Below are positions 1-64,000 of a stretch of DNA of 64,000 nucleotides, one piece after another. This DNA is from Siphonodentalium dalli (taxonomy: Eukaryota > Mollusca > Scaphopoda > Gadilida > Siphonodentaliidae). The notes beneath the pieces were generated by a model that saw only the letters and a program-made list of their open reading frames with translations, made no database searches and was not told the origin of the DNA. A program made the translations under genes and the position numbers. Where the stretch lies: NCBI GenBank assembly GCA_032622095.1, contig CP136069.1:3437566-3501565 (forward strand), given 5' to 3'. Each line of letters opens with the position of its first letter. Positions within the stretch are counted from its first letter, which is position 1.

Positions 1-70
1 ACTGCATGTTCTTCTCCTTCCTGGAGCTCATAATACAATCACTGAATGAATTTGATACACTTTTCCAATC
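1..70 (-). other. Possible coding remnant at the window edge
   Basis: Read on the minus strand, this edge holds two alternatives. One frame after a pyrimidine-rich stretch and an AG at about position 43 is open to the edge and reads VSNSFSDCIMSSRKEKNMQ. Another frame reads ELQEGEEHAV, close to LLQEGEENAK at the end of the exon at 2479-2578, but has a stop just before it. It could be the next coiled-coil exon of the SYCP2-like gene or a decayed copy of the exon upstream. The phase of the exon at 2479-2578 (ends on a full codon) does not fit the first frame directly. Confidence 0.25.
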
Positions 71-149
71 CAACGAGAGTGGAGTACATGTTGAAATCAA
101 TGAAAATTAACATTTTCATTATTTCTTTATTCTAAATTTATCTCTCATG

Positions 150-330
150 AATAAAAGTAATGTAAATGTACGTTTCAAAAACATTGATCAATAAATAAAG
201 TAATGTAAGCTCGGACAAAATCGCACAGTTTCAAACCATTAATAAGTTGAAAAAAGGGAATAACCCGACTAAAAAAAAGTCAGACAGACTTCATAATCGC
301 AAGTGAACAGATTCCCTTGGTATTAAGTAT
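150..330. repeat. Dispersed 'AGCTCGGACAAAAT' repeat fragment
   Basis: The stretch with AGCTCGGACAAAAT, GGGAATAACCC and CAGACTTCATAATCGCA recurs at about 49750-49900 with the same order of words. It is a dispersed non-coding repeat of unknown class. Confidence 0.5.
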
Positions 331-394
331 TTGAATTAAAAAAAAAAAAGTAAAATGAAGAATTACAATTTCGGAGACTTGGACATTTATTACA

Positions 395-422
395 GGGGGG
401 GGGGGGGGGGGGGGGGGGGGGG
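395..422. repeat. Poly-G tract (28 G)
   Basis: An uninterrupted run of 28 G (C on the minus strand). Such runs are length-unstable and can form G-quadruplex structures. Shorter runs occur near 12211, 49357 and 50203. Confidence 0.95.
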
Positions 423-611
423 TATAACAAGAAAATTCCACAGGGTCAGAGCGAGAACTTTGTGCTAGCTGGCATGGGTTCATCATTTACGACAGCTTCT
501 AGCCAATATTCCAAGATGGTGTGTACACAGCCTAACACAGGAAGCATCATTAGCCACAAAATATTGCATTGTCAATTGCATTGATTTCAGTTCTAAGATG
601 ACGTGGACAGA

Positions 612-850
612 GGAATTAAAGACATATTAAGGACTTGTTTGTGTGCGTGAAACTGATGAGTTAGTATTCAGGGGCAATGTCAATTGGAGGAATGTAGCAT
701 TTTACTAACATCGCTGAAAATTTAAAACAAATCAACTGTACCACTTTAAGAAAACATCGTCTGAACTACGCTCAATTGTAAATATTTACTTCTCGAATCG
801 GGACGCAACTATCTGCGATAAACTAACAATGAAAGTGTCAATGACACTGC
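612..850 (+). repeat. Dispersed repeat R, copy 1, left part
   Basis: Shares long stretches with 10183-10560 and 53945-54296, including GAAACTGATGAGTTAGTATT, CAATTGGAGGAATG and CGGGACGCAACTATC-like words. The copy is cut at about 850 and resumes at 2296, so it was split by the insertion at 851-2295. No coding potential was seen. Confidence 0.75.
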
Positions 851-2295
851 AGCTCAACTTAGGTAGGGGAATAATTTAATGGTTGACAGTAAATGGAGGA
901 ATTAGGAAAGGTGCTAATTGAAATGTCTCAGTAAGACAAGATGTACATGTCAATATCAACATTCATGACAAGTTTCATAATGATCGGATCAGGGATGTGG
1001 TCTGTAGGGTGTGCCAAAGGATTTAGTGATGCAAAGAGTAAATTATAAAATGGCCACCAGCGGCCATGTTTTTTGCCGAATGACCCCAAAATGACTCGTT
1101 CCCATCTACATGTCAATGTCAACATCCATGACAAATTTCATGAAGATCAAACAAACAGATCGGTCTTTAACCCATGCTGATGGATTTTGTAGAAATATTT
1201 AGTCATACAAAGAGAGCCATTGGTGGCCATGTTTTTTGCGGAATGACCCAAAATGACGTGTTCCCATCAAGAGGTCACTCCGATTATCCATATGAAGTTT
1301 GGTGATGATCAGATCAGGGATGTGGTATGTAGGGTGTGTCAAAAAATATTTAGTGATGCAAAGAGTAAAATCCAATATGGCTGCCAGCGGCCATGTTTTT
1401 TGGCCAAATGACCCCAAAATAACACGTTCCCATCTAGAGGTCACCCCGATGATCCATATGAAGTTTGGTGATGATCGGATCAGGGATGTGGTCTGTAGGA
1501 TGTGTCAAAGGATTTAGTGATGCAAAGAGTAAAATCCAAGATGGCCACCAGCGGCCATGTTTTTTGGCCGAATGATCCTAAAATGACTCGTTCCCATCTA
1601 CATGTAAATGTCAACATTCATGACAAATTTTATGGTGATCAGACAAACAGTACGGCCTGTAGCCTGCGCCAATGGATTCCAATTTGAAATCCAAGATGGC
1701 CACCAGCGGCCATGTTTTTTGGCTGAATGACCCCAAAATGACTCGTTCCCATGTACATGTCAACATTCAATACAAATTTCATAAAGATCCGACCAAAGAT
1801 ACGACGTGTAGCCAGCGCGAAAGTATTTAGTGATGCAAAGAGTAAAATCCAAGATGGCTGACGGCAGCCAAATGACCCCAAAATGATTCGTTCCCATCTA
1901 GAGGTCGCCCCGATGATCCATATGAACTTTGGTGATGATCGGATCAGAGATGTGCTCTGTAGGATGTGTCAAAGGATTTAGTGATGCAAAGAGTAAAATC
2001 CAAGATGGCCAACATTCATGACAAATTTTATGATGATCACACAAACAGTACGGCCTGTAGCCCGCGCCAATGGATTTAATTTTGAAATCCAAGATGGCCA
2101 CCAGCAGCCATGTTTTTTAGCCGAATGACCCCAAAATGACTCGTTCCCATCTACATGTCAATGTCAACATTCATGACAAATTTCATAAAGATCAGACCAA
2201 AGATACGACCTGTAGCCTGCGCCAAAGGAAATTGTTGACGGACACACGAACGCCAAGCCATGGCAATAGCTCAAACTTACAAATTAAGTTGAGCT
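851..2295. mobile_element. Insertion with AGCTCAACTTA ends and ~165-bp tandem units
   Basis: The ends are short inverted repeats: AGCTCAACTTA at 851 and TAAGTTGAGCT at 2285-2295. The interior is about seven diverged tandem units of roughly 160-170 bp, each with the small hairpin GGCCACCAGCGGCC followed by ATGTTTTTTGGCCGAATGAC and GACTCGTTCCCATCTACATG. The open frames here are by-products of the repeats. It splits repeat R: the flanks at 850 and 2296 are contiguous in the copies at 10183 and 53945. Superfamily unknown. Confidence 0.65.
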
Positions 2296-2448
2296 AAAAA
2301 TGATTTCGCCATCGACAGTCACTGCATTTAATTAATATATAAGAATAATGGCATGTGTTGTCATGGGATATAAGATTAGTAAACTTTGGGCAAGATTATT
2401 GTCCATTTCTATTTGATCACCCTACTGGAGTGTTTCACATCACTTTAA
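2296..2448 (+). repeat. Dispersed repeat R, copy 1, right part
   Basis: Continues the copy begun at 612 and ends with TGTTTCACATCACTTTAA, the same end as the copies finishing at 10560 and 54296. The shared end suggests a fixed 3' terminus of an element. Confidence 0.75.
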
Positions 2449-2478
2449 ACATTGCCTGACGATATAGGTGAGACATAC

Positions 2479-2578
2479 CTTTGCATTTTCTTCGCCCTCT
2501 TGCAGTAACGATATGTCTTTTTCAACATGCTCCAGCTCGGCTAACAGTTTATTACTGAATTCACCAATGACGTTCTTT
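2479..2578 (-). CDS. Exon of SYCP2-like gene: C-terminal coiled coil
   Basis: The acceptor is TTACAG at the upper end and the donor AAG|GTATGT at the lower end. The first base completes a split codon; 33 codons follow and the exon ends on a full codon. The peptide includes EFSNKLLAELEHVEKDISLL followed by QEGEENAK, an amphipathic acidic/basic heptad pattern typical of a coiled coil. In the SYCP2/SYCP3 (Cor1) family a similar segment mediates filament formation on meiotic chromosome axes; the match rests on pattern memory, not on an alignment. It needs a preceding exon ending with two spare bases, but the exon at 9755-9939 ends on a full codon, so an exon is missing between them, or the weak AAAG acceptor four bases inside is used. 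The other two frames have stops. Confidence 0.6.
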
Positions 2579-2673
2579 CTGTAATTTCAACAAATCAATT
2601 ATTTTAATGAAACAGAAGAAATACAATTGATTTCCACTGAAAAACTGAAATCATGATCTGCAAGCATGAAATA

Positions 2674-2885
2674 CAGTAATGCCCTATTAATCAATTCGTT
2701 AACCACAGCAGAATTGTGGGTAACTTTTCAGGATTTAGTTGGAAATATGGCTCGTTACCATTCATCGCAAAGCTCTCATTGAGAGCTTTCCAATGAATGG
2801 CAACAAGCCATATTTCCGACTAAATCCTGAAAAGTTATCCATAATTCTGCTGTGGTTAACGAGTTGATTATTTAGGGCATTACTG
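2674..2885. mobile_element. Mariner-like hairpin MITE (family M), complete
   Basis: A near-perfect palindrome with ends CAGTAATGCCC and GGGCATTACTG, flanked on both sides by TA. The arms contain AGCAGAATTGTGGGTAACTT, AAATATGGCTCGTTACC and their complements, meeting at GAAAGCTCTC. Length and TA target suit a Tc1/mariner-type MITE. It carries no gene and would fold into one long hairpin if transcribed. Other complete copies lie at 24472, 28368, 48734 and 61460. Confidence 0.85.
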
Positions 2886-3547
2886 TAGCATTATTGTCCA
2901 TTGCTAGCAATTAGGAGCTTTTAAACATTGTTCGCTGGGACTCACCTGATAAAGTGGTCCTGCTATGCGCGGTCTGCTGAATTGCTATATATGATGCTGT
3001 TAGGGCAAACTGATGTTGTTAAGAAAAATTACCGTTATTTTTTCTAAAGTTGTTATTTTCGTGCTTTTCGGATAATCTGAACATACGCAAGAAAAATCAT
3101 TATGTGTAGACCCTATCGAACATTAAAAACACAACTATATTGTGAAATATTTTAATACTGGTTGTATTAGTTGTTGCAAATTGACTATATAATGAGATGG
3201 CTATTCACATTGTTTTGCAAACACCAGCACAGACATTGTAAATTTTATCAAAAATATACTAGTATATGTTCTTGATTGTCTCCTGAAATTGCTTGTTATT
3301 AGCCAAATACCATGAAAATGAAAACTTTAGAAAAAATATATGGAATAAATATGCATTTTGTTAAATTACCATTAATTTCCATTTTGATTTTAGTCGATCA
3401 AATATGATGGCCTAGTCTGAAGCAACGAAAGTTACCATGTTACTGTGGATTTTACTTCCTATTTTGATAATAGAAGCGTGTTATATTCAAGCTATTATGA
3501 TATGTAAAAGAAGATATGACAATCCTGTCACTTTTAAAAAATATTAA
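2886..3547. other. AT-rich intron, no gene seen
   Basis: Intronic to the minus-strand gene. A motif around TTTGGATAAAATAAC and ACATCAGTTTGC is shared with about 29940-30060, so part is repeated DNA. A donor-like CAGGTGAGTC at about 2950 has no consistent exon in phase. Nothing else is supported. Confidence 0.5.
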
Positions 3548-4089
3548 TTAACCCTTTCAGTGCCAAGTCCGATTTTTGTATCAACCCATATTTCCTTGAT
3601 CATTTTTCAATTTTATTGATTATAATAATGTGATACATTGATGGAAAGAGCTCTAAGATCAAAGAAATATGGGTCGATACAAAAATCGGACTTGACAACA
3701 GACTTATTTTGTAGGTTTAGTGCCAGGGAATCTTACGTTTTTTCATGGGCATCAAAATTATTACTATGAATACTTGGTGATAGTTTTGAGTTATAACATG
3801 CCCCTGAGGTTTATCCAGTTTGTTTTTAAATTCGCTATAGCATGCTTAAGCATACCCAAATTATTATTATTTTTTTTAGTTTTTTTTAGGGCCTGGCACT
3901 AAACCTACAAAATAAGTCTGTTAAAGAATATAAGAAAAAATTATTAAAATTGTAAAAAATAATGAAAAATTGTTAGGCCAATGCATTCTCTTATATATGC
4001 GAGGCGACCTATGGTCGACTCGCATATATAAGAGAATGCATTGGCACAGGGTATGGGTTGATACAAAAATCTTGGCACTGAAAGGGTTG
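3548..4089. mobile_element. TTAA-flanked MITE (family Q) with nested hairpin
   Basis: Begins TTAACCCTTTCAGTGCCAAG and ends with CTTGGCACTGAAAGGGTTGA, so the terminal inverted repeats and a (mutated) TTAA target are visible. The words for ATACAAAAATCGGACTT occur in both orientations. A 75-bp palindrome (ATGCATTCTCTTATATATGC arms) lies at 3973-4048, the same hairpin carried by family P. A piggyBac-type origin is inferred from TTAA plus CCC/GGG ends. Confidence 0.7.
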
Positions 4090-4167
4090 AAGAATAGTAA
4101 CCTTAATTTTGAGTCCTTTGCTAAGAATGTCTGTACATGTGTCTGTGTGTTCTTCAGGGTGTCCTTC

Positions 4168-5446
4168 GATAAATTCTCCAGATGACTACTCCGCTCCTGC
4201 GGAAAAATATTAAGGTAACGATCACAAATATATGGATAAAACCTTCATTAAATTCTCCAGGTAACTTCTCCATGCCTATGTAAAAATATTAAGGTAGCAA
4301 TCACAAATATATAGATAAAACCTTCATTAAATTAACCCGGTGACTTCTCCGCGAATGCGGGAAAATATTAAGGTAACGATCACAAATATATAGATAAAAC
4401 CTTCATTAAATTATTCTGGTGACTTCTCCGCGAATGCGGGAAAATATTAAGGTAGCAATCACAAATATATAGATAAAACCTTCATTAAATTATCCTGGTG
4501 AATTCTCCGCGAATGCGGGAAAATATTAAGGTAACGATCACAAATATATAGATAAAACCTTCATTAAATTATCCTGGTGACTTCTCCGCGAATGCGGGAA
4601 AATATTAAGGAAGCAATCACAAATATATAGATAAAACCTTCATTAAATTATTCCGGTGACTTCTCCGCGAATGCGGGAAAATATTAAGGTAGCAATCCCA
4701 AATATATAGATAAAACCTTCATTAAATTATCCTGGTGAATTCTCCGCGAATGCGGGAAAATATTAAGGTAGCAATCACAAATATATAGATAAAACCTTCA
4801 TTAAATTATCCTGGTGAATTCTCCGCGAATGCGGGAAAATATTAAGGTAACGATCACAAATATATAGATAAAACCTTCATTAAATTATCCTGGTGAATTC
4901 TCCGCGAATGCGGGAAAATATTAAGGTAGCAATCACAAATATATAGATAAAACCTTCATTAAATTATCCTGGTGAATTCTTCGCGAATGCGGGAAAATAT
5001 TAAGGTAGCAATCACAAATATATAGATAAAACCTTCATTAAATTATTCCGGTGACTTCTCCGCGAACGCGGGAAAATATTAAGGTAGCAATCCCAAATAT
5101 ATAGATAAAACCTTCATTAAATTATCCTGGTGAATTCTCCGCGAATGCGGGAAAATATTAAGGTAACGATCACAAATATATAGATAGCCTTCACTAAATT
5201 CTCCAGGTGACTTCTCCGTGCCTGCGTAAAACTATTAAGGTGGCGACAATAAATATATAGCCTTCACTAAATTCTCCAGGTGACTTCTCCGCGAATGCGG
5301 GAAAATATTAAGGTAGCAATCATAAATATATAGATAGCCTTCACTAAATTCTCCAGGTGACTTCTCTGTGCCTGCGTAAAACTATTAAGGTGGCGACAAT
5401 AAATATACAGATAAAGTCTTCATTAAATTCTCCATGTGACTTTTCA
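4168..5446. repeat. 79-bp tandem (satellite-like) array
   Basis: About sixteen head-to-tail units of 79 bp, spacing measured between successive TTAAGG words (4289, 4368, 4447). Each unit has AATATTAAGG, CACAAATATATAGATAAAAC, CTTCATTAAATT and CTCCGCGAATGCGGGA, the last a short stem-loop. Central units are nearly identical while the outer units at both ends are diverged, the usual pattern of unequal exchange. No open frame spans it. Confidence 0.92.
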
Positions 5447-5730
5447 GGTTCTGTGAACAAATTATATGGATAAACCATAAATTATCCAAGTGACTCCTTG
5501 TGCAAAGATAGATTTTAGCTTTAAAAAATTACAAAGAAAAGGCTGTCAAGTGGACTGGCATATTTGAAGAAAAGTATTTTTGAAGCCCGAATTTGTTCAG
5601 AATTAAGTGATGTGCATCCTAGTGGTCACTCATTCAAAATATTAGAATTAAAAATATTGTCCCCTAAGTCATGTGGTTGCTTCTAGGTATCTGCATGCAT
5701 ATTCATCCATCCATTGGTCCTCGGGCGGCT

Positions 5731-5818
5731 TTAACCCTTTGAGTGCCAGGGGCTGATCTCATCGGCCTTAAACCTACAAAATAAGTCTGTTAAAGAATAT
5801 AAGAATAAATTATTAAAA

Positions 5819-5854
<36 letters not shown>

Positions 5855-5981
5855 TTAGGCCAATTAATGCATTCTCTTATATATGCGAGGCGACCTATGG
5901 TCGACTCGCATATATAAGAGAATGCATTGGCACGGGGTATATGGGTTGATACAAAAATCGACCTGGCACTCAAAGGGTTAA
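5731..5981. mobile_element. TTAA-flanked MITE (family Q), 251 bp
   Basis: Starts TTAACCCTTTGAGTGCCAGG and ends CCTGGCACTCAAAGGGTTAA. Inside are a run of about 30 A (5823-5852) and the 75-bp palindrome (5865-5930) shared with family P. The right TTAA at 5978 is also the start of the next element. No gene. Confidence 0.8.
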
Positions 5982-6401
5982 CCCATAATGCGCCCCTCAT
6001 TGCCTGAAGCAGATGACACTTTGTACAAGCTGCATGCAGAGTTCAGTCCCCTACACAGGATTTACCGCTGCCAGCACCTACACATAATGAAGCTCCGTGC
6101 AGAGTTCAGTCCCCTACACAGGACTTACCGCTGCCAGCACCTACACATAATGAAGCTCCGTGCAGAGTTCAGTCCCCTACACAGGACTTACCACTGCCAG
6201 CATTTACACATAATGTGAAGAAATGTCGCATTTATTTATTTGAGACTTTTTTAGGTTACAATACATTCTGCATTATTCTGAGAAACTGAACTGTCCATAT
6301 TCATTTGAAAATCGTCTAGATCAAGACACAATGAATTGTAACTGACAAAACACTTCAATAAAAAATGTTAGATTTAATTAAGAAAATACACATGCCGGCA
6401 G
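5978..6401. mobile_element. TTAACCCATA element, left part, with 63-bp triplication
   Basis: Starts TTAACCCATAATGCGCCCCT. A 63-bp unit containing GAGTTCAGTCCCCTACACAG and CGCTGCCAGCACCTACACAT is repeated three times at about 6024-6213, which yields a repetitive open frame of no clear meaning. The element is interrupted at 6402 by an hAT-like insertion and resumes at 7652. Confidence 0.6.
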
Positions 6402-7643
6402 TAGTGCTGGGCGGTATTTCGGTATACCGATTATAATCGGTAAGATTTTCAATACCGTTACCGTTACCGTCATTCTTTTCCATAATCGGTAAACCTTGAA
6501 GACGGTATTATCGCGGTTACATGTCATACAGGCACATTACCGAGTATACTGTGGTTTTCCTTTGTCGGGATACAAAGAAATTACTTCGTTTCTATACACC
6601 GTATTTCATCGAAATCATAATTAAGAGGTAGCGAGTTTGTGTCAGGAGACAGCGTTGTTGTAAATTGGGCTGAGGTAGCTACTAGTGTTGCAGATTCTGT
6701 TTACCAAGTCATCCGCGAAATTGGCGCGAATATATTTCAAGATTTACGTTGTGTACCCCATGCACGTGCCCATCGACAATTTTAAAATGACTAGTCCGTT
6801 TCAATGATTGGCGTGTGCAAGTTTATGCAACGCCCTTTATGTGTATTCATCCCATGTTGCATTATCTTTTAGTTGGAAAAAACTGTTCAATCTTCACTCA
6901 TGTCACTTCTTTCCCCATGTCATTTCCAAACAAAATGTATTCCGTCGCTACCTGGGACAAAACCCAGCCCAACATTATATTGCAAGGTATGATTGCATCA
7001 TTCTGCGCTATTTTTTATCGACCGAATTTATGGGGCAGCTCATTATTTCAGGGGTGTTTCGAGTGGGAATAATTGATCACATTCATAAACCGGGATTTAA
7101 AAGTATGATTATAATAATTCAACGGGAAGTCAATAATAGTTCTAGAAGTTAAATACTTTGGAAGTAATACACTTTATTTCCAGGCATTTAATAAAATCAT
7201 TGTACTTATTCTTAAGTTATTCACACCCGGCGGAACATTCCAATATCAACATCACAGCACGTGCTCTGCAAGTCGGCACTGTCAGTGGGGGATTGTTTCA
7301 AAGCTCTTGGGTGTATCCGGCTTCGCTGAATGATGCTTGCATTAAGTTGCATAAATCGCAATTATTACCTGTATTTAAGATCAGCTCATGAATCCATGCT
7401 TGCAGATAATGATACATTCATTGATTGCAATCCATAATTTAATAAAACGGAGCGTAAATTTCCTTATTTTATGTAATCTGTAGCGATTAGATTTTCCTCC
7501 ATAAACAGTCGATCTGTGCACCAAACGAATGCTACTAAATGGGGGTTTTAAGGGATTAGTTTAAATAATCGGTAATACTGTATACCGCGGTATTATTTTA
7601 GGATTACCGCGGTATTTTTATGCTTAAATACCGCCCAGCACTG
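6402..7643. mobile_element. hAT-like non-autonomous transposon with 8-bp target duplication
   Basis: Ends are TAGTGCTGGGCGGTATT and AATACCGCCCAGCACTG, nearly perfect inverted repeats. The flanking 8 bp GCCGGCAG (6394-6401 and 7644-7651) is a perfect target duplication. An 8-bp duplication and NAGTGCTGGGC-type ends are typical of hAT transposons. Subterminal copies of GGTATACCG and ACCGCGGTA-like words surround the ends. The 1242-bp interior has open frames of up to 114 codons at 6808-7152, none resembling a transposase, so it is best read as a deletion derivative. Confidence 0.85.
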
Positions 7644-7651
7644 GCCGGCAG

Positions 7652-7746
7652 CGTTCAGAGATCGCATAGCGAGGGGACTGAACTCTGTTTTGCAGCTTGA
7701 ACTTAGTAGTGCATGCTGCTACCTGTTTGGGGCTCCATGTGGGTTA
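7652..7746. mobile_element. TTAACCCATA element, right part
   Basis: Continues the element cut at 6402: GCGTTCAGAG, GGGACTGAACTCTG (inverse of the left GAGTTCAGTCCCC) and the end GGGGCTCCATGTGGGTTA. The inverted match of left and right parts supports one original element of roughly 0.5 kb. Confidence 0.55.
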
Positions 7747-7796
7747 CATTAAATTATTTGATATTATATGAACCTTAAATTGTCCTTAATGGCTAA

Positions 7797-7844
7797 TTAA
7801 CCCATAAGGTGCCCCTCACTGCCTAGACCAGACAACATGCTGCT
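7797..7844. mobile_element. TTAACCCATA element fragment
   Basis: TTAACCCATAAGGTGCCCCT repeats the start of the element at 5978 but breaks off within about 50 bp, where the next element begins. Confidence 0.5.
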
Positions 7845-9495
7845 CAGAGCTGTTCAGTTTCACGGATTCCATGAGACTCCCGGATAACCACAGCAATTCA
7901 GCAAATACGGATAACCCCAATTTCTCCCGGATTCAGAAAAACCCGGCATTCAAACTCCACAAAAACCATGTTATTTTTTGCGGGGATTTACCCATGACAG
8001 GGATTTCCGGTACCGTAAATACTCACACATTAACATTCACAGAATTTAGGGTCGGTAACTTTTGATGTTCCCTCTGATTGAAGACTGATCAGTGGTGAAC
8101 TGTGACTGATATTAATTGATTTTCACACTCTGGTGAAGTCACATGCACGTATAAAGGGTGTTGTTATAGTATACAATATGTATAAAAAAAAGACATTCAT
8201 CATTAGCAGTCGGACCTCCAGAGAGCTTGGATCGCCACCTCTCAGGATGAACTCACCACCGTTAATACCAATTAGTGTCACTAATATGCTGGACGCCATG
8301 CATGTCACGCCTTGTCTGAGCTGGTCACTTCATGCTCATAAAGGCGGATACCAGCTGGTTCTGGATTTCCAAACCGGCCCGGCACAGCCCTTTTCAGGGC
8401 TCCCTACTGGACCGGAAAATACCAGATCAGCACGGAAACCACGACAAAAGATGAACAAAAAAAAGAAGAAAATCAAGGAAAAAAAGAGATGCCGAGAGAC
8501 TAGCCGCGTGGAAAGAGAAGAAGGCGACGGATGTTACACCAGCCAGCTCCTCCCATGCAGTCGAGATCCCGACCCAGTCTGTCCAGGAGATGGAATCACC
8601 ACCACCATCGCCTCTACGGCCAGACGCGGACACCTCCGACTTCATCCCGAAGACTCCGGAATACATCGAGCCGGAGCCTGCCAATCCTATATCACCGGTA
8701 ACCGAACAAGAAACAGATGCCACCCGCCTATGGAGAGAAAACTACATGAAAGAATCAGCTAAATATCTCGCCAGCGTAGACGAATCAAATAAGAAAGCAG
8801 AAGAGACTAGAATGAAAGCAAAGGCAGTCTTAGACGAATTAGATCCACCGAAAAGTAAAAAGAAAAAAGCTAAAAGCAACCAGCAAAAGCTAAACATCTC
8901 AACCTCACTTTGCCTCCGGTCAGCCTCCGCATCTGAACAGCATCAACAGCCTCAAAAATCGATCTTCATCGAATATATCAAGAAAGGGTGAAGGGAATCG
9001 CACAATGCGTTCCGACCATCCTACCCGGCCTGTGGCTGGAAACTACACAACAACTACAATATGTATAATCACAAGCGTGCAGCTGTATTGTAAGGCCCCC
9101 CCCATTGATGATAATTTCTAAGTAATTGATACTTTATGATTTAAGTTCACTGATCAGTGGTATGCATTGCGAACGGAATGTGTCCATTTCGTTTGCGGGT
9201 AAAACTGTAAGATGGGTCATTTTGTACTTTTGGTTTCACGCATACATGTCCGGTTGTAACCTGTGTAACTCTGATTCGTTTTTACTTATTTTAAAAGAAG
9301 TTTCTGCTTCTTAAAATTTGTTAATAAATGGTGGAATATGTCCATTTCGTTTGGGAGTAAGGTGAGTCCATTTTGTAGTTTATTCAGATTTTGTACTTTT
9401 GGTTTTCGCGCATATCTGGCTGTATCCGGTGGAATTCTGAGTATTTTCACTTAGTTTATATGAAGTGTCTGCTTCTTTCTCTTCAATAAATGGTG
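7845..9495 (+). mobile_element. Retroelement-like repeat carrying a broken ORF
   Basis: Matched over both flanks by an inverted copy at 26781-27512. Both share CAGAGCTGTT, GAGACTCCCGGAT, CACACTCTGGTGAAG-type words at the left and two ~155-bp tandem units at the right (9170-9330 and 9335-9495), each ending near AATAAATGGTG, which contains a poly(A)-signal-like AATAAA. The copy here has an extra 883 bp with a reading frame (8186-9068), bounded by the direct repeat CAATATGTATAA. Element class is unresolved; no reverse transcriptase is present. Confidence 0.6.
8247..8991 (+). pseudogene. Frameshifted Lys-rich ORF of a repeat element
   Basis: Frame 1 starts MNSPPLIPISVTNM and runs through HKGGYQLVLDFQTG to a run of lysines at about 8451-8486. 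The meaningful reading then moves to the next frame, which continues RDAERLAAWKEKKATDV, a Pro/Ser/Thr-rich linker, TRLWRENYMKESAKYLASVD and a basic KSKKKKAKSN tail, stopping at 8991. The shift falls in A-runs, as expected for a one-base indel. The basic RDAxRLxxWKxKK helix with an LVLDF-type segment recalls poorly characterised ORFs I associate with invertebrate retroelements, but no family is named with confidence. It lies in the copy-specific segment of the repeat at 7845-9495. Confidence 0.45.
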
Positions 9496-9592
9496 TGGTG
9501 ATCCCTCGATCAACACAGGTGGAATTTGTGTTTTGAACCAAAAATTAGCTGGTCGCGTTAATTAACGGGTGATCGCCCATCATGAATCTAGT

Positions 9593-9754
9593 CTAGCTTA
9601 CCTCCATTTGTTGGTGTAGATCGAGATTAAAACATGAATCTACTAGCTGACCTCCATTTGTTGGTGTAGATCGAGATTAAAACATGAATCTACTAGCTGA
9701 CCTCCATTTGTTGGTGTAGATTAAGATTAAAACATGAATCTACTAGCTAATTAC
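9593..9754 (-). repeat. Tandem copies of an exon/donor junction
   Basis: About three ~51-bp units, each holding CTCGATCTACACCAACAAAT, then GGAGGT and CAGCTAGTAGATTCATG on the minus strand. They match the last ~28 nt of the exon at 9755-9939 plus its donor and first intron bases. Each unit ends with a GT after GGAG, so three spare donor-like sites follow the true donor. Confidence 0.85.
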
Positions 9755-9939
9755 CTTCATTTGTTGCTGTAGATCGAGACCGAATGATTTGACGAGAGAG
9801 TTTACTCCACCACTGATTGGAAGATTCATTTCGATGTCGTAATCGATGTTTGTCTGTGTGAGACCCTCCGATTCGCAGCTCGTTTGAGAATCCCCGGTAG
9901 TTTCTTGCATATCCCCCATATATGTGATCTCAATTTTCT
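9755..9939 (-). CDS. Exon of SYCP2-like gene: start of Cor1-like segment
   Basis: The acceptor is ATTTCAG and the donor AAG|GTAATT. Two bases complete a codon begun in the exon at 17894-17999; 61 codons follow and it ends on a full codon. The peptide goes from an acidic linker (QETTGDSQTSCESEGLTQ) to GGVNSLVKSFGLDLQQQMK. The G-(V)-xx-(L/M)-xx-FG-x-D pattern is the characteristic start of the Cor1 domain shared by SYCP3 and related proteins, where it begins the axial-element coiled coil. This is the main reason for the SYCP2-like call. It is known that SYCP2 and SYCP3 pair through C-terminal coiled coils; the assignment here is by recognition only. The end of the exon has been copied into the intron. 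Confidence 0.7.
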
Positions 9940-10182
9940 CTGAAATATGGTGTAAAACAACCCAATACAATCACATCATCACAAGGAGCATATTACACCC
10001 TCACATCACGGGAACATTTAGATATAGATTGAAGGGAGACTGTACTCAAATATTGTTGGAAAATCCAGGGTGGCAAAAAAATCGCCTTCCTGAGACTTGC
10101 TTAGGAGGGAAAATTGCTTCAATTTAGTCAAATGCCAAGTAAATCTGTATTTTTCATGTAATTATTTCACAATACATGCAGT

Positions 10183-10560
10183 TGAGTTAAATACATATTA
10201 TGTTCATGTACTTGTTCGGGTACATGAAACTGATAAGTTAGTAATCAGACACTATGTCAATTGGAGGAATGCAACATTCTACTGACACCACCGAAAATCT
10301 GAAGCAAATCAACCGCACCACTCCATAGAAAACATCGTATGAATTACACTCAATATTTACATCTTGATTCGGGATGCATCTATCGGCAATACACTAACGA
10401 AAATGATTTCACCATCAAGTGTCACTGTGTTTAAATAATACATAAGAATGACGGTGTGTGTTGTAAATTTAGATATAATATTTGTAAAAATAACTAATTT
10501 GAACAAGATTATTCTCCATTTTTATTTGATCACCTACTGGAGTGTTTCACATCACTTTAA
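10183..10560 (+). repeat. Dispersed repeat R, copy 2 (uninterrupted)
   Basis: The cleanest copy of R: TTAAATACATATTATGTTC, ACTTGTTCGGGTACATGAAA at the left and TGTTTCACATCACTTTAA at the right end. The left-end words TACATATTATGT and ACTTGTT correspond to the 22-bp unit amplified at 52216-53950. Confidence 0.8.
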
Positions 10561-10638
10561 ACTTCAACCAGATTTTTCATCATTTTTTTTTAATAAATGT
10601 TTCTTACATTTTTTAGGACATAAAATAAAAAACATCCG

Positions 10639-10861
10639 TTACCCTGCAGGGAGCCCCACACATATATAGAAGCATATAGAAGAGTGTCGTCTGCTCATGT
10701 TTGTCTGGGGCTCTGTATGGGTGAAATTATAAAATTGTTAAAGAATACAAGAAAAAATTAATAAAATTGGAAAAAATTGTTAGGCCAATGCATTCTCTTA
10801 TATATGCGAGGCGACCTATGGTGGACTCGCATATATAAGAGAATGCATTGGCACAGGGTAA
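10639..10861. mobile_element. CCCTGCAGGGAGCCCC element joined to a 75-bp palindrome
   Basis: Starts TTACCCTGCAGGGAGCCCCA with the stem words CACATATATAGAAGCATATA and ends with GGCACAGGGTAAA. The right half is the ATGCATTCTCTTATATATGC palindrome. The same composite occurs at 16615-16905 (inverted order), 18150-18240 and 18353-18572. Confidence 0.65.
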
Positions 10862-10911
10862 AATTTCAACCAGAATAAAGCAGATTATCCTGAAGCCAAA
10901 TAAAGTTCAAC

Positions 10912-11040
10912 AACAGTAATGCCCTGAATAATCGACTCCTTAACCACAGCAGAATTATGGGTAACTTTTCAGGATTTAGTCGGAAATATGGCTTGTTGCC
11001 ATTTATCGGAAAGCTCTCACTGAGAGCTTTCCGATGAAGT
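10912..11040. mobile_element. Family M MITE, truncated
   Basis: Left arm CAGTAATGCCCTGAATAATC to the hairpin centre GAAAGCTCTCACTGAGAGCT, then broken. The following ~650 bp (to 11700) hold decayed hairpin pieces and no gene. Confidence 0.7.
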
Positions 11041-11949
11041 ACTATTACTATTAAACCTTTCATTACTGGTGCTTCCTGAAATTTTGTGAAAACCCTGTGC
11101 CAATGCATTCAATTATATATGCAAATCTCTCATATGGACCCTCACATATAGCAGAGAATACAATTATATTTAAAATGTACCTTGACGTAAATTTTTAGAG
11201 AATGCACTGACACAGAGTCTTTAATGCTCCACCAGCACAGCTCCCGTTATGAAATGGGTAAACACCTAAGAAAACCCTGTTTATACTCTGCCTGTCACTT
11301 ACTAAAAAGGAAGAATTCCATTGCATACTTTTATAACTGAATGCAGGGATAATCCATCCGGTAAGGGATAAGCACAGACTTTTATTCACTTTATTTATTC
11401 TTTCTCATCTCTGAATAACATGTGAGGTATTAACTTCTGTGAGTTCTACTATTAATTTTATTCAGTGTATACCTTCTTTCTCTAGTTATTATTAGAATAA
11501 TAATTAATTATTCCCCAATCCGCGATCGCACTTCGTTCCGGTGCCCGGTATCGAACAAATATCCGGAAATTATACTTCGTTTTCATCTGAATTCCTGTAA
11601 CATACTGGTATTGGAATATCAGCGTTATCTCACGATAGATCACCATAGTCTTCCAGAGTAGGTTAGTTTCAGGGAGCAAGGGGAGTAATTCTCCATGAAT
11701 AACTTGCGGGGTATAACCTTCTCTGAGCTTTACTATTTAATATTATTAGTATACAAACCTTCTTTCTCTTCCCTGAATAACTTGCGTGGTATTAACTTCT
11801 GTGAGTTGTTCAGGCTTTCATCATCGGACTGAGTGAGGCTTCTGAAACTCTTCTGCTGTTCCGGAGTAAAATCGTGATGCGGAGTACAATCGTGATGCAC
11901 ATTAAGGATAATTTTGAAGATTAGTTAAACATATTATTAACCAATTAGA

Positions 11950-12060
11950 TACAGTAATGCCCTAAAGAATGGACTCCTTAACCATAGCAGAATTATGGGT
12001 AACTTTTCAGGATTTAGTCATAAATATGGCTTGTTGCATTCATCGGATAGCTCTCAGTGA
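11950..12060. mobile_element. Family M MITE, left half
   Basis: TACAGTAATGCCCTAAAGAA through GGCTTGTTGC and GCTCTCAGTGA, then lost at an A-run. Confidence 0.7.
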
Positions 12061-12074
12061 TAAAAAAAAACGGC

Positions 12075-12510
12075 AAAAAAGGGAGGACCGATTCCATATT
12101 TGAACTTGACCTCTATTTGGAGCTGATAACCTACCAGATTTGGTTCAGATCCGATCACACAAACTAAAGTTATCATCCGTAACCTCAATACAACAAAATT
12201 CTATATAAAGGGGGGGGGGGGGGCATAACTCTGGCAAAAATGGGTGGATCGAACCCATATTCGAACTTGACCCGTATTTTGACCTCTTAAAGTTATCATC
12301 TGGAAACATTCAAAACAGATAGACAGACAGATTCTAAGTAAAAAAGGGGCATAACTCTGGCAAAAGTGGGCGAATTGAACCCATATTCGAATTGAACAGT
12401 GTTTTAGGCTGGGGAAATATTGGTTTAACAAAATTTGGTTTTGATAGCCCAAAATAAAGTTCTCATCTGGAAACTTTCCATACGGACGGAAGGATGGCTA
12501 AACACCATCT
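12075..12510. repeat. 'GGGGCATAACTCTGGCAAAA' dispersed repeat
   Basis: Two to three units of CATAACTCTGGCAAAA, GAACCCATATTCGAACTTGA and AAAGTTATCATCTGGAAAC. The same family forms 14180-14400, 15680-15960 and 18570-19225. It includes a run of G (12211-12222). No gene. Confidence 0.75.
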
Positions 12511-12540
12511 ATATTAATAGTCCCACACAAATATTCGGTA

Positions 12541-13648
12541 TGCAGACATTTCCCCACCGGACATTTCCCCACTTTCAAAAGCGGACATTTCCCCACCCGG
12601 ACAATTACCCACCGGACATTTCCCCACCCGGACATTTCCCCACCCTGCTAATAAAATGCAGCCATCAAAGAATGTTTTGACTGATCAGTGAAGCCTGGTC
12701 AGTGGGGCCATCTCAAGTGATGTCCACTCAGCCGATGTAATTTCCATAAAGAGCATTTAATCATCATCATCAATCTACAAGACAGGTCTTTTGACTTTTC
12801 GTCCCGGTAACAATTACATAATATTTAGTGACAATATAACAAATAGCAGCTCGTCTGATCACCAGATTATTGAGAGTCTTTAAATTGATACTTCTTGCTG
12901 TTGAAGAACGAATCCAAATGAGTTTTAAAGTCAGATAGATCAACTGCCTCTACAATCATATCTGGTAGGGAATTCCAGTCGTTAATCACGCGTTGTGTGA
13001 ATGAGAATTTCTTATATTTTTGTTCACATTCAGTTTCTGTATTTTCAGTGAATGTCCTCGAGTTTTTGTATACAACCCTCTTTGAAATAAATTATCTATA
13101 TCTAAGTTGTAATGTCCTCTGATTTGATATCTTCTCTGAAGAATAGATATAAAGAGCGTTCATAGTTAATTATCCAATAATATGTAAAAACTCAACGAAC
13201 AAAGCCAAGGTTTCCAGTTGATGTTTGGAATGTCCACGATGCCAGCACTTCAGAACAATCTTCATAAGCCGTGTGTGGACTTCGACAGCTGCAAGAAGAG
13301 TATGGTCGATTTCCTCGACATCATTGGCCATTCGATCAGAGTCAAGAAAGATTAAGTGTTGTTGTTAAGTGTATCGTTACTATTTTTTGTTATTGCTGTG
13401 TATATGTATATAATTTCGTTCATTGAAATATATCTGATTTTAACACATACCCATAGTATGAGTCAATATATACCAAACGCCCATAGTAACAGTCAAATGT
13501 GGGTAAATGTCCGGTGGGGAAATGTCCGCTTTGATATTGAGTAATTGGGGAAATGTCCGGTGGGGAAATGCCCGGGTGGGGAAATGTCCGCTTTGCCATT
13601 TCAAGGGCCGGTGGGGAAATGTCCGGGATTCCAAATATTCGGGGGACA
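12541..13648. mobile_element. DNA transposon remnant with inverted GGACATTTCCCCACC arrays
   Basis: The left end (12541-12652) is an array of GGACATTTCCCCACC words; the right end (13500-13648) is the same array inverted (GGTGGGGAAATGTCC). Repeat-rich inverted ends of this sort occur in several cut-and-paste families. Inside, 13205-13250 reads FPVDVWNVHDAST on the plus strand, similar to the region following the catalytic core in Mutator-like (MULE) transposases, though stops follow at once. A LINE fragment (12700-13160) sits inside. Confidence 0.5.
12700..13165 (-). pseudogene. 3' end of a non-LTR retrotransposon (RT C-terminus)
   Basis: On the minus strand one frame reads RRYQIRGHYNLDIDNLFQ and TKTRGHSLKIQKLN; after a frameshift the next frame reads KKFSFTQRVINDWNSLP and then DLSDFKTHLDSFF before a stop at about 12875. 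TRGHSLKL, F-x-RVxNxWNxLP and F+xxLD are the well-known tail motifs of jockey/CR1-type reverse transcriptase proteins. A TGATGATGATGATT tail follows at about 12770. It is a dead 5'-truncated copy. Confidence 0.75.
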
Positions 13649-13780
13649 ATTACTGGGTATACATGATCAAATTTATTCTATTTATGACCGTGTGGTGTTG
13701 TTTATGTTCATGACAGAAAAAACCGAGCTCCAATGCATTCGTATATGTTTTTTAATTATGAAAACAATGCGTTCTAACTT

Positions 13781-13855
13781 AATTTCCACATTGTATTACC
13801 GCTTTCCACATTGTATTACCGCTTTCCACATTGTATTACCGCTTTCCACATTGGC
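13781..13855. repeat. 20-bp tandem repeat
   Basis: About 3.5 copies of TTCCACATTGTATTACCGCT. Short minisatellite, no gene. Confidence 0.9.
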
Positions 13856-13967
13856 AACATGTTGTGGAGTTCAGAACAAATAACATGTTTTCTACGGTAT
13901 AATCCAGTTTATTGTCACAATTATGATATTTGATTACCTTTACTGGTGGTTTTATGTGAGCTGGTCA

Positions 13968-14075
13968 TCAACCCTTTCAGTGCAAAGTCTGATTTTTGTA
14001 TCAACCCATATTTCCTTGATCATTTTTCAAATTTATGGATTATAATAATGTGATACATTGATGGAAGAGCTCAGA
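13968..14075. mobile_element. Family Q MITE fragment
   Basis: CAACCCTTTCAGTGCAAAGT, TTTTTGTATCAACCCATATT and ATAATGTGATACATTGATGG match the left end of the element at 3548, then stop. Confidence 0.65.
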
Positions 14076-14399
14076 TATCCAAATTGACTCATATGTAAAC
14101 CAGCATCTCACTATCCCAATATCTTAGCTGGTTTATATATGAGCAGATTTGGGCAAAATACTCCCATGGTAATTGCAACATGGGGCCATAACTCTGGTGA
14201 AAATTTGCATGCGGAACTCAAATTCGAACTTATTGTCCAATTCCATTCATTTTAGAGTTATTAAAGTTATCTCCCAGAAACAAAATTTGTGTGCAAATAT
14301 ACCAACAAAAAGGGCCTATAACTCTAGTGAAATTGGGCAGGCAGAATCCGAATTTGAATACGTATCATGTTGTGGAATTCTGTAACATGATCAATATAT

Positions 14400-15125
14400 A
14401 TATACTAGAAGGTGACCCGACTTCGTCCGGGCTATTCAAAAACCAAATTTCAAGTCGATAGCTCCACCCGTTTCCGAGATCTGGTCTGCGCATGCGCGAA
14501 GCTGGTGTCGCACGGGCTCGGCGACCCGATAAAATTTGTATCCGGGGCAAGATACATTCACATACCAAATTTCAAGTCGATAGCTCCACCCATTTCCGAG
14601 ATATATATATTGCCCAATGTCATTTGCGATACCTCGGCCAGTGATGAGTTAACGCGACATCGGCCGGTTAAGAGTTAAACGCGATCACGTCACGATCTGT
14701 TGACGGCGTAATATATTTACGGAATGTTTTTCGATGAGCGAAGCATGGTCCTGCGTTCTTCCCGATAATTAAGGTAGAAACTTTAAATGTACACAGGTGT
14801 GTGATACATCATTGGAAAGAGGAAGCGCCACAGATTCTAACCGTGCAAATTATATGACTGGCAATTTATTATTCGCGCTATATCGAATCGATTTGTGAGC
14901 ACCGAACTGAAATATATTAGCGCAAAACGGCGTAAAAACAGATTTGACCTCGGCACGTGAAAAGTTGACCTCGGATCTGAAAATTAATATGCCTATGCCA
15001 CTTCCCGACCGATAGTACCCTCACATACGAAGTTTCATCGAAATCGGGTCGGCCGTTTTCGAGTTCATCGCGAACACACAGACAGATACACAGACAGATC
15101 TTCCAAAATATATAATAGATATATA
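14400..15125. repeat. Dispersed repeat with 'TTTCAAGTCGATAGCTCCAC' units
   Basis: Begins TACTAGAAGGTGACCCGACT and contains two copies of CCAAATTTCAAGTCGATAGC. It ends with CACACAGACAGATACACAGA and an AT-rich ATATATAATAGATATATA. Such starts and ends are common in invertebrate dispersed repeats; class unknown. Apparent open frames on both strands are not convincing. Confidence 0.55.
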
Positions 15126-15329
15126 TACATTGTAATATGGATTGATTAAACCAGAGAACTTGTCTGAAATTCATGTATCTCAAGGATATTTCAATTTTCC
15201 TCTTTCTATTCTGACGTTTCTCTCCTCTGTTCCTGCCAGAAGAGGGTCCTGTGAAGAGAATAAGATAATCAGTGAAGAGAAACCAACATGAGGACATGTA
15301 AACACTTAAATTCATAGTATACATACAGT

Positions 15330-15460
15330 AATGCCCTAAGAATAATTGACAAGTACAGTAATGGCCTAAATAATCGACTCCTTAACCACAGCAGAATTAT
15401 GGGTAACTTTTCAGGATTTAGTCAGAAATATGACTTGTTGCCATTTATCGGAAAGCTCTC
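15330..15460. mobile_element. Family M MITE, left half
   Basis: TACAGTAATGGCCTAAATAA through the hairpin arm to GCTCTCAGCG. A second short CAGTAATGCCCTAAG piece lies just before it at 15326. Confidence 0.7.
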
Positions 15461-15901
15461 AGCGAATTTCTTGGGATTCCTTCGTATGCAGAAATAGAAT
15501 CAGTTATACTCCCTGTATGACTGTGAATCGAAGTAATGTAGTGAACAAAGTATACACCGTCAGATTTCAATTTGACGGGTAACAAGAGTATCATATTGCC
15601 TATAGGTGTGTCCAGAAAATAAATAGAATATAACAGGAACATCGCAAGGGGGTGTCAAAATATGCCTGTAGTGAATTAAAAAAAAAGGGCCATAACTTTG
15701 GTGAAAATTGGCGGGCATAACCCATATTTAAACTTGACTTATATTTTGGGCTAGTAAGTAATACCCACATACCAAATTTCATTCCATTCAGTTCAGTCTT
15801 CCTAATTAAAGTTATCATCCGGAAACAAAAACTTAGTGCAAATTCCAATAAAAAGGGCCATAACTCTGACGAATATTGGTGAGTGGAACCCAAGTTTGAT
15901 C

Positions 15902-16301
15902 TTAACCCTTTACCCAACAAACTGGCCAAAACTGGCCAAATAAAGCTTCAACAGCCTAAAATATCTTCCGTCTGTCTCAATAGAACCATACAAATATGGA
16001 TATCATTGGAACCGGCTCCTTGACCACATTGTGATAGTTACAGTTATGCCATGTGCCAATGCATTCTCTTATATATGCGAGTCGACCATAGGTCGCCTCG
16101 CATATATAAGAGAATGCATTGGCCTAAAAAAAATCTTTTTTTAACACTTTTTACCATTTTTTCTTACATTCTTTAACAATTTTATAATTTTTAATGTGTT
16201 AAGCCAATGCATTCTCTTATATATGTGAGGCGACCTATGGTCGACTCGCATATATAAGAGAATGCATTGGCACAGGGCCCTTCTGTTGGGTAAAGGGTTA
16301 A
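15902..16301 (-). mobile_element. piggyBac-type MITE, family P copy 1 (400 bp)
   Basis: Bounded by TTAA at both ends with termini CCCTTTACCCAACA and TGTTGGGTAAAGGG. Inside are AAGCTTCAACAGCCTAAAAT, a conserved ~120-bp left region and two 75-bp palindromes separated by an AT-rich linker with TTAAAGAATGTAAG (inverted here). TTAA targets with CCC/GGG termini are the hallmark of the piggyBac superfamily. No transposase. Five further full-size copies at 24959, 25516, 33695, 51782 and 58868 have the same layout. Confidence 0.85.
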
Positions 16302-16370
16302 CCTGTATTTTGTGCCAGTAAACCCACACCAAATTTCATTCCATTCAGTTCATTACGACTAATTCCTTAC

Positions 16371-17389
16371 TACACCAAGTCTACTCTGTCCACAACAGCT
16401 TGGGATATCGGTCGGGTTGATGCTGTTTTGGACAGAGTCCAGTCCTGTTACTCTTCTATAACAGACTTTTTGCCCAGAATCATGGGTGGGAGTTATCTTA
16501 CTGGTATGGCTTCGAAGTCGGGATTTTTTTACCCTGTGCCAATGCATTCTCTTATATATGCGAGTCGACCATAGGTCGCCTCGCATATATAAGAGAATGC
16601 ATTGGCCTAACAATTTTTTACAATTTTAATAATTTTTTCTTGTATTCTTTAACAATTTTATAATTTCACCCATACAGAGCCCCAGACAAACATGAGCAGA
16701 CGGCACTCTTCTATATGCTTCTATATATGTGTGGGGCTCCCTGCAGGGTAATGGATGTTTTTATTTTATGTCCTAAAAATTGTAAGAAATTAAAAAAAAA
16801 AATGATAAAAAATTGTTAGGCCAATGCATTCTCTTATATATGCGAGGCGACCTATGGTTGACTCGCATATATAAGAGAATGCATTGGCACAGGGTAAAAA
16901 AAATCCCGACTTATGGGTGGGAGTTATCTTGCCTGTATGTTTTGGAATACTTCAAATGAATGGTTTATCAACATAGAGGGCAGCCTTTCCCAAGCATGAT
17001 ATCAAACATGCACATATCAGAATCAAACATGCATATATCAGAGGTCTGATGAATGTCAATGATTTATAAGTGATCAAAGCCTTGTTTTCCTGAGAATTTT
17101 AATTTGTCATTCTATCAGAAAATGAATGGAAACAATATATTTATGACCGTATCATCACTATACCTTTTTCTATCATGGTAATTAAATGATATATCATTTT
17201 GAAAACAGATTAATTGCCAACATGTCAGATGATTAATCACATTCAGAGGTTCACATGTATGCCCGAGTTCCACTTGTAAATGTAGTAAGTCATTTCAATG
17301 AAAGTCTGTTACAGAAGAGTAAAGGGACGGGACTTGATCCAAAACAGCATCAACCCAACTGTTGTGGACCGAGAAGATTTGGTATAATC
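16371..17389. mobile_element. ~1-kb inverted-repeat element interrupted by hairpins
   Basis: The arm at 16371-16470 (TACACCAAGTCTACTCTGTC, CCACAACAGC, GGGTTGATGCTGTTTTGGAC) returns inverted at 17300-17389 (AACAGCATCAACCC, GTTGTGGACCGAGAAGATTT). Between them is a block at about 16516-16905 of P-type palindromes plus the CCCTGCAGGGAGCC unit, itself flanked by GGGTGGGAGTTATCTT on both sides. Nested insertion is the simplest reading; no gene. Confidence 0.5.
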
Positions 17390-17420
17390 AGGTACATGCA
17401 TGTTTTACAAGCATAAAAAA

Positions 17421-17750
17421 ATTCTGTTGTAAAATATGTTAATTAAAGGGGTACTGTACACTAAATTTGGCCATTTATGAGACCATCTCCTTTTATACTC
17501 ATCAGAATATATGCAACAAATGAATGAACTTGAGCCATGGATAAGTGCAAAAAACACTTGTGTGCTCTGTCAGCAATGCAAACAACATGGTAATAATGAA
17601 AATGAATATTTGGCTGGAGTCATAAATTAATTTTCATTATAATTTATACCATGTTGTTTGCATATATTCTGAGTATAAAAGGAGATGGTCACACAAATGG
17701 CCAGATTTAGTGTACAGTACCCCTTTAATTAACATATTTTACAACAGAAA
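17421..17750. mobile_element. Hairpin element with AAAGGGGTACTGTACAC arms
   Basis: The inverted arms run TTCTGTTGTAAAATATGTTA, ATTAAAGGGGTACTGTACAC and TAAATTTGGCCATTT, mirrored at 17680-17750, about 55 bp. TTAA lies inside the arms (17443 and 17725-17732 region). A related TTAAAGGG(A)TACTGTAC element lies at 21675-22274. Confidence 0.75.
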
Positions 17751-17893
17751 TTTAAAAAAAATAAAAATGACATTGTTTGCTGGGTACCTATGGTCGACTC
17801 GCATATATTTAAGAGAATGCATTGGCACAAGGTATTTTATATCATAGGTCTGAACCGAGAAGAATTGGTCTAAGTTCTGAATTACAAATATAC

Positions 17894-17999
17894 CTGACTT
17901 GAAGTTTTTAAGTTCAGTGTTGATGTCAGTTATAAAAGGTGTTTCATCAACTGTTTCATCTTCATCATCGCTTTCACTTGGGGATTGTTCTTCATCATC
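17894..17999 (-). CDS. Exon of SYCP2-like gene: acidic linker
   Basis: The acceptor is TTTCTCAG and the donor TCAG|GTATAT. The exon starts on a full codon, matching the end of the exon at 24727, and ends with one spare base, matching the exon at 9939. The peptide DDEEQSPSESDDEDETVDET is strongly acidic, followed by DINTELKNFKS. Acidic Ser-rich stretches of this kind are often CK2 substrates, but that is only inference. Phase agreement on both sides makes this exon secure within the model. Confidence 0.7.
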
Positions 18000-18149
18000 C
18001 TGAGAAATAAAATAAGTCACTGTATTAAATGTATTTTCCTACATGTATGTTGTTTACGAAAATGTCTCTCACTTTGTTTTTTTTGGGTTGAAGGAATAAT
18101 CACTGACAGAGGTTCATCTGTCTTCATTTATGAAGCAGACGAGTCGGGT

Positions 18150-18572
18150 CGATAACCCTGCAGGGAGCCCCACACATACATGGAAGCATATAGAAGAGTG
18201 TCGTCTGCTCATGTTTGTCTGGGGCTCCGTATGGGTGAAATTATAAATTTGTTAAAGAATATAAGAAAAAAATATTAAAATTGTAAAAAATAATAACAAA
18301 TGATAACAAGAGCACGCCGTAAATTTTTAGGACGTAAAATAAAAAACATCCATTACCCTGCAGGGAGCCCCACACATATATAGAAGCATATAGAAGAGTG
18401 TCGTCTGCTCATGTTTGTCTGGGGCTCTGTGTGGGTGAAATTATAAAATTGTTAAAGAATACAAGAAAAAATTATTAAAATTGTAAAAAATTGTTAGGCC
18501 AATGCATTCTCTTATATATGCGAGGCGACCTATGGTCGACTCGCATATATAAGAGAATGCATTGGCACAGGG
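18150..18572. mobile_element. Two CCCTGCAGGGAGCCCC units plus palindrome
   Basis: CCCTGCAGGGAGCCCCACAC appears at 18159 and 18357, each followed by GAAGAGTGTCGTCTGCTCAT and GTCTGGGGCTC. The second continues through an AT-rich linker into the 75-bp palindrome (18498-18570). Confidence 0.7.
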
Positions 18573-19225
18573 TATAAAACTGGAGTAAAGTGGGGCAAGG
18601 TTTAATTCATTCGTTTGAAACTTGGTTCAGTTCTCTCGATTCAATCTAAAGTTATCATCTGGAAACCGCATATGAGGTAAAATCTGAGTCGAAAAAGGGG
18701 CATAACTCAGTCAAAATCATGCGGACAAAACCCATATTCAAACTTGATCTGTATTTTTGGATGATAAACTAACATACCGAATTTGGTTCAGTTCACTAGA
18801 TTCAATCTAAAGTTATCATCTGGAAACCACAAATCAGGTGAAATCTAAGTCAGAAAAAGGAGCATAACTCTGTCAAAATCATGCGGACGAAACCCATATT
18901 AGAACTTGATCTGTATTTTGGTGTGTTAAAGTAACATACCAAATTTGGTTGAGTTCACTCGATTCAATCTAAAGTTATCATCCAGAATCCGAAATCAGGG
19001 AAAAATCTAAGTCGAAAAAGGGGCATAACTCAGTCAAAATCATGCGGACGAAACCCATATTCGAATTTGATCTGTGTTTTGGTGTGGTAAACTAATTACC
19101 AAATTTGGTTAAGTTCACTCGAATCAATCTAAAGTTATCATCCGGAAACCAAATACGGACGGACGGACAAACGGACGGACAACCCATTTCCATAATACGA
19201 CCTTTTTTTTCAAAAGGGCGTATAA
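18573..19225. repeat. Tandem 'GGGGCATAACTCAGTCAAAA' repeat
   Basis: Four diverged units of about 150-160 bp, each with TAAAGTTATCATCTGGAAAC, GGGGCATAACTCAGTCAAAA and GAACTTGATCTGTATTTTGG. The end has GGACGGACGGAC and a TTCAAAAGGGCGTATA tail. No gene. Confidence 0.75.
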
Positions 19226-19313
19226 AAAATTGTTAGGCCAATGCATTCTCTTATAAATGCGAGGCGACCTATGGTCGACTCGCATATATAAGAGAATGCA
19301 TTGGCACAGGGTA

Positions 19314-19738
19314 TTAAAGGTACTCAATCCGATCAGACCCTCCTAAATTACTATATCTTTGGCTTCAGGGGTAAAAAATATTTGATTCAAGTCAAGGAAC
19401 CCATCCATCAAAGCTCAGAGTGATCAGATATTGATTTTTGAAGTTTGTAATTTTCGCGAGATGTGTACTAATAATTGAAACAGAAACACTTATTCAAACG
19501 GACAAAGATGGATAACTCTAAAATCAAGTGGTAATAATATCGCAATTTTGACCGAGAACATCCTTTTGACGGCGTGTTCTGTGCCACAAACAATAGAAAT
19601 AACAAAAACTTCAAAAATTTATATCTGATCACTTTTAGCATTGATGGGTACGTTCCTAGGCTCGAATCAATTATTTTTTACCCCCGAATCCAAAGAAATA
19701 GTAATTTATGAGGTTCTGATCAGTTTGAGTACCTTTAA
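19314..19738. mobile_element. TTAA-flanked element, family E (AAAGGTACTCAATCC)
   Basis: Starts TTAAAGGTACTCAATCCGAT and ends with GTACCTTTAA. It is a palindrome-like element with ATTACTATATCTTTGGCTTC and AAAATATTTGATTCAAGTC in both orientations. Other copies: 27913-28290 (complete), 50577-50830 (half) and about 57925-58350. Confidence 0.75.
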
Positions 19739-20695
19739 AGGCCCACTCCGACTATTCTTTTTATAGTGACTCAATATACGGTTAATTTAATAACAATCTA
19801 TGCATTAAATATGATTAAAATACTATAATTCATCACTATTTGAAACATCTGTGTCTCAGAAGATGCCCACAGAGAAATAGAAAACTGCCAAAGAATTCCC
19901 GCCTCTGGCACCCAGTATGCAACAGAATTCAAACTTTTTCAATCAAAGGGGAAAAACACTATCTTTAATATATAGAGTTATTCCCCCTGCATTAAAAATA
20001 ATACTGATTTTTACTTCAATCTTGATGACAAAACGCATTGACAACTCCACAAAGACAACATGTCCACAGTTTATCACACCGGATAAGTTGATAATATAAT
20101 GTTTTGGAGCTTCCTCTTTCAAATGGTATATAATATGGCATATATTTTATATAAAGTAATCTGGGGCAAGGCTAAACGTAATTTTTTTTCAAAATGACAG
20201 GCACCACAATCATGGTTGGTGCCTGTCAAATTTTCAGATGTTCTGAATGAGACCGTATTTAAATTTCCAATCAACTTATTGTTCGTTAATGAGTGACTTA
20301 GTGAGCGTTTAATTGCCACCCAGGAAAACCCAAGTTATTTTTTTTCTTCAAAAGTTAAAAACGTTCCGTCGTTTAATACATGCAGATGCACTTCACAAAC
20401 GAGATAATTGCATTAACTCTGAAATTAAAAAAGAACTATTTTTTACTTTCAATGTCCGATTTGGCCAGTAACGGCTCCTTGGGAATACCCAAACAGATAC
20501 AGATGGATTAAAAATTTGCATTGGACACAATGTCCGACAGATACAGAAGTGCACTGGACATAAGCTATTTTCCATCGGACAATGACCGTGACAGGCCACT
20601 TATTTTGAGCCTTGATCTGGGGGTTCAAAAATGAAAAACCAACTAGGACGTGGCTAGTCCAAGTCTGATCGTACGTAAACTAAGTGGGCCTTTAA
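19735..20695. mobile_element. TTAA-flanked element with AGGCCCACT ends (961 bp)
   Basis: Starts TTAAAGGCCCACTCCGACT, sharing the TTAA of the preceding element, and ends AGTGGGCCTTTAA. The interior has no recognisable gene. An equivalent right end, AAGTGGGCCTTTAA, lies at 30944-30957. Confidence 0.6.
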
Positions 20696-21234
20696 AACCA
20701 TGCAAGGCCAAAAATATGCAAAAGCATGAGTGCCTGTGTATTTATATTTTATTAATTGGACCCACGCCAACGAAGCATTGCACCTACGCAATTTCTTCAG
20801 GTCGAATTTCAGTTGCCCATGACCATTATTTCCCAATCAGGGATTTGTAAAAAGCTTCCTCAATTTTAGTAGAAAACCCTGTGCCAATGCATGTCGCCTT
20901 GCATATATAAGAGAATGCATTGGGCAAACAAATTTTATATTATTTTTTATAATTGTTAAAGAATGTAAGAAAAAAAATTAAAAAAATTGTTAAAAGAATG
21001 TGTAACAAATGATAAAAAATAAAAATTAAGAAAAAAAAATTAAAAAAAATGATAAAATTGTTAAAGAATATAAGAAAAAATGATAAAAATTGTTATAGAA
21101 TGTAAGAAAAAATATTAAAAAATTGTTAGGCCAATGCATTCTCTTATATATGCGAGGCATTGCACCTACACAATTTCAGTTGCAACATGATCATTATTTC
21201 CCAATCAGATATTAGTAAAAAGTTAGTTCATAGA

Positions 21235-21674
21235 TTCAATTTGTTTAATCTTTTCGACCATATTACATAGGTATTAAGATAACATATAATACATTTATGT
21301 ACATGGCTTACATAACAAATATTCAAGTGATATACATTATAATATATAAACAGTATTTACAATATAGATAATATACCTGTTTGCCATAGGTGATTTCCGT
21401 TGACACTATATACTATGGTGTCATATGATTGCATGGTCAACCCAAAGTGCGTAGACGTCCTCAATTATATTACCAGGTAGGTAATATAATTAAGAGTATG
21501 TATCCACTTTGGTTTAGTCGTTTGTGCACGTTATTTCTTATTAGCTTCGTATGAATGCAGTGTAATTTACCATCTTTTTCTGTATCTACCCAAGCTTAAC
21601 CGAATTTATAAGTTCACGATTGATTATTTTAATAAAATCGCACAATTTCCGTATGTCTGTTGAATTGTTCTGGT
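21235..21674 (-). pseudogene. LINE 3' end: last ORF residues and 3' UTR
   Basis: On the minus strand the frame STDIRKLCDFIKIINREL runs to a TAG at about 21587. It is the natural continuation of the frame that stops at the TTAA at 22274, so it belongs to the same LINE as 22275-24170. Below it, to about 21235, AT-rich sequence is taken as 3' UTR. Confidence 0.6.
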
Positions 21675-22274
21675 TAAAGGGATACTGTACCCAACATGTT
21701 GTTGTTGGTTTCTATAGTCTCCGAGTCGGAGAATAAGGTAACAATTTTTCCATTATTTGAAAGTCTGTTGAGTACGAAGTAGTGTTACGGATGGCAAATT
21801 TACCGGAATGCAAAAATACAAATTGTCGTTGTCGAGTAATTTTTGTTCAGTTTTCAACCAAATGAATCAAATTAAAGTTATATTATATGCATACTAGTCC
21901 CATATTCTCATTTAAGTTATTGTATCGTCACTAGTCAGTGAGTAGCTTGAGTTTTCTCCCCATATCATCATAATGTTTAAATGATCGTGTGTGCGATCGG
22001 TTTAACAATCCAGTATCCCTCAATTACTTTATTTGATTACTTCGTGTACACGGAAATTCGTAATTTAGTCGACGCCATTTTATGGCTCCAGTCATAAATT
22101 CAATTTATATCAAATTATTAACTTTTAAATTATTAAATTTTAAGATAGCCTATTGACCTGAGCGTTTACAGAATACATCTTCGACTCAAATTACTTATGT
22201 TTCTATATATTATCGATATTAGATCGTTGTTATCACCGGAAATTTAATGAAAATGGCGTACAGTACCCCTTTAA
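21675..22274. mobile_element. TTAA-flanked MITE inserted into the LINE (600 bp)
   Basis: Ends TTAAAGGGATACTGTACCC and GTACAGTACCCCTTTAA, flanked by TTAA at both sides. Removing it together with one TTAA restores the LINE reading frame, direct evidence for insertion at TTAA with target duplication. The ends resemble the hairpin element at 17421. Confidence 0.85.
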
Positions 22275-22550
22275 GTATTTCACTCATTGTGATCGTATTA
22301 TGTTGTCTGTTCGTGAATTTTGATAGTAATCGCCGTCGATCGGATGACAGTTTCTCGCATTCGAGAAGATAATGAAATTCATCTCCAATCTTTCTGGAGT
22401 TGCAGAGTGGACATAGTCGGTCAGTTTGTTCAGGTTTTCGCCATCGTCCTGTTTCAATCGGTAAATGGTGATTACTGGTTCTAAATTTACATAATGTAAT
22501 CCGGTTTACTACGTTCAACGTTAGATACCTTTCAAAAGATAAGTCATGCT
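22275..22550 (-). pseudogene. LINE fragment: C-terminal zinc-finger region
   Basis: The minus-strand frame reads FERYLTLNVVNRITLCKFRT, then LPIETGRW, then RLCPLCNSRKIGDEFHYLLE with the CxxC...H...C arrangement of the zf-RVT-like tail of many non-LTR RT proteins. It ends at the TTAA MITE. Its upstream neighbour in the same element is inverted (22551-23433). Confidence 0.8.
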
Positions 22551-23433
22551 TAAAGATTTGGTATATCTCCCCTATTATTCACACTGTATTTAAACGATTT
22601 ACAAGAATATTTACTTGATAACGACGTAGTGGGCTTAAAAACAATAGATCTAGAAATAGAGAATCGACTCAACTGTTATGTAAAAATATTCATGATTCTT
22701 TACGCCGATGATACGACAATCATGGCGGAAACCCCAAAAGTATTACAACAACAATTGGATCTCTTTGAAAAATATTGCAATAAATGGAAATTAACAGTGA
22801 ATATCGAGAAAACAAAAATTATCAACCTATCGAAGACCAGTCTTCCAAAAAAGACAAAATTTCTGTTCAAAGGTAGAAGAATCCAAACAGTAAATAAATT
22901 TAATTATCTTAGAATAATATTTTGCAAATCTGGAAATCTGCAAAAAAGGCTCTGGCAGAAAAAGCCACCAAAGCCATGTACTCAGTTATTGGAAAATCGC
23001 GGAAGCACTGTCTCTCGATCAAAACCCAACTTGATTTGTTCGACCTGCACGTTATGCCAATTTTATTATATGGTTGCGAGATTTGGGGTTTTGGTAACAA
23101 TGATATCTTGGAAAAAGTTCATCGAAAATTTATCAAGCATATTCTTAATCTCAGGCCATCTACTCCCAACTTTATGCTGTATGGGGAATGTGGGAGGCTA
23201 CCAATTGACGTGTATATAAACACGAGAATAATAAAATATTGGTGTAAAATTATGAACAGTGCGGAGGTAAGATATCCCAGAATACTTCTGAAATTAGCAC
23301 AGACTATGTTTGATATCAACGCGAATAACTTCCCTTTGTTACACAGAATCCATGATTTATTAGAACACTGTAACCAATTACATGCATGGCACATGGAGCG
23401 CATACCGGATACTGGTCAACTCGTTTCTGTCAA
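22551..23433 (+). pseudogene. LINE fragment: RT palm with YADD, inverted
   Basis: On the plus strand GISPLLFTLYLNDLQEYL leads to FMILYADDTTIMAE, the catalytic YADD box of reverse transcriptase, then WKLTVNIEKTKII and FNYL. A one-base frameshift near 22920-22950 moves to the frame ALAEKATKAMYSVIGKS, LLYGCEIWGFGNNDILEKVH. Flanking parts of the same protein lie on the minus strand, so this block has been flipped. Dead copy. Confidence 0.85.
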
Positions 23434-24170
23434 CTTGTCTGACACCAGCATGACAGGGGAAGTAGATGGATGTACGTCCATCTGCTTGAACACAGGATTT
23501 TATATGAGTATACATGTTGGTAATCACAGTGAATATTTTCCCATTGATCCCAGATTTCAAAAGTTTCATCCAAAGTCCTTGCCTCCACACCATGTCGAAT
23601 GCTTTTTGGAAGTCAATGAACGCGCACAATAATTTCTTGTTCAATTTTCTACTTATCTCAAATAATAGATTTAAAATGAAAATGTTGTCGGTAGTCGAAT
23701 AATATTTCCTGAAACCGGACTGACTTTCTGAGATAATGTCAAAATCATCAGTGAATTGTCCCAAACGATTGGATAAGATCTTAGTAAACAGTTTACCAAA
23801 ACAACTCAGAAGGGTGATCGGCCTATAATTACTGGGGTCGGTTGAGTCTCCCTTATTTTTGTAAAGAGGTACGATAGTACCTATCACCCAGTCTGCCGGT
23901 ATTATCCCTGTGTTTAATACTATGTTAAACAATTTGCAATATATGTCAATGAAAACATCAGAAGATGCTTTTATGTAGTCATTGAAAATAAGATCATGGC
24001 CGCTTGATTTGTTATTTTTGAGACCATTTATAGCTTGTCTTATTTCCTCTTCGGTGATCGGTCGGTTCAGGTCGGGATTCGCGTCTACTTTAAATAGTTC
24101 AGTTATATCCCGTGCGATTTATTTCATCAAAATTTTCCTGATCAAGTATGTCAAACACATTTTATACTGA
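23434..24170 (-). pseudogene. LINE fragment: N-terminal RT region
   Basis: The minus-strand frame reads ITEEEIRQAINGLKNNKSSG, then IVPLYKNKGDSTDPSNYRPI, FIDFQKAFDMVWRQGL and ends GVRQ at the inversion breakpoint. These are RT blocks 1-4 of non-LTR elements, with the first catalytic Asp in FIDF. A frameshift near 24110 breaks the upstream part. The element lies in the intron between the exons at 24727 and 17999. Confidence 0.85.
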
Positions 24171-24369
24171 GATCGCAGTTCATCATTTGTTTAATAAATG
24201 TTTTTATATAGTTTAAATATAGTTACTAATAATGTAACGTTGGGAATCTCGATTATGCAATATGTCTTCAGCCAATTTGGGGATATAGAGAAACTAAACT
24301 AAAAATGAAATAGAATATATGTCAAGAAGTTCTTAATAAATTTGATAATAAAGAAACTTTTCAGAGAAG

Positions 24370-24430
24370 ATGAGGCCTAAGCAGAATGAGGTCCCTCAGA
24401 GGGTGAATTGGGCAATGCTAGCCCGCTAGG
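24370..24430. repeat. Family G palindrome fragment
   Basis: GAGGCCTAAGCAGAATGAGG followed by CCCTCAGAGGGTGAATTGGG and GCTAGCCCGCTAGG, half of the 93-bp palindrome seen complete at 37278 and 45129. Confidence 0.65.
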
Positions 24431-24471
24431 ATTCCAAAATAGCATATGACATGGTTAAACCTCACCTTATA

Positions 24472-24684
24472 CAGTAATGCCCTAAGTAATCGACCTCTTA
24501 ACCAAAGCAGAATTATAGGTAACTTTTCAGGACTTAGTTGGAAATATGGCTTGTTGCCATTCATTGGAAAGCTTTGGCCGAGAGCTTTCCGATGAATGGC
24601 AACAAGCCATATTTCCGACTAATTCCTGAAAAGTTACCCATAATTCTGCTTTGGTAAAGAGGTCGATTACTTTGAGCATTACTG
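24472..24684. mobile_element. Mariner-like hairpin MITE (family M), complete
   Basis: CAGTAATGCCCTAAGTAATC ... GAGCATTACTG flanked by TA. It is a full-length hairpin lying 42 bp downstream (intron side) of the donor of the exon at 24727-24927. Confidence 0.85.
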
Positions 24685-24726
24685 TATATATATATGACAT
24701 ACACAGTGACTATGGTTAAACCTCAC

Positions 24727-24927
24727 CTTTGTAAATGCAGGTGTTGCTAATATATTGAGTGACTTTGTAAAGTTGTCGAGTGATTTGTCCCGACTTTTAC
24801 TTCTCGAGTTCTGTTGCTCTTCGACTTTATTTTTACTCTTTTCTTGAATACTCTCTCCTGATCTTTCCCTGCTTTTAATCGCCTTTTTCTCTTTCTTGCG
24901 GCCTCTTGATTTGTCATCACAAATGGC
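24727..24927 (-). CDS. Exon of SYCP2-like gene: Lys/Arg/Ser-rich
   Basis: The acceptor is TTTTACCAG and the donor AAG|GTGAGG; 67 whole codons, phase 0 on both sides. The peptide has RGRKKEKKAIKSRERSGES and SRSKSRDKSLDNFTKSL, a basic RS/KS-rich linker, and ends ILATPAFTK. The composition suggests a disordered, possibly DNA- or chromatin-contacting linker. No domain is recognised in this exon alone; it is assigned by strand, phase and style. The large LINE-bearing intron follows. Confidence 0.7.
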
Positions 24928-24958
24928 CTGGTAAAAAAAGACGATTGGATTTAGTCTA

Positions 24959-25357
24959 TTAACCCTTTACCCAACAGAAGGGCCCTGTGCCAATGCATTC
25001 TCTTATATATGCGAGTCGACCATAGGTCGCCTCGAATATATAAGAGAATGCATTGGCTTAACACATTAAAAATTATAAAATTGTTAAAGAATGTAAGAAA
25101 AAATGGTAAAAAGTGTTAAAACAAGATTTTTTTAGGCCAATGCATTCTCTTATATATGCGAGGCGACCTATGGTCGACTCGCATATATAAGAGAATGCAT
25201 TGGCACAGGGCATAACTGTAACCATCACAATGTGGTCAATGAGCCGGTTCCAATGATATCCATATTTGTATGGTTCTATTGAGACAGACCGGAGATTTTT
25301 TAGGCTGTTGAAGCTTTATTTGGCCGGTTTTGGCCGGTTTGTTGGGTAAAGGGTTAA
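24959..25357 (+). mobile_element. piggyBac-type MITE, family P copy 2
   Basis: TTAACCCTTTACCCAACAGA ... GTTGGGTAAAGGGTTAA, 399 bp, two palindromes, opposite orientation to copy 1. Confidence 0.85.
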
Positions 25358-25488
25358 CTCGTTCTTTACTAAATACTCATTGACGGGTAAGTACATACAT
25401 CAGGAAATGTTTCACATAATAACTTCAACAAACAATCATTTGTTGAACTTATTATCTGAACATTTCCCACCAAAGAACATGACCAACA

Positions 25489-26028
25489 GCAGAATTATGG
25501 GTAACTTTTCAGGATTTAACCCTTTACCCAACAAACCGGCCAAATAAAGCTTCAACAGCCTGATATATCTTCGGTCTGTCTCAATAGAACCATACAAATA
25601 TGCATATCATTGGAACCGGCTCCTTGACCACATTGTGATAGTTACAGTTATGCCCTGTGCCAATGCATTCTCTTATATATGCGAGTCGACCATAGGTCGC
25701 CTCGCATATATAAGAGAATGCATTGGCCTAAAAAAAATCTTTTTTTAACACTTTTTACCATTTTTTCTTACATTCTTTAACAATTTTATAATTTTTAATG
25801 TGTTATATAAGCCTATGGTCGACTCGCATATATAAGAGAATGCATTGGCACATGGCCCTTCTGTTGGGTAAAGGGTTAAGTGGAATATGGCTTGTTGCCA
25901 TTCGTCTGAAAGTTCTCAGTGAGAGCTTTCCGATGAATGGCAACAAGTCATATTTCCGACTAAATCCTGAAAAGTTACCCATAATTCTCCTGTGGTTAAG
26001 GAGTCGATTATTTAGGGCATTACTGTCA
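25489..26028. mobile_element. Family M MITE split by a family P element
   Basis: The left arm AGCAGAATTATGGGTAACTT ends in AGGATT at 25515; the right part resumes after 25879 with GTGGAATATGGCTTGTTGCC and runs to GGGCATTACTG. The outer left end is missing. Confidence 0.75.
25516..25879 (-). mobile_element. piggyBac-type MITE, family P copy 3 (364 bp)
   Basis: TTAA-bounded copy with a shortened second palindrome, inserted in the arm of a family M MITE. It dates family P activity here as later than that M copy. Confidence 0.85.
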
Positions 26029-26261
26029 GGGTTCGCAAGTGAGTTTTTAATTAAGGGATGTGAACTAACTAGTGAAACACATTTTATCACATAATTTGGC
26101 CATAAAAGCAGTTTCATAATTATCGGTAATAGACACGTTTAATATCAGCGCGTGCGATGACGTCACAGCGTTCTTCAAATAACTTGCGATCGCTGTAGTT
26201 TATGATTGTTGTTTTCGATGAATATTTCGCGTTGCTTCGGGTTTATTTGATCATGTGATAA

Positions 26262-26405
26262 AAGGTATCACACACTCGTCCTATTTTATACGTAATTTAT
26301 CAACCTCGTCCTCTAAATTCTATTTGAGCCTCGGTAAACCTCGGCTCAAATCGAATTTAGTGAACTCGGTTGATAAATTCCGTATAAAATAGAAACTCAT
26401 GTGAG
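26262..26405. repeat. Imperfect 140-bp inverted repeat
   Basis: TATTTTATACGTAATTTATC, AACCTCG and AATTCTATTTGAGCC are mirrored by GGCTCAAATCGAATTTAG, ACTCGGTTGATAAATTCC and GTATAAAATA. A foldback sequence with no gene. Confidence 0.7.
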
Positions 26406-26780
26406 ATCCTCTATATCCAGCATGGGTTATTCGTTACGTGTGCCGAATTACAGACAATAATATGGGAAACCAAAACAAGAAATATATCAATTAATTTATA
26501 TGTAGCGCTAATCGAACGTGGTTAAAATGTGAGTCGGAAAAAAACTATGTTCTCATAGGTCGCCTCCAGACCTGTTAAGTTTTGAAAATGTCAATCCGGG
26601 GAAATTTTTGCAGGAGGTATGCCCAAATATGTTCATGTTCCAAAAATCATTTTATGATGAAGATTACATAGTTTTTATGAGTTTCTGTTTGTGTTTATTT
26701 TATAAATATATAGACCTAAATAAAATGGTAATGAATGTCCTGTTGGTAGTTCTAATAGAGCTCCTGTGAGTGGGAGATGC

Positions 26781-27512
26781 CACCATTTATTGAAGAGAAA
26801 GAAGCAGACACTTCATATAAACTAAGTGAAAATACTCAGAATTTCACCGGATACAGCTGGATATGCACGAAACCGAAAGTACAATGTATAAAATCGGAAT
26901 AAACCACAAAATGGACTTGTCTTACCGTTTAACTCCCAAAAGAAATGCACACATTCCACAATTTATTAACAAATTTTAAGAAGCAGAAACTTCATTTAAA
27001 TAAGTAAAAACGAACCCGAGTTACAAAGGTTACAACCGGGCATGAATGGGTGAAAACGAAAGTACAAAATGACCTGTCTTACAATTTTACCCGCAAATGA
27101 AATGTACTCGTTCCTTTCGCAATTTTCACTAATCCGTTTCTAAGACCTGTTCATCAATTATGGCTAATAATACAGCTGCATACTTGTGATTATAAGTATT
27201 GTATACTATAACAACACCCTGTATGTGTGTGGCTTCACCAGAGTGTGAAAATCAATTAATATCAATCAGAGCATCGAAAGTTAATGTTGATGAGTGGGTA
27301 TTTACGGTACCGGAAATAAGGAAACCACTGTCATTTGGGAAAACCCCGCAATTTCACGAATTCGAAAAATAAAAAAACATCGTTTTTTGGGGATTTGAAT
27401 GCGGGGTGTTGCTGAATCCGGGAGATATTGGGGGTTATCCGTATTTGCGGAATTGCTGTGGCAATTTTAATCCGGGAGTCTCACGGACAATCCGTGAAAC
27501 TTAACAGCTCTG
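26781..27512 (-). mobile_element. ORF-less copy of the repeat at 7845-9495
   Basis: Carries, in reverse, the same left end (CAGAGCTGTT, GAGACTCCCGGAT) and both ~155-bp 3' units with AATAAATGG. The reading frame is absent: the text runs straight across the CAATATGTATAA-type repeat that flanks the ORF segment in the other copy. Confidence 0.7.
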
Positions 27513-27662
27513 GTCGCCTCGCATATATCAGAGAATGCATCTGATGTTTCGTAAATTTTTCCCCAATTATACGTGCAATTAAATTTGGCAAATATTTTTT
27601 TAATTTGGCAAAAAATTTGGCAAGAGAAAATTCTCGTCCAGCGCCAACCCTGTTTACTGTAC

Positions 27663-27746
27663 CTTGTAGATTGGTGTCTGCACGACGTTTGGCTGAGACG
27701 AAACATCATTAAAGCTGAAATTGAAGTTAGCCAAATCATCTGTGTT
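27663..27746 (-). CDS. Exon of SYCP2-like gene (28 codons)
   Basis: The acceptor is ATCTTTCAG and the donor AAG|GTACAG; phase 0 on both sides. The peptide is TDDLANFNFSFNDVSSQ, then PNVVQTPIYK. The NFxF pattern resembles LNFNF in the exon at 30119, suggesting a repeated short motif. A second frame is also open, but only this one keeps phase with the exons on either side. Confidence 0.65.
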
Positions 27747-27912
27747 CTGAAAGATAAGAAAAATTTAATTACACACCCATAAGTTTACTTACTTGTATTA
27801 AAATTCATCAAACTATTTATTTTTATGCACCCATCAGTATTTAAAACTGAGCGAAAAATAGTATGGCTCAAAGAGTTTAGAAAACAAACAGAAAAAATAC
27901 AGGGGTTTTGTA

Positions 27913-28290
27913 TTAAAGGTACTCAATCTGATTAAGCACCCCTAAATTACAATTTCTTTGGCTTCGGGGATAAAAAATATTTGATTCGAGTCGAGAAACC
28001 CACCATTCAAAACTGTTTGAAAAAAAATTTGTTAATTTTTCAGATCTGGTCCACTTACACGTGCTCAAATGGACAAACTGCGGGTGTAAGATGGATAACT
28101 CTAAAATCAAGTGGTTATTATTGTTAGTAGTATCCACTTGATTTCTGAGTTAACCATCTTACACCCGCAGTTTGTCCGTAATTTGTCTGTTTGAGCACGT
28201 GTGGATTCCTCGACTCGAATCAAATATCTTTTACCCCGTAGCCAAAGAAATAGTAATTTATGGGTGCTCAATTGGATTGAGTACCTTTAA
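27913..28290. mobile_element. TTAA-flanked family E element (378 bp)
   Basis: TTAAAGGTACTCAATCTGAT ... TTGAGTACCTTTAA, with palindromic arms meeting near ATTGTTAGTAGTATCC. Confidence 0.8.
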
Positions 28291-28367
28291 AGGTGGATTA
28301 TCTATCTATGTTACATGTGTGTCTGTCTGTCTGTAACTCTGTCACTCTTTTGGCACGTTTAAAGGTA

Positions 28368-28581
28368 TAGTAATGCTCTAAGTAATCGACCCCTTAACCA
28401 CAGCAGAATTATGGGTAACTTTTCAGGATTTAGTCTGAAATATGGCTTGTTGTCATTCATAGGAAAGCTCTCCGACAGCTGCTTTCCGATGAATGGCAAC
28501 AAGCCATATTTCCGACTAAATCCTGAAAAGTTACCCATAATTCTGCTGTGGTTAAGGGGTCGATTACTTAGAGCATTACTG
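28368..28581. mobile_element. Mariner-like hairpin MITE (family M), complete
   Basis: TAGTAATGCTCTAAGTAATC ... GAGCATTACTG with TA on both sides; both arms are full and almost identical. Confidence 0.85.
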
Positions 28582-28589
28582 TATGTCAC

Positions 28590-29250
28590 CCTCATGTCCG
28601 ATTGGCCCAAATTTTAACGTCCTGCAGCGCATCTTAGAATACGACATGTAAATTTAAAGATAAATCAGATCAAGACACCCTGAGATATAACGTGTTTGCC
28701 AAAGGTAATTAAGGCGATAGCGGCATTATTATAATTAACACACCAAATTCAAATTCTGGACAAACTCCGTGCAGTTTGCCGACTTTCTTTATATTATTAT
28801 CAGCGTGATGATATTTTGCTGCAAGTAGTGTTTGTCACCCGTCATATTTGACAGGCAATTACTTAGATGCTTAAATCCTCCTCACGGACATCAACAGTTT
28901 AAGCGACGACACTATATAGCTACATATTCTGTATTTATATAGTTTCGTGGGTATATAATAATAAATATGAAATGAAGACCATTGTGTGGAAACAATTCTA
29001 TCGATTAATATTGATTTTATTTTGAATATTTTCTTATATAATGCGATGATCAAGTGAGTCATATATTTGTTACTATTTTTAAAACAGACAGTTGAGGCGA
29101 TATCACATAGTAATAGAGATTATAACACACATTGCTACAATACGAACATGAAATGTCCAAGATTGATTGTTTTTATTGTTTTATTCCATAGTTAAAAGCG
29201 ATAATGAGTCTAATTAACGTTTATGACAAAATTTACACAATAAAATTTCT
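28590..29250. other. Intron, no feature seen
   Basis: AT-rich intronic sequence without a supported exon or a repeat recognised elsewhere in the window. Confidence 0.4.
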
Positions 29251-29258
29251 GGTCTCTG

Positions 29259-29850
29259 TTAACAGTAACCACTATTGGTTGTTAGTGACCCGGGCAGATG
29301 TGTCACCTTGCCAGGCACCCAGATAAAATTCAAGGCCATTTTCAAGGCTGAAAAACTCTGCCGAGCATGTGGATCACCCCACCAACCATGAACACATTGT
29401 GAGTATTCTGGCCTGTTTAACCATTGATTGTTGAAAGTACATTTCCCCATTGTTGGAAAATAAAAAGAACTTGCAAAGCGAAAAATTATTTCTCAGAAAA
29501 GCTTGTGCTTTTACAAACAAAACAACATGCACACACATCACAAGTTCATGCGGTACCGGTTAGGTATAGTTGCGTACATCACTTTACGTGCTTTTAGCTC
29601 AACATAATGAAGTGAGGCATCAGTTCGCTGTACTTGTGTTCGATTTGCATTCCCCGATAGAAAGTCCGCAATCAAATGACACTGAATCGGTTGTTTCCCA
29701 CATCAAACTCCATGATGACTAGAATTCAAGTACTTTTCAAGCTAATAGCGTGAAATTCAAGTAATTTTCAAGGAATAAAATTCATTCAAGGATTTTCCAA
29801 TACAAGCGGAAAAATCAAGTACTTTTCAAGGCCTGTATGAGCCCTGAGAA
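29259..29850 (-). mobile_element. hAT-like transposon 5' fragment
   Basis: The outer end at about 29850 reads CAGGGCTCATACAGGCCTTG on the minus strand and is followed by repeated CTTGAAAAGTACTTGA and CTTGAAAATTACTTGAA words, a well-known style of hAT 5' ends. From 29450 a frame reads MGKCTFNNQWLNRPEYSQCV, like the opening of zinc-finger hAT proteins (KxxFxxxWL). It decays within 63 codons. Assignment is by recognition only. Confidence 0.5.
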
Positions 29851-30118
29851 TTGTTGAATATTACTAGTATAATAACTACATGTAGTTGTACTCAGTTCTT
29901 GAAAGTTTCATACAGCCACTGGCTTTTATTTGAATCGTCCAGATTTAATAGCCAAACACTGTGAAAATGACAACTTTGGATAAAATAACAGTACTGTTTC
30001 GTAAAAAACATCAGTTTGCTCTACCAACATCATAGGAATTCAGCAGGAACCACCAACATCATAGGAAATTAGCAGGAAAACTTTACCAAATGTGAATATT
30101 GTTACGGGTATATTATAC

Positions 30119-30184
30119 CTGAGGTTTTGGTGTCAAAATGCATCTGGACGTTCTGTTATCGAAGTTAAAGTTCAAATTCTCCAG
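30119..30184 (-). CDS. Exon of SYCP2-like gene (22 codons)
   Basis: The acceptor is TACTTTCAG and the donor CTCAG|GTATAA; phase 0 at both ends. The peptide is LENLNFNFDNRTSRCILTP then KPQ. Too short for a domain; its support comes from splice sites, phase and the LxNFxF similarity with the next exon at 27663. Confidence 0.6.
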
Positions 30185-30248
30185 CTGAAAGTATTCAAAC
30201 ACTTGGCTATCATGGCAGAATTAGAAAATTATATTGAAGTGCAAATTA

Positions 30249-30355
30249 CAGTAATGCCGTAAGTAATCGACCTCTTAACCAAAGCAGAATTATGGGTAAC
30301 TTTTCAGGATTTAGTCGGAAATATGGCTTGTTCCCATTCATCGGAAAGCTCTCCT
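30249..30355. mobile_element. Family M MITE, left half
   Basis: ACAGTAATGCCGTAAGTAAT through AAGCAGAATTATGGGTAACT to GGAAAGCTCTC, then joined to a family G palindrome. Confidence 0.7.
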
Positions 30356-30364
30356 TACAACTCA

Positions 30365-30462
30365 GCAGAATGAGGTTCCCAGAGGGTAAATTTGGTAATG
30401 CTAGCCTGCTATGCGAGGTAGCATCATTAAATTCACCCTCTGGGGACCTCATTCTGCAAATG
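30365..30462. repeat. Family G palindrome
   Basis: GCAGAATGAGGTTCCCAGAG with its inverse CTCTGGGGACCTCATTCTGC about 90 bp on; a foldback unit. Confidence 0.75.
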
Positions 30463-30957
30463 ACAGACGCGCTATTTCAAGGCTTGTTCTTGTCGCTTAT
30501 AGGGGTCTTTGCATTATTGTAAAGTCTATTGTGCACACATTAATATGGTTAGGTGATACAATTTAACAAAATCCATTGTTGATTACTTTTCATGAAATAA
30601 ATTATTTCAAATGGGAGGAATTGCGGCAATTAAATTACTTGCCCATCGAAAATTGCATTGCTCGACCAATCAAAAGCTTCCTGCAAAATCAATAATTAGT
30701 CACAATTTATCAATTATGAATACAAGCCCTGCCCATTATTTTTAATTGCTGCTAAAAATCTACAAAGCTTATTTAACCACAGAAAAGACGTTTTAGCATT
30801 TTCTGCCTGTTAATGAATTATGGCGATTGTTAACACATATGGGCATGTCACACGTCAATCAAACAGTAAACAGTGCCTTATATTCTGAATCATGAATAAT
30901 AATGAGCTGTCGCGAGCTGGGCATTACCTCTTCATCAAAAATTAAGTGGGCCTTTAA
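30463..30957. other. AT-rich intron ending in an AAGTGGGCCTTTAA terminus
   Basis: No exon was seen. The last bases match the right end of the element at 19735-20695, so a related TTAA element probably ends here; its left end was not located. Confidence 0.4.
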
Positions 30958-31115
30958 CCACCGCAGAATTATGGGTAATTTTTCAGGATTTAGTCGGAAA
31001 TATGGCTTGTCGCTATTCATCGGAAAGTTCTCACTCAGAGCTTTCTAATGAATGGCAACAAGCCATATTTCTGACTAAATCCTGAAAATTACCGATAATT
31101 CTGCTGTGGTTAGGA
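30958..31115. mobile_element. Family M MITE, ends missing
   Basis: CCGCAGAATTATGGGTAATT, the hairpin centre at GTTCTCACTCAGAGC, and the inverse arm to TAATTCTGCTGTGGTTAGGA. Confidence 0.7.
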
Positions 31116-31145
31116 GTCTTTTTAATCAGGGACATTTAATCTTAC

Positions 31146-31250
31146 CCTTTCTAAAGAGACAACCGGCGTAAATGAAACATTAGTGTGGAGATTGGAATGA
31201 TGAGTTCTTGTGTAAGACTTGTTCGGTTTCTTCTTTGATTTTCCATGGTT
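31146..31250 (-). CDS. Exon of SYCP2-like gene (35 codons)
   Basis: The acceptor is TTGGATACAG and the donor AAAGG|GTAAGA; 35 whole codons, phase 0 on both sides. The peptide is NHGKSKKKPNKSYTRTHHSN, then LHTNVSFTPVVSLER: basic, then a more hydrophobic TPVV segment resembling the TPAFTK and TPIYK ends of neighbouring exons. The exon before it (37021) ends with two spare bases, so an exon with phase 2-0 should lie in between but was not found. Confidence 0.6.
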
Positions 31251-31334
31251 CTGTATCCAACTAATTTCATTCCTGGAAGTAATTAATGCAAATTTATAGT
31301 ACATCATTACCCTTGCGCTGGTGCAACAATAAAG

Positions 31335-31640
31335 ACCCTGTGCCAATGCATTCTCTTATATATGTGAGTCGACCATAGGTCGCCTCGCATATATAAGAGA
31401 ATGCATTGGCCTAACAATTTTTTATCCTTTTTTATAAATTTTTCTTACATTCTTTAACAATTTTTATAATTTTTTCTTGCATTCTTTAACAATTTTTATT
31501 ATTTTTTATCATTATTTCTTACATTCTTTAACAATTATAAAAAATAATATAAAATTTTCTAGGCCAATGAATTCTCTTATATTTGCGAGGTGACCTATGG
31601 CCGACTCGCATATATAAGAGCATGCATTGGCACAGGGTTT
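31335..31640. mobile_element. Palindrome pair with AT-rich linker (P-related)
   Basis: Two 75-bp palindromes (31340-31412 and 31558-31637) in the ACCCTGTGCCAATGCATTCT context, separated by four TTCTTACATTCTTTAACAAT units. Confidence 0.7.
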
Positions 31641-31693
31641 TCACAAAATTTCAGAGTTAACTCTTTCATGACTGGAGTTTCCTGAAATTTTTC

Positions 31694-32060
31694 GTTAACC
31701 ACAGAATTATAGGTAATTTTTCAGGATTTAGTCGAAAATATGGCTTTTTGCCATTCATCGGAAAGCTCTCACTGAGAGCTCTCCAATGAATGGCAACAAG
31801 CCATATTTCCATCATTACCCTTTGATGATTAAATAGGACCCCCTCCCACAAATGACTGAATAGGAATCTGCAGGGACATTTTAATCTTACCCTTACACTA
31901 GTGCAACATTAAATACCCTGTGCCAATGCATTCTCTTATATATGCGATTCGACCATAGGTCGCCTCGCATATATAAGAGAATGCATTGGCCTAACAAGGG
32001 AAAAGTTACCCATAATTCTGCTGTGTTTAAGGAGTCGATTACTTAGGGCATTACTGTAGG
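31694..32060. mobile_element. Family M MITE broken by a palindrome element
   Basis: The M hairpin at 31694-31812, a P-type palindrome at 31918-31996 and an M tail at 32005-32060 ending GGGCATTACTGTAGG. Order and spacing indicate nested insertion plus loss. Confidence 0.6.
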
Positions 32061-32139
32061 ACCCCCTCCCACAAATGACTGAATAGGAATCCTATGTCTT
32101 CTACACAAGCCTGAGTTTAGTGTGCCTATCATTAGCAGA

Positions 32140-32530
32140 ATGAGGTCCACTGAGGGTGAGGCTATCCTGCATCGTGGGCTAACATAACTAAATCCCCCCT
32201 CTAGGGACCTCATCTGCTTAGGCCTCCTCTTCTCTGGAAAGTTAATATCAAATTTCTATAGAAACTTCTTCACAAAGATTCTATTTCTTTTTAGTTTAGT
32301 TTCCCTATATCCCCAAATTAGCAGACAACACATTGCATAATCGAGGTGTAAAACCAATAGGTGTAAATCACAATATTCACCATTTGGGAACTTCAAGTCT
32401 CCCATAGCAATTGAGGCCTTGCAGAATGAGGTCCCCAGAGGGTGAATTTGGTGATGCTAGCCCACTATTCGGGATAGCATCAATAAATTCACCCACTGGG
32501 GACATCAATCTTCAAATAACAGGCACACTA
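32140..32530. repeat. Family G palindromes with their flanks
   Basis: Decayed copy at 32145-32218 and better copy at 32423-32505 (GCAGAATGAGGTCCCCAGAG ... CACTGGGGACATCA). Between them CTATATCCCCAAATTAGCAG matches flanks seen at 37470 and 45030 in the opposite sense. Confidence 0.65.
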
Positions 32531-32910
32531 AACTCAGGCAACCTAGCACAGTAAGCGGTGATAATTATGTTCAAATTTATTATGTTGTACAGGAATGACC
32601 TAAATAATCAACTCCTTAACCACAGCAGAACTATGATAAACTCAGAGAAGACCCAAACAAAGTCACGAAGTCAAATCAGTTTCTAGTTTGAAATTTGAGA
32701 GCTTTCCGATGAATGGCAACAAGCCATATTTCCGACTAAATCCTGAAAAATTACGGAAAATGAAGGAATGCATGGAATTATAGTGGTTAGCAAGCCTGAG
32801 TTAAGTGTAAACTGTCTTTTGCAGAATGAGGTCTCCAGAGGGTGAATTTAGTGATAGTATAGTGGGCTAGCATCACCAAATTCACCATATTAAGTGATAA
32901 GACCGAGATA

Positions 32911-33096
32911 CAGTAAGGCCCTAAATAATTGACTCCTTAACCACAGCAGAATTATGGGTAATTTTTCAGGATTTGGTCGGAAATATGGCTTGCTGCCATT
33001 CATCGGAAAGCTCTCACTGAGAGCTTTCCGATGAATGGCAACAAGCCATATTTCCGACTAAATCCTGAAAAGTTACCCATAATTATGCTGTGGTTA
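32911..33096. mobile_element. Family M MITE lacking its right end
   Basis: CAGTAAGGCCCTAAATAATT to the inverse arm AATTATGCTGTGG, then replaced at 33096 by TTAACCCTTTCCCAACAGC, a family-P-like terminus. Confidence 0.75.
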
Positions 33097-33458
33097 ACCC
33101 TTTCCCAACAGCACCTGTAGTTACACCACGTCATATAGCCAACGTCACCAGGTATAAAGGTAATTACGTTAGCCAACAGGTATTTGATGTTATTGCACAC
33201 CCAATGGCTTATTTGTGCGAAATACAGCAAAATACAGAATAATTGAAACGTTCAATAAAAAAATGTGTATTGTTCTTGAACAATACAAACCTATTACGTC
33301 AACAACGACACTGGCGACGTCATCTTTAACAGAAAATGTCTTCGCTAAATTATGGGATATAGTCTACATTATGCACATGTTTGTTCAATTAAATACAACA
33401 ATATCGACCTAAATATTAGTATGTTACAAGCTGCAATCTTCAGAGTGTGCAATAAACA

Positions 33459-33606
33459 TAGAACAACACAGTTGTGTGAACATGTTAACGTTATTGCACT
33501 CGTTTGTCGTGCCGCGAGGTAAAACTCGAACCTCCGGTTCTCGTTTTACCATCGCGTCACAACAAACTCGTGCAATAATGTTAACCAGTTCACACACTTA
33601 TGTCGT
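33459..33606. repeat. 148-bp inverted repeat
   Basis: AGAACAACA, TGTGAAC, GTTAACGTTATTGCAC and CGTTTGT are mirrored by ACAAACTCGTGCAATAATGT, TAACCAGTTCACACA and GTCGTTCT. Centre near CCTCCGG. Confidence 0.7.
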
Positions 33607-33694
33607 TCTATCTATTTATAACATAATTGGGTATTTCCCCCCACACTGATCACAGCATGTATCATCAGATATACAACAACAAACATGCTCTCAT

Positions 33695-34095
33695 TTAACC
33701 CTTTACCCAACAGAAGGGCCCTGTGCCAATGCATTCTCTTATATATGCGAGTCGACCATAGGTCGCCTCGCATATATAAGAGAATGCATTGGCTTAACAC
33801 ATTAAAAATTATAAAATTGTTAAAGAATGTAAGAAAAAATGATAAAAAGTGCTAAAAAAAAGATTTTTTTTAGGCCAATGCATTCTCTTATATATGCGAG
33901 GCGACCTATGGTCGACTCGCATATATAAGAGAATGCATTGGCACAGGGCATAACTGTAACCATCACAATGTGGTCAATGAGCCGGTTCCAATGATATCCA
34001 TATTTGTATGGTTCTATTGAGACAGACCGAAGATATTTTAGGCTGTTGAAGCTTTATTTGGCCGTTTTTGGCCGGTTTGTTGGGTAAAGGGTTAA
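33695..34095 (+). mobile_element. piggyBac-type MITE, family P copy 4 (401 bp)
   Basis: TTAACCCTTTACCCAACAGA ... TGTTGGGTAAAGGGTTAA with both palindromes intact. Confidence 0.85.
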
Positions 34096-34099
34096 AGAA

Positions 34100-35010
34100 T
34101 AATGGAGACATAAATCAGTAGTCGAACTAAATATGTGCCAAAAACAACTGTTTATCTTCATTTTATCAGATATGTGAGAAAAAAATACTCAGTTTATGCC
34201 AATTTATGGTACCGGTAAGTCAATGTCCTTTTAAGTTTGTTTACCCACGTGCCGATACTCCTGTCGTGATTGAAAAAATAACTCATGATTTTTAAAACAA
34301 AAAGCATATTATAAATAAAATAATTCAACCAAAAGTCTTTTTATTAGATGTGAATGAACCATATAAACCAATAATTTACAAGAGTCGTAAAAATATTTTC
34401 GATAAAAGCGCAAAATATTAGCAATTACGTCACGTTGTTTGTCGATTTTCGTGCAAAAAAACACATGTCTCTTGTTGTCGATTTATTAAATGTCTTCATT
34501 GACAACCAATGAAATCAATTATTAGAACCATGCTATTGTGTGAACTGATTTCATTGGCTCAAGTTTAGGGGTGGAGTTTTCCATTGATGATAATTAGATC
34601 ACAGAAAACTAGCGCCTTCAAAACGGCAGTGGGCTAACTTAGCCGTTAGACGTCGGCTTTTTTGCTAGCAGGTGCCCTAAATACGCTGCTTGGAATATTG
34701 TTTTGTTGATATAAGTACCATGTTACTTTATACTCGGTAATTATATATGAATAAGCTTCCCAAGATGAATTTGAGATATTTGCATGTGAACTGTGAACGA
34801 GCCTTTAATTAGAAGCACTCACACTGGGCTGACTTGATGTCAAACTGGGAGATATTTACATTTTATATTGATTTCTATCGATCGATCAGTCGATGGTATT
34901 TTTGCGCGGCGTATTTGGAATCTTGAACAGATGGCTATATAAAATAATGCAAGATGTAAATAAGTGCCTCCATTGTCATTGTCATGAACTTTTGGTTGAT
35001 TAAAAAAATT
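34100..35010. other. Intron, no gene or recognised repeat
   Basis: No splice-bounded frame in phase was found on the minus strand, although an exon with phase 2-0 is expected somewhere between 37021 and 31250. Confidence 0.35.
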
Positions 35011-35013
35011 ATT

Positions 35014-36343
35014 ACCGTACTGACCCGCGTTTAGGCCCAGGGGGCCTTTGTTTTATTTGAGCTCAAAAATCCAAGTGGGCTTAAACTCGGATATGGCCCT
35101 TTGCAGACCAAAAATCCTAAGAAATCGGGACATTAAAACTTATGAAAACTGATCTAACGCCGATTATTTGGGAAATATACCCGGCTTCCAGATTAAGTCA
35201 AGGTAAGTATTTATAAGTTACTTTGAGAAAGTAATTTTTCAATTAAATGTGAATATTAAAATATTATAATAACACTTAGTCTTGTAGTTTTATTGCCCAA
35301 AATTCCCATGTTAAAATGACACTATTATGTAAGCGGCAGTGTGGGTTATGGGTAAATCCCTTATCTTATAGTCTATAAGACGTCTATAGTGTATATCAAT
35401 GTTCAGACTTAATCCGATTAGGAAAACAATAAACCCGGCGCTTTATTCGTGATCCATTGTCCACATAGAGGATGTTACAATAGCGACTAATTGCATGTTT
35501 AACAAAAGCCAGTGAGTGTAATTATTTAACAGTACTGACAAAAGGCTTGTATTTCTGCTAAAACGTATAAAAAAAAGCACCATTCTGAACTCCTCGACCT
35601 GTGACCTCTGGGTGTGACGGAATCTGACGAGGTTTGCCGAATGAAAAAAGCACGTTTGAATATTTATTGTTATTGCTCCTGAATTGTTTATACTGTAAAA
35701 CGTGAACAAAATGCAGTTTGATGTCGATAACCTTTATTTTGGTTTCGAGTGAATAACGTTTGGAATACATAATTTGTTGTTGAATGACAAGTTCCCCCTT
35801 CTGTTCCATTATTATACCCACTGTGTGTTTACATAACCAAGAAGCCAGTTCTTTGTGTTTGGTCACATGCAGGAACATACCTACGGTACGTTGTCACTGA
35901 ACACGAAAAATATGTTTTTACAGTACTGTATTTGAACAGGTGCGATTTGATTAAAGTATTGCACGCGCATAGCCGCACATGGTTTTTAAAGCTTGTTTGT
36001 TTGTTAACCTTTGGTTTCCCCCGGGAAGTATAATTGAATAAACAAATGAGAATTTAAGATTCACTTTATTTTATTTCATTTAATATTATCACTTACCTAC
36101 GAAGTATAACTTTCCATTTTTCGTGGCATTCTCGCCGTCACCGATCGTTTGGGAATATACTTCCCGTTATATTGGAATTATTTATTTGGGAAGTATCATT
36201 AGCAAATACTTACTTACCACTGCTGAAATTGACCAAAATTTGGGGTGGGCTTAAACACGAATATACCCCTGTGCATGGAATTTGGCCAAAAGATATGGGT
36301 GGGCTTAAACACGGGCAAGGGCTTTGAACCGGGTCAGTACGGT
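35014..36343. mobile_element. DNA element with ACCGTACTGACCCG inverted ends (1330 bp)
   Basis: The left end ACCGTACTGACCCGCGTTTA and right end CGGGTCAGTACGGT are inverted; subterminal GTGGGCTTAAAC words occur near both ends. Overlapping minus-strand frames near 35443-35878 look weakly protein-like but match nothing I know. Target duplication is unclear (TTA/TA). Superfamily not assigned. Confidence 0.65.
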
Positions 36344-36872
36344 ATAAACTTATTTGTTCACGACTGAAGTGACAATCATAATGGAACTCGAAAGGAAAAA
36401 CATCCCAGCGGCCAGTTCGGTAACCGTTACGATGAGATTTTGCTGCGCTGTGGCTGTTTTAACTATGACTGGGAAAACAAGTTTATATTACACTATTTGA
36501 AAATATAAACTCACAACCTAAGAAATAATACATAATCCAATATAAATATCAATTTCAAGTTAACATTGTGTGACATAGATTACCCTCGCGGTCACGCATC
36601 ACGCAATCAACAAGGAAGCGTCTCTGACAACAAATTCAGTCTTCATCGCGACCACGTGTTTCTATTTCGTTTGTTTACATTTTGTTGGCAAAAACAGCAT
36701 TCTAAGTCAACATTTTGCAAATCCACAGTAAACAATGGAAAAAAATGTTTAATATGAGGCCTTAATGATCTTAAACATCAACAGAACAAACACAATCAAT
36801 GTAAATCGTCAGTATTCCTCTTTATTCGCGTCTCAAATTCGTGTGTTGAAAATGCAAATATTAAAGCCGTCA

Positions 36873-36945
36873 AAAGACGATACGGACGCTACAACAAAAG
36901 ACATCAAAAGACGATACGGACGCTACAACAAAAGACGTCAAAAGC
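36873..36945. repeat. 34-bp tandem repeat (two copies)
   Basis: Two head-to-tail copies of a unit with AGACGATACGGACGCTACAA followed by CAAAAGAC. It is followed by GGTTAAGGGGTCGATTATTT, the tail of a family M MITE (36964-36993). Confidence 0.85.
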
Positions 36946-37020
36946 CGTTACGTTGGAATAAGGGTTAAGGGGTCGATTATTTAGGGCATTACTCTATGTT
37001 ATCACATTAAGTTTACTTAC

Positions 37021-37067
37021 ATTGATTTCACGAGTGTCAAATTAAAGCTGTCTTCATTCTCCTTGTT
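37021..37067 (-). CDS. Exon of SYCP2-like gene (short)
   Basis: The acceptor is TTTGTATTCAG and the donor CAAT|GTAAGT. It starts on a full codon, matching the end of the exon at 48948, and holds 15 codons plus two bases. The peptide is NKENEDSFNLTLVKS. The other two frames contain stops. Strong splice sites support it, but the phase-2 end does not meet the phase-0 exon at 31250. Confidence 0.55.
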
Positions 37068-37239
37068 CTGAATACAAAAATTTAAATGGAATGTTATTCT
37101 GTTCATGAAATCATGTAAATGGAATCTGTTATTCATTGAGCATAAAATCATGAAGACAACAATTTGTATTAATCTTCCTGATCGAGGGTACCACACGAGT
37201 TCCACAACACATGCCTAGAGTTTCCCCGATGTACTATTT

Positions 37240-37690
37240 TTATCACTCCCAAGCCTGCAAATAGTGTGTGTCATTTGCAGAATGAGGTCCCCAAAGGGTG
37301 AATTTAGTGACGCTATCCCACATAGCGGGCTAGCATCACTAAATTCACCCTCTGGGGACCTCATTCTGCTAAGACCCTCAACTGCTATGGCAGACCTAGG
37401 ATCAGATTGAAGTTCCCCAGTTGAAGTTGATGATGTTCACCCATTGGACACCTCAATTATGAATGTTATCTGCTGCAAATTAGGGGATATAGAAACTTCC
37501 CAGAAGGGATAACTAAAAACAATGTTAATTTGATACTGTAGATACTTCCCAGAAGATTAGGCCTAAGCAGAAAGAGGTCTCCAGAGGGTGAATTTGGTGA
37601 TGCTAGCCCACTATGCGGGATAGCGTCACTAAATTCACCCTCTGGGGACCTCATTCTGCAAATGACACACGCTAAACTCAGGCAATTTCC
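37240..37690. repeat. 450-bp unit with two family G palindromes
   Basis: Contains GCAGAATGAGGTCCCCAAAG at 37278 and a second palindrome at 37568, joined by TATGGCAGACCTAGGATCAG and TAGGGGATATAGAAACTTCC. The same unit, in the same order, is at 44820-45235. Confidence 0.8.
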
Positions 37691-37911
37691 CCATATATCA
37701 GGGATTCCATGGAGCAGCACAAATTTCCCATCATCCAAATTTCGCCTCCAACATATTCCCCTACGCGATCCACAGATCCTATACCCATGTGTCTAGCTGC
37801 CACTAATAAAAACCAACACGGGGTTATAAACAAAGATAATTTTATTTGCCCGCTAATGCTGATCACTAGTGAACCATTTTGCGGGAAAAGAATGCTTTTC
37901 AGTTAAACATA

Positions 37912-38130
37912 CAGTAATGCCCTAAATAATCAACTCCTTAACCACAGCAGAATTATGGGTAACTTTTCAGGATTTAGTCGGAAATATGGCTTGTTGCCAT
38001 TCATTGGAAAGCTCTCACTGAGCTCACAAGAGCTATGTTGATAATGAGATAATGAGTCACCATTATCAGCAAACTGAGAGCTTTCCGATGAATAGCAACA
38101 AGCCATATTTCCGACTTAATCCTGAAAAAT
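37912..38130. mobile_element. Family M MITE, left part (split by a 6.2-kb insertion)
   Basis: CAGTAATGCCCTAAATAATC after TA, both arms partly present with a ~60-bp insert at the hairpin tip (38015-38075), ending CCTGAAAAAT at 38130. The matching remainder is at 44352-44406. Confidence 0.85.
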
Positions 38131-38475
38131 GAAAATTTGATTATCAAATTGTAGTTTTATGAGTAACAAAGACTTATTCAAACCAGATACCATTAGGATT
38201 CCAATCCAGCGTGTCCCTTTAATCGCAATATATATATATTGAAGCATTTTTCGTTATGCGCATGCGCAACGAAACTTCTAGATTCTAACTCTCGTGAGAT
38301 TCCACGAGACATACCATCTTCAATTGGCGTCAAAACGTCAAATGATGGTGAAAACACAGAGTTATATTAAGTTCATAACAAAGTATAACAATCGGCGGGG
38401 AGGAAGGGTGGGCTGGTATCTGGTTTGAATAAGTCTTTGTTACTCATAAAACTACAATTTGATAATCAAATTTTC
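38131..38475. mobile_element. 345-bp element with 61-bp perfect inverted ends
   Basis: The left end GAAAATTTGATTATCAAATT and right end AATTTGATAATCAAATTTTC are inverted and perfect for about 61 bp, up to AAACCAGATACC. Bases 38171-38335 also match, inverted, the right end of the large element (44180-44342), so both belong to one family. Confidence 0.8.
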
Positions 38476-41400
38476 ATTTTTATTTCGTAACGACTTATTC
38501 AAACCAGATACCATTAGGATTCTACCAGATTTCGTAGCAATAAACACTCTACTTATCTGGAGGTGGGCTTAATCAAACATGCATCAAATACACTCACTAT
38601 TAGTGATTTTTCCCACTAATAGCACCAGTGACTACCACTGATTCTTGATGTATGTTCACTATAATTCCCATAGAGACCCTTACGTATGTATAATATGAAG
38701 AACGCATCTACAATATCTCTTAGGATAACCATTTGTGTTAACCCGCCGAAAGAGAGTACATGATGTATTAAACGTTAATATTGGTTAGGAGACAAAACAC
38801 CAAACGTCTCCTAACAATGCAAGGTACATATATCAGAATGATACCTTACATAAGAATATATAAACCGATAGACTAGACATGGATTAGACATGTACCGGTA
38901 GGTGTACACAGTCTACATGTATATAACTATACGCAAGATATAAACAGGTACCGGTATATGATCAGCTGTAACATTGCGCAGTCAACATGCAGATGAATGT
39001 GACCAGAATAATCAAATAAAATCATCCGAAAGCAGGCCTCAGCCTAGGGGTCCAGAACAGGGAGACTTGAAGTCTCCCTCCAGGAAATTTAGGGAGACTT
39101 CAGGAAATTTAGGGAGACTTCATGGAGACGTGGGGAGACTACCAAAAATTGACAATTTTCAAATATCGCTTTAATTTATAACATCTGACAATAAAATTTT
39201 TAAAAAGATAAAATAAGAAATAAAACTAAAAAAATTTGACTTTATCTGAAATTAGCTTAATTGTTATTATACATTTAAAATTTTTGGAAATGTTTTGTGT
39301 AGCTATCATTTAAGCAAGACAATTATCAAATTACAGTAGAGTTAATTTTTTAACTAAATGAAAGTAGTATTATTTCCTGGACTGCAGCTTGGAAGATACG
39401 TTTGTACAGTCTGAATCATGATGCATGTAACTTTGTAAGTTTAATTTGGTCACGGCTGTAATGTGGGTGTCCGCTAAAATAAACAATAAGGACTAGCTAA
39501 CAAAGGAGTTGCAAAAGCTTTTATTAATTAATGGCCTCCCTTAATTAATGCCAACATCACTGGTATAATCCGATTAAAGCAATAAACTTGACATTATTTT
39601 ATTTACGGAAGCGTGTATCTTCAAAAAGTCTGACGCGGTCTCTTCAAAAAGTCCGACGCGTTACCGAAACGAACTTCCGAAGCGCCTGTACATACTCTGA
39701 TATTAAATGTCGTAATTGTTTTATATCTGAAAAGCGGGACGGCGGTCTATTAAGTTAATTAAAACATTTATTTGTGACACTCACGATGGTCAGTAACAAC
39801 ACAGATGCGAACATCTCATCGTGTTTTCAGCGTGTCAAAACATTCGTGATTAACATTCATTACCGCAAAGGGATCGAACAAAGGCGACTGAATAACAACA
39901 CAAAACAATAGGTCATATTTTATTTTTTATTTTAAGCAGTTGGGTCTTTGTCTCTGCATCGTCTGTTTCTTTTTGGGATGGCCGGCACAATTCATCTATA
40001 TACGGACCTGTCCGGAAAAAAAACTAGAAACAAAATTAAGAAACAAAAAAAATAAAAATCCCCCAAAAATTGAAGGCGACTTCGATTTCGCCTTAGAGCG
40101 ATGACACGGCGAAGTCAGCAACAGTAAGGTGACAATCTCGCCCGAGTCGCCTTGTGAGCTGAGGCCTGTCCGAAAGTCAATACTGGTAAGCCTGGAAGGA
40201 CCCAGTGAATTTCGTGTGGCTATAATTAAACTGGACAAGTAGAATCACTTGACAAGCATCGAGAACCTGTTGAAGAGTATGACCTAAATAAGGTACACTA
40301 GATGGAGAATATCATTTTATCACAGATACCGGATGGCGTGGTTAGTCTCTTCAAAATAGAGCTGGAGACAGACAACAAACCATATGTGAAAGGCTGGACT
40401 AGGGACAGCCCTGAAAAGTTGTAACTGCATGAACATGATTAAAAACTGATGCCAACTTAGCGTGATCGAGACAAATGACACTTAGTTGTCTCCCGACAAG
40501 AACGAACAGGTCGACGTTGAGCAAGATGTGTTCAGAATATAGACTTCGGAATAAAGAACGCTTCAGTTCAGAGAAATTATGTTGATGAAGTTGATACCTC
40601 GATTCAGGATTGCCCTGAAGTTTGCCTGTAAATCACGGTAGCGGCGAAACGAGGCGATGACTATGAAGCCACAAGTTTTCTATGGCAATAAGGTCAATGA
40701 TGCAGCCCCCAACGGCACAACTGACGTTGATATGGGTAATTGAATTTTCGTAAACGATAAATAACAGCTATGCTGGTAACAATGATTGTAGGAGGACGCC
40801 TACGGAAACCCCATTTTAACAAGTGGATTAAGACTGTGTGTACCGGGAGACCTAAGGTATATGTTACATGTATGTCACTCAAATTAAGGCAAAACTCGAT
40901 GACGTCATGAACCAAGAACTCACAAATGTGAGTATTTCAAACCTGCCAAAATTGAAATGAGGTAGGGAATCAGAACAGCCTACCCACGACGCTCCAAAGT
41001 TAAGTCCTGAATCAATATGTTGATAAATACACCAACGATTGAATTGTGTAGATTAAGTTGTAATTTCTGTGAGAGCCATGTTACCATGATCAGGTTGTGA
41101 TATGCATTTGAAAGAATTTATTTGAAAGTTGTTGGCTGAGATGGTCGCAACACCCAGTTCTGATTCTGAGATAAGAGACCTGGTAAAATTCAGTACTGAG
41201 ATGATAGGTCGGTGTAATCATAAGTTGAAAAAGTTGGGTATGTCAATACTGACGATGTCAACTGGAGCAAGCACTATTATTGTGCAATTTTTTTATGGAA
41301 TATAAGTGAGGACCTGTGGTCTCAACTGTATTGGTGAATATGCATATGTCATCAGATTGTCCTATCGATAGATTGACGATAACAACCACTCAAGTTTGAG

Positions 41401-44351
41401 GTTGTGATTTCCACGAACAATTATGTGCTCATTTCTCGTTCATCAATGATAGGCAGAACGATCCCGGGAATCTTTCAAATTTGAAAGATCGCCGAGACTA
41501 CCTGATCGAATTCCCATCAGTGGGACGATATTAAATGATATCAGATGAGTAAAGTAATCTTCTACCTGGTATATAGTGAAGACGTTCCCTGCTACATGAG
41601 CTGATGTTAGAAGACAGTTGTGTCTTAATTTCAGATCCTAAAGTTGTACGGTATAGGCAGACGACACAACCATACACATTATGTCCCACCCGGCTGGTGG
41701 ATATTCTGGGTGACTGATGGGCTGCTAGGTGTCTAGTGAAGTAGACAAATAAAACGTTGAGATAATAAAAGCAGGAACCTGCAGTCATTTCTAGACAGTG
41801 ATATGTTGACATTTCTCCACTGGTCACCAGTGGTTTTGACTAATTTGTTGACCCATATAACAACCCCATCGCCAAGTCCGAGATGGAGCGGTTAGTGATA
41901 AGATTCTTGTTACCTGGACCAAAAGAGCGGTACCCGATAAATGTTAAAATTGTTAAATATAAAGTCGGAGAGAGGCCTGGACAAAAATTGTGACATGCAG
42001 GCCATAAAACCCAGAAGGTTTATGCAAATCAAATATACTTCAGAAAGTGAAACAATTGCTTTCACGAAAATCAAACTAAGATTCAAGATTCTGGTTCTCA
42101 CCATAATTCGAGCCCCGATCTGATACAGAGGGATGCTTGTGGTAAGGAGATAATATAGGAGAAGATGTAACTGAATCGGTCGCATTCGGAAACATAATTG
42201 TGGTACAACATCAGTGTCAAGAGATAACCCCGAGAAAACGAATGTATTCCCGGATTGTAACCCTCCGTTGAGACATTCAGTGTGTTCGTTCTTTCCCGGA
42301 ACCAATAGATATAAGCTACAGGTATGGTTGTTCCGGGTTATTATGGTATCGGAAGAATCAGGTCATCCGTAGTCGGAAATTATTTCCCAATAGGTACACA
42401 TGAACAAGTAACTTATCGGAAAGATGATACTGACGCGTTCGAGTAATTAGTGAATGATAAATTTAGGCAGATCCAATCTTCCAGAAAGGCTACCAGGCTG
42501 ATACCGAGAGATCGAAAGAGTTAATGCGACCGAGACTATGTGGCAAATACTCAGGAACTCGGGTCTACCCCAAAATAACGTACTAGAAATTGCCACGAAC
42601 AGGTTCGAAATCGGAAACTGATATACCGGTACATGGACAGGTATGGACGGTGTGTTTTGAACATACCGGTACGTGAAAAAAAAAAAGGTAACACTGTAAT
42701 TAAAGTGTTAGGACAAGTAAAGCAAATTATCGATACCGGATCATTGCAGCACCTCTGATCAGGTGTCCAGTTCGAAATGGTGAATAGTGAACTATATATT
42801 TATGGTTCATTACACTAGACGTACAACGTATTTGTCCAGTTTGTTTGACTGAGAACCGTGGACGGTAAAACCCAGTTGAGAGAGACGTAACTGGTTCTAT
42901 TTGAATTTTCCATGCCATCAATTGTCGATGTTCATTTCGAGTTGGTCGGGTTCAAGAAATCGAGGAAGTCCAATCAGTAACCCCAGGTCAGAGTGTTCAG
43001 TACCTTGAGTTAACCTTTTCCTATCCGCGTGTTGATAAGAAATGAATCAAGACGTGTATTGAAATATTACTGGTGCCTAGAATACGATTATGATGTTACA
43101 AAGTACGGTAACCTTCATAAAAATACTCCCAGATATTGGAAAGTTAGAAGCATTGATGTTTAACGACGTCATCAAGTTCAGTGTCTGATAGAGCTCGGCA
43201 TATTGACACACCTTGTGTCAGAGAGGCCCAGCCTTATTTGACATATAAATGACCTTGACCTGATGACCACAGTCATCCTCTGGTGATCTCGAGAAGTCAT
43301 ACATTCCAAAAGTTAACTACGTACCTGTTGGTGGTAGAAGTGATCAGTATCTCTTCATGTGGGTTCTGTTGGATGTCGAAAGTCATCGGCTCAACCGAAC
43401 AATATCTATAAAGTGATAGAAGTACCCCATTCTCTTCAAACGATTGAGAGTAGGCACTGTCCGAAATTCTTCTGTGTCATGACCCATGCGCGGGAAATTA
43501 AATGCAACAGAATTGTCATTGTACAAAGGCACAGAAATAGTAGTTTTGTCAGGTCTACATGAATGCCTCAAATCTTTGTATGCACGTAAAGATTGGAAAT
43601 AAGTTCGTGCTGTCCTGTATCATGACAGATTGGTACATCTGGACAATATGTCAGTGTCTGCATTATCCTCCGACAGTTGCACCATACAACTAGCAAATCA
43701 TCTGTCGATAAATATGGTGATGATTTATACACTGGGACTTGCAAAAATGCAAAGGACATTGTATTAGAGTCAGAAATTACAGAATCGTCATTTCATCAGA
43801 CATCATTCTGCTTAGAGTCGTACTCATATACCGGGTCTTCCCCGATTGAGTCAGGACTCGTGTTCATTTCATCTCCAAGGTGAGATTTCATGTTTCAATC
43901 GGAAGATTGCTGTGACAATTAACTGTTGTGAAACGGTCGTTAAATCTTTTAAAAACACGTTTCAACTTCAAGTTTCATCTCTGATTTTGAAGCCGGAAGT
44001 GAAGGGAGAATTTCATCGGTCAAATCTGAAGTTTGCTGTGATGACGAACTGTCGCGAACGTTTGTTTATTATTGTCACGTTTCAAGCAGTTCGGATTAGG
44101 TCCATTCCTTAAAAGTGTGTTAAAAATACTAATTCCGTTTCAAAATAACGGAGCAAGTCAAATTGCGATGTTTAATGGCGGACGCCGAAATTGAAGATGG
44201 TATGTCTTGTGGAATCTCACGAGAGTTAGAATCTAGAAGTTTCGTTGCGCATAACGAAAAATGCTTCTATATATATATATATATTGCGATTAAAGGGACA
44301 CGCTGGATTGGAATCCTAATGGTATCTGGTTTGAATAAGTCGTTACGAAAT
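38476..44351. mobile_element. Large (~5.9 kb) element with ~45-bp inverted ends, no recognisable gene
   Basis: The left end ATTTCGTAACGACTTATTCA (after ATTTTT) returns inverted as TGAATAAGTCGTTACGAAAT at the right, extending inward through AACCAGATACCATTAGGATT. The interior has only short frames, the longest 131 codons at 41910-42305, none resembling a transposase or other known family. A short repeat GGAAATTTAGGGAGACTTCA is at 39086-39120. AAAAT at 38126-38130 and 44352-44356 may be the target duplication of the whole 38131-44351 block. Confidence 0.65.
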
Positions 44352-44406
44352 AAAATTACCCATAATTCTGCTGTTGTTAAGGAGTCGATTATTTAGGGCA
44401 TTACTG
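44352..44406. mobile_element. Family M MITE, right part
   Basis: AAAATTACCCATAATTCTGC to GGGCATTACTG with TA at 44407. It completes the MITE that breaks off at 38130. Confidence 0.85.
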
Positions 44407-44689
44407 TACATCGACACTTATTGCCTTATTCTGAAAGAAACTGAAACAGACATCGCTAAATGCCAAGTGGTTGCAATGTTACGTCGTGATTTACGTTCTC
44501 AAATACCACAATGTTCTCATTTATGATTATATAGACTAGGTCCAGATATTAACTACTGAAGGATGATCAGAATTATTTCATGGAATTGGCAATGGTGGTA
44601 ATGTTGTCATGAAAAGTAAAGTCGAACATAGCAATAAATTGTGAACTTTAACAATTTCCTCTGCTGTTGTTGCTGATGTGGTCATTTGC

Positions 44690-45235
44690 AGAATGAGGTC
44701 CCCAGAGGGTGAATTTCGTGACGCTATCCCGCTTGGCCGTCTGGAAAATTGTCCCAATATTATCGGAAACAGAAGTTTTTTAATTTGGCCTCACTCTAAT
44801 ATCTGTTGCTTGCCTCCAGTCAAGCCTGCAAATAGCGTGTCTGTCATTTGTAGAATGAGGTCCCCAGAGGGTGAATTTAGTGATGCTATCCCACATAGCG
44901 GGCTAGCATCACCAAATTCACCCTCTGGGGGACCTCAATCTGCTAAGGCCCTCTACTGCTATGGCAGACCTAGGATCAGATTGAAGTTCCCCAGTTGAAG
45001 TTGGTGATGTTCACCTCAATTATAAATTTTGCAAATTAGGGGATATAGAAACTTCCTAGAAGGGAAATGTAACTAATAACAATGTTAATTTGATACTATA
45101 GATACTTCCCAGAAGATGAGGCCTAAGCAGAATGAGGTCCCCAGAGGGTAAATTTAGTGATGCTAGCCCGCTATGCGGGATAGTGTCACTAAATTCACCC
45201 TCTGGGGACCTCATTCTGCAAATGACAGACACTTA
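44690..45235. repeat. Family G palindromes, second copy of the 450-bp unit
   Basis: A partial G unit at 44690-44735, then the full 450-bp unit (44820-45235) with palindromes at 44854 and 45129. Confidence 0.8.
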
Positions 45236-45274
45236 GTTTAACTGCGAATTTAAATTGACTTTTGTCGCAAAGTG

Positions 45275-45650
45275 GAAGTGGTAGCCCAGTGTCGTACTTG
45301 TAATGGTGTTAATGCACCTGCGTGAGTTCACGTCTCGCCGATGGACTATCGTCTCCACAACAGTGGTTTGGCCAGCTTAAGCGGTGTGTGTGCTATATAT
45401 AGCCACACGCCGTTTCAAATCTCGTGCCAGGTTGTGACCCTTGGGCAAGGTCACTTGTACTGTGCTCGCTTCGTCATACCTAGACGAGAAATAGGGACCT
45501 GGTTGTTGGGTAAGTGTAAGCCAAGAGCAATCTTGTGAAGCGCCATTATGGCAGCATGCAGAAGACTTGGCATTACTCAACAGCTGGGGTAATAATGAGA
45601 AGCGCTTACGCGAGGATACGTAATATATAAGCTCCATTATTATATAGAGA
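45275..45650 (+). mobile_element. tRNA-type SINE-like element
   Basis: GTGGTAGCCCAGTG resembles a Pol III A box and GTGAGTTCACGTCTC a diverged B box, about 55 bp apart. CCTTGGGCAAGGTCACTT downstream is a motif common in animal tRNA-derived SINEs, followed by CCTGGTTGTTGGGTAAGTGT and GAAGCGC. Family not named. Confidence 0.5.
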
Positions 45651-45654
45651 GTAA

Positions 45655-45815
45655 TCAATTGGTTCTGAGAATTACGTTAAATAATTCACGAGAGCCGAGA
45701 GACGTCGGCAAGAAACAAGTGTGCAAGGTGCACGAGTTTCTTACCCTATACGTCTCTTGTCTCGAGTGAATTATTTAACGTAATTCTCGGAACTATTTGA
45801 TTACTCTATTTATTA
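45655..45815. repeat. ~150-bp inverted repeat
   Basis: GAGTAATCAATTGGTTCTGA, GAATTACGTTAAATAATTCA and GAGACGT are mirrored by ACGTCTC, TGAATTATTTAACGTAATTC and TCGGAACTATTTGATTACTC. The centre contains AAGTGTGCAAGGTGCACGAG. Confidence 0.8.
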
Positions 45816-46093
45816 CACTCCTGCATCAATTTGGTTTGCCAATTATGATTAAAACACACAGAATTAATGCATGAAAGTCCAGATGTGGAGAAAGATCAAC
45901 CATAGAAAATTCAGTCTATATCAGTATGCAACGTAACGTCACAAGAAATGACATAATTCACAAGTGACATTAACAGCGTTTTCAATGGAAATCGTGCAAA
46001 GGAGTGTAATAAATACAATATCAATGTTAATATGCCAAATGACAACACCCTTATATTACTTAACCCTTCAAATTGTTAAAAATAAAACACAAC

Positions 46094-46640
46094 AAGAGGT
46101 GTGCACTCGCGTGCTAGCATACCCCCACCGTGGCAAATTCAACCCGCATTATCCGTAAACCCAACAAAAAAGATTTTTAACTTTAAAGAAAAATTTTGAT
46201 TAATAATATCGATATAGCATCCACACAAAAAAAATCCCAAAATTTCCAAGTCGAAAATGAAGTGTAATGTTAGGAAAAACAGTCCGAGCCAACCCTGAGC
46301 CGCATCATGTAGAGAGGGTGTTGTGAGAAGCATGTATACCAACAATTATTGAAATTGGTTCATATTTGTTAAAGTTATTAAGTCGGACAGAATTTTCTAA
46401 GTCAAAATAAGTCGAAAAGTAAGGCGTAACTTAAAAATAGAAAGTCGGACCGCACCGCAATTAACATCATGCGGAGAGGCCGTACTAAGGAGATTGCATA
46501 CAAAACATTTATTGAAATCGGTTCATAGTTGTTCGAGTTATGAGGTCGGACGGACGGAAACACGGAGGGACAAAGTGTGACGGACTGACAGACGCAGTCA
46601 ATCCAGTATACCCCCCATTTTCTTCGAAAGTGGGGGTATA
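46094..46640. repeat. Dispersed repeat ending AGTGGGGGTATA
   Basis: Starts ACCTC-like GTGTGCACTCGCGTGCTAGC and CATACCCCCAC, repeats GTCGGAC and AAGTTATTAAGTCGGAC, and ends with GGACGGACGG and TTTTCTTCGAAAGTGGGGGT. The CATACCCCCAC and GTGGGGGTAT ends are inverted. No gene. Confidence 0.6.
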
Positions 46641-48730
46641 ATTATAATGACCTCAGACTATCTGAAGATATAACTCTGCAGCACAGATGTCCAAGTCTAC
46701 TGCTAATATCATGTGATGTTTATTGTTGAATCTTTATTTTAAATTAGATACCATAGCCTTCTTTATCAGATTATTTGCACATTGGCATAAGAGACATCAG
46801 AAAATAATAAAGCCTTATCAATAGCTAAGTAGTCCAAAAGCATGGCATGGAATTGGTGAATTGGATTTAATGTTGCTCCAAAAAGATTTACCAGTACATA
46901 ACACAAGATTTTGGACCGATTTAAACAAATTTGGTGTCGGTTTTTCAAATTTGTTTAACTTAAATTTTTTTGACTTTCTATATTTCTGTAGACATTCAGA
47001 ACTTGACAGCTGATTTTCTAAATACTATTAATTATTCACAGGTAGTTATTCTATGGTTATGGTTGCAGTGTATATGTATATCTTGAGTGGATATATGGCC
47101 ATACATGTGGCAAATAGATAAACAGGGAGTGATTGCATCGCCAATGGTGAGGCGAATAGTTATACAAGAGGTGACTATGATCACGAATGTACGACTATAT
47201 GGTCATGGGTGAAGTGTAGGAGTATAACTGGTGTACCTGAATGATTGACTCATGGCTGAATAGTCATGTATTCACAGTTTGTTGACGGACTGAACAATTC
47301 CCGAGCGGCTATAGGGATACCGTTCCCCTAGCCCCTAGCGGAAAACGCTGCATGTATGTAGAATTATGTCAATAAAACCAGATATTCATTGTTCATAAAT
47401 CAGTTAAATTCATTATAGCAACCACCACAGCGCCGCAGGCGCTGTGTTGCTTTTCAAGTTTAGGCGTGAATGATGTCAATAATTTTTACAATACCATGAA
47501 ACAGAATTTCGACGCGATGAAAATCCGGACAAGAAAAATGGGTTAAAAATCACGTGACTTCCGCCCCGCTTTTGCATAGCATCCTGGGAACAATAATATC
47601 AAATTGTGAAATCACGGAATCGGAAGTGGACCAAGTTGGATGGTTATGAAATTAGCAACTTCAGTTCTTCTGAACAATTCCTATGTTATGTAGGCTTATG
47701 AATTAGTTTCATTTTGACCATTTTCGTTGGTTAGCTGACCGAAAACCAGCGAAGACGTCATGACATGGTCCATGACGTCATTTACGTCAGTTGGTTTTGT
47801 GGGCCAGAATCCAGACAGATTTGGTATTTACCGGAAACATCGATTTCACATCACTAGACTAAACGCAATTATATATACAAAATAGCCAAAGGACATTTTA
47901 TATACAATATGCACACAATAAATATGGGATCCCTCCCTACAAACGTGTTGTTTGTTTGTTTGGTTTTCATTGTTCCTTTTTTGTTTGTTCATCTTTTAAA
48001 ACTAGTGAGTGCATATTTATAAGATTATATTCTTCATCATGTTTTCAAATGTCATTTTGACTATCAGTTTGAATTTTTGACCATGCAATGAGCTAATTCA
48101 GCTGCCTTCCACAATATATACACTTAAATGTAATTAAGAGACTTCTCTAAAGACCATTATCTAGAACAATACAGACTGGATTCAAACGAGAGATGTTTTC
48201 TATTGACAAGAGCTAGCTAGCTAGCGCATGAAACTGTTCGCGCGAAAGATTTCCCCAGTGATATTTTGGGATATAGCGCCCATGTAAACATTTATATTTG
48301 TCATATATAAACGTGGGAAGTTGCTAGCTTTAGTTTGGCATGGATGTGTATGAGTTGTTTTAACGAGATACGTGGTGGCAGGGTGGTTGTACGGTAGTGT
48401 TCCGCGGAATCCGCCTCTCCAACTTTGGTGAAAGTATTCAACATTTTGAAATCCCATGACTGACACAGCAACAGGTGCAAACTACGTATATAGATGGAAA
48501 TTGTTGTGATAGTTTGATCTATTTGTGTGGTTGCTCCACTACGTGTCACGTGCGATCATATTATTGATGACCATACAATCATGTGACAACTAATGTTCAG
48601 CACATTTCTTTCTTAACGGTATCCACATTGCAAAATTGGACTGAGTTGTTCATGGAATTGAAACTATATGTCTGATAGTGACGTTCTGACATATTTTTTT
48701 GGTGAGAATTTACATATCACTGAAAATATT
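46640..48730. other. Intron, no supported feature
   Basis: About 2 kb of intronic sequence. Only small items were noted: a GCTAGCTAGCTAGC run near 48210 and the palindrome AGCGCCGCAGGCGCT at 47430. No exon in phase was found. Confidence 0.4.
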
Positions 48731-48733
48731 ATA

Positions 48734-48940
48734 CAGTAATGCCCTAAATAATCGACTCCTTAACCACAGCAGAATTATGGGTAATTTTTCAGGATTTATA
48801 TATGGCTTGTTGCCATTCATCGGAAAGCTCTCAATGAGAGCTTTCAGATGAATGGCAACAAGCCATATTTCCGACTAAATCCTGAAAAATTACCCATAAT
48901 TCTGCTGTGGTTAAGGAGTCGATTATTTAGGGGATTACTG
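48734..48940. mobile_element. Mariner-like hairpin MITE (family M) touching a splice donor
   Basis: CAGTAATGCCCTAAATAATC ... GGGATTACTG with TA on both sides. Its end is six bases from the GT of the donor of the exon at 48948-49011. Confidence 0.85.
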
Positions 48941-48947
48941 TACTTAC

Positions 48948-49011
48948 ATTTCCATGAGGTCGACACACTTCCATTTGCCTGTTCCTCTCTGATTCACTCC
49001 CTGAGGATTCA
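48948..49011 (-). CDS. Exon of SYCP2-like gene (Ser/Glu-rich)
   Basis: The acceptor is CTTTATTTCAG and the donor AAAT|GTAAGT. One base completes the codon from the exon at 51023, then 21 codons to a full-codon end. The joined peptide continues a serine/acid run: ESSGSESERNRQMEVCRPHG. Both neighbouring phases agree. A frame shifted by one is also open but does not match the preceding exon. Confidence 0.65.
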
Positions 49012-49318
49012 CTGAAATAAAGGGAGGTAATTTTTTTAATGCAATCAAATGATATATCCTCACGCAGAATCATCACATATATGGTTGCCTAGGCAGCCTA
49101 GGGCACTATGTTTCAATTTCCTGTAGGACCTCACAAACTATCAGCACATAGCTGAACACAATCACTAGAGATAAATATACCAAATACGAATAGTTTTATT
49201 GGTCAATCAAGACACCCTTTCAGGAAATAAAGTGATGATTTTGTTCATTAGTGTGAAATAATAGTATGAAAATTAGTCTTCAACCTGCCCTCTAAACCAT
49301 GTAGTACTAAGAGTGTTA

Positions 49319-50520
49319 AGGAGGAGGTCAGGTGACCAATCCCGGATGGGCCCCACCCCCCCCCCCCCCATGCAAATCTCCACAGCAAAAGTTATTTCTG
49401 AGTGTGACTTTGTACAGTATTGAAAACAATACACATTTATCAGGCGGGTTGGCTTGGAATTAGTTTCTGTAGAATGTTGATTTATTAATTTTTTAATTTT
49501 GATTGTTTTTCAAAACTAGGTCAAGTGTTGTATTTCCAGAAAAAACTAGAGATGGGCCTGTCCCAGATGGGACTGAGATATACCCCCCGTATTCAACATG
49601 TTATTTGAATGTAGTAGCCATTACTGTATATTGGGCACTGAAATTATGTGAACAGGTAACCCTAAATCCCCTAAGCCCTAACACTAATCTTGAACCTCTT
49701 AACCCTTAACCTTAATCCTAAAACCTATTGACTGAAAAATGTAGGAATAAAAGCTCGGACAAAATTATGCATTTTGAGAAGATTTTCTAAGTTGAAAAAT
49801 GGGGATAACTCCACAAAAAAAATTCGGACAGACCTCATAATCGCAGGTGCACAGGTTCCCATGGTTGTAATTATCTGTGCCAAGTTTCAAAACAAAACAT
49901 ACAAACAATCATATAATAAAGACATAAAACCCATATTATCTCTTTTGTTCTCTTATTCTGAGGAAAGCCCACGACTTATAAAGAAATTTCTAAACGAATA
50001 GCTATAGTATATTTATAAGTGGATGACACTACATTTTAGCTACCATTATAATCATTTGTTATATACCATGTATTCATGTTTATGACCTGAATAAAAATTA
50101 TAAAAAAAAAAAAAAAAAAAATTCAAAACAATTGACCAGAAAATGTAGGAATAAAAGCTCGGACAAAATTGTGTCCACGGTACTACCTACATGTACCCCT
50201 CATTGCGGGGGGGGTATAAAAAAGTAATGATATGGCTGCTTTAGTTCCCTGACAAATATTTCTGAGTGTGTACTTTGTACGGTATTGAAAACAATACACA
50301 TTTATCAGGCGGGTCGGCTTGGAATTGTTCCTGTAGAATGTTGATTTATTAATTTTTTAATTTTTTATTGTTTTTCAAAACTAGGTCAAGTGTATTTCCA
50401 GGAAGAAAAAAAAGTTATGATATGGCTGCTTTAGTTCCCTGACAATTGCTTCATATAACCTCCGCTGGGGAGACCCGCATGGAAACCCCCTTCCAAAACC
50501 AGTCACCTGACCTCCTCCTC
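49319..50520. mobile_element. Element with GAGGAGGTCAGGTGAC inverted ends
   Basis: The left end GAGGAGGTCAGGTGACC and right end GTCACCTGACCTCCTCCTC are inverted. Two ~140-bp direct copies inside (49393-49530 and 50264-50400) share ATACACATTTATCAGGCGGG. Outside, TACGAATAGTTT and ATTGGTCAATCAAGAC occur on both sides (49185 and 50523). C and G homopolymers lie near the left end and at 50203. No gene. Confidence 0.5.
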
Positions 50521-50576
50521 AAGTACGAATAGTTTCATTGGTCAATCAAGACCTTTTCAGGGAAAAACAATTACTC

Positions 50577-50830
50577 TTAAAGGTACTCAATCCGATTAAG
50601 CACCCCTAAATTACTATTTCTTTGGCTTCGGGAGTAAAAAATATTTGATTCGAGTCAAGGAACCCACCCTTCAAAGCTCAGAGTGATTACTGATTAGATA
50701 TCGATTTTTGAAGTTTGTTAATTTCTGGAGATGTGGTCCACTTCCACGCGCTCAAACAGACAAATTACGGGTGTAAGATGGATAACCATAAAATCAAGGG
50801 GTTAAATAGTAACCACTTGATTTTATTTGA
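50577..50830. mobile_element. Family E element, left half
   Basis: TTAAAGGTACTCAATCCGAT through GGAACCCACCCTTCAAAGCT and AGATGTGGTCCACTT to ACCACTTGATTTTA, then broken. Confidence 0.7.
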
Positions 50831-51022
50831 AAGATAGAGAGGAATAATGTTTTATCTGCAACCAACTTACCATTTTTGTTCTTGCCGTCAAATGTATTTC
50901 CAGGCGTTTTTCAGGCATGATCATTAGCATTATCGGACCAGAGCTGTATCATTTATCAGAGGCTAGCAATTTCTCAGTGATAATGCACAGATTTCTGATG
51001 TCATTTAAATCTGGATACTTAC

Positions 51023-51199
51023 CTGTCTGATGACTCCTCATAATGTACAGATTTCCGATGTCGTTTAGGTTTGGATGCTCGCTTCTTGCTTCGAGACTGA
51101 TGATCATGGCCAGAATCTGATTCCACTGCAGCGTTTTTATACGATCTGTCAGTGTCACCTCTATGATGTACAACAACACCATCATCTCTGTGAGATTTG
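51023..51199 (-). CDS. Exon of SYCP2-like gene: basic/His-rich
   Basis: The acceptor is TATTGACAG and the donor GACAG|GTAAGT. One base completes the codon left by the exon at 54471; 58 codons and two bases follow. The peptide has HRDDGVVVHHRGDTDRSYKN, then SRSKKRASKPKRHRKSVHYE and ESSD, a basic, probably nuclear-localising linker. The acceptor's pyrimidine tract is TATCCTATCCTATCCC, which looks like the tail of a retrotransposon (51216-51345). A diverged copy of the exon's last ~40 bases lies just inside the intron (50950-51000). Confidence 0.7.
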
Positions 51200-51209
51200 C
51201 TGTCAATAT

Positions 51210-51345
51210 TCATAAGGGATAGGATAGGATAATTTATTTACAATATACACATCAATAATACAATGACAGTAACATATAATAATATAAATGCTGTATATAT
51301 TGTTGGGGGTTAGCCTACCCCTATCGGGCTGTCTTCCTGCTACCC
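51210..51345 (-). mobile_element. LINE 3' tail with (TATCC)n
   Basis: On the minus strand GGTAGGCTAACCCCC, AATGTACAGCATTT-like AT-rich text and TGTAAATAAATTATCCTATC end in about three TATCC units. Short tandem tails instead of poly(A) are common in CR1/L2- and jockey-related LINEs. No coding part remains. Confidence 0.5.
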
Positions 51346-51781
51346 CCTAAAACAAGTATCACTATAATTATTTGCATAGATGGCTTGTATTTTTATCCAC
51401 ACATACGTACAGACTACATGTATTATCGTGTATAAAACTAACTAGAAACTAGTTTTGGGGCATATCACAGACAAGTGTTGGTGTGGTTGTGAGACAATCC
51501 AGGCGAATTGTAAGATACCGCCGTCTTTAGTTAAGTAAGTAAGATAGGAATTATCTATATATATCGCTGGAAAGTCTTTTTTTGTTTTGTTTGTTGAGTG
51601 AGGTGTTGGGATATTCAAATTAACAGTATTACATATATGTAATGTTTATATGTATGTTAGTGTCAAGAACAATTACGATTTTGCATCGAGTATAACAATG
51701 AATATTCATATTATTTATAGAGCACAGTCGGGGCATCCTTTGGAGGATAAAAGTGGATGATCTCAAATGAGACTTCAAGGA

Positions 51782-52156
51782 TTAACCCTTTACCAAACAG
51801 AACGGCCCTGTGCCAATGCATTCTCTTATATATGCGAGGCGACCTATATAAGAGAATGCATTGGCTTAACACATAAAAAATTATAAAATTGTTAAAGAAT
51901 GTAAGAAAAAGTGGTAAAAAAAGATTTTTTTTAGGCCAATGCATTCTCTTATATATGCGAGGCAACCTATGGTCGACTCGCATATATAAGAGAATGCATT
52001 GGCACAGGGCATAACTGTAACCATCACAATGTGGTCAACGAACCGGTTCCAATGATATCCATATTTGTATGGTTTTATTGAGACAGACCGAAGATAATTT
52101 AGGCTGTTGAAGCTTTATTTGGGCGTTTCTGGCCGGTTTGTTGGGTAAAGGGTTAA
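51782..52156 (+). mobile_element. piggyBac-type MITE, family P copy 5 (375 bp)
   Basis: TTAACCCTTTACCAAACAGA ... TTGGGTAAAGGGTTAA; the first palindrome has lost its centre. Confidence 0.85.
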
Positions 52157-52215
52157 AATATATAATTTTTATCAATAAATAGTAAAACTTTCTCTATAAA
52201 CCAGTAAAACCATTG

Positions 52216-53950
52216 AAATTAAAGAAATATTATGTACTTATTAAAGATATATTATGTACTTATTAAAGATATATTATGTACTTATTAAAGATATATTATG
52301 TACTTATTAAAGATATATTATGTACTTATTAAAGATATATTATGTACTTATTAAAGATATATTATGTACTTATTACAGATATATTATGTACTTATTAAAG
52401 ATATATTATGTACTTATTAAAGATATATTATGTACTTATTAAAGATATATTATGTACTTATTAAAGATATATTATGTATTCAGGTGTAAGTTAGTATTCA
52501 CTCTAAAGATATATTATGTACTTATTAAAGATATATTATGTACTTATTAAAGATATACTATGTACTTATTAAAGATATATTATGTATTCAGGTGTAAGTT
52601 AGTATACACTCTAAAGATATATTATGTACTTATTAAAGATATATTATGTATTCAGGTGTAAGTTAGTATACACTCTAAAGATATATTATGTACTTATTAA
52701 AGATATATTATGTATTCAGGTGTAAGTTAGTATTCACTCTAAAGATATATTATGTACTTATTAAAGATATATTATGTACTTATTAAAGATATATTATGTG
52801 CTTATTAAAGATATATCATGTACTTATTAAAGATATATTATGTACTTATTCAAGATATATTATGTACTTATTAAAGATATATTATGTACTTATTCAAGAT
52901 ATATTATGTATTCAGGTGTAAGTTAGTATACACTCTAAAGATATATTATGTACTTATTAAAGATATATTATGTACTTATTAAAGATATATTATGTACTTA
53001 TTAAAGATATATTATGTACTTATTAAAGATATATTATGTACTTATTAAAGATATATTATGTACTTATTAAAGATATATTATGTACTTATTCAAGATATAT
53101 TATGTACTTATTAAAGATATATTATGTACTTATTCAAGATATATTATGTATTCAGGTGTAAGTTAGTATACACTCTAAAGATATATTATGTACTTATTAA
53201 AGATATATTATGTACTTATTAAAGATATATTATGTATTCAGGTGTAAGTTAGTATTCACTCAAAAGATATATTATGTACTTATTAAAGATATATTATGTA
53301 CTTATTATAGATATATTATGTACTTATTAAAGATATATTATGTACTTATTAAAGATATATTATGTACTTATTAAAGATATATTATGTGCTTATTAAAGAT
53401 ATATTATGTACTTATTAAAGATATATTATGTACTTATTAAAGATATATTATGTACTTATTAAAGATATATTATGTACTTATTAAAGATATATTATGTACT
53501 TATTAAAGATATATTATGTATTCAGGTGTAAGTTAGTATTCACTCTAAAGATATATTATGTACTTATTAAAGATATATTATGTACTTATTAAAGATATAT
53601 TATGTACTTATTACAGATATATTATGTACTTATTAAAGATATATTATGTACTTATTAAAGATATATTATGTACTTATTAAAGATATATTATGTACTTATT
53701 ACAGATATATTATGTACTTATTAAAGATATATTATGTACTTATTAAAGATATATTATGTACTTATTAAAGATATATTATGTACTTATTACAGATATATTA
53801 TGTACTTATTAAAGATATATTATGTACTTATTAAAGATATATTATGTACTTATTAAAGATATATTATGTACTTATTAAAGATATATTATGTACTTATTAA
53901 AGATATATTATGTACTTATTAAAGATATATTATGTGCTTATTCAGGTGCA
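52216..53950. repeat. 22-bp minisatellite array (~1.7 kb)
   Basis: Dozens of AAAGATATATTATGTACTTA(TT) units of 22 bp, interrupted eight or so times by a longer variant containing TTCAGGTGTAAGTTAGTATT. Both unit types match the left end of dispersed repeat R, whose body starts at the array's right edge. Confidence 0.95.
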
Positions 53951-54296
53951 TGAAACGAGTAAGTTAGTATTCACTCTATTGCCAACTGGAGAAATATAGC
54001 ATTTTAGTAACATCACCGAAAATTAAAAACAAATCAACCTTCCCACTCCGACCATAGAAAACATTGTCTGAACTTCAAGCAATTGTAAATATTTACTAAT
54101 GGATTCGGGTCACAATTATCTGCGATAAGCTAATGAAAATGATTTCGCCATCGAGAGTCACTGTATATAATTAATATATAAGAATGACGGTGGTTGTTGT
54201 CAATTTATATATAATTTTTGTAAAATTACTACTTTGAGCAAGATTATTCTCCATTTCTATCTGATCACCCTACCGGAGTGTTTCACATCACTTTAA
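53945..54296 (+). repeat. Dispersed repeat R, copy 3
   Basis: TTCAGGTGCATGAAACGAGT, CCAACTGGAGAAATATAGCA and the end TGTTTCACATCACTTTAA match copies at 612/2296 and 10183. Confidence 0.8.
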
Positions 54297-54470
54297 TAGT
54301 GAATATGTGACTTTAATTAGTCTCAAACCGATTCAGAAGTGAGAATTATTATATTATTATAAGGATTATTATTATCAAGGTGTTGTAAATGTCGACAATA
54401 TAATTTTTCATATGTTTATACAATGTTTTATAACATGGACATGGCATTAATTCGATAATTGTTTTATTAC

Positions 54471-54529
54471 CTTTTTGAAGTCTGACGTTTTGATTTGTTC
54501 TGATTTGAAATCTTCTTAGTTTTCGTTAC
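54471..54529 (-). CDS. Exon of SYCP2-like gene (19 codons, basic)
   Basis: The acceptor is ATTTTAAG and the donor AAAAG|GTAATA. It starts on a full codon after the large exon and ends with two bases, matched by the exon at 51199. The peptide is VTKTKKISNQNKSKRQTSK, almost wholly basic/polar. Support: splice sites, phase on both sides and the same composition as flanking exons. Confidence 0.6.
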
Positions 54530-54926
54530 CTTAAAATACAAGATAAAAAAAAATAATTTAAAATCCTACTAAATTATGTTTCTTAAACACTGGATGATAT
54601 GCTCCACGATTTCTCATTCCGCCCGAGCAAAGTCCGATTCCGTTTTGAGTTTTTCCGATTGTCGACCAAGCAATTTAAAAAAATTTACCGGCAGAATAAC
54701 TTATAATATGTTATTAAACGTAACTTATATATGTCTTTATGTTAATTTTTACCTCTAGCTTCAACCGGGACATGTTCCCCGATCATTTTGTTGCCAAAAA
54801 AGCCCAGCAAAATGCTGTAATCGGTAATTTATGTTTTCGCTCCGATTCCTGCCCTGTATGTTCCGTTATCGCCCGAGTAAGTTCAATTGTCGCCCGAGCA
54901 ATGCTATTTAGATTTCGACTATAGAA

Positions 54927-56443
54927 GGGTGAATATCTGAAAACTGTACAATTTGATGTTACTACCATTGGCCCTATAATTACAGAATTGTGTGCAACGG
55001 GAGTAAACCAAATAATATTTTTTCCAGGTGACATCATATTTATAATGAATTTCAGGCAAAAACCTGGATCAATTTTGAGCTGTTGGATTTTTACAGAGCC
55101 AACTTGGGGCCATGTCATGAAATTGCTGAATGTTACTTTTCAACATTCAACACTACATAGATCATTTTTTTCCTCAAAATATAAGATAAATTCAACATAT
55201 TCAATCTTATTTGAGTCCATGAAACATGAACATAACAACTATAGGTGGAAGATGGACTTTCTTCTTTCAAACTTTAAAATATAGACCACATTGCACCTGT
55301 TACCAATTTTTGTGTCACTCCTGTTACCAAGAGTATAACAAGGCATTACACTAGGGTGTAGAGTAGCCTTCTTGAGAAACCTGCCACCAGAGAGAAGTTC
55401 ATTAAATAGGTAATCCCAACAAAAGTTCAAAAGGCGGTGATTTGAAATCATTTCTGCAGACCGGAGCACATTGCTGAACAAATGAAGAGAGTAGGTTAAT
55501 TGTTTGTCACTCCTGTTACCGCAATATCATTTCTTTCCATCATTTCCCATTTATCAGGAATATATGTTTTATATACTATATTGAGTCTTTTGTGCAAATC
55601 ATAAGTCATTTGTTATCAAATCCTGGAACATTTTTCGAAATTTTCTATAAACTACCATATATGTCACTCCTGTTACTGTCACTCCTGTTACTTTTTTGGT
55701 AACAGGAGTGACAGTAACAGGAGTGACAGATATGTGCAACAAACAGTTATTGCCATCACCCCTTTTACTGGCCAGTGTTTGTCCATGTAGATCAAGAAGA
55801 TAGGAATTCAATATAAGCCATTTAAAAAAAAAAACTTATAACAACATTGTAAAAACCAGGTGTGTCACTCCTGTTACCAAAATGTCACTCCTGTTACCAA
55901 TGTCACTCCTGTTACCAGCGCATATTTCCATTTTGCTAAAACAATACTCACCCAAAGAAAACATTTATTATTATAATGGGATTGATACAAAGTGTAGACA
56001 CATATGCATATGTGATCATCTGGGAACTCTTGAGTTCATGGCCTACAGAGTAATCAGTTTTGCACTTTTATGCAAGAAATATGCGAATTCACCCAGCGTA
56101 TAGGGATTTTAAACATATTTACTATGATGAGCTTATTCAAGTTTAATTATTTCCTGGAAGTAACAAAAGGTAATAACAATAAATACATTTTAGTTGGGTG
56201 AAATGGCCGCACTTGGTGTAAGCTGATTGTTGTTTGTTAGTAACAGGAGTGACATGTTTTACTACCTACCTTGAGTGAGTCATGTTGCCATGGCAATGGG
56301 AATAAAATTCCAGCATGCCGAAGCAAATCCTAATTCATGGTAAGTCATCAGGTTCAACATGGAAATGTTTTTTTATGCGAATTTGAACTATGAATTTCGA
56401 GCAATGCAATCCTCCAAATTGTACAGTTTTCAGATATTCACCC
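54927..56443. mobile_element. DNA element with 29-bp inverted ends and ~10 TGTCACTCCTGTTAC motifs
   Basis: The ends GGGTGAATATCTGAAAACTG(TACAATTTG) are perfectly inverted over 29 bp (54927-54955 and 56415-56443). AGAA flanks both sides and may be a 4-bp target duplication. Inside, TGTCACTCCTGTTAC occurs about ten times in both orientations (55310-56250), including a head-to-head group at 55660-55730 that would fold back. The longest frame is 98 codons at 54988-55284 (MCATGVNQIIFFPGDIIFIM...) and is unrecognised. Confidence 0.75.
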
Positions 56444-57229
56444 AGAAACATCCAGTTTTCTAGCGATAGACGTCTCCATGGGACGGCCCTTAGATTTTGT
56501 CTTCAAAATGATGATGAGAGTATTAAAGGGGCATGCATTCAGACTCTTTATGCAGTACATTTTCGGATAATGTTATGAAATGTTCTCAATGTCTTCATTT
56601 TCCTGATATAAACAGTATTCGTCGTTGAAAACTTTCCTACGTCAGTTTCGTATCGGAAGTCTCACAATTTAATTTGAAATTGTGCCGAGCGACGTATATA
56701 TATATATCGATTAGCTGGGCAAATAATCATGCAACGATGATATGAGAGGATAACTATATGGCTTTTGACTGAAACGGGAATTATCATAAGCGGGTACAAG
56801 CAAATACCGATTTTCCACGAGCGGCTTCATATAATGTGTTCAGTCAAAAGCCGTAGGTTTCCTTTTTATTATATGCGGTTTCGTGATTTTGATTTACAAT
56901 TATTGCTGTCAGGCGACTGTTTTGACAAATTAATTGTAGATGAAAACGAATCGGCTGATCGCCAATTGAATGACTCGTCTCTTGCTCATAGATAAAACCG
57001 TATACCCGAAGCTCGATATCGCTATGTAACGTGCATTCCCATCAGAGATCAGTATGGGCCAATCGCCATCTTAAAAGTATAGATAATTTACGTCATCGAT
57101 AGCAACGCACTACGAAAAACAAATAACCCCAACATATTCCCGATACAGTTACTAAAATGTTGTTTTGTACCTCTACTGACTAATGTTACATGAGCACATT
57201 ATTTTGAGCATATACTATGTCATTTAATA
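56444..57229. other. Intron with a CTTTTGACTGA stem
   Basis: ATGGCTTTTGACTGAA (56758) and TGTTCAGTCAAAAGCCGTA (56838) form an inverted pair with an ~80-nt loop. Otherwise no feature. Confidence 0.4.
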
Positions 57230-57920
57230 AATAATTAAGCTTAAGTGCAATAAGGAATTAAGCTTAAGCACAATAAGGAATCACTAATTGCGCTTAAGCG
57301 CAATAAGAATATTCGTTATGATACACAATGATATATTCCTTATTGCGCTTAAGCGCAATATGATCTTTTCTTATTGTGCTTAAGCTCGATTAGATTTTCC
57401 CGTATTGCGCTTAAGTGCAATTAGAGATTCCTTATTGCGCTTAAGCTAAATAAGACGTTCCTTATTGCACTTAAGCGCAATTACATCTCTGGCTCCTCAT
57501 CAGTATTGCGCTTAAGCACAATTAATATCTCCCTCATGAGATCACCCCTCTGTGCAAATAGTAGAATCCGAATAGGCCTATGTGTGGACAGTCACCAGGT
57601 GCACCCATTGCACTATGGACTACACCATTTGAATTACAGGGTGGTTATGTAATGTGGCTAATTGTGTTTGAGGGCAATAAGGCAGATTCATTTTTAATTC
57701 CACTTAAGCCCAATTAGCTCTTATTGCATTTAAGTGCAATAAGGTATATTCCTTATTGCACTTTAAAATTGCAATTAGATATTCCTTTTTGCGCTTGAAT
57801 GCAATAAAATATTCATTATTGCAATTAGATATTTCCTTATTGTGTGCTTAAGCACAATCAGATCTTCCCTTATTGCGCTTAAGTGCAATAAGAGATTACT
57901 TATTGCGCTATAAGATGCAT
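57230..57920. repeat. Field of TTGCGCTTAAGCGCAA palindromes
   Basis: About a dozen CTTAAG-centred, imperfect 16-bp palindromes (perfect at ~57285 and ~57343) at irregular 25-60 bp spacing, usually joined by TAAGGAAT, TTAGATTTTCC or similar. There is no common long unit, so this is not a simple satellite. Confidence 0.85.
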
Positions 57921-57924
57921 AATC

Positions 57925-58350
57925 CGAATTAACGATCGTAAATTACTATTTCCTTGGCTTCGGTGGTCAAATATTTGATACGAATCGAGGAACCCACTCA
58001 TCTAAGTTCAGAGTTATTTTTGGAATCTATTATTTTTCACTACCGATCATTTTTAGTGGCCCAGTAAAAGGTCGACGAGAAGACGGTCTCGGACCAAATT
58101 GCGGATGAAGATGGATAACTCTGAAATCAAGTGGCTTTTTGTGTCAAATAATTGACAAACCGGCAAAATTTCATTGAACAAAATGTTGATAAATAACAGG
58201 TTTTGGGCAATTTTGTATGTAGTTCACTGATTAGCATTATTTATGGCCAATTAATCGATTCTGATAACTGGAGCAGCATTTTAAAAAAAACGTTGTTATT
58301 TTTGGAATCTGATAAAATGGGGACCATCGAATCGGATTGAGCACCTTTAA
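57925..58350. mobile_element. Family E element, diverged
   Basis: AAATTACTATTTCCTTGGCT, GAGGAACCCACTCATC and the right end GGATTGAGCACCTTTAA identify family E; the left terminus is lost. Confidence 0.65.
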
Positions 58351-58867
58351 GCTCAATTATTTATTAAATGTCAATTTGGATTCCCACATACATGTACATG
58401 TATGTTTGGTGTTTTTAATAAAGTACCTCAAGATATTATAGGAAAATATAAAAACATCGCATCAAAATAAACACCATTGACGTTGAAGATCTGTTGTAGT
58501 ATAAGATACTAATTCGTTGTACTTAGTCAATCATTATAGGACAATTTTCCGTCACGTAGAAAGGTCGTGAAGCCAGCAAAATGAAGCAATTAACTGGATT
58601 ACGGTAAACATTTATCCGGAATGCTGAAATTGTGCGTGTCGTGAATCGGAACACTCCGAAAACAGAATCGGAACGTATGGTAGTGTTACTTTGAAGGCAT
58701 TATGTCAATTAAGTTAAAATAGCGTATTTTGATCAACTGTATTTTTAAAGTAACGATGGGTTGTTTGCGGATACACATAAGCAATTTGTTCTACAAAACA
58801 TTATATCTTTCGCTTCGAAATTCACATTTGTACAACTTTATGTAGACTAAAAGTAAAGTTTTTTTTA

Positions 58868-59267
58868 TTAACCCTTTACCCAACAGAAGGGCCCTGTGCC
58901 AATGCATTCTCTTATATATGCGAGTCGACCATAGGTCGCCTCGCATATATAAGAGAATGCATTGGCTTAACACATTAAAAATTATAAAATTGTTAAAGAA
59001 TGTAAGAAAAAATGGTAAAAAGTGTTAAAAAAATATTTTTTTTAGGCCAATGCATTCTCTTATATATGCGAGGCGACCTATGGTCGACTCGCATATATAA
59101 GAGAATGCATTGGCACAGGGCATAACTGTAACTATCACAATGTGGTCAAGGAGCCGGTTTCAATGATATCCATATTTGTATGGTTCTATTGAGACAGACC
59201 TAAGATATTTTAGGCTGTTGAAGCTTTATTTGGCCGGTTTTGGCCGGTTTGTTGGGTAAAGGGTTAA
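58868..59267 (+). mobile_element. piggyBac-type MITE, family P copy 6, beside a splice donor
   Basis: TTAACCCTTTACCCAACAGA ... TTGGGTAAAGGGTTAA, 400 bp, both palindromes intact. The right TTAA (59264-59267) is seven bases from the GT of the donor of the exon at 59276. Confidence 0.9.
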
Positions 59268-59275
59268 TGCCTTAC

Positions 59276-61329
59276 CTCTTCTTCAGAGCTTTTCTCTTCA
59301 TCCTCCATCTCGCCAGAGAATTCCTCCGCGTTTGACGATGGATTCCTTGTCCTTCCACAAATATTCTCTGAGATTTCCTTCTTCCGACTCTGTTGATTAC
59401 TCTCGGAGTGAGCCTTGTTCCGACTCTGTTGATTACTCTCGGAGTGAACCTTCTTCCGACTCTGGCGGTCACTAGATAAGTTCTGTTTCGACGAACACTC
59501 TTTCACTTGTTGGATGTGAATCTGCGAAGGATGAACATTCACATCTGCATCATCAGTTTCCACTTGAGAACTGCGTTCTTCGGAAAGCGGTGACAAACAA
59601 TGAACGGGATTGAGAATCTCTGGAAACATATGTTCTTTGAGAGTCCTCTGAAGTTGCTGTTCGGTGTTCCTAGATATGTCTGTTGTTTTATTTGTTCTGT
59701 CAGATTTTCTCCTCGCTTCCACAACAACAGGTTTAATCTTCCTCATTTTAACACCAAACTCATCTGCAATATCCTTTAATGCAGAAAGGTGATCTTTTGG
59801 TTTGTTCACTTTAGTGATAGTCGGTACATCAGTCTCAGGTTGATCATAAACCTCTTTTGGTTTGTTCACTTTGGTGACAGTCGGTACATCAGTCTCAGGT
59901 TGATCATAAACCTCTTTTGGTTTGTTAACTTCAGCGACAGTCGGTACATCAGTCTCAGGTTGATCATAAACCTCAATTTCAAAATCCTCAATTCTAATCT
60001 TTTTCTTTTTCCCTTTCTCCCGAGATCTGTCTCTTGATTTTTTACTTCCTTTCTTATCACGTTTGGAATTATTTGCGTCGTCCAGGACAACCGGAGTGTC
60101 CTCAAATAAGAAAGGACCCGATTTCCGCGTATCTGAAAGTCTACCTAACTTGCCGAGTTTAGAACCAGGTTCCTTGAATATAATAGGTTTGATAATTTCT
60201 TCAGTTTCTTCAACTTCTTCGATTTTATTCTTCGTTTCCTTTCTGCGATGCTGAACTTGACACTCAGAATCAAAATCATACGGATCCTGAGACGAAACGC
60301 TCTTTACTGGTGAAATTTTATTTCTGCTTTTGAAAATCCTGTTTTGTTTCTGAACATCCGATGTCTGGCTGTTTTTAAATGCATATGTTGGCTTGTAGGT
60401 CACAACTTTAGATTTTAAAGTTTTCTTATAAGTTTTACGGCCACATTTGTCTTGTTTGAACACAACATTGGTCTGACTACTAAACACATTAACACTAGCA
60501 CAATTCTTTGATTTTATTTCAGCAACATTAGAATCTTGGCTGCAATCTAGATCAAATTCATCTGTTCTCTGAACAATTTCCTGCTGAATAATCGCCTGAT
60601 GTTCACCTTTTACCAAAATTTTCCTTCCAGAAACTCTCCTACTTTTTGTTTTCTGTTTAATACCATCAGTTTCTCTGTCCTCATTTTGATGTCCATCCTG
60701 GAATGAAGCAGTTACCATGGAAACCTCAGCAGTATCCAAAACATCCACAGCTTCTTGCTTACTTTCGTCTTTCGCCTTATGCCGTTTGGACTTCTTTTGA
60801 GTGTCAAATTTCACCTTCTTAATATTTTTGGTCAAATCTTTATTTTTCTCATCGATATCAGGTGACTCATTTTCCATATCATCACTTACCATCAAACTTG
60901 ACCCATCAACTTTAGATTCATGCATCTGATAGGCTGATTCTATTTCGACAGAATTTACCTCTTCTGTGTCATCGTGTTGATCATCTCCTGAAGAATTCCT
61001 CTCAGTGACAACGTTATTTTGTTTTGACTTCTTTTCATTATCGGTAACAGGCGATGATAATTCTTGTGACGCAGATGATTCTTGTGATGCCGATGATTCT
61101 TGTGATGGCGTGCAGTTTTCGATGTCCTTGTGATAGTTAACTTCTTTAGGTTTCAGTCTGCGAGATCTTCGGGGAGATATAATTGGAGTTTCCTGAGATT
61201 CCGGCATAACTGGCTCGATCAATTTAGATTTACTGGGCCTGCGTGTGCTTGACGGTGTCGCCAAACCACTTCCTTCCAATATATGATCGGCATTCAAAAA
61301 AGATGTTTCTGGGTTGAAAAGCTTGGATT
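59276..61329 (-). CDS. Large exon of SYCP2-like gene (684 codons, disordered)
   Basis: The acceptor is ACTGTTTCAG and the donor GAAGAG|GTAAGG; two bases complete a codon and 684 codons follow without a stop. It begins SKLFNPETSFLNADHILEGS, then TPSSTRRPSKSK and SPRRSRRLKPKEVNYHKD. Low-complexity Ser/Lys/Glu sequence follows, with ASQESSASQE, KKSRDRSREKGKKKKIR and three 20-residue repeats of VYDQPETDVPTV..VNKPKE (59800-59960). Near the end are three QSRKK(A/V)HSESNQ repeats and EEKSSEEE. No folded domain is recognised. SYCP2 proteins have a long disordered middle of this kind between an ARM-like N-terminus and a C-terminal coiled coil, which fits but does not prove the call. Confidence 0.8.
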
Positions 61330-61459
61330 CTGAAACAGTTAAGAAATGAAGGTATTAAAAAGAAGTATTTGGTTTCCAAGACTGAAATATATTTCTAAGT
61401 GAAAATTGATCAATTTCATATTTCAGGGCTTTAAATTCCGCCAAATACAAGCCAAAATA

Positions 61460-61654
61460 CAGTAAGGCCCTAAGTAATCGACTCCTTAACCACAGTAGAA
61501 TTATGGGTAGCTTTTCAGGATTTAGTCGGAAATATGGCTTGTTGCCATTCATCGCCCCGAGAGCTTTCCGATGAATGCAATAAGCCATATTTCCGACTAA
61601 ATCCTGAAAATAATTCTGCTGTGGTTAAGGAGTCGATTACTTAGGGCATTACTA
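61460..61654. mobile_element. Mariner-like hairpin MITE (family M)
   Basis: CAGTAAGGCCCTAAGTAATC ... GGGCATTACTA, TA on both sides, with small losses in both arms. It lies in the intron between the two large exons. Confidence 0.8.
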
Positions 61655-61806
61655 TAGGTGTGTCCAAAATAAGGAATCGTGATCCTATTAGTACAGATGA
61701 AAACATGTTTTCTGATGCATTTGAATAGAAATATTAAAACTTCAGATATTTTCATTTTAGCAGAAAAAAATAAATTCTAAGTTTTCTTGAAGCAGGAATC
61801 GAGCCT

Positions 61807-62225
61807 CAACCCTTTCAGACAGGAGCTGCGCTGGTGCAGCATTAACAATCCTGTATAAGTGAAATTTCTTATATATTCGAGTCTCCCATAGGGAGCCTCG
61901 CATATATAGTCCAGTCAAACTAAGTATGAAATAAATTCTGTACATATTTTGAGCTCATATTTGTTGTATTTTGACTGGACTAATAAAAGAGGTTGCACTG
62001 TCTGTCAAGATCAATATTGCAAGGCCTATGTATTCTCATATATATGCGAAGCTCCCTCAAAAATATAAGAGAATGCATTCGCATAGGGTTTTCACAAAGT
62101 TCAGAAGCTCCGGTCATCGAAGGGTTAAACTACCCTTATTGAGCCCCTCACAGACGACACTCAGCAATACAAGCTGCCACCTGTATGGGGCTCCCTACAG
62201 GAAGCTCCAGTCATCAAAGAGTTAA
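61807..62225. repeat. Decayed TTAA-type hairpin elements
   Basis: CAACCCTTTCAGACAGGAGC with the TATATTCGAGTCTCCCATAG stem, a second stem at 62030-62095, and CTACCCTTATTGAGCCCCTC ... AGCTCCAGTCATCAAAGAGT at 62125-62222. The last unit recurs twice at 63542-63780. Confidence 0.55.
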
Positions 62226-62274
62226 GAAAGGAGAGTAACTCTGTGAAAAACGATTTTTTTCTGTCATCCATATA

Positions 62275-62407
62275 CAGTAATGCTCTAAATAATTGACTCC
62301 TTAACCACAGCAGAATTATGGGTAATTTTTCAGGATTTAGTCAGAAATATGGCTTGTTGCCATTCATCGGAAAGCTCTCAGTGAGTCGATTATTTAGAGC
62401 ATTACTG
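62275..62407. mobile_element. Family M MITE with internal deletion
   Basis: CAGTAATGCTCTAAATAATT ... GAGCATTACTG, TA on both sides, but only 133 bp; the right arm is mostly lost. Confidence 0.8.
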
Positions 62408-62543
62408 TACATGTTGCACAAAAAAATAATATTTTCCATCGTGTGTGATGGACACATGAACGGACAGACATTTGTCCAATGGATGGACGAAGGTCATTTC
62501 TATAGTTCCCCGATTGATTAAAGTTCAATCAACTCTTATCTAC

Positions 62544-63477
62544 CTGATTTTCTCTTGGACCTTCCTTTTTGCACTGATTTATTCTGAGGCGTTTTCCCAT
62601 CTGAAGCAGTAGTTGCCTTGTTCCGAGCTTCGTCAGTTTGTTGAACAGTTTCCGGAATAATCTGTTGCTTGGTATTCTCAGAGGAATCACCAGCAACGTT
62701 CCGAGCATCGTCAGATCGTTCAACAGTCTGCACATTTTTCTGCTTGATGGATCTCTCAGAATGATTATCACGAGTTACATTAACAGGCTCCTCGACTTGC
62801 GCTGACTTCACGTTGTTCTGTTTCATGCTTCTCTCAGAACGATTATCACAAGTTACATTAACAGGCTCCTCGACTTGCGCTGACTTTTCGTTGTTCTGTT
62901 TCATGCTTCTCTCAGAACGAGTTACATTAACAGGCTCCTCGACTTGCGCTGACTTCACGTTGTTCTGTTTCATGCTTCGCTCAGAACGATTATCACGAGT
63001 TACATTAACAGGCTCCTCGACTTGCGCTGACTTCTTCTCGTTGTTCTGTTTCATGCTTCTCTCAGAACGATTATCACGAGTTACATTAACAGGCTCCTCG
63101 ACTTGCGCTGACTTCTCGTTGTTCCGCTTCATGCTTCTCTCAGAACGATTATCACGAGTTACACTGGCAGGCTCCGTGAATTCACTACTGTTCGCTGGCT
63201 TTTCCTTACTCTTAGACCGTTGTTTATTTTTATCACTCTTCTGATCATTTATGGGTGTAATATCACCTTCAGCATCGTCGTCTGTGAAATCAAACGTACT
63301 CTTAGCTTTCTGTGGAGCTGTCTTCTCTGACACACTTGCATCTTCAGCTCTCTCTTTGACATGCTTTGTGACATCTTCAGCTTTCTCTTTGACATCCTTT
63401 GTGACGTCTGATTTGTTCTGTTTCCCAACTAAATCTTTGTCAAGCTTAGCCTTTGAATAGAATTTACTACTTGGAAT
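62544..63477 (-). CDS. Exon of SYCP2-like gene with 25-residue tandem repeats
   Basis: The acceptor is TTTTCTTCAG and the donor AAATCAG|GTAGAT; 311 codons plus one base, phase matching the exon at 61329. It begins IPSSKFYSKAKLDKDLVGKQ, has two TK(D/H)VKE(K/R)AED units, then TFDFTDDDAEGDITPIND. Six copies of a ~25-residue repeat follow: SAQVEEPVNVTRDNRSERSM plus KQNNEK, 62735-63180. The end is basic (KGRSKRKSG). The repeats are conserved at DNA level as 69-81-bp tandem units, so copy number may vary between individuals. No known domain. The first exons of the gene lie beyond 64000. Confidence 0.8.
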
Positions 63478-63539
63478 CTGAAGAAAAAAGTCATATTTAT
63501 AAATATTATAGGGTTCTATGTATCAATTCAATGTGATTC

Positions 63540-63800
63540 TATTAAACTACCCTTATGGAGCCCCTCACAGACGACACTCAGCAATACAAGCTGCCACCTG
63601 TATGGGGCTCCCTACAGGAAGTTCCAGTCATGGAATGGTTAAAGTGACATGAGGCAGATATGAGAAAATAGATTGATTAACTACCCTTATGGAGCCCCTC
63701 ACAGACGACACTCAGCAATACAAGCTGCCACCTGTATGGGGCTCCCTACAGGAAGCTCCAGTCATGGAATGGTTAAAGTGACATGAGGCAGATATGAGAA
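63540..63800. repeat. Two direct copies of a ~133-bp TTAA hairpin unit
   Basis: CTACCCTTATGGAGCCCCTC, ACAAGCTGCCACCTGTATGG and GGCTCCCTACAGGAAG occur at 63546 and 63680. Each ends TGGTTAAAGTGACATGAGGC and AGATATGAGAA. GGAGCCCC and GGGGCTCC form a stem. Confidence 0.8.
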
Positions 63801-63840
63801 TGCATTGGCACAGGGCCGTTCTGTTGGGTAAATGGTTAAG
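63801..63840. mobile_element. Family P right-end fragment
   Basis: ATGCATTGGCACAGGGCCGT then TCTGTTGGGTAAATGGTTAA matches the terminus of family P; the rest of the element is absent. Confidence 0.65.
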
Positions 63841-64000
63841 GGTCCCATTCCCCCAGCCAATTTTTCCCCTTCTGTCATACCACAGGACATATTCCATATG
63901 TATAAAGGTATAAAGATGTTTACTTCTCAATTTTGTTGGGACAGTACTAAGAAATTTAAATAGTTGACAACTTTATTTGATTTCTAGCGAGAATGCACAC

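Follow-up and report, generated by a model that had tools for sequence, protein, structure and literature searches.

How did 6.2 kb of DNA that holds no recognisable gene come to lie inside a hairpin MITE? We addressed this question in a 64,000-nucleotide stretch of DNA (hereafter the window), in which a copy of a repeated MITE, here called M, is interrupted in its 3′ arm. The best explanation, which we regard as probable, is that four cut-and-paste DNA transposons lie in three nested levels at this site, none of them with a recognisable transposase, and that the large one was moved by a transposase from outside. Both MITEs and nested, non-autonomous TIR elements are standard kinds of repeat, and layered parasitic DNA is ordinary. 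We classify the locus as a commonplace nest of non-autonomous DNA transposons of unclassified family. Beyond being a clear example of three-level nesting by four DNA transposons at a single site, it is ordinary repeat biology. In a study on bivalve genomes, MITEs are described as filling a considerable part of these genomes, and TcMariner and hAT as being among the richest superfamilies (PMC10294476).

The interrupted MITE and its unoccupied site

M is a palindromic hairpin MITE flanked by TA. The copy studied here spans 37912-44406 together with its insert and is bordered by TA target duplications at 37910-37911 and 44407-44408. A search that tolerated 4 mismatches per 20 bases recovered 22 M ends in the window, and 20 of them have TA beside them, the exceptions being those at 10914 and 26025. 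Insertion at TA is the rule for MITE families of the Tc1/mariner type, and M resembles them in this preference, in its palindromic hairpin of about 200 bp and in its many copies in the window.

BLASTN against the window placed the last base of M before the insert at 38130, its resumption by 44352-44357 and its end at 44406. Matches to many other M copies reach 38130 on the left and restart at 44352 on the right, in agreement with the break and the resumption given in a preliminary description of this DNA. Both remaining parts of M, recognised by their matches to other copies, lie on the plus strand: a left part of 219 bp (37912-38130) and a right part of 50 bp (44357-44406). The preliminary description spoke of a 200-bp MITE split by 6.2 kb. 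The split by about 6.2 kb stands, but this copy measures 269 bp without its insert, its hairpin loop exceeding that of other copies by about 50 bp. Four complete copies span 195-214 bp, and the ends of a fifth pair are separated by 133 bp. The additional sequence occupies approximately 38023-38072, since most matches to other copies end no later than 38022 and begin again no earlier than 38073.

The site of insertion was found unoccupied elsewhere in the window. With the flanks of the insert joined once, 23 alignments to M arms (E up to 1e-6) spanned the junction; alignments that did not span it were dropped by the filter of the script, one of the 23 is the 5′ arm of this same M copy, and a palindromic copy can count twice. 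The junction sequence is exactly CCTGAAAAATTACCC in 5 of these alignments. AAAAG takes the place of AAAAA in 14 others, a G replacing the last A of the A-run, some of them with further differences, and the remaining 4 carry other changes or small deletions.

Elements within the insert

The left part of the insert is a MITE-like element of 345 bp (38131-38475, plus strand). Its perfect 61-bp inverted ends (38131-38191 and 38415-38475) had already been described, and inclusion of adjacent bases extends the perfect inverted repeat to 68 bp (38125-38192 and 38414-38481). To its right lies a large element of 5876 bp (38479-44354, plus strand), delimited by its inverted repeat and by enumeration of boundaries. 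It carries perfect 44-bp TIRs at 38479-38522 (plus strand) and 44311-44354 (minus strand). With one flanking base included, 38478-38522 matches 44355-44311 at 100%, a perfect inverted repeat of 45 bp such as TIR (class II) DNA transposons have. Its length is about 4.7 kb (approximately 4732 bp) without a nested insertion, described below, and one copy of the duplication of that insertion. The TIR sequence could be used as a probe for the mobilising transposase in the host genome (TTTATTTCGTAACGACTTATTCAAACCAGATACC) and as a query for intact relatives of the element (TTTATTTCGTAACGACTTATTC).

The two elements are related at one end. Positions 38168-38331 of the 345-bp element, read on the minus strand, match the right end of the large element (44344-44181) at 91.2% over 170 columns; at the other end, only the 22-bp TIR core GACTTATTCAAACCAGATACCA is in common with the left end of the large element. 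Measured from the ends, this core starts at a distance of 13 bp in the large element and of 40 bp in the 345-bp element, and the bases outside it differ. Within three mismatches, the 22-base TIR pattern occurs four times, always at these two elements, compared with a mean of 0.00 in 100 shuffles. The earlier statement that the two elements have related ends thus applies to the TIR core and to one end of about 165 bp (91%), but not to the other end or to the outermost bases. A simple deletion derivative of the large element was considered for the 345-bp element and rejected: since its other end has only the core in common and its outer bases differ, it is a relative rather than a product of simple internal deletion. 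The core and the common end suggest that both elements may use the same transposase.

BLASTN of the 64-kb window revealed the large element only once, so the case for its mobility comes from its ends and its split target. Its sole partner in the window is the 345-bp element, with one end and the TIR core in common, not both ends. MITEs and larger non-autonomous class II transposons are similar to this pair in having perfect TIRs, no recognisable coding capacity, short target duplications (putative in the pair) and a small and a large element with end sequence in common; the pair differs in that no autonomous partner accompanies it in the window.

Target duplications were assessed by enumerating symmetric boundaries with a 12-bp exact TIR; the large element has 18 of these and the 345-bp element has 16. 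Among the 18, no duplication other than ATT exceeds 2 bp (38476-38478 on the left, and 44355-44357 on the right, where its last base is also the first of the M remainder); matches of 2 bp (TA, AT and CG) lie further inside. For the large element, ATT is the best-fitting candidate for a target duplication, of 3 bp, but the AT-rich site also permits 2-bp readings or a composite AAAAT. The outer ends of the 345-bp element are flanked by AT (38129-38130 and 38476-38477), a possible 2-bp target duplication. AT, AATT and AAATTT (38137-38139) also match further inside, but these do not settle the ends of the element, because self-complementary words in a perfect inverted repeat produce them. Best-fitting duplications of 2 and 3 bp, respectively, are odd for two elements of one family.

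The large element itself contains an element of 1136 bp (39033-40168, plus strand), which was absent from the preliminary description. It has 11-bp inverted ends, CAGGCCTCAGC, and is flanked by an 8-bp target duplication, TCCGAAAG, at 39025-39032 and 40169-40176, as detected in a scan for duplications accompanied by TIRs. An 8-bp duplication together with an exact 11-bp TIR was seen in none of 300 dinucleotide shuffles, and together with an exact 7-bp TIR in 10 of 300. Looser criteria (an 8-bp duplication and 8 of 14 TIR bases) yielded candidates in 3 of 5 shuffled controls too, and it is therefore the exact 11-bp TIR on which the assignment depends. A target duplication of 8 bases and a short TIR starting with CAG are the rule in the hAT superfamily. 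The nested element agrees with this superfamily in both features and differs from it in that no transposase was found and only one copy is present within the window. Because six-frame translation of 39033-40168 gave no Pfam match, to a hAT transposase or otherwise, we call the element hAT-like only.

The same scan, run with 5 pair-shuffled controls, exceeded these controls in three other duplication classes: 6 bp (6 candidates; controls, 1-4), 3 bp (4; controls, 0-2) and 2 bp (11; controls, 0-1). The TIR of the large element accounts for 7 of the 11 candidates in the 2-bp class, and one candidate in the 6-bp class corresponds to the hAT-like element with a one-base offset. In addition, a 20-bp tandem repeat at 39081-39140 adjoins one 6-bp candidate and supplies one of the 2-bp candidates. 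Several of the remaining candidates are A-rich, and the hAT-like element was the only candidate accepted. Further small nested insertions may be present in the large element.

Coding capacity, insertion order and alternative explanations

The interior of the large element was searched for protein-coding sequence. With stops read as X, no Pfam family was detected in any of the six frames of 38523-44180 at E values up to 1. The same procedure, applied as a positive control to a broken reverse-transcriptase region (21501-24500), recovered RVT_1 in two of six frames; a third frame had a single match below threshold, to SCA7 (E = 0.85). Within what Pfam can recognise, the large element contains no transposase gene. 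In the interior to the right of the nested element (40177-44180, plus strand), the longest open stretch is 150 codons, a length reached by 16 of 200 shuffles (mean, 116; sd, 24), and the open frames are not clearly longer than expected by chance. The earlier description of a large interior with no recognisable gene was borne out by both results.

Several weaker signals were also present. Base composition predicts a stop density of 0.069 in the plus frames, where 0.060, 0.060 and 0.069 were observed, and of 0.059 in the minus frames, where 0.052, 0.056 and 0.050 were observed; five of the six values lie slightly below expectation. Three-base periodicity reached 2.8 at 40201-40800 and 2.9 at 43651-44250, which is weak compared with values of up to 14 in a coding-like region at 59-63 kb, the median of the window being 1.0. 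In the first 3 kb the plus strand has an excess of purines, and GC content is 40%, versus 36% in 18000-37900. Given the purine bias, the weak periodicity and the slightly low stop densities, there is a small chance that the interior includes a highly divergent gene. Comparison of 38523-44180 with itself (E up to 0.01) revealed only a short imperfect palindrome at 41462-41497.

Nesting provides a partial time order: M came first, the two related elements next, and the hAT-like element after the large one. In the history that we favour, M would have inserted at a TA. The 345-bp element and the large element, then about 4.7 kb long, would have inserted side by side, in either order, at one AT-rich point in its 3′ arm, and the 1.1-kb hAT-like element would later have entered the large element with an 8-bp duplication. 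Movement of the large element itself would have depended on recognition of its ends by a transposase encoded at another site, and its interior would be non-coding filler. A two-step history for the pair, in which M read ...GAAAAATTACCC... and received the 345-bp element at AT and the large element at ATT, in this or the reverse order, accounts for every base. It is unlikely that the whole 6.2 kb, comprising the 345-bp and the large element, was inserted once as a composite with a 5-bp target duplication. AAAAT does occur on both sides, at 38126-38130 and 44352-44356, adjoining M sequence in each case, as noted in the preliminary description. This word need not be one 5-bp duplication, since two insertions with AT and ATT would yield the right AAAAT as AT preceded by the AAA of the large element's own TIR, CGAAATAAA. 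Moreover, the outer ends of such a composite, GAAAATTTGATT and ATTTCGTAACGA, are not inverted repeats, in contrast to the perfectly inverted ends of either inner element.

With separate insertions preferred, the origin of the large element remains to be considered. Its perfect TIRs, clean empty site and lack of recognisable coding sequence support a non-autonomous DNA transposon, one of two possibilities raised in the preliminary description. The other was a very decayed autonomous transposon. A size of several kb falls in the range of autonomous elements, and the weak periodicity of parts of the interior and its slightly low stop density would be in keeping with a former gene, but the absence of a Pfam domain in all six frames and the ease with which shuffles reach the longest open stretch argue against one. 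We calculated that 0 differences in 45 bp of TIR set a 95% upper bound of approximately 6-7% on divergence between the ends. Erasure of a gene in place is therefore very unlikely, and the large element, its TIRs still identical, was probably non-autonomous on arrival; decay of an autonomous element after insertion at this site is the least probable of the readings considered. We also give little weight to a captured host or foreign segment, or to a transposase too divergent for Pfam, although the higher GC content and the purine excess on one strand point in this direction. Both values fall within the range of other 1-kb windows, no Pfam domain was detected, and the interior has no translated match to the rest of the window and only one weak DNA match, of 49 bp in a poly-A stretch. 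It is similarly doubtful that the large element founds an undescribed family of multi-kb non-coding TIR transposons with an ATT-type 3-bp duplication and the inner 22 bp of the TIR as a conserved transposase site.

Searches and other repeats in the window

Exact-match scans of viral contigs gave 0 matches for each of three queries, namely the TIR core, the M end and a piece from just inside the termini of the large element, as did a scan of bacterial and archaeal genome contigs with the TIR core. These results are expected because the window looks like eukaryotic DNA, and they are uninformative on copy number in the host. When sequence strings were sought in the full text of papers, only caggcctcagctc matched, in two papers that, judged by their titles and the openings of their abstracts, deal with unrelated subjects; a literature search for related elements had a plant CACTA family among the matches listed. 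Searches of the window with Rfam at gathering thresholds and with ARAGORN at bacterial settings each gave 0 results.

Other parts of the window also contain repeats and coding-like sequence. Two RVT_1 reverse transcriptase fragments lie adjacent and in opposite orientation at 22629-23932 and are probably two LINE remnants. On the minus strand of 59264-63333, open frames of 677 and 265 aa are coding-like, with strong 3-base periodicity, and hold minisatellites with units of 60 and 78 bp (multiples of three); no Pfam family scored above its cut-off in these frames. A palindrome, AATGCATT, occurs many times at 3980-62072 (e.g., at 16058, 16206, 16541, 24992, 25139, 51815 and 58901), often as two copies 55 bp from each other and adjoined by CTCTTATAT or GGCACAGGG, which suggests another abundant hairpin MITE family. 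Tandem arrays with units of 79, 164 and 161 bp are located at 4163-5442, 969-2011 and 18618-19151, respectively. In addition, an AT-rich satellite with a 22-bp unit (consensus ATTAAAGATATATTATGTACTT) occupies 52218-53942 in about 79 copies, with a GC content of approximately 17-22% and a marked skew of G over C.
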